From a virus, in the IMG/VR virus record IMGVR_UViG_3300009370_000074, positions 1-37,862 of that record: a DNA stretch of 37,862 nucleotides, one strand, 5' to 3'. Position numbers and translations under genes: made by a program. This document shows, one piece after another, positions 1 to 37,862 of this stretch. The notes below the pieces were generated by a model that saw nothing but the letters and a program-made list of their open reading frames with translations, searched no databases and was not told the origin of the DNA. Position 1 is the first letter of the stretch, and every line of letters starts with the position of its first letter.

Positions 1-274
1 CCTGCCGCTGGCGAAGTTTCTCCCCGCAGGAATTTCTTTTGAAATCCTGTCGAGAACTCAGCGTAAACTCAGCGTAAACCTGTGCAGAAATCTGCAGCAG
101 ATCCCTGACAGATTCCTTGACAGATTCCCCGGCAGATTCCCCACCAATCCTGCCAGCATTCCCCCTGCATGCAGCTCCGGGTTCTGTCCAGATTTCCGGT
201 GAAGATCCCGTCCAGTTTCTCAGCAGAATCCTGCTCAAAAGCGCATGAAAATGCCCTGGCAGATTCTGTGGCAT
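1..274 (-). CDS. possible partial ORF running off the left edge
   Basis: From an ATG at 274 the minus strand stays open to position 1 (about 91 codons). Part of it repeats a 12-base unit in frame, giving a Gly/Lys-Glu-Ser-Ala/Val pattern near 105-150. I see no Shine-Dalgarno site, and the start codon lies inside the hairpin at 253-296, so it may not be a gene. If the window is circular, this frame continues without a stop into the low-complexity ORF at 37561-37862. Otherwise the stretch is intergenic, with short direct repeats such as TTTACGCTGAG-type 11-mers near 60-80. Confidence 0.2.
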   Translation of the reverse strand, partial: MPQNLPGHFHALLSRILLRNWTGSSPEIWTEPGAACRGNAGRIGGESAGESVKESVRDLLQISAQVYAEFTLSSRQDFKRNSCGEKLRQRQ

Positions 275-296
275 TTTGCCGAGAGTCTGCCAGGGC
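253..296 (-). terminator. 11-bp inverted repeat, weak terminator-like hairpin
   Basis: Positions 253-263 and 286-296 are perfect reverse complements with a 22-base loop. On the minus strand the stem is followed by a short T run, and it lies just downstream of the last small gene (stop at 329). That fits an operon end, but the T run is only four bases, so the role is inferred. Confidence 0.35.
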
Positions 297-328
297 GCAG
301 GGGGGGGGTACTTTTCTGGGGGGTCAGA

Positions 329-532
329 TCATTTTTTTGCCGGCGGCCGTCCCATGCCGGTCAGCGGTGGCAATTTTTTCTGCACTCGTTTGCCGAGTGC
401 GGCATCGAGGATGCGAACAGCCCACTGAGATTTGTTGGGATGTCCCGCCTTCTCCGCAGCCGCCTCGTAGGCTGCCTGCCGGGCACCGTCATCCGCGATA
501 TTGATCTGCAGGTTTGAAATACGCTTGCTCAC
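329..532 (-). CDS. small hypothetical phage protein, 67 aa
   Basis: Last gene of a four-gene minus-strand run. Its ATG at 532 overlaps the stop of the upstream gene by four bases (ATGA), a sign of translational coupling. The protein is small and basic at the C-terminus and has a helical middle rich in Ala and Glu around residues 15-35. It weakly resembles small phage proteins with a ribbon-helix-helix-like beginning (N-terminal strand, then two helices), but I cannot assign a family. No membrane segment or metal site is visible. Confidence 0.6.
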   Translation of the reverse strand: MSKRISNLQINIADDGARQAAYEAAAEKAGHPNKSQWAVRILDAALGKRVQKKLPPLTGMGRPPAKK

Positions 533-828
533 TTGTACGCTCCTTCCAGCGTGATGTCATCGAAAATGAATTCGCCGTCTGCATCCTTAGGCCACCGTTC
601 GGCGACATATTCGCACTTCTGCTGAGCCAGCCGATTCTTGAGTCCGGTGACCTGGTCGATCAGCTCGTTGTACAGTTTGATTGGCACCCAGGCAGGATCC
701 ATCTCACAACCGAGCAGATGGTCGACCAGATCAGCTGCGGCTGCAGCCGTCTCGGCCTCTGCTTTCGCCACAGCGAGCTTGTCGAGGTTTCGCTGACGGG
801 CAGTTTTCTTTTTCAAGTCGTTGTTCAT
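529..828 (-). CDS. hypothetical phage protein, 99 aa, helical N-terminus
   Basis: The N-terminal third is Lys/Arg- and Ala-rich and predicted helical, possibly a coiled coil (residues 5-40). The C-terminal part is acidic. The start at 828 overlaps the stop of the HTH gene upstream by four bases and the stop overlaps the next start, so the gene sits in a tightly coupled small operon. I do not recognise the family. A role as a small early or accessory phage protein is a guess from position only. Confidence 0.65.
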   Translation of the reverse strand: MNNDLKKKTARQRNLDKLAVAKAEAETAAAAADLVDHLLGCEMDPAWVPIKLYNELIDQVTGLKNRLAQQKCEYVAERWPKDADGEFIFDDITLEGAYK

Positions 829-1070
829 TGTTCTTCTTTCTTCGTTCGGGTTGAAAGTTCAATCAGTTGTTCGTCGTCCAGTGGTGGAAATCCGTAGTCG
901 GTCAGGAACTGCCGCAGACTCTGGACAGAGATCCTGCGGTACAGTCGGTCGTCCCGGTAGCCAGTCAGGCGACCAGAATCGAACCATTTGTGGACAGTGC
1001 GGGGAGCCACCTTGCAGAGTCTGGCGACCTGCTGGACACCGAGGAAGGTGGGCAGGTTGCTGTCGCTCAT
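825..1070 (-). CDS. excisionase/MerR-type helix-turn-helix DNA-binding protein
   Basis: An 81-residue protein. Residues 8-50 fit the HTH_17 / excisionase pattern: a helix with VQQVARLC, then APRTVHKWFDSGRL as turn and recognition helix, then a basic wing with Arg-Arg-Ile. Such proteins bind DNA as small recombination directionality factors or transcription factors. No integrase is visible in the window, so a regulator is as likely as a true excisionase. The start overlaps the upstream stop (TAATG) and the stop overlaps the next gene. Confidence 0.75.
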   Translation of the reverse strand: MSDSNLPTFLGVQQVARLCKVAPRTVHKWFDSGRLTGYRDDRLYRRISVQSLRQFLTDYGFPPLDDEQLIELSTRTKKEEQ

Positions 1071-1303
1071 TATGCCACCCCAAAAGAGTCATCGTGGTAT
1101 GTCAGCAGAGCAGAGTTCGCGTCGTCTCGACGGACAAAGAATTCCGGGAGGATCTGATCCATGATTGTCCAGTATGGCTCCGGGCAATCCTGACAGTCCG
1201 CCCAGTTCCACAGTCGAGTGGCATTGACCAGCCATCGTTCTTCCCATCTTCCATTCTTCAGGCTGAAATCCTCGAGAGACTGCAGGTAGATTCTCGCACA
1301 CAT
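1070..1303 (-). CDS. hypothetical phage protein, 77 aa
   Basis: First gene of the leftmost minus-strand operon. It is rich in Trp (five residues, including WNW and YWT) and has a CxxC-like CQDC at about residues 38-41. It has no membrane segment and I recognise no family. The start at 1303 is an ATG preceded by a weak purine stretch. An overlapping ORF in another frame (1089-1313) is less likely because this frame couples properly to the HTH gene downstream. Confidence 0.55.
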   Translation of the reverse strand: MCARIYLQSLEDFSLKNGRWEERWLVNATRLWNWADCQDCPEPYWTIMDQILPEFFVRRDDANSALLTYHDDSFGVA

Positions 1304-1413
1304 CCGTATTCAAGATTGCATCGTCGGCAACACCGCGCTACCATGGATCCGGTGTATCGTATCAGCTACATCGACAACGTCAATAGGCTTCCTGAAAGAT
1401 TATTGAAGATCGG

Positions 1414-1476
1414 GTGAACTTCTTCCTGGGTGTGGTCGTGGGGCTCGTCCTGACGCTGATCGTGAGGCGACTCTGA
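1414..1476 (+). CDS. 20-aa single-pass membrane microprotein
   Basis: A GTG at 1414 opens a 20-codon frame whose product is almost wholly one hydrophobic segment (Phe-Phe-Leu, then Val/Leu/Ile runs) closed by Arg-Arg-Leu. A weak GAAG lies five bases upstream. The stop TGA at 1474-1476 overlaps the CTG that opens the next frame. Being first in a compact plus-strand run of three hydrophobic peptides argues that it is real, but at this length chance cannot be excluded. Function is unknown. Lysis or envelope effects would be typical guesses. Confidence 0.45.
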   Translation: MNFFLGVVVGLVLTLIVRRL

Positions 1477-1649
1477 ACAAGATTCGCCACGCAGTCGGGG
1501 TCATCGCCTACATCGCGATGGTCCTCACGATCCTGTACGTGCTCGCAGCCGGCCTGTCGACCAGCAGCGAGTCAGACCCGGACTGGCGAGAGCATCAGCG
1601 GCAGCTGGACCTCGAGCGGCCAAAGGGCATCCCGCTGAAAGACTTGTGA
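1473..1649 (+). CDS. 58-aa membrane protein of plus-strand microprotein operon
   Basis: From a CTG at 1473 that overlaps the previous stop, 58 codons follow. Residues 5-29 form a transmembrane helix, and the rest is a hydrophilic, charged tail of about 30 residues. An internal ATG at 1518 would give a shorter, still hydrophobic form of 43 residues, so the start is uncertain. This N-terminal anchor with a polar tail is seen in small holins, antiholins and spanin-like partners, but no family is recognised. The next gene starts 14 bases after this stop. Confidence 0.5.
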   Translation: MNKIRHAVGVIAYIAMVLTILYVLAAGLSTSSESDPDWREHQRQLDLERPKGIPLKDL

Positions 1650-1663
1650 GAGGAGAGGTCAAA

Positions 1664-1768
1664 ATGAAAAGTCGACCATGGTTCCCGCTGGTGGTCGTGC
1701 TCGTGCTGATGGGCATCTGGAAGGTGGCCGACCTTGTGTTCGGCTTCTATCTGGTCAATCAAAACTGA
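1664..1768 (+). CDS. 34-aa membrane microprotein with strong ribosome binding site
   Basis: An ATG at 1664 is preceded at good spacing by a purine-rich GAGAGGAGAGG, one of the best Shine-Dalgarno sites in the window, which strongly supports translation. The peptide starts Met-Lys-Ser-Arg, then has one transmembrane helix (residues 7-31), and ends in polar residues. It is third in a plus-strand run opposed to all neighbouring genes and is followed 23 bases later by a terminator hairpin. Function is unknown. Confidence 0.7.
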   Translation: MKSRPWFPLVVVLVLMGIWKVADLVFGFYLVNQN

Positions 1769-1791
1769 TGACCTGCAAAACCCCTATAAGG

Positions 1792-1814
1792 CCCCCCAAA
1801 ATTTGGGGGTTTTT
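1792..1814 (+). terminator. Rho-independent terminator of the plus-strand operon
   Basis: A C-run and AAA pair with TTT and a G-run around a very short loop, followed on the plus strand by TTTTT. On the minus strand the stem is not followed by T, so it works mainly for the plus-strand microprotein operon. It also separates that operon from the minus-strand genes that start at 2273 and end at 1857. Confidence 0.75.
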
Positions 1815-1856
1815 GGGGCAGACTCGGAGTGGTCCCGGAATGGATTTCTTCCGGAT

Positions 1857-2273
1857 TTATTCCGGATTTAGGCCTGGACCTTCGAGGAATTCCGATTCCC
1901 GTTGAGCACGGTTTGTCCACCAGTGCCGGATGAGAGATTCCAGAAATCTCCATGCTGCCTGCCGTATAGCAAACCAGAGCAGAACACCCCAGATGCCACG
2001 GGGGATGATTCGTTCTGCCACGCAGTGGTCGAATGCTTCCTTTGTTTTCTGCTCGAGGTAGGAATCACAGAGCAGAACGGGGGGAGGGGCTTTCAGCACG
2101 AACCCGGGGGTCTCAAACCACGCCTGCCCATGCAATGTAGCAGCACATGCCAGGCAGACCCGTTCCTCTCTGCTGCCGCACTCCAGTTCGCAGTCAGCCA
2201 TTGTCATCCGTACTGTGGATCCGTAGACCGGGTCTGACAGGATGATTCTCCGGCTTTCCTCGGCACTCATCAT
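1857..2273 (-). CDS. hypothetical protein, 138 aa, with cysteines and amphipathic segment
   Basis: The start ATG at 2273 overlaps the stop of the thioredoxin-like gene (ATGA). The middle has several cysteines, including CELEC at about residues 27-31 and CLAC at about 40-43, which could bind metal. Residues 95-115 form an aromatic, hydrophobic stretch (GVLLWF and similar) that may contact membrane. It ends the minus-strand run before the strand switch. No family recognised. Confidence 0.6.
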   Translation of the reverse strand: MMSAEESRRIILSDPVYGSTVRMTMADCELECGSREERVCLACAATLHGQAWFETPGFVLKAPPPVLLCDSYLEQKTKEAFDHCVAERIIPRGIWGVLLWFAIRQAAWRFLESLIRHWWTNRAQRESEFLEGPGLNPE

Positions 2274-3235
2274 GGGACAAACCGAATTGTGAAATCAGGA
2301 CCTTTGAGGAGCAGTCGCACCTGCCGCCCATCTTCAGAGACCTGAATCCCTGAGAGCGTCGTCGTCACGGTTACCAGCCACTTTTCCAGCCGGATGCTGA
2401 CTGGTGGAGTCAGCTTCAGTTCTTCGGCACCAACGAACTGCACCTTCCGGTCAGGACCTGTCCAGGTGATTTTGAGTCCAGCTTCCTGAATCTCCACGGG
2501 TTTGCCTGCCATGAGGATCGCGAGGATCTGCGGCACATGAGCGGGGACAGATAGATCCCGCTCAAAGAGACCTCCCACGGGGAATTCGTTGCCTTCCTGC
2601 GTGCGTGCCAGGTATTCCGCCAGAGCGGCGACGATGGCCGTGGTGGACGGTGCGGTGGAAACGGTGGCAACGGTCACTGCGGGATCAGGAGCGGCCACAG
2701 AGGTTGTCACGTTGACCTGATACCGCCTGAGGATTGACTGTAGACTGCTGCGAGATTGTTCCCCGACACGTCGTGAGGTTTCCTTACCTGAGGCATCCAC
2801 GGTAATGAATGTCGGCAGAGACCGAGCGTGTCTCAGTCCCATTTCTGCGGCATAGTTCGGCCGTTGATCGACATTGATAGTTTCAACAGGCGCTCCGGAT
2901 CCGGGATCCCCGATCAGGTCTCCGCACTTATTTTTTGATCGTCGGCAGGGTGGACACCATTCCGCTGTCACCATGTAGCAGCGATTTCCTGCAGCGACCG
3001 CTTTTACGGGTGGCTGTTCGAACGTCCAGACGGCGAGGATTGGCTCTGTCAGTGGTTCCACGACCTGACCGCACTGGCGGTCTTCACAGAGGCAGGGATT
3101 GCAGTTGCAGTTCGGGTTGCTGCAGGAGGTGACCTCCTCGATGGCATCGAGCAGGACCTGCATACGACGTCGTGCTGCTTCGTAGTCACTGACCTGCGGC
3201 ATGAGCAACGTAGCAATGATGACAAGCCTTACCAT
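2270..3235 (-). CDS. exported thioredoxin-fold protein with C-terminal extension
   Basis: A 321-residue protein with a short hydrophobic N-terminus (residues 3-12) that may be a signal peptide. A cysteine-rich spacer follows (residues 38-55), then a thioredoxin-like domain at about 78-175 with active site WCPPC at 93-97 and the expected cis-proline in SLPTF (Pro141). The last 140 residues are a separate beta-rich region. The WCxxC motif supports thiol-disulfide exchange on a protein substrate, probably outside the cytoplasm. The start overlaps the end of the papain-like protease gene by seven bases, so the two are probably made together. Confidence 0.75.
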   Translation of the reverse strand: MVRLVIIATLLMPQVSDYEAARRRMQVLLDAIEEVTSCSNPNCNCNPCLCEDRQCGQVVEPLTEPILAVWTFEQPPVKAVAAGNRCYMVTAEWCPPCRRSKNKCGDLIGDPGSGAPVETINVDQRPNYAAEMGLRHARSLPTFITVDASGKETSRRVGEQSRSSLQSILRRYQVNVTTSVAAPDPAVTVATVSTAPSTTAIVAALAEYLARTQEGNEFPVGGLFERDLSVPAHVPQILAILMAGKPVEIQEAGLKITWTGPDRKVQFVGAEELKLTPPVSIRLEKWLVTVTTTLSGIQVSEDGRQVRLLLKGPDFTIRFVP

Positions 3236-4110
3236 TCGAGATCTTCCTGCCAGTTGACTTTTCGCGGTTCAGGATCTGTGAGATCTGACATGCCGGCGAT
3301 AACGGTATGCTGGTGGGCAGCAAACTGTTTGATGAAGTTTCGGGTCAGGAAGCACCAGCCATCTTTCCAGCTGCGTGTTCCATGAGAGTTAGCAGCCAGA
3401 AGGACATCTTCACCAAAAGTGGAACGAGAAACGTCCCAGCCAGCAATGACCCAGGCATGTCCACCACCCCCACCAGAAAACCGATCAGCAATTCCCTGCG
3501 CATTTGGCCTCCAGTTTCCCCACGATCCTCCGACGAAGACAGCACCCTGTCCGTTCCTCAGGAATGCTACGATCTCATCGAATTCCTCGAAGAAGGCAGA
3601 GTAGCCAATTCTATATTTGGATGCGTAGACTTTAGCTTGCGGCGGGATGTCGGTCGTATAACGTCGGGGCATCGGGTAATCGACATTGCCATCCTTATCC
3701 CAGTCCATCGGGCAGAAGCCGATTTCTTTCGCCGCTTTCACGTTCCCATGGATGGTTGATCCTCGGTCACGTCCATAGAGACCGCGGGAGTTTTTCTGTG
3801 CCCAGATGTAGGACGCATGACCATTGAAGTGGATGACGTTAGAACCACGGGACTGCCGATTGAAGCACACTTCTCCGACAGAGGAAGATGCCATACCGGC
3901 ACAACGACCGACTGCTCCCTGGTTCTCGACTCGCCACCAGTTGCGGGGATCGTATTTCTCTGGAGCGTCATCCCGGAGCGGGAGGGAGCGGAACGAGAAA
4001 TCGATGCTCTCCTGCAGGAGTGCCTGTTTTTCCTCAATTTCGAGTGCGTAACCTGTGAATGGTGGTGGATCAGTCGATGCCAAGGGTGCGTTCCTGCAGG
4101 CTGGCGGCAA
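3229..4110 (-). CDS. papain-like (C1 family) cysteine peptidase
   Basis: The catalytic layout of family C1 is visible in order: Gln64 (oxyanion) and Cys70 in NQGAVGRCAG, His218 in GGHAWVIAGWD, and Asn241 in AANSHG followed by a Trp-containing strand. It should cleave peptide bonds. The target could be a host protein, a virion protein or the cell envelope. The ATG at 4110 overlaps the previous gene by 41 bases, and a TTG near 4083 is an alternative start. No signal peptide is seen in this frame. It neighbours a secreted protein, a holin-like protein and a thioredoxin-like protein. Confidence 0.8.
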   Translation of the reverse strand: MPPACRNAPLASTDPPPFTGYALEIEEKQALLQESIDFSFRSLPLRDDAPEKYDPRNWWRVENQGAVGRCAGMASSSVGEVCFNRQSRGSNVIHFNGHASYIWAQKNSRGLYGRDRGSTIHGNVKAAKEIGFCPMDWDKDGNVDYPMPRRYTTDIPPQAKVYASKYRIGYSAFFEEFDEIVAFLRNGQGAVFVGGSWGNWRPNAQGIADRFSGGGGGHAWVIAGWDVSRSTFGEDVLLAANSHGTRSWKDGWCFLTRNFIKQFAAHQHTVIAGMSDLTDPEPRKVNWQEDLEW

Positions 4111-4414
4111 ACCGCGCGGTGAACTCCGGACCCTGACTCACAGCCTCGGCCGCCAGCTGATGGACAGGTTCCCATGCGGCAGTTCGAGCGGCTTTATTTC
4201 TCGTGTTGATCCATTCCAGTTGTTCAGCATCGGAACCGAATTCGGTATCTGCCATTTCGTTCCACGAGTCAGCGAGGAGTTGCCGATAGCTGTTTGCAAA
4301 CTCATCGAAGACATCCCCGGACTGCGGGTCGGGAGTGGGGCCTGGACCCGGTTTGCTTTCACCGATTGGCAGAAACAGGACGACAGCACAGAGGATGAGG
4401 ATGACATGTTTCAT
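4070..4414 (-). CDS. secreted or membrane-anchored hypothetical protein, 114 aa
   Basis: I chose the ATG at 4414 because it overlaps the upstream stop (ATGA), although the frame is open to 4462. The protein starts with Met-Lys-His and a hydrophobic segment at residues 4-18, then a Pro/Gly-rich stretch (about 21-31), so it looks like a signal peptide or anchor. The rest is helical and charged. A small exported protein directly after a one-TM protein recalls spanin-type lysis genes, but there is no clear lipobox. This is inference. Confidence 0.6.
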   Translation of the reverse strand: MKHVILILCAVVLFLPIGESKPGPGPTPDPQSGDVFDEFANSYRQLLADSWNEMADTEFGSDAEQLEWINTRNKAARTAAWEPVHQLAAEAVSQGPEFTARFAASLQERTLGID

Positions 4415-4698
4415 ATATCGTCTGCCTTTTTCATGCCTTGCATGGTCCGGCATTCCATCCACTCATTCAGGAGATGGACAGAGGCGGTGCAGTTTCGTTC
4501 TCGGGAGTCGTCCATGAGTTCCCGCCAGGCGACATCCATGTTTGTTCGGTGATCTCGATCTTTGGTGGTTGCCGATTTGAACCAGTTGAGGATTCCACGG
4601 AGGGAGTCACCTTTGGCACCGTACGCTGTGAGGACAGCGACGATAGCGGCGATGGATTTGATCCAAGTGACGGCAGTCTCCGAGAGTTCGAATCCCAT
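4411..4698 (-). CDS. holin-like small membrane protein, 95 aa
   Basis: One hydrophobic segment at about residues 10-28 (WIKSIAAIVAVLTAYGA) is followed by a charged cytoplasmic-type tail with a Cys pair (NC at about 69, EC at about 82). Size and layout resemble small phage holins or pinholins, and it lies beside an exported protein and a protease. The gene overlaps both neighbours: its start touches the stop of the 134-aa gene and its stop overlaps the next start. Holin function is inferred from shape only. Confidence 0.5.
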   Translation of the reverse strand: MGFELSETAVTWIKSIAAIVAVLTAYGAKGDSLRGILNWFKSATTKDRDHRTNMDVAWRELMDDSRERNCTASVHLLNEWMECRTMQGMKKADDI

Positions 4699-5102
4699 CA
4701 GATTTCCCCTTCTGGTTCATCCAGTCCAATGTTGGCACCCGCCTGGGCATACTCGAGCACGACACGCACGATTGGTTCGAAAGCATTATGGATCTGGTTT
4801 GTGATGAACGGGTGAATAAAGGACGGCAGGGGAGCCACGACCAGCCGAGCGATGTTATTCAGCGTGATCTGCAGGATCTTTTCGGTCTCCTGATCAGTAA
4901 GACCATTACTGGCATCCAGCAGGAAGGACCAGGTAAACTTTGGCAATGCCGGCATGACCAGTCCGAGTGCCGAGCGGATTTTGGCGGCTTCCTGCTCTTC
5001 GTCCCAGATGCCAGGGATGTTGATCCTGGCATTAAGGACAGGGACCATGAGATTGATGGTTCGTTCGAGCGTAACGCTGGGCACGGAATTTTCGTCGGGC
5101 AT
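4698..5102 (-). CDS. hypothetical protein, 134 aa
   Basis: I place the start at the ATG at 5102, because GGGGAG lies seven bases upstream. The frame is open further, to 5201, but without such a site. The protein is helical, with hydrophobic stretches such as LVVAPLPSFIHPFI at about residues 85-100. No clear transmembrane helix or family is visible. It is the first gene after the repeat-rich intergenic region, so it likely opens the left-arm transcription unit. Confidence 0.6.
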   Translation of the reverse strand: MPDENSVPSVTLERTINLMVPVLNARINIPGIWDEEQEAAKIRSALGLVMPALPKFTWSFLLDASNGLTDQETEKILQITLNNIARLVVAPLPSFIHPFITNQIHNAFEPIVRVVLEYAQAGANIGLDEPEGEI

Positions 5103-5230
5103 CACGGACTCCCCAAAATCATCAGTGGCATCCGAGGGGCTGATGAACCTCCCTGAACAAGACTCTTCAGGACACCTCTCACTCGTTCCAGAAGTCGTCA
5201 CTGTACCGGTAGGCTGGCGAATTCGTCAAT

Positions 5231-5263
5231 ACCGTGGCTGAACCGTGGCTGAACCGTGGCTAA
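5231..5263. repeat. three tandem 11-bp repeats
   Basis: ACCGTGGCTGA occurs at 5231-5241 and 5242-5252, and a third copy with one change at 5253-5263. The group lies at the edge of the longer repeat-rich region and could be a protein binding array. Confidence 0.7.
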
Positions 5264-5638
5264 GGCGCGAGAAATCGAGAAATCGAATAACTCAAGGGAA
5301 TAACTCAACCCCCCCCCTTTAGAGAGTGAGAAATGGGCAAAAGGGTCGAGAAATGAGATTCTCGGCTGAGGAAAGAGACCCCTTGAATTATTTGAGTTAT
5401 TCATACACATATAGATAATACTATATAAAACACTCGTTTTTCTCGTCCGAATAGTGCAAATTTGCCCTTGAGTTATTCTTGCACTATTTGAGCGATTCCA
5501 GCGGCAGACCTTGAATAATTCAAGAATAACTCAAGGTCAAATTTGAGTTATTCCGCGCGAGAAATGGCGAGAAATGTCGCGAGAAGTTGGGCGCGATGTC
5601 TACTTTCTCGGCAAGAAATCGAGAAATAGCGCGAGAAA
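5264..5638. other. origin-like intergenic region with two repeat families
   Basis: This 375-base gene-free stretch is AT-rich in part (a TATA-rich core near 5405-5430) and carries six exact copies of GAATAACTCAA: 5285-5295, 5298-5308 and 5524-5534 in one orientation, and 5392-5402, 5468-5478 and 5543-5553 in the other. It also has eight exact copies of GAGAAAT (5269, 5277, 5328, 5348, 5559, 5569, 5621 and 5633 as first bases), several preceded by CG. Iterated sites plus an AT-rich core next to the primase-helicase gene suggest a replication origin. A regulatory switch is the alternative. Confidence 0.55.
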
Positions 5639-7792
5639 TCAGATCCTCTCGACCCATTCGGAGGACTTGGTCTTCCCCGGCTCCTTGGTGAGTTTGATCA
5701 TGCCGGCGGCAGCGAGATCATCGACGATCTCTTTCCGCTCACGATATCGCAGGGACTGCGTCTTGCGTCCCAGCTGCGTGAGGGACATCCGGCAGGTGAT
5801 CTTCTCCAGCACCTGTCGCTTGGTACGTTCATACGGCGTATCAGACAGGTTGGAGTCGATGCGGCTGACCAGTTTCCGGGTGCAGAAGTTCTGCAGTCGA
5901 ATGGCCCAGTCAGCATCCTCCAAGGTAACTTCGAACTCTCCTTTGGCCGCAGCGGACAGCATCGCCAGCTTGTTGGCTTTCTCGGCTGATCGGGACCAGA
6001 TGGCAGCGGCAACTGACTCTTCCCCGATCCGGCGATCAGCGATTTCGCGCATGTGCTGAATCAGACGATCCTGCACCGGCTGTCCCCAAATCATTTCGGT
6101 GGGTTCGGGGTGCAGGTCATCGAGGTTCCCTCCAGGGGAATACTCGATCCAGAACCGGACCAGATCCACGAGGTTCGGCGGCGGTTTCCGCCTGGAGATT
6201 CCGATGGGGACATGCTCTGTCAGCGGCACATAATCCGGTGCTTCGAAGATGTGGAGTCTGCCGAGCAGACCGGCATGCACAGACTGCGACGAAAGGGCAT
6301 TCCAAAGCGTCGATGGGGTGCTCGATCCGAGGATAACGCAATGAGGCTGGTCGAGGCATGGCGTGCGTTCTGTGTCCGCGTAGGCTCGCCCCTTCATGGT
6401 CGAGGATGAGGACGTGTAGAGCTTCAGCAGGTCTGCCTCCAGTGCCTTGAGGTAGGGTTGTGCGTTCGTCGCGCTGACCTGCTCGATGAACTTGCCAAAT
6501 TCATCGATCTGGAACAGTGTGGCGGGATGCTCCTGTAGTCTGGCGAACAGTCCGGCGGAGGATCCCAAATCTTCGGGGGCAATCAGATCCCCGGCTCCGC
6601 AGGCATCGAACAGTCGTTTGGTGCATTGGCGACCATGTTCTTTGCCGGACCCGGTCGGACCCATGGCAAGCAGGTAGAGGTTGGTGCGTCCATTGAGCGG
6701 GTCAGCGATTTTGCGACCGGTGATCAGTGACATCAGTGCCAGCGCCGACGCCAGGAAGACTTCGGGCAGACTGTAGAGGCAGATATCATCCTGCCAGCAG
6801 ACGATATCACCGATCATGCCGGGAGCATCAAAGATCAGATCGCGGGGCATCCTCTGGGGGACAGGTTCAGGTTTTTTTGAATTCGTTTTCAGGCCGGAAA
6901 AGTCCACTTCCGGCGGAATCGTCGGCAGAACCTGCTCTCGATTTTCCTTCGGCTCTCGTGGCGTGCCGTTCCGCATACCGGATCGAACTGCCTTCAGAAA
7001 TTCCTCTTCTTCCAGCGGCTCCAGCAGACTGTTGTTCCAGTACCGGCAATACTCCTCAACCTTCTCCGGGGAGACTCCCTCTTCGACGAATCGATGCAGA
7101 TGTCCGGACAGCTTGAACAGGGCATTGTTGCGACCACCGGGAGCCTCCAGCGGGATGCTGTCGACGTAGGCTTCCATCCGGCGGTCCAGTTCCATTTCAT
7201 CCGGCGTGACGACACGGGACGTAGAAACGCGAGAGGCAGGTGCTGTCGATGGTGCGAGACGTTCTGCATCGGAGGAAAGCATAAACTCCGAACAGACCCA
7301 ATCGACAGCCTCCTGCCCCTCTGAGATTTCAGAACAATCCTGCCAGAGACTTGCAGTAATCGTCCAGAACCTCGCGTGATCGTAGACTTCAACCTGCTGT
7401 TTCAGATTTTTGTCGATGACGTGAACGCAGCGAGAGCCTTCCGGTTTTCCCCCGCGCGTGATGAATTTAATCCCGCGACCAGACGGTGAGATCTCACCGT
7501 AACTGCAGGGAGTAAACCTCTCGACGAATGGTCTGGCCCAGTCCAGCAGGTTGCCGTTTTCATCGAGGCAGTTGTCGAGATCGATGCCGCAGTAGGGATC
7601 GTCATCACTGAAGACAAAGGCGATGCCGCTGAACTTGCTGCGAACACGGACAGCGGACTGGTAGGTCGACCAGGTGGAAGGATCATTCGATTTGCCGGGT
7701 GCTCCGGATTTGGTGCAGGGGATTTTGTTGTCATTGATGTTTTTCCAATTCAGCCACTGCGCACACTCGCGCAGGCACTTCGGGGGGATCAT
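5639..7792 (-). CDS. primase-helicase: prim-pol-like N-terminus and DUF3987-like ATPase
   Basis: A 717-residue protein. The N-terminal third resembles archaeo-eukaryotic primases of phages: the acidic motif GIDLDN at 69-74 and SPSGRGIKF at 102-110. The C-terminal half is a P-loop ATPase with Walker A GPTGSGK at 378-384 and Walker B LFQIDE at 426-431, like DUF3987 helicase-type proteins. It should prime and unwind DNA at the phage origin. The repeat-rich region directly follows its 3' end, as is common for phage origins. The start at 7792 is preceded by CGGAG. Confidence 0.8.
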   Translation of the reverse strand: MIPPKCLRECAQWLNWKNINDNKIPCTKSGAPGKSNDPSTWSTYQSAVRVRSKFSGIAFVFSDDDPYCGIDLDNCLDENGNLLDWARPFVERFTPCSYGEISPSGRGIKFITRGGKPEGSRCVHVIDKNLKQQVEVYDHARFWTITASLWQDCSEISEGQEAVDWVCSEFMLSSDAERLAPSTAPASRVSTSRVVTPDEMELDRRMEAYVDSIPLEAPGGRNNALFKLSGHLHRFVEEGVSPEKVEEYCRYWNNSLLEPLEEEEFLKAVRSGMRNGTPREPKENREQVLPTIPPEVDFSGLKTNSKKPEPVPQRMPRDLIFDAPGMIGDIVCWQDDICLYSLPEVFLASALALMSLITGRKIADPLNGRTNLYLLAMGPTGSGKEHGRQCTKRLFDACGAGDLIAPEDLGSSAGLFARLQEHPATLFQIDEFGKFIEQVSATNAQPYLKALEADLLKLYTSSSSTMKGRAYADTERTPCLDQPHCVILGSSTPSTLWNALSSQSVHAGLLGRLHIFEAPDYVPLTEHVPIGISRRKPPPNLVDLVRFWIEYSPGGNLDDLHPEPTEMIWGQPVQDRLIQHMREIADRRIGEESVAAAIWSRSAEKANKLAMLSAAAKGEFEVTLEDADWAIRLQNFCTRKLVSRIDSNLSDTPYERTKRQVLEKITCRMSLTQLGRKTQSLRYRERKEIVDDLAAAGMIKLTKEPGKTKSSEWVERI

Positions 7793-7820
7793 TTGCTTTC
7801 ACTCCGTTCTGAGCTTTTGT

Positions 7821-7931
7821 TTAGGGGAGACCGCCGCAGCCTACCCATCCCATCGACCTGGGGTCATCGTCTTCGCAGTCAAACATTTGGCAAAGCCATT
7901 CGTGACGGTCTTTCAGTGGCATCCCACTCAT
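7821..7931 (-). CDS. 36-aa hypothetical peptide, coupled
   Basis: The ATG at 7931 shares its A with the stop of the gene before it (TGATG), and 36 codons follow. The peptide has three cysteines, an acidic patch (CEDDDP, residues 19-24) and several Trp. The tight coupling and the lack of another frame here support a real small gene between the 49-aa protein and the primase-helicase. No family recognised. Confidence 0.5.
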   Translation of the reverse strand: MSGMPLKDRHEWLCQMFDCEDDDPRSMGWVGCGGLP

Positions 7932-8080
7932 CAGTCAGCGTCCTTTGGCTGCTTCAATTTAAGCTGGTGCTGCATGTTTGAAATCTCAAGCCATGCGTCC
8001 TTCAGACGCGCCCGCAGTGCTGCGTTATGCTCTTTCACTTCTTGCAACTCGCGCTGCTCGTCTGTCATCTCTTTGGGCAC
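7931..8080 (-). CDS. 49-aa coiled-coil-like protein
   Basis: The start is a GTG at 8080, set by the strong ribosome binding site AAGGAGGTG five bases upstream. The frame is open to 8122, but no comparable site supports a longer form. The peptide is highly charged and helical (QRELQEVKEHNAALRARL at about residues 9-26), consistent with a short coiled coil. It follows the csrA-like gene and precedes the 36-aa gene. Function unknown. Confidence 0.6.
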   Translation of the reverse strand: MPKEMTDEQRELQEVKEHNAALRARLKDAWLEISNMQHQLKLKQPKDAD

Positions 8081-8118
8081 GTGTTCACCTCCTTGCGTAG
8101 AAAAAAAAGGCTCAGCGC

Positions 8119-8304
8119 TCACGTCGCGTTTCTTTCTGCTTCGATCTTCGCTTGAATCTCACCGCGCCAGACTGGGATGTCTCGCGGAGCGTCCACCAGC
8201 ACGTAGCAGCCGCCGCCGTTCTGTTTGAAGTTGACGGACTTCAACCGAATCTGGTCACCGATCACCAGCTCGTCGTTCTCTCCGCGTGCAAGTACCAACG
8301 TCAT
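8119..8304 (-). CDS. csrA: CsrA-like RNA-binding translational regulator (copy 1)
   Basis: 61 residues, the usual CsrA length. The family pattern is visible: a first strand LVLARGEND, IGD at 15-17, a variable Gly loop (QNGGG, 28-32), and VDAPRDIPVWRGEI at 37-50 carrying the conserved RNA-binding arginine (Arg47), then a C-terminal helix. CsrA dimers bind GGA loops in mRNA leaders and block or expose ribosome sites. Its own start is preceded by AAGGGA, which contains a GGA core, so self-control is possible. It lies between the primase-helicase block and the cassette array. Confidence 0.8.
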   Translation of the reverse strand: MTLVLARGENDELVIGDQIRLKSVNFKQNGGGCYVLVDAPRDIPVWRGEIQAKIEAERNAT

Positions 8305-8367
8305 TTCGAATCCCTTCTGTCAGAGTTCTACGGACTCGCGTGAAACTCACACGAATTCAACATTACT

Positions 8368-8676
8368 TCACAGCAGACCGGGCGTGTATTCATGCTCGGC
8401 CATCCATTCCGCCGCCGTTTTGTTGGTGAACTCGCCACCATCGAGACTGATCGGCAACACGGTTTCTCCGCAGATGCGGTAGATGTCACATTCTACATCA
8501 TCCGGCTCACGATCCTCGCGGCCCATTGTCCGGTCCAAAATCTTGACCGCCTCATTCTCCGAGTCCGCCATCACATGCGACCGGATCAGGCTGTCATCGA
8601 AGCGGAACACTTTCAGACCGTCCGTAGAACAATCGCATGAACCGGAGCACTCATTCTCGCGGCTTGGTGAATTCAT
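8368..8676 (-). CDS. hypothetical protein, 102 aa, start codon inside an attC site
   Basis: I chose the ATG at 8676, with AAGGGAAG just upstream. The frame is open further, to 8763, but that would run through an attC site and into the next gene. The protein starts with a Cys-rich stretch (CSGSCDC, about residues 9-15), then an alpha/beta-like region ending AEWMAEHEYTPG. No family recognised. The first 16 codons and the ribosome site lie within the attC site at 8624-8714, so recombination there would remove or swap the translation start. Confidence 0.6.
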   Translation of the reverse strand: MNSPSRENECSGSCDCSTDGLKVFRFDDSLIRSHVMADSENEAVKILDRTMGREDREPDDVECDIYRICGETVLPISLDGGEFTNKTAAEWMAEHEYTPGLL

Positions 8677-8714
8677 AGTCTTCCCTTCGTGCCCGGTGAT
8701 GCGGGTCGTTATCA
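8624..8714 (+). other. attC: attC recombination site 1 (degenerate left end)
   Basis: The left end is GTAGAAC and the right end GTTATCA. The arms pair as ACCGG 8641-8645 with CCGGT 8693-8697 and GCAC 8647-8650 with GTGC 8689-8692, leaving the unpaired A at 8646 on the left arm. The inner part TAGAACAATCGCATGAACCGG matches the left half of attC 4. The downstream gene's TGA (8712-8714) overlaps the right end. Confidence 0.65.
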
Positions 8715-9671
8715 CGCCTTCGCGGGTTGCCGCCTCGAACATCCAACGCAAGCGGGTTGCCACGTTGGTTCGTCGCCAAAAAGCGTTAACTGTAATTCAT
8801 TTGTGTTCTGTTTCTTCGCTGGTCGCGTTGCCCATTTGCAAGGCAACCCCAGCGACTCACATTTCAACTCAATACCCTGAATGTACACTTTCCGCTTTGG
8901 TTCTAACTTCGCAGCCAAATCCAATTCATGCGGTTCGCCCATTGTCCCACACAAGCAATCACCGCTGATTCCAACGACCGGCTTAACCGGATTACGAGGC
9001 AACCCAAATTCCTGCCGATACAACTCAAACGCCACCGCATCAAACCAATAAAACGGATTAACCCAAACTGTACCGCCAACCTTGCTAACCGCTCGCTTGT
9101 AACCTGCTCGAATCGACGATTCATCACGGCGGATTCCTGTAATCATCATCACCGTCGCGTTGCGACTGTGGCCCTGTTTCGCCTCGCGTCTGATCGCGTT
9201 GAACGATCGCTCCTTCAACCGTTGGTATTGTCGCCCGTGCTGCCCCGGTCCTGGCATCCCGAAGTTGAAGCAGTATTCCTCGTAGGCTGTTTTCCCGTCT
9301 TGCCATCGCCCTGTTGGCAACGATGCCGGATCAAATGGCAGGTCAACCCGTTTTCCGTTGATTCGTTTCCTCGTGCTTTTTGGTGGCCCCAATGCTACCG
9401 CGTGCTTCTCGATCAAGTGCCATCCAAACCGATCAACAATCGCCCCCATGTGTTTCCGGTTGGCTTCCATGCCGGTCAACGTGTTGCAATGTGCAACCGC
9501 TGCCCCAAACTCTGTCACGGCAAAATGTGTTGCAACTATCGAATCGTCACCACCGCTAAACCCGCCGAAGATGGCAACGGGTTTGTATCGCTCGACTGCT
9601 TCAGCCGTAATCTTTCGGCCAGCGTCAATCATTTGCTCGATTCGTTGTTCGGCGTCGTCTGAGAATAGCAC
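8712..9671 (-). CDS. PP-loop ATPase, PAPS reductase/DndC-like, cassette gene
   Basis: 319 residues from a GTG at 9671, four bases after attC 2. The frame is open far upstream, but that would cross the attC site. The PP-loop is FSGGDDS (38-44), and ITGIRRDESSIR (177-188) matches a motif of the PAPS reductase superfamily. C-terminal cysteines (CLC 239-241, CVGC 308-311) could hold an iron-sulfur cluster or zinc. Related enzymes adenylate or transfer sulfur (DndC, PAPS reductase) or modify bases. Substrate unknown. DNA modification is an inference from the neighbouring methyltransferase cassette. Confidence 0.75.
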   Translation of the reverse strand: MLFSDDAEQRIEQMIDAGRKITAEAVERYKPVAIFGGFSGGDDSIVATHFAVTEFGAAVAHCNTLTGMEANRKHMGAIVDRFGWHLIEKHAVALGPPKSTRKRINGKRVDLPFDPASLPTGRWQDGKTAYEEYCFNFGMPGPGQHGRQYQRLKERSFNAIRREAKQGHSRNATVMMITGIRRDESSIRAGYKRAVSKVGGTVWVNPFYWFDAVAFELYRQEFGLPRNPVKPVVGISGDCLCGTMGEPHELDLAAKLEPKRKVYIQGIELKCESLGLPCKWATRPAKKQNTNELQLTLFGDEPTWQPACVGCSRRQPAKA

Positions 9672-9675
9672 GGCG

Positions 9676-9766
9676 GTATAACAATGTGTTGCACGGGAGT
9701 TGCGAATCCCGTCGTTTGGTAATGGTAAGCGTTCACGTCGCAACCCCGTGAACACTGACGTTAGCC
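9676..9766 (+). other. attC: attC recombination site 2
   Basis: Ends GTATAAC and GTTAGCC, 91 bp. Left arm CACGGG, an extra A, then GTTGCGA pairs with right arm TCGCAAC, CCCGTG. It separates the two PP-loop cassettes. There is no T run, so it is not a terminator. Confidence 0.85.
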
Positions 9767-9768
9767 AG

Positions 9769-10542
9769 CTAAACGAAACACGAACCCAGCGTACACTGCT
9801 GGACCGTTGCCGCTGACTCGTCAGTGTCAATGTCCGCCTCACCCAACGGCACCAACGAACGGTGCAGCCACGTTCCGCCTTTGTCGTCCCACTCTCGCAA
9901 CTCAGCGTCCATCTGCTTTGCTGCCTCCCACTGCTCCGGGTAATTGTCCCTGATGTCTCGCCATTCCGCGTTTCGCTTGTGCGGGCACATCCAACACGAC
10001 GAGTGCGGCGCTGGAGGCAATCCGGCATCTTTCACGATCTTCGCACAGCTTGCCGTATTCACCATCAGGTCAACCAGCGGGCAAATTTGCAACCACTTCC
10101 CACATTGCCGTCCGTGGAATGGTTGCCCGTCTTTGTCTTTTCGGTTCCACCGCTTCCGCTCATCGAACGCGAATCCAATCCAATGCTCACCCTCGGTCAC
10201 ACCTGCGGCTCTCAGGTGCCGATCCACAACCCGGCGTTTCCATTCGTTGCTGCAATACGTCTGCAACTTCCCCGTCTTGGTAAACACGGGCAACAACAAA
10301 TCGCCGTTCTTCGCGTAAATGTCCACCGTTGCCAGTTCGTGGCTTGCGATTTCAACCGCCAATCCGTGTTCGTCCAGCATCGGCTGTACGTGCTGCTCAA
10401 GGTACTCCCACGTTGACGGGTTTTCGCGGCTCGTGTCCGCTATCACAATGCGATCTGGTTTCGGTATCACGCCTTTCGCGATCAACACGCACATTGCGAC
10501 TGTCTGGCGACCACCTCCGTAGTTCAATACTGTCTCGCGCAT
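9769..10542 (-). CDS. second, divergent PP-loop (PAPS reductase-like) protein, cassette gene
   Basis: 257 residues from the ATG at 10542, six bases after attC 3. Upstream codons fall in the attC. The N-terminal loop NYGGGRQTVAM (7-17) is a variant PP-loop with GGGRQT where SGGxDS is usual. Cysteines at 97, 147, 154 and CWMC at 183-186 suggest a metal or Fe-S cluster. It resembles phage-encoded PAPS reductase-domain proteins of unknown substrate. It differs clearly from the PP-loop protein in the next cassette, so this is not a simple duplication. No Shine-Dalgarno site is seen. Confidence 0.72.
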   Translation of the reverse strand: MRETVLNYGGGRQTVAMCVLIAKGVIPKPDRIVIADTSRENPSTWEYLEQHVQPMLDEHGLAVEIASHELATVDIYAKNGDLLLPVFTKTGKLQTYCSNEWKRRVVDRHLRAAGVTEGEHWIGFAFDERKRWNRKDKDGQPFHGRQCGKWLQICPLVDLMVNTASCAKIVKDAGLPPAPHSSCWMCPHKRNAEWRDIRDNYPEQWEAAKQMDAELREWDDKGGTWLHRSLVPLGEADIDTDESAATVQQCTLGSCFV

Positions 10543-10548
10543 CGGGCT

Positions 10549-10637
10549 GGCTAACAATTGCGTGAACCGGAGCGGCGAATCCGGTCGAATTTGAAATCAA
10601 AGCGTAACCTCGCCGCCCGGTTACGCAGGGCTTTATC
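10549..10637 (+). other. attC: attC recombination site 3
   Basis: Left end GGCTAAC, 89 bp. The right end reads CTTTATC instead of GTTRRRY, so this site may be damaged. Arms AACCGG-A-GCGGCGA and TCGCCGC-CCGGTT pair, with the usual extra A on the left. The stop codon of the ribbon-helix-helix gene lies in the right end. Confidence 0.8.
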
Positions 10638-10821
10638 TGCTACGTCGTCGCCTCACCTTGATTTCGCGATCAACACCGGATCGGATCAATTCAGTTACGG
10701 CAACGCCCAACTCTTCAGCGGCTGAATTCCACCGCTTCCACGTTTCATCGTCAATCCGCACCGTCCTGATCGGCGTCGGGCCGCCCTGCGATGGCCGGCC
10801 CGGTTTGCGTGTGCTCGGCAT
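10633..10821 (-). CDS. ribbon-helix-helix DNA-binding protein, 62 aa, cassette gene
   Basis: A basic N-terminus is followed by a strand RTVRIDDETW and two helices (about residues 20-55), the MetJ/Arc/CopG ribbon-helix-helix pattern. The tail is very basic (RRRRSR). Such proteins are transcriptional repressors or antitoxins. The ATG at 10821 overlaps the stop of the 102-aa gene upstream (TAATG), so the pair is co-translated. The order (unknown protein first, then RHH protein) would fit a toxin-antitoxin or autoregulated pair, but the partner shows no known toxin fold. Confidence 0.7.
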   Translation of the reverse strand: MPSTRKPGRPSQGGPTPIRTVRIDDETWKRWNSAAEELGVAVTELIRSGVDREIKVRRRRSR

Positions 10822-11129
10822 TACCACTCCATCACGGCAACTACAGTTGCGTTGGCAACATAAATCTCATCCGCAAAGTCCGTCCCTCGACCTGCATTGT
10901 CGCCAATCAGGACAACGATCTTTCCGCAGCCGCGGCTGTATTGGGCGTACTTGACCATTGCTGTCCAGCTTTCAAACGCACAAGTCCCGGGTAGCTCGTC
11001 GTCTGTCTTGTCGTCACCGTCCCAGACAAAGCTGTTTCCCAAATCATCCCCTACAGCAACGTCGTGGTCGATGAAGCGGAAACCGACCACTTCGCCCGCT
11101 TCGATAATGTTCTTGATAAAGTTGGGCAT
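10821..11129 (-). CDS. hypothetical protein, 102 aa, cassette gene
   Basis: ATG at 11129 with GAGGA upstream. It has a hydrophobic beta pattern, acidic in the middle, with a Rossmann-like strand KIVVLIGDNAGRG near residues 70-82. No family recognised. It is coupled to the RHH gene. Unlike the other cassette genes it starts about 115 bases from its attC site, and that gap holds a promoter-like sequence, so this cassette may carry its own expression signals. Confidence 0.65.
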   Translation of the reverse strand: MPNFIKNIIEAGEVVGFRFIDHDVAVGDDLGNSFVWDGDDKTDDELPGTCAFESWTAMVKYAQYSRGCGKIVVLIGDNAGRGTDFADEIYVANATVVAVMEW

Positions 11130-11173
11130 TGTTCATCTTTCCTCGTTTAGGATTGCGTCTGACTCATGCACAC

Positions 11174-11201
11174 ATCTTATCGGCTGATTCGTTTCTGTAA
11201 A
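11174..11201 (-). promoter_or_regulatory. sigma-70-like promoter inside a cassette
   Basis: On the minus strand TTTACA (11201-11196) and TAAGAT (11179-11174) are 16 bases apart, upstream of the 102-aa gene at 11129. The match is good in the -35 box and fair in the -10 box. Confidence 0.45.
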
Positions 11202-11243
11202 TACAAAAAAGGCATGGAATCACAAAGTTCCCCCAGAAAAAGC

Positions 11244-11334
11244 AGATAACAATCGCATGAACCGGAGTGCCCGGCCCGCGGTTTCTGAATTCGGATGCCA
11301 TTCGCGGGCACCCGGTTATGCTCAGTTGTTAGTT
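11244..11334 (+). other. attC: attC recombination site 4
   Basis: Ends AGATAAC and GTTAGTT, 91 bp. Left arm AACCGG-A-GTGCCCG pairs fully with CGGGCAC-CCGGTT on the right, with the extra A on the left arm. This is one of the best-formed sites in the array. Confidence 0.85.
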
Positions 11335-11510
11335 GGTCCAGCGATCTCCCTATTAGCCTGCGACACCTTACCCAGTCACAATCATCGCCCATTCGTTCGT
11401 TCATCGTTTCTATGGATGACTCTCTTCGATATGCGATGTGCTGATTTATTATTAACAATTGAATGGCACTGTAACATTCGTTATGTTACTGTGAAGAAAG
11501 GAAGTTACGA
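11335..11510. promoter_or_regulatory. cassette spacer with 7-bp hairpin before a small plus-strand ORF
   Basis: This gene-free stretch follows attC 4. It is AT-rich toward its right end and holds the inverted repeat GTAACAT (11471-11477) and ATGTTAC (11483-11489) with a five-base loop, then AAAGGAAG just before the ATG at 11511. It could be the leader or operator of the plus-strand ORF. Nothing else is visible. Confidence 0.35.
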
Positions 11511-11621
11511 ATGACTGACGAACCAGAAGAAGAGATTCGAGAGATTCGAAGCCCAAGCGAACGAATTATGAATGCCATTGATCTTCATCCTAAGAACCAT
11601 GACACAGTGATCCCACGTTGA
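11511..11621 (+). CDS. possible 36-aa acidic peptide in sense with attC polarity
   Basis: An ATG with a good AAAGGAAG site upstream opens 36 codons: an acidic start (DEPEEEIREIR), then SPSERIM. The 3' end overlaps the end of the minus-strand gene 11590-12411 by 32 bases. It would be the only array gene in the usual cassette direction, and its ribosome site is better than those of its neighbours. At this length it remains uncertain. Confidence 0.35.
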   Translation: MTDEPEEEIREIRSPSERIMNAIDLHPKNHDTVIPR

Positions 11622-12411
11622 GCATCTTTGCTGCCGCATCGTGGATCTCTGGTGGCACATCGTCTGACGCATTGCAATACGCCAGAATAGCATCCAACGG
11701 ATGCCCCTTGCTGATGTTTCGTGCATGGTCTATCGCCTCTTGAGGATCAACAAACGTGTCACTGTGAATCCAAACCTCGTATCCAATATCAAAGTCAGCC
11801 AGATCGTTGGCGATCTCAGCACGAATCTCGGAGATCGCCTCGGGCGTCAGTTTCTTGCGCGATGCACGTTCGAATTGAAGCGCGAACGCTCGCCCTTCCT
11901 TGACTACCGAACAATTGAAGGAATCACCCGAGTTGATTCCCTGGGATAGCAAATCATCAGCGTCACACGACGCCGTCGCTTCGCGTTTTCTCTCATCGGT
12001 CAACGACAGCCGTGCCACTTTGCCTTCGATACTCAAAACTGTTCCCCCGAAGCGATGCAGCGTTCGCTGTAGCGGCTTGCTGGTTTCCTTCACCTCAGCG
12101 GATGAAATGGCTGCAAACACCTTGAGAGAAGCTGCTGCGTTGATGATCTCAACGCGAATGATCGCGTCAGGGTCTTGTGACTCCCATGTAATGTCACCCG
12201 ACCTTTGTGGCGGTCGCCTTGCTTCCGGTAAATACACCCATGTTTCGTCATCACGGTCGATTCGGCCTATCAGGCTGTCGCTCCAGTAAATGTCAATGGT
12301 GCCCCCAGCGGCAGCAACTATTTGATTCTTATCACCTGCATTCAACACGTCGAGAATGTCTGCAACGTGCCGAAGTTCTTCTGCTGTGTGTTGGTATCGC
12401 GGACCAGGCAT
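11590..12411 (-). CDS. hypothetical protein, 273 aa, cassette gene
   Basis: The ATG at 12411 lies inside the left end of attC 5 and no Shine-Dalgarno site is seen. The N-terminal 30 residues look helical. Residues 35-110 are beta-rich (TIDIYWSDSLIGRIDR and similar), and the C-terminal half has a possible OB-like strand set and a helical end. No catalytic motif or membrane segment. I do not recognise the family. The gene fills the cassette between attC 4 and attC 5. Confidence 0.6.
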   Translation of the reverse strand: MPGPRYQHTAEELRHVADILDVLNAGDKNQIVAAAGGTIDIYWSDSLIGRIDRDDETWVYLPEARRPPQRSGDITWESQDPDAIIRVEIINAAASLKVFAAISSAEVKETSKPLQRTLHRFGGTVLSIEGKVARLSLTDERKREATASCDADDLLSQGINSGDSFNCSVVKEGRAFALQFERASRKKLTPEAISEIRAEIANDLADFDIGYEVWIHSDTFVDPQEAIDHARNISKGHPLDAILAYCNASDDVPPEIHDAAAKMLNVGSLCHGS

Positions 12412-12498
12412 AACAATGTGTTCCACCGGAGCGGCTAATCCGGGTCTGTTCTGAAATCAACGTCCACCGTCGCCGCCCGGTGAATTTAGACGTTATCG
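12408..12498 (+). other. attC: attC recombination site 5
   Basis: Ends GCATAAC and GTTATCG, 91 bp. Arms CACCGG-A-GCGGC and GCCGC-CCGGTG pair, with the extra A on the left. The next gene's start (12411) and the previous gene's stop (12493-12495) both lie in its ends. Confidence 0.85.
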
Positions 12499-12774
12499 GG
12501 AACTGGCTGGCTGTGTATGCTTCCGGTAGATGCGAGCTACTTTGATGTGCTGCTTCTGGCTCAATGGCACCTTGCCGTAGACATCCATCAGGAATTGCTG
12601 CTCCCAATCATTCAACAAATGGATGGTATGATCCTCCAACAGAAATCGAATCTTCTCGTCCGTACTCGTCTTGTGCGTTGCCGCATCAAATGACGGGTTG
12701 TTTGGATCTTCAACGGTGGACACCGTGTCGCCGATGCCCTCGCCATATTCTGAGCCTCCGAGTCGTTTGACCAT
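12493..12774 (-). CDS. hypothetical protein, 93 aa, cassette gene
   Basis: I chose the ATG at 12774, five bases from the end of attC 6, with GGAATC before it. An earlier ATG at 12798 lies within the attC. The C-terminal half (LNDWEQQFLMDVYGKVPLSQKQ) is helical and resembles small phage or host proteins that pair a helical bundle with a Leu-rich stretch, but no family is certain. It occupies the whole cassette between attC 5 and attC 6. Confidence 0.6.
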   Translation of the reverse strand: MVKRLGGSEYGEGIGDTVSTVEDPNNPSFDAATHKTSTDEKIRFLLEDHTIHLLNDWEQQFLMDVYGKVPLSQKQHIKVARIYRKHTQPASSR

Positions 12775-12779
12775 GATTC

Positions 12780-12873
12780 CGATAACCATGCGATGCACAC
12801 CGAGCGGCGATTGGTGTGCGGGTTTCAGTTGGTAAGATCACCCATCGCCGCCGGGTGATCGCGGCCGTTATCC
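12780..12873 (+). other. attC: attC recombination site 6
   Basis: Ends CGATAAC and GTTATCC, 94 bp, slightly longer than the others. Left ACACCG-A-GCGGCGAT pairs mostly with right ATCGCCGC-CGGGTG, with a mismatch in the outer part. The stop of the methyltransferase gene (12868-12870) lies in its right end. Confidence 0.8.
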
Positions 12874-13512
12874 AGCAAACGGCAGCACGCCCTGACGCAG
12901 ACGGTTTGCCGCTATCTCACAATATCGTTCTTCAATCTCGATTCCCACGGCACGACGGCCCAAATCCTTAGCCGCACGCAACGTGGTTCCGCTGCCCATG
13001 AACGGATCAATGATTGTTTTCGGTTCAGGCTTCGCGATCGTGATGCACCATTTCATCAACGCTTCTGGCTTTTGTGTCGGGTGCTGTCGCGGCTGCTTCG
13101 CCACGAACCCGCCGTTCGCACAGTATTCAAACAGCCGCGCCCGTCCTACCATCGAAGTCCACGCATATTCCCACTCGCTGACGTTCTTTTGATTCGGCCT
13201 CAACTTGTCCCAGCATAACGGCTGCTCGCACGGTGGCATGCTGTAAAAGTTCCCGCCCCATATAATCTGTGTTTTCCCAGCAGACAAAATGAGTTTCATC
13301 AACTCTTCTGAAATCAAAACGTCCCACTTGTCCGACCCGCCATGAAGTAGCGAATCGAACGAATGACCTGACCCGCCTTTTGTCAACTTGTCGCCCAGCC
13401 CATACGGCGGATCGGTCAACACCAGATCGAACGACTCCAATTGCGGCAACACCTCACGGCAATCCCCGTGATAGATCGTGATTCCATCCTGTTCGTAATA
13501 GCTGGATAACAA
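12868..13512 (-). CDS. beta-class DNA methyltransferase (N6-adenine or N4-cytosine), cassette gene
   Basis: 214 residues. DPPY at 34-37 is the catalytic motif IV, HPTQKP at 144-149 and FMGSGTT at 171-177 (SAM-binding motif I) follow, and this motif order defines the beta class. It should methylate an amino group in double-stranded DNA, often to block host restriction. The start is probably the TTG at 13512, inside attC 7. No in-frame ATG lies nearby. No partner nuclease is seen in the cassette, so it is an orphan enzyme. Confidence 0.85.
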   Translation of the reverse strand: MLSSYYEQDGITIYHGDCREVLPQLESFDLVLTDPPYGLGDKLTKGGSGHSFDSLLHGGSDKWDVLISEELMKLILSAGKTQIIWGGNFYSMPPCEQPLCWDKLRPNQKNVSEWEYAWTSMVGRARLFEYCANGGFVAKQPRQHPTQKPEALMKWCITIAKPEPKTIIDPFMGSGTTLRAAKDLGRRAVGIEIEERYCEIAANRLRQGVLPFAG

Positions 13513-13594
13513 AAAATTGCACCGGAGCCGCGAATCTGGGCGTGTTCGCGTGGTCGGCTCAACCCTCGCGGCCCGGTGAATTTAGACGTTAGAA
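13504..13594 (+). other. attC: attC recombination site 7 (right edge of array)
   Basis: Ends GGATAAC and GTTAGAA, 91 bp. Arms CACCGG-A-GCCGCGA and TCGCGGC-CCGGTG pair, extra A on the left. To its right, phage-type gene organisation with strong ribosome sites resumes. Confidence 0.85.
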
Positions 13595-13631
13595 ATGGAT
13601 GGTTCAACACGGCTGGTAATTGCTCGTCCAT
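13589..13631 (-). pseudogene. 5' fragment of a phage gene interrupted by the cassette array (possible)
   Basis: An ATG at 13631 follows a canonical GGAGG at seven-base spacing and overlaps the end of the upstream gene. After 14 codons (MDEQLPAVLNHPFL) the frame enters attC 7 and then reads nonsense to 13416. This looks like the start of a phage gene cut by insertion of the array. A very short real gene or a chance frame are alternatives. Confidence 0.35.
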
Positions 13632-13633
13632 CG

Positions 13634-13888
13634 TCATCCCTCCTCTTTTTCTCTCCACGCGATCATGGCAGTCACGGCACCCAGCAGCGCCATCCCATAC
13701 ACCGCTCTTTCAACGCTGACTTCTTCATCCTCCTCCACGAGATGCGGCAGTACATGGTCTGCCAGCATTCCGCAAAACGTATCGACGCCATCTTTCTCGA
13801 TGCTCTCGACCACCGCCTGCAGGTACTGATCGTTTTTATGGACGATCATTCCCCAGAATTGGTCCACTGTGATTTCTCCGTCAGTCAT
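13634..13888 (-). CDS. hypothetical phage protein, 84 aa
   Basis: The start at 13888 is set by GAGGAG six bases upstream. An in-frame extension to 13903 would skip that site. The protein is acidic and helical, with an Ala/Met-rich hydrophobic stretch near the C-terminus (YGMALLGAVTAMIA, about residues 63-76) that could be a membrane helix. The upstream helicase gene ends 11 bases away. No family recognised. Confidence 0.6.
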   Translation of the reverse strand: MTDGEITVDQFWGMIVHKNDQYLQAVVESIEKDGVDTFCGMLADHVLPHLVEEDEEVSVERAVYGMALLGAVTAMIAWREKEEG

Positions 13889-13899
13889 TCTCGCACTCC

Positions 13900-15603
13900 T
13901 CAAAACGGGACATAGTCATCACTCCATCCTGCCCCTTCCGGAATCATTTCCGGTGGTTGCAGGTCCACGATTTCCGGGCACTCATCCTTGAATTCAATTG
14001 CTTCCACTCGTCTCCACTTGCCTTCTTTTTTTGTCGTGATCTGATACGGCGCACGGATGGCATGTCGTCGAATCATATCCAGCGACTCATCGACGGTGTC
14101 CGGCATCGGATGCTGTGACCGACTGTACCACCATGTTGCCGCCTTCTTCTTCGCGAACCCCTTGTGCTCGAAGCAGATCCACTCCCGGCAGACCTGCATT
14201 GAGAGGTTGCCTTCCGCGCCCGTTTCACGGACGTGGTACGTCACCCTCATCGTGGGAGGCGCTGTATCATCGGCACCGCGCTTGATGTGTTTGTCATAGT
14301 CAACCGCCTCCACCTCCCAGGTGATATAGCTCTCTAGCATTTCCAGATCGGCTTCCGCTTCGTGATTTGCTTCACGGCGAGTCTTGTCTTCCGGTTCGAA
14401 ATGACAGTGAGGACAGATTCGCATGTCCGGCGGGATGTCACCTTCACAATTCACGCAGAGTCGTCCTCGCGTGTTTGCTGCCGGGACCGCAGGTCCATCG
14501 GAATCTCGATCTTCGACCATGTAGCCGAAGTCATCACGGTCGGGATCCCCATGCCTCTTACGGTTGCCTCCGAAGTCCAGCAGCAGGCAGTCCTGTTTGC
14601 CTTCGTGGATCCGGAATCCACGACCGACCATCTGCACAAACAACCCCGGTGACATCGTGCTCCGCAGGACGCAGACGGCATCGATGCCGGGAGAATCGAA
14701 TCCAGTGGTGAGGACGTCACAGTTGACCATGTACCGCAGTTCTCCCGTGCCGAATCGATGCAGCATGGAAGACCGCTCCAGTGATCCTGTGTCGCCTGTC
14801 ACGCAGCCGACCTCTTCTCCGGTCAGCTCTTCCATGACCTCCTGCACATGGTAACTGTGCTTTACGCCGCAGCAGAAGATCAGCACCGACCTGCGGTCGG
14901 CAGTGAGTTTGGCGACTTCTTCACAGGCAGCTTCGACGACTCCATCTTCGTTGAAGGCACGCTCCATTTGACCGGCAATGAACTCTCCTCCTCGCACTCC
15001 CACCCGTTTGATGTCCACAGTGGACGTGGGAGTTCGAGTCAGGGGAGACAGGTATCCAGCTTCGGTGAGGGCAGAGACTCGTGCCTCATAACTGATTTTC
15101 GTGAACGTGCGATCCGGTCCGGCGATTGGACCTTCTCCAGTGCGGTACGGTGTCGCCGTAAGCCCGACGATCCGTGCCTCCGGGTAGGCAGCCAGCAGTT
15201 GCTGATACATCGTCTGCGACTGCACGTCATTGCTGATCAGGTGCGCCTCATCGACGATGATCAGGTTCCTGACTCCCATCTTCGCCGGATCACGAAAGAT
15301 GGACTGGATCCCGGCAGCGATCAGCCGATGGTCGGTGTCTCGCGACTTGAGACCGGCAGAATAGTAGCCGACTTCTTCTTCAGCCAGAGCAGAGATCTTC
15401 TCTGCGTTCTGCTGCAGGAGTTCTTTGCGGTGCGCGACCACGAGCACGCGACCGTCCAGTTCGGTCGCACGTTGGCAGAGCATGGCAATCACCCACGACT
15501 TCCCAGCTCCGGTTGGCAGGACAACAAGTGGCCTGCCGGAGGTCCGCATCAGATAGTCCCACGTTTCTTCGACTGCTTCGGTTTGGTAGGTTCGAGGTTG
15601 CAT
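13900..15603 (-). CDS. superfamily 2 DEAH-box helicase with zinc finger
   Basis: 567 residues. Motif I LPTGAGKS at 29-36, motif II DEAH at 118-121, motif III TATPYR at 149-154, and motif VI QMVGRGFR near residue 330 define an SF2 helicase like phage UvsW or type I restriction-type translocases. A CxxC...CPHC zinc site lies near residues 380-395. It likely unwinds branched DNA during replication or recombination. The ATG at 15603 sits just after the zinc-ribbon gene, and the whole block (nuclease, ATPase, DUF669, helicase) forms a recombination module. Confidence 0.85.
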   Translation of the reverse strand: MQPRTYQTEAVEETWDYLMRTSGRPLVVLPTGAGKSWVIAMLCQRATELDGRVLVVAHRKELLQQNAEKISALAEEEVGYYSAGLKSRDTDHRLIAAGIQSIFRDPAKMGVRNLIIVDEAHLISNDVQSQTMYQQLLAAYPEARIVGLTATPYRTGEGPIAGPDRTFTKISYEARVSALTEAGYLSPLTRTPTSTVDIKRVGVRGGEFIAGQMERAFNEDGVVEAACEEVAKLTADRRSVLIFCCGVKHSYHVQEVMEELTGEEVGCVTGDTGSLERSSMLHRFGTGELRYMVNCDVLTTGFDSPGIDAVCVLRSTMSPGLFVQMVGRGFRIHEGKQDCLLLDFGGNRKRHGDPDRDDFGYMVEDRDSDGPAVPAANTRGRLCVNCEGDIPPDMRICPHCHFEPEDKTRREANHEAEADLEMLESYITWEVEAVDYDKHIKRGADDTAPPTMRVTYHVRETGAEGNLSMQVCREWICFEHKGFAKKKAATWWYSRSQHPMPDTVDESLDMIRRHAIRAPYQITTKKEGKWRRVEAIEFKDECPEIVDLQPPEMIPEGAGWSDDYVPF

Positions 15604-15606
15604 CGT

Positions 15607-15864
15607 TTACCATTCTCCTGCGTTGAATTGTCCACCGTGATATCCAATCGCGGTTTCATATGTTGAGCGTCCTGCGGACTTGCCTGGACTGCCAGTTGGC
15701 TGACAGTCCAGGCAAATGTTCATCACCGCAGCGTCAACGACCCGAATCGGTTCGCCGCATTTGGGGCAGTAGTCCCGTTTTAGATCCGATCCCTCAATCT
15801 TCGAACCGGGATGCCCCCAGACGTCAAAGGCAAACTTTCCATAATCCTTGGGGAAGTCTTCCAT
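15607..15864 (-). CDS. zinc-ribbon protein, 85 aa
   Basis: Two Cys pairs, CPKC at residues 33-36 and CLDC at about 51-54, form a zinc ribbon, followed by a Gly/Ser-rich tail. Small zinc-ribbon proteins of phages bind nucleic acid or support replication proteins, but the target here is unknown. The gene lies between the 101-aa gene and the helicase. A hairpin-forming inverted repeat lies inside its coding sequence and covers the codons just after the second Cys pair. Confidence 0.65.
   Translation of the reverse strand: MEDFPKDYGKFAFDVWGHPGSKIEGSDLKRDYCPKCGEPIRVVDAAVMNICLDCQPTGSPGKSAGRSTYETAIGYHGGQFNAGEW
15680..15715. repeat. 12-bp perfect inverted repeat within the zinc-ribbon gene
   Basis: TTGCCTGGACTG at 15680-15691 and its reverse complement at 15704-15715 are separated by 12 bases. 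No T run follows on either strand. It could form a stable mRNA hairpin or be a protein site. Confidence 0.75.
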
Positions 15865-15875
15865 TGATGTTCACC

Positions 15876-16181
15876 TCATCCCATGTGCCAGGTGACGCGC
15901 ACGGTCTCAAAAAAGTTGTCTCCAGCTGGGGTCACCTGGCACTGCAGGATGTAATCCCGAAGGACCGTGGTGTCGATTGCCTCGAAGGCTTCAGGGGAAA
16001 GGTAAAACGTCGCAGTCGCATCAAAGTCATCTTCGGCATATTCGAGTTCACCTGTGATTTCGCACCCAAACCGAACACTAAGGCAGGCACCAAGGACAAT
16101 CACGGCTTTATGATGCGCATTTGTCCAGCCCATGAGGGTGGAGGTTTGTTCCGGAGTCATCATTTCGTTTGGTTCGCACAT
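15876..16181 (-). CDS. hypothetical phage protein, 101 aa
   Basis: An alpha/beta-like protein. The N-terminus starts Met-Cys-Glu-Pro, an AVIVLGACLSV stretch lies near residues 26-36, and the acidic middle (ELEYAEDDFD) is followed by strand-rich sequence. No family recognised. Part of the recombination and replication run, with the zinc-ribbon gene 12 bases downstream. Confidence 0.6.
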   Translation of the reverse strand: MCEPNEMMTPEQTSTLMGWTNAHHKAVIVLGACLSVRFGCEITGELEYAEDDFDATATFYLSPEAFEAIDTTVLRDYILQCQVTPAGDNFFETVRVTWHMG

Positions 16182-16218
16182 CGTTTATCCTCTTTCGTTG
16201 TTGAACGGCGATTGGGTT

Positions 16219-16251
16219 GTCGTGCCGGACAGAAAGCCCATCCGGCACGAC
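16219..16251. terminator. 11-bp hairpin between genes
   Basis: GTCGTGCCGGA at 16219-16229 and its reverse complement at 16241-16251 enclose an 11-base loop, between the genes ending at 16265 and starting at 16181. There is no T run, so it may be an mRNA-stabilising or Rho-type element rather than an intrinsic terminator. Confidence 0.5.
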
Positions 16252-16264
16252 TTAACGACAGGTC

Positions 16265-16705
16265 TCACACTTTTGGAGAACTGACTGGTTCCGCCACAGT
16301 TTCTTCACTGATGATCTGGGATTCAATAATCTCCAGCATCCGTGCAGACGCTACAGCTTCTTCAGTACGACCATGAGCATGCGACAGCCTGATAGCAGAC
16401 TTCAACTCACCTCGTACTCGTTTCAGTCGGCGCAGAGCAATGATGCCGATGTCACTACTCTCAAGTGTGCTGACCGTCTTCCATTGTTTTCCTACAGTTT
16501 CAATCAGTTCTTCTGATCGAAGATAGGAAACCGCGTTGCTGACTTCCGTTCCGAGAAACGACTTGATCAGCAACTCATAACCAACCTGGTGACCGAAATG
16601 TTGTCCGGCCAGGGTCATCAGCGATTCGATGCTGCCATCGCCAGTGCTGACAGACTGGAGAACTCCATCTCGGAAGTTCTTTCGAACACGACGCATTGAC
16701 GCCAT
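16265..16705 (-). CDS. hypothetical protein, 146 aa, possibly winged-helix
   Basis: Basic N-terminus (RRVRKNFRDG), then helices with an HTH-like spacing (SNAVSYLRSEELIETVGKQW at about residues 55-74, with a possible wing after it), and a long C-terminal helix. This could be a DNA-binding protein, but the match is weak. It follows the 249-aa HTH gene by one base (16705/16707), so the two are co-transcribed. Confidence 0.55.
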   Translation of the reverse strand: MASMRRVRKNFRDGVLQSVSTGDGSIESLMTLAGQHFGHQVGYELLIKSFLGTEVSNAVSYLRSEELIETVGKQWKTVSTLESSDIGIIALRRLKRVRGELKSAIRLSHAHGRTEEAVASARMLEIIESQIISEETVAEPVSSPKV

Positions 16706-16706
16706 G

Positions 16707-17456
16707 TCATTCTCCTGTGAAGGTTGGGTGAAATGCCTGCAGTCGCTCCATTTGCTCCTGCCAGGCTTTGTCGGCCAACGCGACCTTCTCGCACGTTGAC
16801 TTCGCGCGAAGACTGTTCATCTTCGCGTTGTCCAAAAACTTCGCTGCTGACTTTACGCGAGCCATGTGCATTTCCAGATCGATTGCGAATGAACTTCGCT
16901 GCTCATCCGGAAACAGAATCTGGTTGAGCTTCTCGTTCTGTTTGGTGACGGACTCTTTGATCACGCCAGCTTCAATCGCTGCTTCCGCTGCCCACTCTGC
17001 CTTCGCAAGCCGAGTCGCTGCCGCTGGTTCGTGATTTAGGTCAATGTAATGTTGGAGGTATGGCTCAAAGGCTTCGGCATCATCGCCTTCAATGTTGGCA
17101 ACCCTGGACTTGTCGCGACCTTCATATCGCACCGTAACAGACGGTGCAAATTCAGACACTACCCGGTTAACCGCTGGTCGCAATTTGGCGCTGCTCCCGA
17201 CTTCGCTTGAATCTGGTGCCACCCATGACCCGACACGTGTCGGGTCATCCGTTGCTGCAGCGACTCCGGCAAAATCCAGTTGTTGATTTACCCATTTGAG
17301 AGTAAACCCTAAACGGTCAGCAACCTCTTCCATCTTGCGGCAGATGCAATACCGAGCGACTGCTTGTGCAATCTCCATTCGGTGTCGTTTTTGCAGCCTG
17401 GACCAATCCTTCTCGATTTCTTCCCATGTCATTTTTCTCATCTCAAAACCTTTCAT
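16707..17456 (-). CDS. HTH protein, ParB-like DNA-binding segment, 249 aa
   Basis: Residues 25-60 hold a helix-turn-helix candidate (VARYCICRKMEEVADRLGFT, then LKWVNQQLD) of the type seen in ParB/KorB-like proteins. The C-terminal half is helical and charged. The coding sequence contains a 24-bp perfect palindrome at residues 70-77. The ATG at 17456 is the longest form; an internal ATG at 17441 has AAAGG upstream and is also possible. A terminator lies upstream, so this gene may start its own transcript. Confidence 0.55.
   Translation of the reverse strand: MKGFEMRKMTWEEIEKDWSRLQKRHRMEIAQAVARYCICRKMEEVADRLGFTLKWVNQQLDFAGVAAATDDPTRVGSWVAPDSSEVGSSAKLRPAVNRVVSEFAPSVTVRYEGRDKSRVANIEGDDAEAFEPYLQHYIDLNHEPAAATRLAKAEWAAEAAIEAGVIKESVTKQNEKLNQILFPDEQRSSFAIDLEMHMARVKSAAKFLDNAKMNSLRAKSTCEKVALADKAWQEQMERLQAFHPTFTGE
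17225..17248. promoter_or_regulatory. 24-bp perfect palindrome inside the HTH gene
   Basis: ATGACCCGACAC is followed directly by its reverse complement, centred on CACGTG, the same core as in chromosomal parS sites, although the flanks differ. Such length without a spacer suggests a symmetric protein-binding site. Confidence 0.7.
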
Positions 17457-17470
17457 ACCTGCTCAAAGTC

Positions 17471-17508
17471 AAAAAAACGCCCCCTGCCCACTGCCGGGCA
17501 GGGAGCGG
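17471..17508 (-). terminator. Rho-independent terminator after the DUF669 gene
   Basis: On the minus strand a GC-rich stem (CCCTGCCC against GGGCAGGG) with a short loop is followed by seven T. It follows the DUF669 gene (stop at 17556) and precedes the HTH gene start (17456). Confidence 0.85.
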
Positions 17509-17555
17509 CATTTGACCGCTGGACACAACGGTCAGGCAATCCGTGCCGATGCTTC

Positions 17556-18002
17556 CTACCAGGGTGTCTCACTCGTGTCGGCAGGGGGATTCACAATCCC
17601 CTCTGCGGCAGAACGATATCCCTTCATATCGTTGGTCAGCCCACCGGTGTCCTTACGCTTACTGATTGCCACAGTCGCGATCAGCGGCTTGTTGTGGAGT
17701 TCGGAGGTGTCGTTCGGACGTGGCACGGAGACAGCCAGACAGAGATCGGCAAACTGTGATTTGCCGATTGCCTGCGCTTTCTCACTCGTATGCTGGAAGG
17801 TCAACTGGTCCCACAGTTTCCGATTCTGGTGCGGACCGTCCAGCACCTTGAATTCCAGCCAGATGTAGGATCCGGTTCCCGCGCGGTTGTTGCGGAGTTC
17901 CGAATCCATGATGGCGACTTTGTAGTCCCCGGCGGGGATCGGTTCGAAGTTCGAATCAACGTGTTCGACTTTTTCGGCGTCGAAGCCGGACAGATTACCC
18001 AT
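17556..18002 (-). CDS. DUF669-type phage protein, single-strand DNA-binding role
   Basis: The ATG at 18002 overlaps the end of the ATPase gene by eight bases. A longer frame to 18200 has no support. 148 residues match the DUF669 pattern: an N-terminal segment GNLSGFDAEKVE, the core PAGDYKVAIMDSE, then YIWLEFKVLDGP. DUF669 genes sit beside Sak4-type recombinases in phages and are thought to act as single-strand binding or annealing partners. Here the neighbour is exactly such an ATPase, so the two likely form one recombination pair. Confidence 0.75.
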   Translation of the reverse strand: MGNLSGFDAEKVEHVDSNFEPIPAGDYKVAIMDSELRNNRAGTGSYIWLEFKVLDGPHQNRKLWDQLTFQHTSEKAQAIGKSQFADLCLAVSVPRPNDTSELHNKPLIATVAISKRKDTGGLTNDMKGYRSAAEGIVNPPADTSETPW

Positions 18003-18780
18003 TGCTCTTTGGTCCTTTCTTTGGTTTTGCGGTCGTGGTTTGGCGTGCATCAAGCGCCTGCTGATATACCTCCCAGTCACAGGCGATTTCAGGTGGGAGA
18101 GAAAGGCGTGATTTGGCAAGCACGCCGGGAGATTCCTGCGTTCGGATGTACCGTTCGCTCTCACCGAAGGCGATGGTGCGTTCTTTGTTGAACCCCACAT
18201 CCTCGGTCTTCGTATACACCCGGTAGTTCAGGTGCAGGACTTCGTCGCACCACTCCTGCCACAGGAGGGAAGCCAGATGGTGCAACGCTGGCTGGTAGCG
18301 GTCGTACGAGTCCCCGCCAGGCGGGTCGTAGCGTTTGACGTCGGCGTGGCAGAGTGCGATCACGCCGCAGTTGCGTACGCGCATCACATACTCCAGACCC
18401 TTGATCGCCTTTTCCCACTTCGCCAGTGCCTGCTTGTATCCACCGCCGAACGGGACGTCAGCGATAGATTCGTGGCTGTCACCGCAGACCTCATCGTGGA
18501 TCAGTTTCTCCATCCAGTCGAGCGTGTCGATGACCAGCCAGTCGAGCACCTTAGGTTCCGATCCGTCTTTGGCTGCCAGTGCCATCAGGATCGTGTTCAG
18601 TTCATGGATCGCGGTGATGCGCTCCGTGCTCACGCAGTCAATGTCGTTCAGCCCATCCTCAAAATTCAGGATGACATGATTTGGTGCTTTCGAGGCGAAG
18701 GTCGATTTCCCAGATCCGTGAGGACCGTAGAGCATGATCCGCCGTGGCGCGATCTTCTTTCCTTTGTTCAGCTTCAGCAT
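17995..18780 (-). CDS. Sak4-like RecA-fold ATPase (AAA_24)
   Basis: 261 residues with Walker A GPHGSGKS at 19-26, Walker B WLVIDTLDW at 81-89, and downstream segments (HLASLLWQEWCDEV) typical of the phage AAA_24 family. Sak4 proteins are short RecA-like ssDNA annealing or strand-exchange factors that work with a DUF669 protein. The DUF669 gene directly downstream and the RecU-like nuclease upstream support this role in replication-coupled recombination. The ATG at 18780 lies 15 bases from the nuclease stop. Confidence 0.75.
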   Translation of the reverse strand: MLKLNKGKKIAPRRIMLYGPHGSGKSTFASKAPNHVILNFEDGLNDIDCVSTERITAIHELNTILMALAAKDGSEPKVLDWLVIDTLDWMEKLIHDEVCGDSHESIADVPFGGGYKQALAKWEKAIKGLEYVMRVRNCGVIALCHADVKRYDPPGGDSYDRYQPALHHLASLLWQEWCDEVLHLNYRVYTKTEDVGFNKERTIAFGESERYIRTQESPGVLAKSRLSLPPEIACDWEVYQQALDARQTTTAKPKKGPKSNG

Positions 18781-18794
18781 TTGAGTTTCCTTGT

Positions 18795-19307
18795 TCAGTC
18801 GTTGAGTAAAGTTTGCAGTAACATCGGTTTTTTACCTGCCCATGACACCCCCCTTCCATAACAGGCACAGTCTTCACGAGTGATGCGACGAACTTCCGCC
18901 GCTTTGAAATCGTGCCAGAATTTCATCGAGTGACAAACCGGGAACCAGTAGGTCGCTGCCGGTTCTGATTTCGTTTTCAGCGACCGTGGATTCCAATGAA
19001 TCAGGAATGCACACTGAGCACCGAATCGGCTGCGTTGCAGCATGTGCCGGAGCTGCCGCTCTTTACGGTCGCGGTACGGTGACAGATCGAACGATGCCTG
19101 GGAGCAGACCTTGCAATCGAAGATGTACTGTCGCGGACTTCCGGTCAGGATTCCCTCGAAGTCAGGAAGTGACTTAACGACCACGATGCCTCGGTCGCCA
19201 CCAGTGTGAATTGCCTGCACTCCGTAGCGTCCAACAGACCCACTGTCACCCAGTGCTCTGGCCCATCGCGCAATCACATCTTCGAACTGCTTTCCGGTGA
19301 ACTGCAT
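18795..19307 (-). CDS. RecU-like Holliday-junction resolvase or PD-(D/E)XK nuclease
   Basis: 170 residues. A PD-(D/E)XK-type active site is suggested by PDFEG at 48-52 and FDCK at 63-66, preceded by the N-terminal helix QFEDVIARW. The family cleaves branched DNA or acts as a structure-specific nuclease. It could resolve replication or recombination intermediates before packaging. It lies between the 119-aa gene and the Sak4-like ATPase. Other PD-(D/E)XK nucleases cannot be excluded. Confidence 0.65.
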   Translation of the reverse strand: MQFTGKQFEDVIARWARALGDSGSVGRYGVQAIHTGGDRGIVVVKSLPDFEGILTGSPRQYIFDCKVCSQASFDLSPYRDRKERQLRHMLQRSRFGAQCAFLIHWNPRSLKTKSEPAATYWFPVCHSMKFWHDFKAAEVRRITREDCACYGRGVSWAGKKPMLLQTLLND

Positions 19308-19316
19308 CGCGTGCTT

Positions 19317-19676
19317 TCAGCCGTCGTTCTTGTGTTCCATCAGCAAGACGTGCCCCCCGTCATCGCACTTATGGATCCGCTTGCAACGGAATCCAATCTC
19401 TCGCAGGATGTCTTCCCGGTGTCGCTCTGATTCAACAAGCACCATCTGCAGGGCATGACCTTTGTCCAGGGAGCCTCGCAGATGCTCCATGAGGATGTAC
19501 CAGACCATCTGGGAACTGTGCGGCGTATTGGTTGGCTGAATGTCCACGTCCAGAATCTGAACTGTGGATTCCTCGTGCCGATAGGAGATGTCTCCCAATT
19601 CTTTGTCCAGATCCGGGTCATGTGCAAAGATGCGCCCATGCCCACGTTCATCGATTCTCTGTACGATCTGCATCAT
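19317..19676 (-). CDS. hypothetical protein, 119 aa
   Basis: The start is the ATG at 19676, with GGAGG upstream. The frame is open further, to 19811, but that would overlap the csrA-like gene heavily. The protein begins MMQIVQRIDE, has an acidic central region, and a C-terminal part with several His and Cys (CKRIHKCDDGGH) that may bind metal. No family recognised. It overlaps the end of the CsrA-like gene by 29 bases, so translation is probably coupled. Confidence 0.6.
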   Translation of the reverse strand: MMQIVQRIDERGHGRIFAHDPDLDKELGDISYRHEESTVQILDVDIQPTNTPHSSQMVWYILMEHLRGSLDKGHALQMVLVESERHREDILREIGFRCKRIHKCDDGGHVLLMEHKNDG

Positions 19677-19854
19677 TGTTTCCTCCGTTAGGCTCAACCA
19701 GTTCTTCTCGCAGGATCCGCACGTCATCCGGGGCTTCAATGCCGAGTCTGACGTTTCCTGTGTTATTGACTTTGACGACCACGATCCGAATGTTGAACCC
19801 CTGGTCGTCACCGATCAATATCGCCTGGTCAATATGTCGTCCCAAAATCAACAT
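19648..19854 (-). CDS. csrA: CsrA-like RNA-binding translational regulator (copy 2)
   Basis: 68 residues with the CsrA pattern: MLILGRH first strand, ILIGDD at 12-17, VRLGIEAPDDVRILREEL at 35-52 with the conserved Arg49, then a polar tail. It is more canonical than copy 1. I placed the start at the ATG at 19854, matching the family's MLxL start, with AAGGGA upstream; an ATG at 19860 is also possible. It should bind GGA-containing leaders. Its leader has a long hairpin and a T run (19869-19947). Confidence 0.82.
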   Translation of the reverse strand: MLILGRHIDQAILIGDDQGFNIRIVVVKVNNTGNVRLGIEAPDDVRILREELVEPNGGNNDADRTENR

Positions 19855-19868
19855 AAGCATTCCCTTGC

Positions 19869-19947
19869 AAAAAAAAGTCGGCGGCAGATGCCTGCCAGCA
19901 AACTTTCTGAAGGAACCGTTCCGTCAGTTATCATCTCTGCCGCCGAC
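19869..19947 (-). promoter_or_regulatory. terminator-like long hairpin in the leader of csrA copy 2
   Basis: A 12-bp perfect stem (19936-19947 with 19877-19888) encloses a 47-base loop and is followed on the minus strand by eight T (19876-19869), just before AAGGGA. The loop holds GGAACCGTTCC at 19912-19922. It could end the XRE transcript, act as an attenuator, or be a CsrA-responsive leader. Confidence 0.6.
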
Positions 19948-19980
19948 GCGAGCAACGGTAACGGATCCGGGACGGATCCG

Positions 19981-20181
19981 TCAAGGCAGGAAATCGGAAA
20001 CTTCGCGTTTCAGCACGCGCGCAACGAGAGCCAGTGACAGCGCAGACGGCATATAGCTGCCAGACAAGATCCGGGAAATCTGCATGGGAGTTTCCCCGGA
20101 CTGCCTGGCAAGCTCTGCCTGCGTGATGGGATGCAGTCGCATCGCCTTACGGATGCGATTTGCCATTTCTTCGTGTTTCAC
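19981..20181 (-). CDS. XRE-family helix-turn-helix regulator, 66 aa
   Basis: The HTH is clear: TQAELARQSGETPMQISRIL at residues 19-38 with a following short helix, the Cro/C1/XRE pattern. The start is a GTG at 20181 that overlaps the stop of the long tail gene (TAGTG). An ATG five codons in is possible. It likely binds operators near 19960-19980, where the 8-bp unit CGGATCCG occurs twice, and could control the switch between the structural and regulatory halves. It ends just before that region. Confidence 0.75.
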   Translation of the reverse strand: MKHEEMANRIRKAMRLHPITQAELARQSGETPMQISRILSGSYMPSALSLALVARVLKREVSDFLP

Positions 20182-21896
20182 TATTCAGTCCCCAGCAATT
20201 CAGGCAGGTCAAAGCTGGCAGCATCCGGGACAACAATTGACACTTTCCCACCCGCGGAAGCCGCGGTCCCGAACACGGTAGTGGAAGTCGCGTCTGATCG
20301 CCAAACATTGTAAGTCGCTCCGCGAATCATGTTTGTAAACTGGACCTCGCCGCTTGAATCAGACGACAGTGTCCTGACAGCCGTGTCCAGAGCTTCTCCA
20401 GCAACTCCAGGCCCCGCTGTCAGCTGAATACTAATGTCAACGGCTGCTTCTAAAGCATAATTCTCATCGCGAACAATAAGCACTCCCGTCGAGGTGTCGC
20501 TGCCACTGCTTGCGGTGATCGCACTCTGCGCGAGGTCTTTGTTGACCGTTGCGTCGCCCGTGACGACGATGGTTCCGGTTTCAGACGTATAACCTGTTTT
20601 GGTTATAGAGTAGCTGTACGTCGCATCATCCAGACCAAAGACGGCGTCGCCGCTTGCGTCTGTGTTTGCCAGGAATGTGTTGATTCCTTCCGTCAGCCGC
20701 ACCTTGGCGTTTTCCAGATTGGCTGGCGTGGCGGCCGTGTCTTTGACGTTCACCGTGATGGTCCGTGCGCCAGATCCCGCGATGTTGGTGATACTGTCGT
20801 CGATGTCCTGGATTGTTTGCAGCGTGACGGCCGAGGCGGCGTCCCCATTATCAAAGAGCTGATCCCAGTTTCCGGCTATGCGGCCGCTGGACGATTCTGC
20901 GATGTTCGTGGAAAGAATTTGTGTCAGATTTGCGTCAATCGTTCCCGTCACTGTTGCCTGATCCACGGCATTGCAGGTCTTTGTCGTCGTCGTGTCGAGG
21001 TCATAGAACTGGCTGATATTGTCGGCAAGGTTCGACGCTGAGGTTTCTGTGAGTGGGCTTCCCATCACTTCGGTCAGATTTGCATTTAGCTGACCGGTGA
21101 CAACTGCGGTTCCGATATCCGATAACAATTTCGTGCTCGCCTGGTCATTATTGTCATACAGCGTCGACCAGTTCGCGGCAGCGCGGCCGGAACTTGTCTG
21201 AGTGATGGACGTGCCCAACACCTGCACGAGATTGCAATCCACGGTCGACGATACCGTCGCTGTTCCTAGGTCGTCCTGAACTTTCGTTGAGGCCGCGTCA
21301 TTGTTGTCAAACAGAACTGAAAAATTACTGGCCAGCCTGGAGGCCGTGGTTTCTGTGAGTTGGCTTCCCTTAATACTGGTGAGATTTGCTGAGATCTCGC
21401 CACTGACAGTCGCTGTTCCGACATCACTCACGACGATTGACGAGCCAGAATTTCCATTGTCCCAGAAGGAATCCCAGTTTCCGGCTATGCGGCCCGAGGC
21501 CGATTCTGCGATGGCCGTGGACAGAATGGATGTCAGATTTGCATCAACGGTGCCGCTCACGCTCGCAACTCGATTCTGAATGCTGAAATGTGCGAGCGTC
21601 GCGTTGACAGTCTGGCTGTCGATTGTTGCGCCCGAGAGAACGACCGTGTAATTGCTTCCCGTCGCGTAGAATGCGTCAGCACTCAAATCAATCGTGACGG
21701 CATGAACGCCTGTCAGGCCGTCAAAGTCTTCCGTGTCAGTGACGCCGGCCGTCGTCTGCGTGGCGCCGTTGTCTTTGTAAACACGCACCTCACCATTGCC
21801 TGATCGCGTAACGCTGGCCCCGTCCTGATCGGCCGAATCCCACATAAAATGCAGCGTGGAGTCTTCAGCAAAGTCGCCCAAATATGCAGCCGTCAT
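20181..21896 (-). CDS. distal tail or fibre protein with five 51-residue repeats
   Basis: 571 residues. The N-terminal 110 residues look like a beta-rich virion-attachment part. Residues 115-355 are five repeats of about 51 residues, each with a Gly-Thr/Glu...Asn-Leu-Thr start and an SGRxAxNW-like core followed by DN. The C-terminal part (from about 385) has an Ig- or carboxypeptidase-regulatory-like beta fold. Such tandem repeats are typical of receptor-binding fibres. It is the last gene of the tail module. Host binding is inferred, not shown. Confidence 0.7.
   Translation of the reverse strand: MTAAYLGDFAEDSTLHFMWDSADQDGASVTRSGNGEVRVYKDNGATQTTAGVTDTEDFDGLTGVHAVTIDLSADAFYATGSNYTVVLSGATIDSQTVNATLAHFSIQNRVASVSGTVDANLTSILSTAIAESASGRIAGNWDSFWDNGNSGSSIVVSDVGTATVSGEISANLTSIKGSQLTETTASRLASNFSVLFDNNDAASTKVQDDLGTATVSSTVDCNLVQVLGTSITQTSSGRAAANWSTLYDNNDQASTKLLSDIGTAVVTGQLNANLTEVMGSPLTETSASNLADNISQFYDLDTTTTKTCNAVDQATVTGTIDANLTQILSTNIAESSSGRIAGNWDQLFDNGDAASAVTLQTIQDIDDSITNIAGSGARTITVNVKDTAATPANLENAKVRLTEGINTFLANTDASGDAVFGLDDATYSYSITKTGYTSETGTIVVTGDATVNKDLAQSAITASSGSDTSTGVLIVRDENYALEAAVDISIQLTAGPGVAGEALDTAVRTLSSDSSGEVQFTNMIRGATYNVWRSDATSTTVFGTAASAGGKVSIVVPDAASFDLPELLGTE
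20832..21554. repeat. five in-frame repeats of about 153 bp coding for fibre repeats
   Basis: The repeats are clear at protein level and partly at DNA level: copies near 20875-20950 and 21475-21555 share long near-identical stretches, which suggests recent duplication or recombination between repeats. Confidence 0.65.
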
Positions 21897-22453
21897 CGAA
21901 CCAGTCCCCTCAGTTTAGTTTTAATGATGCCGCCTCGGATCAAATGAAACCCGGCAGTTGTTCCGCCGCTGACCGTGTACGTCACAGTGGCGTCGAGATC
22001 TGAAACTTCGAAATCCGTGTCACGGGTCGAATCGTTTTTGATTGGCGTGAGCCGCAGCCTGTGCCCCGTCCAGCCCGTGTCCGTATTGTTTCCACTGATC
22101 GTCATGCTGCCGGTGTACGTGGTGAACGCGGTGGGCGAACTGCCCAGCGAAACCGTGACGACCGCTATTTCGACGTTGCCGCTGGTCAGGATCTGGAACC
22201 GCATGTCAGGGTCAGGATCAGGCTTATCACTTTGAATCCGCATACGCAGGGAATACGTCACACTGTCCGCGCCGGCCGCAGGGAAATCAGCCGGCAGAGT
22301 AACGCCACCAAACGTCGCGGCGTTGCCGTTGTCATCCACGGTCGACTCGTCGCCGTCGCTTCCTGACGTTAGGTCTTCCCAGACAGAATCGGATGTCTCC
22401 GTCCATCCGGTGACCGTGATGTCGCTGGTCGGGTCTGTATCGAATGTTGCCAC
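21893..22453 (-). CDS. tail or virion protein, 186 aa, beta-rich
   Basis: Rich in Thr, Ser and Asp, and built of short strands with no catalytic motif (GWTETSDSVW start, then DSVTYSLRMRI). Composition and position, coupled by four bases to the fibre gene, suggest a structural tail-tip or fibre-accessory protein. No family recognised. It starts one base from the stop of the next gene upstream. Confidence 0.6.
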   Translation of the reverse strand: MATFDTDPTSDITVTGWTETSDSVWEDLTSGSDGDESTVDDNGNAATFGGVTLPADFPAAGADSVTYSLRMRIQSDKPDPDPDMRFQILTSGNVEIAVVTVSLGSSPTAFTTYTGSMTISGNNTDTGWTGHRLRLTPIKNDSTRDTDFEVSDLDATVTYTVSGGTTAGFHLIRGGIIKTKLRGLVR

Positions 22454-22962
22454 TACTGCGCCCCTCGTAGCGTCTCGCGATTCGCAGCACGTCGCGCCGC
22501 GGCTGCGGTCTGTAACGCGACCTCTATTGTCCGCCAGGATTCGCGCTGCTGTTGGATTCTCGCAGCCCGTTGCGATTGTCGTAATTCGAACGACGGCGAC
22601 GTTAGACCGTGCTCTTCCAGCACCGACAGAATCGAGCGGTCAACGTACTGCGTATGCGTCGCGCGGTATAGGTTGTCCTGATAATACTGCCAGAGATGTG
22701 CGATCCACTCCGGCGAGCCCGTCACTTCGCAGCAGTAGTGCGTCAGCGTCCCGGCTGCGTCGTAGCATTCATGTGCCAGACAACAGTCGGCCATCACTGC
22801 CTCACCGATCGTGCCGTGAAACTCCGCCGCATGCGCTCGCGTCGTCTCCACCGTTGCGGCCGGCGACAGCACAGACATCACCGCCGTCTCTGGCAGCTCG
22901 GCCATGACCACGCCGTTGACGGTCGTTTCTGCGAGGATCGCCTGTCGTTCTGCGTCGTTCAT
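22453..22962 (-). CDS. tail module protein, 169 aa, helical with cysteines
   Basis: The ATG at 22962 overlaps the stop of the 350-aa gene (ATGA). A longer frame to 23016 is unsupported. Cys pairs (CC and CYD, then CC again at about 73-95) lie in the first half; the C-terminal half (LRQSQRAARIQQQRES) is helical and likely forms a coiled coil. It may be a chaperone or connector for the fibre. Function unknown. Confidence 0.6.
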   Translation of the reverse strand: MNDAERQAILAETTVNGVVMAELPETAVMSVLSPAATVETTRAHAAEFHGTIGEAVMADCCLAHECYDAAGTLTHYCCEVTGSPEWIAHLWQYYQDNLYRATHTQYVDRSILSVLEEHGLTSPSFELRQSQRAARIQQQRESWRTIEVALQTAAAARRAANRETLRGAQ

Positions 22963-24011
22963 GCTGCCGTCACCGTCACTGCCTGCGGAATCTCCGTCAT
23001 GCCAATCGCCGACCAAATCCCAATCTGTGGCATCCCGCCGTCAACATATTCCTGAACCAACGGCAGCTCGACGGGGCCGTTTTTAATGTCGTTGCACGAC
23101 ACTGTTGACTCATACTTCTGCGAAATTTCTGGATACACAAACGGCCAGATGGTGCTTTCACACGGTGTCATCGCTTCTTTCCACGCGTAGTGCGTGGCGC
23201 CGCCGTAGTTGACTTCAGCGTCCGGCGCCGGATGCGCCGGAAAGAGTGCATCGACCATTTCAACACCCACAGATTTCGGAACGCCGAACGGCGTATTTGA
23301 TGGGAGACGACTCCCTGACGAACCTCTTCTGCCGTCGGTGAATGCCATGTCAGGTGCGTCGACGTAATAAAACGCACGAAGCATCAGGCACATTTTTAGC
23401 GTCAGCAGAACATCCCCTTCGGATGGACTTGCCAACAAGAGACAGCTCACGCCGCGACAATGTTGTCCGGTCTGATACGTGAACGAGCCGCAGCCGGTTG
23501 CTTCACCAGCCGGCGGAGCAAACGGATCAAATGGCTTGTACGGAGGATTCGGCCACCACGCGACAGGATGAAAAAAGTCAGTCGCCGGCGTGCTGTCCAG
23601 CTCATATGGTTTCAGTGCGGGGCACGCCTTATCCGCGGCCGTGATCGGATGAGAATAGAATGTCCCGACGAATTGATAATATGTGCCGACGGTCGTTCCC
23701 CATGTGCAGGTCGCTCCAGGCTTGAATTGCGCAGGAAACAACGTCCCAGCAGGCCCGAGCGCCGGATAGTCGTTGATCGTCACGCCTGGGAGACTCGTGG
23801 CCGCCCCCAGCGTTGACAGGTCGGGGAATGTGATTTCCTGCCACCATTCGTGCGCCACCCCAAGGCCATCATTCCAGGTTGCCGTGTATTCCGTGGGCGA
23901 CGGCACTTGTATCGCCGGCGAAAAATCGAGCGTCCATGAGGTCGGTTCTGCTCCACTGCACCCCATGCAATTGTCGTCCGCACAATGGCAGCACCTTCCG
24001 ATCAAACTCAT
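22959..24011 (-). CDS. Cys-rich virion-associated protein, 350 aa
   Basis: The start is the ATG at 24011, which overlaps the previous stop. The N-terminus has a dense Cys cluster (CCHC, then CMGC) followed by a long beta-rich body with many Trp, Pro and Gly, and more Cys near residues 175-200. The mix of disulfide- or metal-capable Cys and aromatic residues suggests a secreted or virion-surface protein. No family recognised. Confidence 0.6.
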   Translation of the reverse strand: MSLIGRCCHCADDNCMGCSGAEPTSWTLDFSPAIQVPSPTEYTATWNDGLGVAHEWWQEITFPDLSTLGAATSLPGVTINDYPALGPAGTLFPAQFKPGATCTWGTTVGTYYQFVGTFYSHPITAADKACPALKPYELDSTPATDFFHPVAWWPNPPYKPFDPFAPPAGEATGCGSFTYQTGQHCRGVSCLLLASPSEGDVLLTLKMCLMLRAFYYVDAPDMAFTDGRRGSSGSRLPSNTPFGVPKSVGVEMVDALFPAHPAPDAEVNYGGATHYAWKEAMTPCESTIWPFVYPEISQKYESTVSCNDIKNGPVELPLVQEYVDGGMPQIGIWSAIGMTEIPQAVTVTAA

Positions 24012-24382
24012 ACCGGCGGCTCCGCAAGTGGCTCGCAGTCTGCGGCTTCCAGCATCCATTCTCCATCAGCTTTTTTGATACGGATAAGAGTACCCGGTTC
24101 CAGAGAAATCCCCTCATACCGATGCGTAATCGATTTAACGACTCCTGTCCGCTCCAGATCGCCGTCACTGTTCTTCCGCAGAATCTCAACTGAGACACTC
24201 GATGGTGTCGTGACTCCATTTGAGGCTGTGTTTAGCACAGAGTTCGTAATCGCCCAGTGAGATCGAACAGGACGGCCGTTCCATTTACCGGTCGGCGCGT
24301 CTCCGCCTTTCGAGCGGCGAAGGTAATCTTCCACCGTTCGCACGATCAGCGTCATCAATTCGTCTGTCGGGATTGATGGCAT
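24008..24382 (-). CDS. tail protein, 124 aa
   Basis: An N-terminal helix (MTLIVRTVEDYLRR) is followed by an HK97-like tail completion pattern: a beta-rich middle with SVSVEILRKNSDGDLE and a C-terminal strand RIKKADGEWMLE. Size and position fit head-tail or tail completion proteins, but it lies distal to the tape measure, so it may be a tail-tip part. Coupled by TGATG to the 286-aa gene. Confidence 0.55.
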   Translation of the reverse strand: MPSIPTDELMTLIVRTVEDYLRRSKGGDAPTGKWNGRPVRSHWAITNSVLNTASNGVTTPSSVSVEILRKNSDGDLERTGVVKSITHRYEGISLEPGTLIRIKKADGEWMLEAADCEPLAEPPV

Positions 24383-25242
24383 CAGCTAATCCCCGGCAGC
24401 TGGCTCAGGTCAGCTTCTTCGTAAATCTGAAACTTTTTGAAGACCGCTGTGTCGGGAGTCGGATTGGCAAGCCTTTTCCCTTCACCATCCAGCGGAACAG
24501 GGGATGTGATCTCGGCTAAGTCGTCATCCTTAATGTGGATTCTCTTAGTGTCATCCACCGGGTCAATCTCTCGCAGACCGGCATCCAGAATCTGTGGCCT
24601 CCATCCTTCTTTCTTGATGTGAATCTCAAAACTGACTGTGTAATAGTGGAAGTTTCCTCGCGTTTTACGCTCCGAAACCTCCACTCGAGTCATCTTTGCC
24701 AGCTGGGCGTCAATAGATAGTCCACCAATCGAGATCGAGTTTGCGTTAACCGTGTTTTGCAACGACAAGATCGTGCTTGGAATACTAGCATAGTTCTGCT
24801 TAATTTTGGCGATCAGCTGGACTGCAGACTTTTGTGGAGCCGGGTCTACAAAGTAGTCGCCAGCAGAATTCATCACTCCTTTTTCGTCCACATCGCGAAA
24901 CACTGGCTCCTGGTAAATCTCGGAAGACCACGACAGCTGGAATGGGTCCTCTATCGGCGTATGCTGATTTGAAGGAGCGTCCGAAGTCACCTTGTATTCG
25001 GCAGTCACTGCCCACTGCTTCCATCCGGCAACGCACTGAACATCCAGAGAGGTGCAGTAGGCATCCGCATCACGCGGGTAGGTGTCACCAATTAGCGGCA
25101 GGCTGGCATGTGACCCGACATCGAAGACATCTTCCAGCTTGTCGGTCGTCTCCATCTTAAAGACGCGTGTGTACTTTCGTTGACCGAGTTCGTTTCGGCC
25201 TTTCCGCGCTGAATGATCTTCTCCACGATAGATGACTGTCAC
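24382..25242 (-). CDS. tail module protein, 286 aa
   Basis: I placed the start at a GTG at 25242, two bases after the PAS gene's stop. The frame is open to 25326 but would overlap that gene. The protein is beta-rich with a repeated strand pattern (VTAEYKV, VSFEIHIKKEG) and a charged end. It resembles distal tail or baseplate-type proteins only by position. No catalytic motif. Confidence 0.6.
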   Translation of the reverse strand: MTVIYRGEDHSARKGRNELGQRKYTRVFKMETTDKLEDVFDVGSHASLPLIGDTYPRDADAYCTSLDVQCVAGWKQWAVTAEYKVTSDAPSNQHTPIEDPFQLSWSSEIYQEPVFRDVDEKGVMNSAGDYFVDPAPQKSAVQLIAKIKQNYASIPSTILSLQNTVNANSISIGGLSIDAQLAKMTRVEVSERKTRGNFHYYTVSFEIHIKKEGWRPQILDAGLREIDPVDDTKRIHIKDDDLAEITSPVPLDGEGKRLANPTPDTAVFKKFQIYEEADLSQLPGIS

Positions 25243-25243
25243 T

Positions 25244-25837
25244 TTACTCGCCCCCTGTGCTTCGGAGCATCTCCCGCGGCGTGAAAATCGCCACGCTGGT
25301 TTGGCCTGGCACAGGCCAAACCTCAATAACTATTGGAATCTCACTCCCGTCAGAGTGGAGGGCGACACCTTCAAACCGGTGATAGCTTGACGAGTCGACG
25401 TCTTTCATCTTCTTCTCGAATGAAAGATGATACTTCGCTCGCATGCCGTTAGGAATCAGGAAGCCAGACCCAAGTCCCAGAGCATCTGACTCCGGGACAC
25501 CAAACAGCTTTTCTGCGCCAGCAGACCACATTTGAATAATCCCATCTGGGTCCAGCGCTGCGACTGCGGCACCTGACTCTTGGAGAGCATCTGCCATGAT
25601 CTGAGACTCACCCGTGGTATGCGTCAACTCCTCTAACAGGTCGGCAAATTGACCTTCAATTTCTGTCACCTTCGCCAAGACGTCTGCCGGAGTCGTTTGT
25701 AACTGGGAAGTCGCATAACCCCCAATCAAAGCCAGTGCAAGCATTAGAACAACCACAGCCAGTGCCATGATGTTTGCCAGTCGAGCAAATGCCCCAACCT
25801 CAAAAGATTTATGCTTATCCTGTTCGGTTATAGCCAC
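25244..25837 (-). CDS. membrane-anchored PAS-domain protein
   Basis: 197 residues. The N-terminus (1-20) is hydrophilic, residues 21-43 form a transmembrane helix (ALAVVVLMLALALIGGYA), 50-80 look coiled-coil, and about 85-190 form a PAS fold with the typical GIIQMWSAGAEKLFGV core (99-114) and a C-terminal strand set. PAS domains sense redox, ligands or light, usually as part of histidine kinases, cyclases or chemoreceptors. No kinase or effector domain is present. It sits between a holin-like gene and a tail gene, so it may sense host state. This is unusual for a phage. Confidence 0.75.
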   Translation of the reverse strand: MAITEQDKHKSFEVGAFARLANIMALAVVVLMLALALIGGYATSQLQTTPADVLAKVTEIEGQFADLLEELTHTTGESQIMADALQESGAAVAALDPDGIIQMWSAGAEKLFGVPESDALGLGSGFLIPNGMRAKYHLSFEKKMKDVDSSSYHRFEGVALHSDGSEIPIVIEVWPVPGQTSVAIFTPREMLRSTGGE

Positions 25838-26093
25838 GGACTTCCACTTTTAGCTCAGCCAATTCCTGGCGAGACTGTTTAACTTCACTCGTGAACTCGT
25901 CGATCACTTCCTTCAACGCTTCGTCCCTCCCACCGATAAACGCTCGCCACTCATCTCGCTCCTTTTTGTGCCTCGCTTCAATGTTCGGTATATGCTTCAC
26001 GACAAGATACCAAACTAGAGCACCAAAGCCACCAGCAGTCACCAGCCGGATTACGACATCTACCCATTCGGCTGCATTTGCGTCTGGATTCAT
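25815..26093 (-). CDS. holin-like small membrane protein with coiled-coil tail, 92 aa
   Basis: Residues 12-33 form one transmembrane helix (VDVVIRLVTAGGFGALVWYL), followed by a charged, helical tail (HKKERDEWRAF and later) of about 55 residues. This fits XhlA-like holins. It overlaps the PAS gene by 23 bases, so the two are made together. Whether it works in lysis or partners the PAS protein cannot be seen from sequence. Confidence 0.6.
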   Translation of the reverse strand: MNPDANAAEWVDVVIRLVTAGGFGALVWYLVVKHIPNIEARHKKERDEWRAFIGGRDEALKEVIDEFTSEVKQSRQELAELKVEVRGYNRTG

Positions 26094-26126
26094 TATTGTT
26101 CATTCTTGCTGTCTTTTTCAGCCCGT

Positions 26127-26492
26127 TTATACTGTTTTAACCCCCAGTACAGCGAACCTCACTGGCTCCAAGTAGCTCACATCGCCACCGGTAAACGTCA
26201 CTTTGTATTCAATCTGGTACGTGCCGGGATCTGTCAGCACTGTGGCTGCAACGTCGTGTCGGAAGTTATATCCAGTATCGTCTTTGCTCCAGCGGCCATC
26301 TGTTTGCAACGTGTCAAAGATCACATTTGACACAGTCAGCGTCCCGGTTGCAGTCGCGTCTGTTTCATCGGCATCGTAGATCGCCCAGGTGATTGAGCTA
26401 ATGTCAGCCTGGACAGCGTTTGACCCATCTGCCTCTATCCGCATCATAACGCTAAAAGTTGAGTCTTCCTGAATTGTTCCTTCAAAACTCAT
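26127..26492 (-). CDS. virion or tail accessory protein, 121 aa
   Basis: Beta-sandwich pattern with strand-turn repeats (FEGTIQEDSTFSVMMRIEAD, then TWAIYDADETDATATG) resembling BppU-like N-terminal domains of phage baseplate or fibre proteins. Length and position after the tape measure support a tail role. It begins one base after the decapeptide-repeat gene ends. Confidence 0.6.
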   Translation of the reverse strand: MSFEGTIQEDSTFSVMMRIEADGSNAVQADISSITWAIYDADETDATATGTLTVSNVIFDTLQTDGRWSKDDTGYNFRHDVAATVLTDPGTYQIEYKVTFTGGDVSYLEPVRFAVLGVKTV

Positions 26493-26493
26493 T

Positions 26494-26694
26494 TCAACAC
26501 CCTACCTGACTAGCGACCGCATCTGACTGGTATACAGCACTTGTCACCGCATCTGACTGGTATACAGCACTTGTCACCGCATCTGACTGGTACACGGCAC
26601 TTGCCACCGCAACAGGCTGATAAATATCTGCATCCACATAGGACTGCTGATAGACCTGTTTTGCCGGCACGCATACCAATGTCCTGGTTGTCAT
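26494..26694 (-). CDS. decapeptide-repeat protein, 66 aa
   Basis: After about 13 residues, five decapeptide units follow (about residues 14-63), each with a Val/Ile-Tyr-Gln-Ser/Pro start, then Ala-Val. The last three (VYQSDAVTSA, VYQSDAVTSA and VYQSDAVASQ) are nearly identical. The Tyr-Gln spacing suggests a short extended or beta-solenoid stretch. The ATG overlaps the tape-measure stop (ATGA). The position between tape measure and tail protein suggests a structural role. No family recognised. Confidence 0.55.
   Translation of the reverse strand: MTTRTLVCVPAKQVYQQSYVDADIYQPVAVASAVYQSDAVTSAVYQSDAVTSAVYQSDAVASQVGC
26519..26608. repeat. three 30-bp tandem repeats within the decapeptide gene
   Basis: Units at 26519-26548, 26549-26578 and 26579-26608. 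The first two are identical and the third has three changes. They keep the reading frame and have no spacers, so they are coding repeats and not a CRISPR array. Confidence 0.85.
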
Positions 26695-28511
26695 GGCGCA
26701 TCTACGACATTGATTTCAACGGAAGGTTTGTTAGCGATTTTCTTCATCCATTCTGCCTGAGCCTTCTCCTCATTCAGCTGCTTCTTCTGAATTGCCAGTT
26801 GCATTTCATCAGTTCGAGCGCCGCCGGCATTCAAGATCGTCAACAGTGCTTCTGAAGACCCTCGCATCTGAGCGCCGGCGATCCCTGTGCTGTGATCCCC
26901 GGTTGCTTCTCGACGCTTGTAACGATTAGGCCACCACATGCCTCTCTTTTCGTCCCAGTACATGCCGGCATGCGGATCTTCGACCTTCGGACCTCCACCT
27001 TCCTGCAGCGGTCCTTCCGGAACCTTGTTCATTGAATCGATCATCTCTCGAAGTTCAGCAATGTAAGCAGCCGCCAGCGCCTTGGCATTCTTCCGCATCT
27101 GCGCCTCCAGCCGCTCGTTCGAGGCATTCAGTCGGTCGTAATCTTTCTGCAAGGCTGCGCCAGCAACAGGACCAAGTGCTGATTTGACAAGCAGTAATTT
27201 CACCTGCTCCATTCGACCTGAGAGTATCTGGATGCTGGTATCGATGTCACCGAAAATCGTCTTGATATACGCCATGAAGGTGACCAGCACTTCACCCATC
27301 TTCTCCGTCACCGACTTCCAGTTGTCTTTCATCCAGTCGGTAAAGCTGTTCATCGCGTTCTTCATCTTATCCATCGCGAGGATGACACCGGGTGACATCA
27401 CATCCCCGATGGTCAGCGCGACTCCCTCAATGGCTGACTTCAGTCGTCGCCATGCTCCACCAATGCCGGCATCCATCTTCTTCGCTGTTATTGCTGCCTC
27501 ATCCCCCACAGCACGGAGTTCCGCCAGCAGTTGCTTGGTGCCAACTGATTCGTCAGCCAGTCCGGAGGCTGCCGTCACCCCTCGCAGTCCGAAGGCTTCG
27601 TAGAACTTCGTCATCTTCTCAGGGGAGGCAAGCTCATCAGTCGCTTTGGAAATCTCATCCATGATGTCCAGCAGCGATTTCATCTCGCCACCAGCCTTCT
27701 TGAAGGCAATCCCAAAGTCCTTCTCAATCGCTTCCGCTTCGACAGCAGAAAGTGTCGCGATCCGCCGGACAGCAGTTCCCGCGATGGAACCCTCCAGACC
27801 CATTTGAGCCAGGGTTCCCATAATCGCTGCGGTTTCCTCCATGTCCATGCCGAAGTTGTGGGCTTCCTTTGCCGCAAACTTCCAGCCTTCTGCCAGGTTC
27901 TCGATGTTCGTTCGGGTCCGGTTGACGGTCCCGGTGAAGACACTCGCGATCCTGCCGGCATCAGTTGTCTCCATCTTGAAGATACCCATCGTGTTGCCGA
28001 GCAATTTTGCTGCCAGTTCAACCTCTGCACCTGTCGCGCGAGACAGGTTCATCACGTCTTCGGTGATCGTCGTAATCTCACCGACCTTGAAGCCGCTCTG
28101 GCCGAGGATCATCATCAGCCTAGCAACTTCCGTTGCCGTGAAGGAGGTTGTGCGCCCCAGTTCGCGCGCACGCTCATCCAGAACTTTCAACCCTCTCGCG
28201 GTCGTCCTCGCTCTCGCGCCAGCCGCTCTCAAGGTATCGTTGTACTCAATCGTCTTGGCAATCGACATCCCAGCTCCGACAACCAGTGCCTGACCGAGAA
28301 TCGTGGCAGTGCTTTGCAGGGTGCCTGCCATCTTCTTGGCGGCAGTCCCCACAGCACCGAAAACCATCGTCGCTCGAGATCCGAAGCGAGTGAGGATCCC
28401 GGAACTGGATGTCCCGAACGACCGTACCATCCCCTTACCCCTGACGAGTTGCTTCGACAGATGCTGGGTATTACCCATCAGGTTGATGACAAGGTTTCCG
28501 GCGACACTCAT
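26691..28511 (-). CDS. tail tape measure protein (TP901 family)
   Basis: 606 residues. The first 130 residues contain hydrophobic helices with VVGAGMSIAKTI, then the conserved TP901 signature region (SFTATEVARLMMILGQSGF near 119-137 and a GMDMEETAAIMGTLAQMGLEG-like part around 220-240). It sets tail length; by the usual 0.15 nm per residue it would give roughly 90 nm. The start overlaps the chaperone stop (ATGA). It follows the G/GT pair, as expected for a siphovirus. Confidence 0.85.
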   Translation of the reverse strand: MSVAGNLVINLMGNTQHLSKQLVRGKGMVRSFGTSSSGILTRFGSRATMVFGAVGTAAKKMAGTLQSTATILGQALVVGAGMSIAKTIEYNDTLRAAGARARTTARGLKVLDERARELGRTTSFTATEVARLMMILGQSGFKVGEITTITEDVMNLSRATGAEVELAAKLLGNTMGIFKMETTDAGRIASVFTGTVNRTRTNIENLAEGWKFAAKEAHNFGMDMEETAAIMGTLAQMGLEGSIAGTAVRRIATLSAVEAEAIEKDFGIAFKKAGGEMKSLLDIMDEISKATDELASPEKMTKFYEAFGLRGVTAASGLADESVGTKQLLAELRAVGDEAAITAKKMDAGIGGAWRRLKSAIEGVALTIGDVMSPGVILAMDKMKNAMNSFTDWMKDNWKSVTEKMGEVLVTFMAYIKTIFGDIDTSIQILSGRMEQVKLLLVKSALGPVAGAALQKDYDRLNASNERLEAQMRKNAKALAAAYIAELREMIDSMNKVPEGPLQEGGGPKVEDPHAGMYWDEKRGMWWPNRYKRREATGDHSTGIAGAQMRGSSEALLTILNAGGARTDEMQLAIQKKQLNEEKAQAEWMKKIANKPSVEINVVDAP

Positions 28512-28807
28512 TCGTTCGTCTTCACTGGGGTCGAGATCGGAGACATCGAGGCGATTGCCCCCTCACTGGTTTCTTTCAATTCCGGAAGCCACGGCATGCA
28601 GATCCTTCGAAGATCGGCTTCTCCAGGATCAAACTCAAGGTACTTACCGACCATGTACGCGAGGAGACCCAGCATCCGCGGAGTGTGATCGAGAGGCATG
28701 ACCCGGTCATATGCCTCAAGCTCGCAAAACTCGTCATGGGTCATCCCCTCGAGCAGGTCGCTGGGGAACAGGGAGCCAACCTGTCGCGCAAGTTCGTTTG
28801 CTAGCTG
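28508..28807 (-). CDS. tail assembly chaperone, frameshifted C-terminal part (gpT-like)
   Basis: 99 codons reading from the slippery site at 28813-28807 in the -1 frame. The first 21 codons (QLANELARQVGSLF and on) have no start codon of their own, yet read as a plausible protein that continues into the ATG-started frame at 28744. This fits a G/GT fusion made by a -1 shift from the upstream gene, as in lambda, giving a product of about 224 residues. The ATG at 28744 could also be used alone. Confidence 0.65.
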   Translation of the reverse strand, partial: QLANELARQVGSLFPSDLLEGMTHDEFCELEAYDRVMPLDHTPRMLGLLAYMVGKYLEFDPGEADLRRICMPWLPELKETSEGAIASMSPISTPVKTNE

Positions 28808-29181
28808 CCCCCTTCTGTCTCTTCGGAGTTTCCCGCCATCAGTTCAACGTCTTCATTGCTCATGCCGCACAGCCTCTGTGCGACCTCCACAATTCGCTCG
28901 ACGATCTGAATCGACTGCCTCCCGAGGGCATCGATGTCCTGAGTGGTGAGCATTCGCGTACCATTCTCGTCACAAACGCAGGCGACGAGCAAACGCTCCC
29001 GCACTTCAGCGGCTTTACGCTTATTCGTCTTGCCGCTCGCGGTTTGGAAATCCTTCTCGAACTTCGAGCGGTCGGCAGCCGACATCCCTTTCACCCAAAC
29101 CGATCCTCCCAGTTCGGGAATCTGCACTTCTTCCCGAGGGATTTCGACTGGCTTCAGAAATTGATCTCGTGTCAGTGTCAC
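28801..29181 (-). CDS. tail assembly chaperone (gpG-like), 126 aa
   Basis: The N-terminus (MTLTRDQFLKPVEIPREEV) and the strand pattern with GGSVWVKGM match small tail assembly chaperones of siphoviruses. Its 3' end holds A GGG GGC, and the stop (28801-28803) follows six bases later. It would bind the tape measure during tail assembly. It lies just upstream of the overlapping -1 frame, where the G/GT arrangement is expected. Confidence 0.75.
   Translation of the reverse strand: MTLTRDQFLKPVEIPREEVQIPELGGSVWVKGMSAADRSKFEKDFQTASGKTNKRKAAEVRERLLVACVCDENGTRMLTTQDIDALGRQSIQIVERIVEVAQRLCGMSNEDVELMAGNSEETEGGS
28807..28813 (-). other. slippery heptamer for -1 ribosomal frameshift
   Basis: Reads A GGG GGC in the frame of the gpG-like gene. 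A shift of one base back leads into a long, stop-free frame. Flanking mRNA structure was not assessed. Confidence 0.55.
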
Positions 29182-29231
29182 TGGACAGGCTTTCAGGTGA
29201 ATTCGCTGGCAGGCTATTCACAAGAATGATG

Positions 29232-29537
29232 TCACTCATCATTGTCTTCGTCATCTTCTATCTCTGCTTCGAGTTCATCCTGAAACTCTCGCTGCTCTTC
29301 CATAATCCGGTCGTGAACCTTCTTCAGCGCTCCACGCTGCGTCTGGTTCATGGCAGTAACGCGGTCTTCGCATTCCTTGTCAGCCGGTTCTGCATGCCCT
29401 CCATGAGCGAGTTTGTATGCATCTTTGTGCTCAATAATCGTGCCGGCTTTAATCAGACGGCGACCATCTTCTTCAAAGCAGATGTCATCTGGTGCAGAAG
29501 GACCGGCCTCCATGGTTTCCAATAACTTACACTTCAT
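29232..29537 (-). CDS. hypothetical tail-region protein, 101 aa
   Basis: ATG at 29537 (a TTG two codons earlier is unlikely). It is highly charged, with an acidic tail (EAEIEDDEDNDE). Middle residues (HDRIMEEQREFQDELE) predict helix. Position between tail tube and gpG-like chaperone. No family recognised. Confidence 0.55.
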   Translation of the reverse strand: MKCKLLETMEAGPSAPDDICFEEDGRRLIKAGTIIEHKDAYKLAHGGHAEPADKECEDRVTAMNQTQRGALKKVHDRIMEEQREFQDELEAEIEDDEDNDE

Positions 29538-29550
29538 CGTCAATCATCCA

Positions 29551-29964
29551 TCATGTTGGGTAAGTCGGCAGACCGTCAACCTTCAGGGATGAAGAGAACT
29601 TCAACCCGTCAGACATCGCGGCTGTCACTTCCCATGAAACGCCGGCAGACGTGAACGGCATCTCGGTGGTCGCCGAGTCCGCAAAGATGATTTTCCAGTT
29701 CTGATCGGCAGGCGTGCTGACCAGGTCACTGATGGCTTGATGTCCTGCCAGCGCTGGATCGTAGAATCCGGAGAGTGAAACCTCTCCGCCTTCTGCGTAT
29801 CCCGTTTGCCCGAGTTCTTTGCCGACTCCGGAATCAAGGGTTGTGCAGTCAAATGTTTCTGATTCTCCGCCTGAATAACTCAGCTCAGACAGCTGAGCCA
29901 CGGCTGTGAAGACCATTGACAGTTCCTGCTGCAGGACTGTCCCTTTTGAAGGCACTTTAGCCAT
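29551..29964 (-). CDS. major tail tube protein
   Basis: 137 residues with the beta-rich pattern of siphovirus tail tube proteins (gpV-like): an SxL-rich strand set, FDCTTLDSG near 38-46, and a conserved Gly-rich strand VSLSGFYDP at 62-70. The start follows AAGGG. The gene lies between head-tail joining genes and the gpG-like chaperone, as in lambda-like morphogenesis modules. It would polymerise into the tail tube around the tape measure. Confidence 0.7.
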   Translation of the reverse strand: MAKVPSKGTVLQQELSMVFTAVAQLSELSYSGGESETFDCTTLDSGVGKELGQTGYAEGGEVSLSGFYDPALAGHQAISDLVSTPADQNWKIIFADSATTEMPFTSAGVSWEVTAAMSDGLKFSSSLKVDGLPTYPT

Positions 29965-29968
29965 TTGA

Positions 29969-30169
29969 TTACCCTTTCAAAATTATTGCAACATTATCAG
30001 AGACAGACAGTTTGCCTGCCGTAACCAAATAGCCGTGACGCATGCCGTCAGTGCTAACAAGCTCAGAGGGAGCCAGTAGTCGGACACTGGAAACACGGCA
30101 GATCAGGTTGTCGGTTTCGATCTCTCGAATGTTCCATTTGCCAGACTCTTTGTCCCAGTCGATCTTCAC
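29969..30169 (-). CDS. small tail-region protein, 66 aa
   Basis: Starts at a GTG at 30169 that overlaps the upstream stop (GTGA). The frame open to 30310 lies over another gene. It is a compact beta-type protein with a conserved-looking CRVSSVRLLAP stretch. It could be a tail terminator or adaptor (lambda gpU-position), but this is only by position. Confidence 0.55.
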   Translation of the reverse strand: MKIDWDKESGKWNIREIETDNLICRVSSVRLLAPSELVSTDGMRHGYLVTAGKLSVSDNVAIILKG

Positions 30170-30693
30170 CTTCTGGTCCGAACTTTGATCCTTGCCGCCA
30201 TCTTCTGGACAAAGACTCTCTTCATGTGATTCACCATCAACCCGACCGCGTTCCCACGGGATACTGCGTATCCAGCCTTGACCGGTTCCGGTCGCGTTTT
30301 GTTTGTCCACATCCGACCGGTGTAGCGGCCAGTCGTATATTGCAATCGGTTCATGGTCTTGGTCATGCCAATCCCATACCAGTGGATATTGAAGTTTGAC
30401 ATTCCTTCCCCGCCACTGCGGTTGAAACGACCGGGTCGTCGTTTACCGACTCCCAGTCCCACCTTGGCGTAGATGTGAGTATTTCGTTTCCGGCCTCGAG
30501 TGAACCGCGATGCCACGGTGGCAGCCACGCTGGGATGCTTACACTGTTTTTTGATCGCTTTACGGATGACCGCCAGACCTTTCCGCATTCCCGCTGAAAC
30601 CGCAGGACGTGCGCAGGCTCCATTGATCCGATGCAGGTTTGCAATCGTCTCATTGACACCTTTGATCTGAAATGTCTCCGCACCCTTAGGCAT
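30166..30693 (-). CDS. HK97 gp10-like head-tail or tail component
   Basis: 175 residues, basic (KGLAVIRKAIKKQC near 38-51, FTRGRKRN near 64-71). This matches the HK97 gp10/pfam04883-like family pattern: a helix with MRKGLAVIRKAIK, then a basic loop, then strands. These proteins join head and tail. It overlaps both neighbours. The function is well supported by order: head completion gene, then this, then tail genes. Confidence 0.65.
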   Translation of the reverse strand: MPKGAETFQIKGVNETIANLHRINGACARPAVSAGMRKGLAVIRKAIKKQCKHPSVAATVASRFTRGRKRNTHIYAKVGLGVGKRRPGRFNRSGGEGMSNFNIHWYGIGMTKTMNRLQYTTGRYTGRMWTNKTRPEPVKAGYAVSRGNAVGLMVNHMKRVFVQKMAARIKVRTRR

Positions 30694-31120
30694 GCTTCAA
30701 CTCATCTCCCGCCAGATCGAACCCGGATGTCTCAGACACTTCGTAAGCGTCTGCTCCATCCTTGCGAGTCCGGATCCGGTATGTCGTTCGAGCAGTATCA
30801 GACCAGTCCCAGGCAGTCTCACCGGCACTCAGTGGTTCGACAGTCCATGTGTAGGAATCGTCTCCAATCACTCGAACGATGAGATCACCGTTTTGTGGAG
30901 GTGCCAGATCACCAAGGTCAGAGACCTTGATAATGAAATCTGCCACCTCCACTACTTGTTCTGTCCCACCGACATCAATCGTCGTCTTCCCCGTCGACCC
31001 CTGAACTGCCTGAGACACTGTCAGTGAAGTTGAATCCCGTGAGTAGGTGACAGATGCTCCATGCACCTTCCTCACGGCATTCAGATTTGCAATGACAGCG
31101 TTCTCAAGTGGAGTCGGCAT
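30686..31120 (-). CDS. head-tail connector or completion protein, 144 aa
   Basis: It lies right after the major capsid gene, four bases away, and before the HK97 gp10-like gene, so it likely completes the head-tail joint (lambda FII position). It has a helical N-terminus, then a strand-rich middle (GDDSYTWTVEPLS). No catalytic motif. It is acidic overall, unlike its basic neighbour. Confidence 0.55.
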   Translation of the reverse strand: MPTPLENAVIANLNAVRKVHGASVTYSRDSTSLTVSQAVQGSTGKTTIDVGGTEQVVEVADFIIKVSDLGDLAPPQNGDLIVRVIGDDSYTWTVEPLSAGETAWDWSDTARTTYRIRTRKDGADAYEVSETSGFDLAGDELKHA

Positions 31121-31123
31121 GGA

Positions 31124-32059
31124 TTACACTTCGACAGCTTCAGTCTGCACAATCGCGTCGGTCGTGAAGATCGGCACGTTGAACGCAGTCGTCGGGAATG
31201 GAGCAGGAGCACCTGTCGTGTTCGTCGAAGTGCGCGACTGCTGCAGGTCCTTCAACGAAGTACGGTTGCAGACCATGAAGTCTGGTCCCATACCGGCAGG
31301 GAACTCGGACAGCAGGCTTGAGATCAAGTCGTCGGTCAGCGGCTTGCTGTCGGTCGCGTTGTTCAGGTTCGCGATGCGACCGGCACTGTACTTACCACCC
31401 ATCTGAAGCCCAATGTACATGGACGCAGGTGTGTAATACACGGGATGGTTAGAGTCGTTCGCTTCGGTCACGATGGTGTCACCCAGCGTGATGCCCCGCG
31501 TGAACGGAGTCACCAGACGAACGTCGTTAAACCCGGTCTTGAATGCCCATAGCGACGACTGCACAGAGGCAGTTGTCCCGGCAGCATTGATCACCATGTC
31601 ATCAGCCAGAGCGTCGTAATCCGTATTCCCCAGGAACCCGGCAAACCCGGATGCGTCCCCAGGAGACGTGACACCATAGATGACTTGCTGTTCCACTTTG
31701 AACAGCGCTGCCGCCAGGTGCCGAACACCTTCGCGTGCAATCAGATCTTCCGGTCCCTGTCGCCATGCGTTCGCAGTGGCAAAGTCAACGCGGTACGAGA
31801 AGTCAAGAATCGTACAGGTCGCAGTCACGACGGTGTCGACCGAGTGGTCGTAGTCGCGTCCAGCATTCTCCGCACGGAATCCAACGGTTGGCGCACCAGT
31901 AAATTTATTATACTTATGCGTCTCTGAGCCGTCTGACGTGTCGCTGATTGGCAGGCGTGCCACCAACGGCGATCCGTTCAGGACTTCACTCGTCATGGTC
32001 TTGTCTACGTCAAGAGCATCACTGATGAAGTCAGACACGGCATAAAGGTCATTCGCCAC
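31124..32059 (-). CDS. major capsid protein, HK97 fold (inferred)
   Basis: 311 residues. The N-terminus (SDFISDALDVDKT) and the helix with LIAREGVRHLAAALFKVEQQVIYG at 104-127 fit HK97-type capsid proteins, as does the Gly-rich middle. Gene order (protease/scaffold, then this, then head-tail proteins) supports the call. A clear N-terminal scaffold domain is missing here because scaffold functions appear to be in the protease gene. Confidence 0.75.
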   Translation of the reverse strand: MANDLYAVSDFISDALDVDKTMTSEVLNGSPLVARLPISDTSDGSETHKYNKFTGAPTVGFRAENAGRDYDHSVDTVVTATCTILDFSYRVDFATANAWRQGPEDLIAREGVRHLAAALFKVEQQVIYGVTSPGDASGFAGFLGNTDYDALADDMVINAAGTTASVQSSLWAFKTGFNDVRLVTPFTRGITLGDTIVTEANDSNHPVYYTPASMYIGLQMGGKYSAGRIANLNNATDSKPLTDDLISSLLSEFPAGMGPDFMVCNRTSLKDLQQSRTSTNTTGAPAPFPTTAFNVPIFTTDAIVQTEAVEV

Positions 32060-32105
32060 TGTTCAAACTCCTTGAAAAGGATGTGTGTGTGAAGGCAGAC
32101 TTCGA

Positions 32106-33236
32106 TCAGTTGTTGATCGGTCGACCCTGAATTCGAATTCGGTTTCGCAGAGTGCGTTCCTGCGGAGGCTGTTCATCGTCCTCCACGAAGTCGGCACCTT
32201 CGTCGTCACCTCGATCCAGCGACTGCACAACCTCTTTGAGGCCAGCAACCTGCTGATTCAGGCGTTCGATCTCCTTCTGAAGATTTTCGAAGTGCAGTTC
32301 CAAGGCATCCGGATAAGACACCCCTTCGCTGAACCACTTCGATCCACATTCAGCGCCAAACCGTCCCACGTACCGACCCAACTCAGCGGCGAACTCTTCC
32401 CGGCTAGGGACGTTTTCGCCTACTGTTGGAGCTTCATTCTCAGAAGACATTTCGTCCCCCTTTACAGGTTGAATTTCCAAACCATGACGCTCTAAAAATC
32501 GCGTGACAAAGATCGCAGCGCGATCCGGGTCAACGCTGAGACGAGACAGGCTGGGTCTGGCGTCGGAAAGACCCAATGCATACTCCAGGAGGGCTTCCCC
32601 TTCTCTCGCTGCTTCCTGCCCTCGATGGAACAACCCTTCCGGGTTGGCAGCTGGAGAGTCCACGACATCACCCGCCCGTAATTGGCCGAGGTGGGCGTGG
32701 GGGTAGTTGTTTTTATTGTCCTCATCCGGTGATATGTATCGCCCGCCGGCAGCATGCTCCAGCCGATGAAGTTCTGCGGCTTCCACGTTGTGTTCAAACA
32801 CAATGGACAGACCGAAGTCTTCTGGCGTTTCTTCAGCCAGAGTCATCACGTAGTTCGCCAGATCTCCATCCGGAGTCATCGTAGCCGCCTGCTGGAAGTG
32901 CAGGTCCGCGACGACCTGTTCCTTTTCCACGCGGGCATCGCGGAATCGACCGAGCTTCTGACCGACCCCGTCGCTCGACAAACCCGGATGAGTGAAGCGA
33001 GCTTTGACCCCACCGTTCCCCGGAGAGGCAAGCACGGCAGTGTTCATTGCGCCGGCAACATCCGACAGGAAATCAGCATCGACCCACAGGTCATGCCCGA
33101 GAGCTTCGCCACGAGTGATAACGGAAACTCCCCGGATCATTCCTGCTCCGAAGATTCCCTCTTCCCGCAGGACACTGGGAGCGCCATGCGAAACCGCGCC
33201 GCGGAAGTAAGTTGGCTTTTCAGCAACAGCACTCAT
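32106..33236 (-). CDS. prohead protease fused to a coiled-coil scaffold
   Basis: 376 residues. The N-terminal part has His83 (FTHPGLSSDG) and Ser144 (FGLSIVF), arranged as in prohead serine proteases. The C-terminal part (from about 270) is acidic and helical, with a coiled coil near 310-345 (HFENLQKEIERLNQQVAGLK), as expected for scaffolding. Capsid maturation would use both. It overlaps the portal gene by four bases and is followed by the major capsid gene. Confidence 0.7.
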   Translation of the reverse strand: MSAVAEKPTYFRGAVSHGAPSVLREEGIFGAGMIRGVSVITRGEALGHDLWVDADFLSDVAGAMNTAVLASPGNGGVKARFTHPGLSSDGVGQKLGRFRDARVEKEQVVADLHFQQAATMTPDGDLANYVMTLAEETPEDFGLSIVFEHNVEAAELHRLEHAAGGRYISPDEDNKNNYPHAHLGQLRAGDVVDSPAANPEGLFHRGQEAAREGEALLEYALGLSDARPSLSRLSVDPDRAAIFVTRFLERHGLEIQPVKGDEMSSENEAPTVGENVPSREEFAAELGRYVGRFGAECGSKWFSEGVSYPDALELHFENLQKEIERLNQQVAGLKEVVQSLDRGDDEGADFVEDDEQPPQERTLRNRIRIQGRPINN

Positions 33237-34690
33237 TCGTCATCCTCCTGGGAGTCATCATCAGGCAGGTCGTCTTGCCCTTCATCAGGCAGGTCGTCTT
33301 GCCCTTCATCAGGCAGGTCGTCAGGTTCTGGTGCGACAGGGTCTGCCTTAAATGAAATGTCTACTCCCATTTCGGCGGCAAACTCTTTGGCCCTGGCAAT
33401 CTGCTTGACATTGTCTTCGAACTCGCCTCGTCCTCGTTCCTTGCAGACTCGGTAGGGATTATCGAGGCCAGCCCCGATAGCCATCAGGTCTCCCTTGATT
33501 TCTTTCGCTGGATCCCACCATGGCATTCCCAGTGCGACCCATTCAAACGGAACGTCGTTGAGGGTCATGCCAGCAGGCAGTCTTAGCTCACCATCCTGTA
33601 TCCACAGCTGCATTCGCCAAATTGTTATTTTGCGAAGCATCTCGCGAACGTCGGCGCGTTTCGCGCGGCAGGACCGGTCGTACTGCATGAACGCAGCTTT
33701 TGACCCAAAAAAGTTCGTGAAGTCTTCTTTGTAAAACGAAAACGGGATGTCGAGTGCTTTAAGAGCCATCCCTAAGACAAGGTGTAAAAAGTCTTGTGTC
33801 GAATGACCCGGATTGTCTGTCGACAAAAACTTTGCGTCATCTCCTGGATCTAACTCGAGCTTTACTGGTCCCTTACCGAAATCAACATCGTATCCTTCAG
33901 AGGTTTTTGTGTGCGTGCCGATTCCGTCCGATGAGCTATCGGTAATGACCATCGCAAAAAGCTGCTCGACTTTCAGTTTCGCAAGTGCGTAATCGACACC
34001 CTCATAAGTATCCCGGAACGAATTGAACGCTGCCGCCAGCGGCGAGATGCCACGCACCTGATCAAACCGATCAAAGAACGCATGGTGGATCACTGCTCCT
34101 GCGCGCAATGTCCGGCTGAACTCGTACTGACCGGCACTGGACCGCGTGTACAGACCATAGGCCAGAGGACGTCCATCTGTGTTCACGCGGATGCCGTTGA
34201 ACCAGCGTGCGCGATTTGCCTGTTCGATGTCGCGTTGCGGAGGATCCTGAATCAGGTCACTCTCGATTGCCTGCAGTTTGCCGTTCGACCGCTTGATGAA
34301 CATCACGTCACCGTCAATGGTGCGTCGTGATTCCGCCATGCGGACTATCCGGCTGAACGGATGCCGACCTGCGGCGTCGCAGTTCGCAGGACGAGACCAT
34401 TCCTCCATCAGCCGTTCCAGAGTCTCATCGAACTCGGCGTTGCCGGTGCGGGACTGGAAATCGAACTGGCTGACATAGTCCAGATGTTTTCGGACTGCCC
34501 AGGCAACAACCGAATAGTTCCGATGCAGGTCGCGACCCGTGCCGATCAGCATCTTGCGGTCGCGATGTTTCAGCTGCTCCTCTTCGTGCTTGAGGACAGC
34601 CGAGGCTGCTTTCCGCTTACCGGTCGACTTTATCGCGTCGTATCCGGTGGAGAAGAATGAGCCAACTCGATTGCTCAGTGCCGAGAGCAT
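33233..34690 (-). CDS. portal protein (lambda gpB / Phage_portal_2 type)
   Basis: 485 residues. The N-terminal part has GRDLHRNYSVVAWAVRKHLDYV (52-73 region), and later motifs such as FTNFFGSKAAFMQYDR fit the Phage_portal_2 family. It forms the dodecamer through which DNA enters the head. The ATG at 34690 follows the gpW-like stop (TGATG); an overlapping GTG at 34693 would add one codon. The C-terminus ends in short acidic repeats. Confidence 0.8.
   Translation of the reverse strand: MLSALSNRVGSFFSTGYDAIKSTGKRKAASAVLKHEEEQLKHRDRKMLIGTGRDLHRNYSVVAWAVRKHLDYVSQFDFQSRTGNAEFDETLERLMEEWSRPANCDAAGRHPFSRIVRMAESRRTIDGDVMFIKRSNGKLQAIESDLIQDPPQRDIEQANRARWFNGIRVNTDGRPLAYGLYTRSSAGQYEFSRTLRAGAVIHHAFFDRFDQVRGISPLAAAFNSFRDTYEGVDYALAKLKVEQLFAMVITDSSSDGIGTHTKTSEGYDVDFGKGPVKLELDPGDDAKFLSTDNPGHSTQDFLHLVLGMALKALDIPFSFYKEDFTNFFGSKAAFMQYDRSCRAKRADVREMLRKITIWRMQLWIQDGELRLPAGMTLNDVPFEWVALGMPWWDPAKEIKGDLMAIGAGLDNPYRVCKERGRGEFEDNVKQIARAKEFAAEMGVDISFKADPVAPEPDDLPDEGQDDLPDEGQDDLPDDDSQEDDE
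33260..33322. repeat. 24-bp repeats at the portal C-terminus
   Basis: Two full copies (33260-33283, 33284-33307) and a partial third code for DDLPDEGQ-type acidic repeats. They likely arose by slippage and form a flexible tail. Confidence 0.8.
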
Positions 34691-34914
34691 CACATGCTCC
34701 CTGACAGGTCGAAGGACGACCAGCGCGGCTTCCGTTGAGCCTGCTCCTGGGCAATCGCAATATTTCGACGAAGGTCCGCCAATTGGGACCGCATGTCTTT
34801 CATGTGCGCAAACGTCGTGGACATGCTGTCCGTTGCGGACTGCATCACGCCGGCATTGATGACCTCTTCGAGGTCATCAGCTGCCTGAATCATCTGTTCG
34901 ACGGTCTGTGGCAT
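34690..34914 (-). CDS. gpW-like head completion/connector protein, 74 aa
   Basis: The ATG at 34914 follows GGGG. The frame open to 35040 overlaps the zinc-ribbon gene. Length (74) and position between terminase and portal match lambda gpW (68 aa), which joins head and tail. The helical pattern (MIQAADDLEEVINAGVM, then LADLRRNIAIAQEQ) also fits a small connector. Direct sequence similarity to gpW is not certain. Confidence 0.6.
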   Translation of the reverse strand: MPQTVEQMIQAADDLEEVINAGVMQSATDSMSTTFAHMKDMRSQLADLRRNIAIAQEQAQRKPRWSSFDLSGSM

Positions 34915-34952
34915 CCCCGAATGATGGGGACCGTTAAGATGCCCTGCAAGAG

Positions 34953-35204
34953 TCACTTCTCGCGGGTGCGAGATGCCGGCTTCAAATACTCGATGAACTT
35001 GTATCGCTGCCCACAATCTTTGCAGTTGCAGTAGTTCCACTGCATCGCCGTGTACTCGATGTTCCCCGGCTGAAGCACTCCCCCGATGTCACGTCTGATC
35101 ACCGAACCCTTCTTTGTCCGATCCGTGCAGTTGCACTTCGGACAGGCAGGAGGTCGAGTGGTGATACACTCAATTGCAGGTCGAGCTTTTTTCTTGCGCG
35201 GCAT
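34953..35204 (-). CDS. zinc-ribbon protein, 83 aa
   Basis: The ATG at 35204 overlaps the terminase stop (TAATG). A basic start (PRKKKAR) is followed by CPKCNC at about 21-26 and CNCKDC at about 58-63, a zinc ribbon. Small zinc-ribbon genes next to terminase occur in several phages; they may help the terminase bind DNA. Role inferred. Confidence 0.65.
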   Translation of the reverse strand: MPRKKKARPAIECITTRPPACPKCNCTDRTKKGSVIRRDIGGVLQPGNIEYTAMQWNYCNCKDCGQRYKFIEYLKPASRTREK

Positions 35205-37267
35205 TACAGGTACTGCACTTTCCGTTTCTTTGGTCTGGCAGGCTCGATTGGTTGCTCGGCAGTCAGCATGCATCCCAGCATTGAAGCAGCAACGTGACAG
35301 CCTACAAGACAGTCGAAGAAGTGGTTATCCAGTTGCCGGCTGTTTGCCCACTCGATGACTCGATTGCCACTAGCGACGTCTTCCACCTCGGTTGGTTTCT
35401 CCGCTGTCACCTGATCTGCAAACATCTGGTGATGACGCGGAGTGGCTTTGTACAAGTCCACTGACCCGGAGTCATCCGCAGGCACCTCGAGTCGCCGCAT
35501 CGAGAATGTCTTCCAGTGGTTCACGTCTGTATGCACCGATCTGGTATTGTCACGGTTTCGCACAATCTTCCAGTAGGTCCCGAATCGTTCGTTCTGCTTT
35601 GGCTTCCCGGAGCAGATCGGTTTGTGGCTGGCGCGAATCCCACGACCCTTCGCCGGCAATAACACTGCCGAGAAGTCTGATCGCCGGCAGAACGATCTCA
35701 CAATCTGTGTGTGTTCGCCGTCACCCTCATCGACCAGCAGCCGCTCCACCTGAAACTCGCCTCCGGTTTCCCCCTGCCAGTTTTGCATCATGTGCGCAGT
35801 GCAGTCCTCCAGTCCCCGCAGGATCGCAGCTTCCAGCCCGTTCCCCGGATACCGGCGTTGCAATGTCCGCTTCACCGAAGACAGCCGAGAGTAACGGACG
35901 TTCTGATCTGGCCAGGTGCCGTAGTCAATCACCGTGCCGGCAAATCCTTTTCCGAACGCCATCACTGTCCACCAAAGGCACTTCTGCGAAATATCAATAA
36001 ACCCCACCAGTTGATCGAATTCAACCGGCACAACTCCGCGTTTCACTCGAGAAACCTTTCCCGTGACATCATCGGCTGTGATCGAGATCGGATTGGTCAG
36101 TGACTCAATGTCCGCCGGCTGGTTTTGGTACTCAGAGTTGAATGCCTCTTCACCGATCTTCAGCCGCAGGTTGTACGCATGCTGAACAGCGGAGATCTCA
36201 TGGTCCAGGTATCGCTCAGGCCAGCCAACCTTCGCGCCATCGTCCATTGCCGCCTGATTGTTCTTATAGAACTCTGTGGCCGCGGAGCCATCCCCGTCAT
36301 TTCGCAATTCCGCTGACCAGATGTCAGCGTACTCATCCCACAACTTCGTTGCCTTGGGCCATTCGTAAACCAGCTGCGTCCGCTCGCCGCGCCACTCCGG
36401 GTGACGCTGCCGATCCAGAATCCGGTCAGCCATGTCGCCAAACCGGATCACCGTACACGGCATCACGGCAGCAATCGGTTCTCCTGGACCTGCCAGCCCC
36501 AGGATGGCTCCAGATAGTAGTCGTTCCCGGTAATCGTTCTGGCTGACAGATCTGGCAGAGTCGTCAGTCTGCGGATCATCGACGATGACCAGGTCTGGTC
36601 GGATCGAATGCCCATCCGGGGTTTTGGACTGCATCCCTCGAAGGCGACCCGTGAGACCGACGACCCGTAAAGTTGCGCCACTGCATTTGCTCCCTGTGAC
36701 AGTTGGCAAGACCACGCGATCAGAGGTCCAGGTCATTTGTGTCCGTTCGCCGTTGCAGGTCTGGCCGTTGCAACGATGCGCGATGCCGTCCAGTTTCCGG
36801 ATTGGGTAGACCACCTCCGGAAAGTCTTCCAGCAGGTACTCATTGTTTTCCAGGTCAGTACGTAATGCGTCCAGTAGCTCCAGAGCAGCAGTTGCCTCCG
36901 CTCCGACCAGGACAACGAATGCGCGGTGGGCATAGAGCAATGCCCACTCGCAGGCAATATAGCAGAGCGTCGTTTTGCCGGACCCGCGTGGCATCGCCAT
37001 CGCGAACTGAGATCCCTGCAAAACCGCTGTCTCCAGCTTGTCGATGATCTTCAGGTGGTCCGCAGACCAGTCTAGGCTGAACAGATCCGCGTGGTAGATC
37101 TCGCAGAAGTCTCGGAAGTTACCTTCACAGGACTCCCGTCTCTCCTGATCCACGACCGGCGGGATGTCACCGATGTCGCGGCCTGCTGCGGACATCTGCC
37201 GAGACTTCTCGGCTCGGTACAGATTGTCCGTAGTGTATTTTGCCCCTGCTGCAGTGGCTGTCGCCAT
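35204..37267 (-). CDS. terminase large subunit (GpA family)
   Basis: 687 residues. Walker A-like MPRGSGKTT at 92-100, Walker B LVIVDD at 226-231, then the GpA-type region with a nuclease part holding acidic LLVDEGDGE in the second half. It cuts and pumps DNA into the head. The ATG at 37267 is next to the small upstream gene. Being the first large gene of the module, it fixes the orientation of late genes leftward. Confidence 0.85.
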   Translation of the reverse strand: MATATAAGAKYTTDNLYRAEKSRQMSAAGRDIGDIPPVVDQERRESCEGNFRDFCEIYHADLFSLDWSADHLKIIDKLETAVLQGSQFAMAMPRGSGKTTLCYIACEWALLYAHRAFVVLVGAEATAALELLDALRTDLENNEYLLEDFPEVVYPIRKLDGIAHRCNGQTCNGERTQMTWTSDRVVLPTVTGSKCSGATLRVVGLTGRLRGMQSKTPDGHSIRPDLVIVDDPQTDDSARSVSQNDYRERLLSGAILGLAGPGEPIAAVMPCTVIRFGDMADRILDRQRHPEWRGERTQLVYEWPKATKLWDEYADIWSAELRNDGDGSAATEFYKNNQAAMDDGAKVGWPERYLDHEISAVQHAYNLRLKIGEEAFNSEYQNQPADIESLTNPISITADDVTGKVSRVKRGVVPVEFDQLVGFIDISQKCLWWTVMAFGKGFAGTVIDYGTWPDQNVRYSRLSSVKRTLQRRYPGNGLEAAILRGLEDCTAHMMQNWQGETGGEFQVERLLVDEGDGEHTQIVRSFCRRSDFSAVLLPAKGRGIRASHKPICSGKPKQNERFGTYWKIVRNRDNTRSVHTDVNHWKTFSMRRLEVPADDSGSVDLYKATPRHHQMFADQVTAEKPTEVEDVASGNRVIEWANSRQLDNHFFDCLVGCHVAASMLGCMLTAEQPIEPARPKKRKVQYL

Positions 37268-37420
37268 TTAGTCTCCCTTCGAAGACTTCTTCTTTTTGGG
37301 TGCCGGTGCGCTGGCGGGAGGTTCGAGGCAGTCGAGTGCCTCTTTGATTCTAGCTCGATTGTGCGGTGCGCGGTGGATCGCCACGTCGGTCATCACCTTG
37401 ATTGCTTCAGCCTTATCCAT
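37268..37420 (-). CDS. 50-aa protein in the small-terminase position
   Basis: ATG at 37420, AAGGG nine bases upstream. The stop (37268-37270) is immediately followed by the terminase ATG (37267). The N-terminal half (KAEAIKVMTDVAIH) is helical; a Pro/Ala-rich linker and a Lys-rich tail (KKKKSSKGD) follow. Small terminase subunits are usually 120-180 residues, so this may be a shortened or different DNA-binding partner. The position is the only strong argument. Confidence 0.6.
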   Translation of the reverse strand: MDKAEAIKVMTDVAIHRAPHNRARIKEALDCLEPPASAPAPKKKKSSKGD

Positions 37421-37522
37421 CTGTCGGAACCCTTCAATTGTGAAAACAGGCAGGCAGGAAAACCTGGGAAATGGTAGTGGCAGATTCCGATTCCGGCCAG
37501 TGCATCTCCCAGCTTAACTCTA

Positions 37523-37550
37523 TTGCACATCGCAACCTCTTATTGTGCAA
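37523..37550. promoter_or_regulatory. inverted operator-like repeat upstream of the packaging genes
   Basis: TTGCACA (37523-37529) and TGTGCAA (37544-37550) form a 7-bp inverted repeat with a 14-base spacer; nearby TTGCA-like half-sites suggest a regulator array. A weak minus-strand promoter may overlap it. The rest of 37421-37560 shows nothing clear. Confidence 0.4.
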
Positions 37551-37560
37551 CAAGTTGCAG

Positions 37561-37862
37561 CTATATTTTTTCATTCCTGTCATGGTGAGAGCGGCGGTTT
37601 CGGAGCGCGCCACCGCGGAAAGTACCTATTCCCCCCAGACTGCCCAGATTGCCCAGACTACCCAGACTGCCCAGATTACCTATCTTGCCCAAAGCGCCCA
37701 GGCTACCCAGACTGCCCATCTTGCCAGGCTGCCAGGCTGCTGTGCTGCCAGGCTGCTGTGCTGCTGTGCTGCTGTACTGCTGTGCTGCTGTGCTGCTGTG
37801 CTGCTGTGCTGCTGCTGCTGCTGCTGCTGTGCTGCTGCTGCTGTGCTGCTGCTGCTGCTGCT
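37561..37862 (-). CDS. partial ORF: Gln/Ser/Ala-rich then Gly-X-Leu tripeptide repeats
   Basis: The minus strand is open from the right edge to TAG at 37561-37563. The protein starts with Gln, Ser and Ala tracts encoded by CAG/AGC/GCA repeats, then about ten Gly-X-Leu/Ile/Met triplets encoded by 9-base units with synonymous variation (GGC/GGT), and ends with a basic tail. The start is not in the window. An internal ATG at about 37711 exists but has no ribosome site. Real coding is uncertain; simple-repeat DNA at a contig end is the alternative. Confidence 0.35.
   Translation of the reverse strand, partial: QQQQQHSSSSTAAAAAAAQQHSSTAAQQYSSTAAQQPGSTAAWQPGKMGSLGSLGALGKIGNLGSLGSLGNLGSLGGIGTFRGGALRNRRSHHDRNEKI
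37637..37862. repeat. low-complexity DNA: 9-base degenerate repeats and CTG-type triplet tract
   Basis: From about 37637 to 37725 imperfect CAGACTGCC-like units recur, then GCTGCTGT-like units and triplets continue to the end. Such tracts often break assemblies, so the right boundary may be an assembly end and not a biological one. Confidence 0.8.

Follow-up and report, generated by a model that had tools for sequence, protein, structure and literature searches.

Can a tailed phage carry a cassette array of the integron type, and if so, how would its cassettes be gained and read? Integrons are bacterial platforms for gene capture, resistance genes included. The window analysed here, which comprises all 37,862 bases of IMG/VR virus record IMGVR_UViG_3300009370_000074, holds an array of attC-type sites at 8627-13591 within a tailed-phage contig: terminase, portal, capsid/head and tail (tape measure) genes all lie on the same contig. 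A first-pass annotation had described a CALIN flanked by phage genes and lacking an integron integrase. The flanks are as described, with primase, helicase, terminase, portal and tape measure genes around the array, and no TIGR02249 match was found anywhere in the record. With seven sites in 5 kb, attC models over threshold, phage flanks and no integrase, the array is indeed a CALIN (a cluster of two or more attC sites that lacks an associated integrase) and not a complete integron (intI plus attI). A separate IMG/VR contig, L001, is identical to window 11587-20855 (100% over 9.3 kb), so a one-off chimera does not account for the right-hand join of array and phage. L001 ends at window 11587, within a cassette; cassette polymorphism could break assembly at that point.

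To identify the sites we used two covariance models and a structural scan. Model R1 was built on five window sites with two others (8627 and 12783) held out, and it recovered the held-out pair at about E 1e-10. Model R2 was built on 38 bacterial sites from IntI-bearing loci and included none from the window: it matched 7/7 window sites on the + strand (E about 2e-19 to 2e-14), had no match on the - strand of the window, and also matched the class 1 attCs of aadA1 and dfrA12. This is a covariance-model check of the kind that the first-pass annotation had proposed. Compensatory changes were seen at 16 of the 18 pairs of the R2 fold, in an alignment of the 38 sites that had itself been fitted to the structure. 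The structural scan, independent of the covariance models, asks for [CT]AAC...GTT[AG], three stems and two extrahelical bases. It found four of the seven sites on the + strand (the three weaker ones fell below the cut-off) but nothing on the - strand or in shuffled sequence. The positive controls, three known class 1 attCs carried on a plasmid, were all recovered. Bottom-strand folding gave z -3.2 to -4.5 for 5/7 sites. At E<=1, Rfam had no family that matched the window. Since R1, the structural scan and R2 agree, the seven sites are attC by all tests applied, as first annotated.

Their finer structure differs in part from the first description, in which all seven sites had TAAC...GTTA ends and one extra base at the same place. 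Both ends are kept in five sites, while s1 has GAAC and s3 has CTTTA; on folding, most sites showed not one extra base but two, spaced about 6 bp apart and both extrahelical. The folds, the +-only scan and the covariation agree on an imperfect pairing of L'' with L' whose extrahelical bases lie on a single strand and mark the bottom strand as the one that would recombine, and the R''/R' boxes follow YYAAC and GTTRRRY with a G^TT crossover, the full RRRY only loosely. As the extrahelical base sits on the L'' side, the + strand is the attC top strand. Having lost the crossover G, s3 is probably dead as an R' site. The array looks partly decayed at s1 and s3, and because these two are degenerate the window copy may be inactive.

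Table 1. Features of the array and its phage flanks (positions in the window).
Feature	Position	Strand	Details
Primase/helicase, left phage flank	5639..7792	-	phrog_3022 E 1.4e-80
First (leftmost) cassette gene, no family match	8368..8676	-	ORF to 8763, start codon uncertain; coding score 48
attC s1	8627..8711	+	R'' degenerate (GAAC), R' GTTA; R1 held-out match; R2 E 1.6e-14
Inverted gene, PAPS-reductase-like	8712..9671	-	phrog_424 E 9.7e-12; coding score 83 vs -4 on opposite strand
attC s2	9679..9763	+	R2 E 4e-19; two extrahelical bases in fold; structural scan score 18
Inverted gene, PAPS-reductase-like	9769..10557	-	phrog_424 E 1.1e-31; coding score 84 vs -15 on opposite strand
attC s3	10552..10635	+	R' crossover G lost (CTTTA for GTTA); R2 E 4.4e-17
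Inverted gene, Arc-like repressor, two-gene cassette	10633..10827	-	phrog_6506 E 5.9e-7
Second inverted gene of two-gene cassette, function unassigned	10821..11129	-	phrog_18666 E 1.5e-9; coding score 67
attC s4	11247..11331	+	R2 E 2.1e-14; structural scan
Inverted gene, 273-278 aa, no family match	11590..12411	-	coding score 108 vs 15 on opposite strand
attC s5	12411..12495	+	R2 E 4.9e-16; structural scan
Inverted gene, about 94-101 aa	12493..12774	-	coding score 38 vs 12 on opposite strand
attC s6	12783..12870	+	R1 held-out match; R2 E 8.9e-17
Inverted gene, N6/N4 DNA methyltransferase	12868..13512	-	phrog_67 E 2e-51; Pfam PF01555 E 1.7e-26
attC s7	13507..13591	+	R2 E 2e-19; structural scan score 18
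DNA helicase, right phage flank, reads towards array	13900..15603	-	phrog_16 E 1.6e-91

The first-pass annotation had also taken the gene units to be typical of integron cassettes, and here it failed. All cassette genes of the window lie on the - strand, opposite to their attC, an arrangement that is systematic in related phage arrays. By hexamer coding score 6/6 intervals are inverted, and none follows the canonical form, in which the gene lies on the attC strand and ends beside its own R''. Homology fixes the orientation of five genes: the two PAPS-reductase-like genes, the Arc-like repressor, the phrog_18666 protein and the N6/N4 DNA methyltransferase. Several reading frames run into the attC boxes (Table 1). 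Three genes take their stop TAA from the opposite strand of an R' region: the Arc-like repressor from TTA in that of s3, the gene at 12493..12774 from TTA in that of s5, and the methyltransferase from that of s6. The longest start of the second PAPS-reductase-like gene is a TTG within R'' of s3, and a possible TTG start of the methyltransferase lies within s7 R''. The two adjacent cassettes in 8712-10557 each hold a PAPS-reductase-like gene of one PHROG family. At 11334-11590 an AT-rich stretch of ~250 bp inside a cassette has promoter-like matches and no convincing gene.

The orientation was then surveyed across the fetched IMG/VR and bacterial loci by applying the hexamer coding score to every interval that separates two successive sites. 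In a viral sample that was gathered with patterns and a model from window-like sites, and in which several contigs are related, the viral arrays and the window together gave 93 inverted versus 3 canonical cassettes, against 10 inverted versus 59 canonical in the bacterial arrays (Fisher p about 3e-30; intervals of unclear orientation, 26 viral and 20 bacterial, were left out of the counts). Counted by contig, the ratio of inverted to canonical was 33:2 for the viral arrays plus window and 1:15 for the bacterial ones (p about 6e-10). IMG/VR virus assignments were checked by hallmark genes for a subset. The viral cassettes are also short, with a median gap of 294 bp versus 552 bp in bacterial arrays, and 39 of 86 viral inverted genes use as their stop a TAA that is read from the R' GTTA on the opposite strand, so that no room is left between gene and cassette edge. 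In 15 of 18 viral arrays the cassette genes point the same way as the phage gene next to them on the upstream side; on the downstream flank the agreement is weaker (16 of 24).

Eight of the ten bacterial inverted cassettes belong to two IntI-bearing arrays. In L075 (G005:C740, 1-4595; a planctomycete MAG) an integron integrase adjoins the array and 6/6 called intervals are inverted; one cassette protein is of a phage family with relatives in Salinibacter and Paenibacillus phages. In L505 (G269:C120, 137-5751) the cassettes close to intI are small and inverted and those further out canonical, a pattern that reads as if phage-type cassettes had recently been added. Conversely, the cassettes of phages TJE1 and Rctr41k are in canonical orientation, and the reversed form is therefore a mark of a phage group and not of phages generally. 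In the Rctr41k record (L529; KX853513, Virus Rctr41k; 4680-5678 and 8418-9431) a gene labelled xerD encodes an integron integrase (TIGR02249, 383 bits), followed on the same strand by three attC-like sites with canonical genes.

Among the first 25 viral records tested, none had an IntI over the cut-off. Another 25 entries (two overlapped with the first 25) yielded one: G335 (IMGVR_UViG_3300007517_000002; L525/L526), a 39,783-bp record with a terminase (phrog_15, E 2.8e-44) and a head protein. Its IntI scores 282 bits with TIGR02249 (cut-off 265) and adjoins an array of eight strong sites whose cassettes are inverted (2604-7696). By its predicted genes and sites, G335 carries a complete phage-borne integron. 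The G335 and L075 integrases share 37% identity, and a search of IMG/VR for a close relative found none. In an IntI tree the phage protein stands on a long branch; four rows of that tree (L488, L492, L493 and L501) are seemingly in the wrong translation frame.

An exact-pattern search of bacterial genomes returned mostly Planctomycetota, with a few cyanobacteria and one Acidobacteriota, and 8 of the 14 matched genomes held a full IntI. Sites of the R1 type stand in Planctomycetota in tandem arrays adjoining full-length intI; the array at G048:C8, for one, has about 30. The window attC sites resemble those of Planctomycetota.

Where might cassettes enter an array of this kind? Seven phage contigs have in common an attI-like edge, ATAATTCAAAG^TTA, at the outer edge of the first cassette. 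Left of ATAATTCAAAG at least three types of flank can be told apart, and the right sides of the contigs differ. Compared by eye, this edge resembles the AAACAAAG^TT core of attI1. No attI-like motif was recognised at the left edge of the window's own array, in agreement with the first-pass annotation. Matches to the 15-mer GATAATTCAAAGTTA in IMG/VR were mostly unrelated; among 100 re-scanned loci, only one further contig (L379) had adjacent attC sites. A terminator of leftward transcription lies just outside the attI-like edge in three related phages, and outside those three no general leftward terminator was found beyond the edge. In L106 and L169, whose flanks are 97% identical, the first cassette joins the phage at different places (CGCCGTG^TTATG in L169), which may be alternative entry points.

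Direct comparison of phage arrays points to movement of cassettes. One 379-bp cassette is 99.2% identical in contigs L029 and L189, which come from different metagenomes, and its neighbours differ on both sides. The identity starts and stops at the G^TTA crossover, and the adjoining attC outside the cassette is largely dissimilar. A second cassette is common to L010 and L189 at 95%, and phages G019 and G038 have structural genes that are 85-96% identical and different arrays. As far as sequence comparison goes, these cases show that single cassettes have moved in related phages with breakpoints at the R' crossover; shared cassettes with differing neighbours are the trace expected from site-specific cassette exchange. 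A blastn search of phage isolates with a consensus attC gave no match.

We favour, at roughly 80%, a reading in which the window carries a phage CALIN platform with Planctomycetota-like attC sites, inverted genes, IntI acting in trans, attI-like entry and phage-driven reading. The array sits among the leftward-transcribed replication genes of the tailed phage, with helicase on one side and primase on the other. For the window and most phages, IntI would come in trans, from the host or from a co-infecting phage that encodes it, such as G335, and would cut the folded attC bottom strand at G^TT; new cassettes would be taken in downstream, where such arrays have their attI-like edge. Phage transcription would come in at the opposite end and run towards the attI-like edge, reading only cassettes that are reversed relative to attC; we propose that reversed cassettes dominate because only reversed genes get read and kept. 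As payload the array carries phage accessory genes such as DNA methyltransferases, and methyltransferase cassettes could help to evade host restriction. For a wider claim the odds seem to us about even, namely that there is a phage reverse-polarity integron network of inverted cassettes and of attI-like entries placed where a phage transcription unit ends downstream, with integrases from a few members (such as G335) or from hosts, whose cassettes can also enter host integrons (L075, L505).

The array might instead be an inert fossil, that is, a piece of host integron that illegitimate recombination brought in a single time, that has been decaying since and that exchanges no cassettes on the phage. 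The window without IntI or attI and the damaged R boxes of s1 and s3 are what such a fossil would look like, and illegitimate recombination is a source suggested for phage CALINs by Qi et al. (PMC9892861). A host segment, however, would carry canonical cassettes, and the window and related viral arrays are inverted. TAAC and GTTA are moreover both intact in 5/7 window sites, and the 95-99% identical cassettes of related phages, with their different neighbours and crossover breaks, need continuing exchange, which leaves the fossil unlikely. Exchange need not depend on IntI if phage homologous or annealing recombination joins similar attC repeats, and a Sak4-like annealing protein is encoded at 17995-18780 of the window and in several other array-bearing contigs. 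Such recombination would scatter breakpoints over the conserved attC arms, but they lie at the R' crossover, neighbouring attC sites are largely dissimilar and the attI-like edge shows the same G^TTA junction; we rate this route somewhat below the fossil.

Another possibility is that the sites now serve mainly as RNA elements, operon hairpins affecting termination, processing or translation, with their cassette likeness being ancestral. Each inverted gene is immediately preceded by a hairpin, many genes have their start or stop codon within an attC box, and the phage-transcribed strand folds slightly better as RNA (mean -33.4 versus -31.6 kcal/mol). Yet the crossover boxes and extrahelical bases have been kept, features that matter to IntI and not to an RNA hairpin, and the cassettes move with breaks at G^TTA, so that we consider this improbable. 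The least credible alternative by far is that the contig is a chimera of host integron and phage. Some related contigs (L001, L016) do end in or near the array, where assemblies often fail, but L001 also backs the right join, such arrays occur on many independent viral contigs, and their inverted orientation is unlike that of host arrays.

If the phage-platform reading is correct and related phages run matching reversed-cassette platforms with attI-like entries and now and then an integrase of their own, they would have a means of modular, site-specific swapping of accessory genes such as methyltransferases, and there would be a route for cassettes between phages and host integrons. Reversed polarity would then provide a simple signature separating phage-type from host-type cassettes, one that makes the place of origin of new cassettes directly testable.

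Phage CALINs have already been published by Qi et al. 2023 (PMC9892861), who list TJE1, P12002L, PH101 and MW202573, report recombination of phage attC sites by IntI1 and note DNA methyltransferase cassettes. The arrays described here are alike in being integrase-less attC arrays in phage genomes with methyltransferase cassettes. They differ in orientation: same-direction arrays are given there as typical for TJE1 and PH101, and we too saw a canonical site in TJE1. In MW202573, a reported CALIN carrier, neither the structural scan nor R2 found a site. The available text of that paper describes no inverted cassettes, attI-like edges or phage-phage cassette transfer, and in the open-licence literature we found no report of inverted cassettes, integrase-less phage attI-like sites or phage-phage cassette transfer. 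The phage CALIN itself is thus not a new category; the systematic gene inversion is the part for which we found no report.

Among bacterial systems, the chromosomal integrons of Planctomycetota (e.g. G048:C8) have the same attC architecture and are matched by the same covariance models, but they possess intI, their genes are mostly attC-directed (59 of 69 called) and their gaps are longer (see above). Class 1 cassettes (aadA1, dfrA12 and others) share the R''/L''/L'/R' layout and the two extrahelical bases on the same side, and differ in their canonical gene orientation and otherwise different attC sequence. Integrons with inverted intI, of the Spirochaetota type (PMC8352920, PMC9668308), likewise depart from the standard direction of integron parts: there the reversal concerns the integrase gene, in the phage arrays the orientation of each cassette gene to its own attC.
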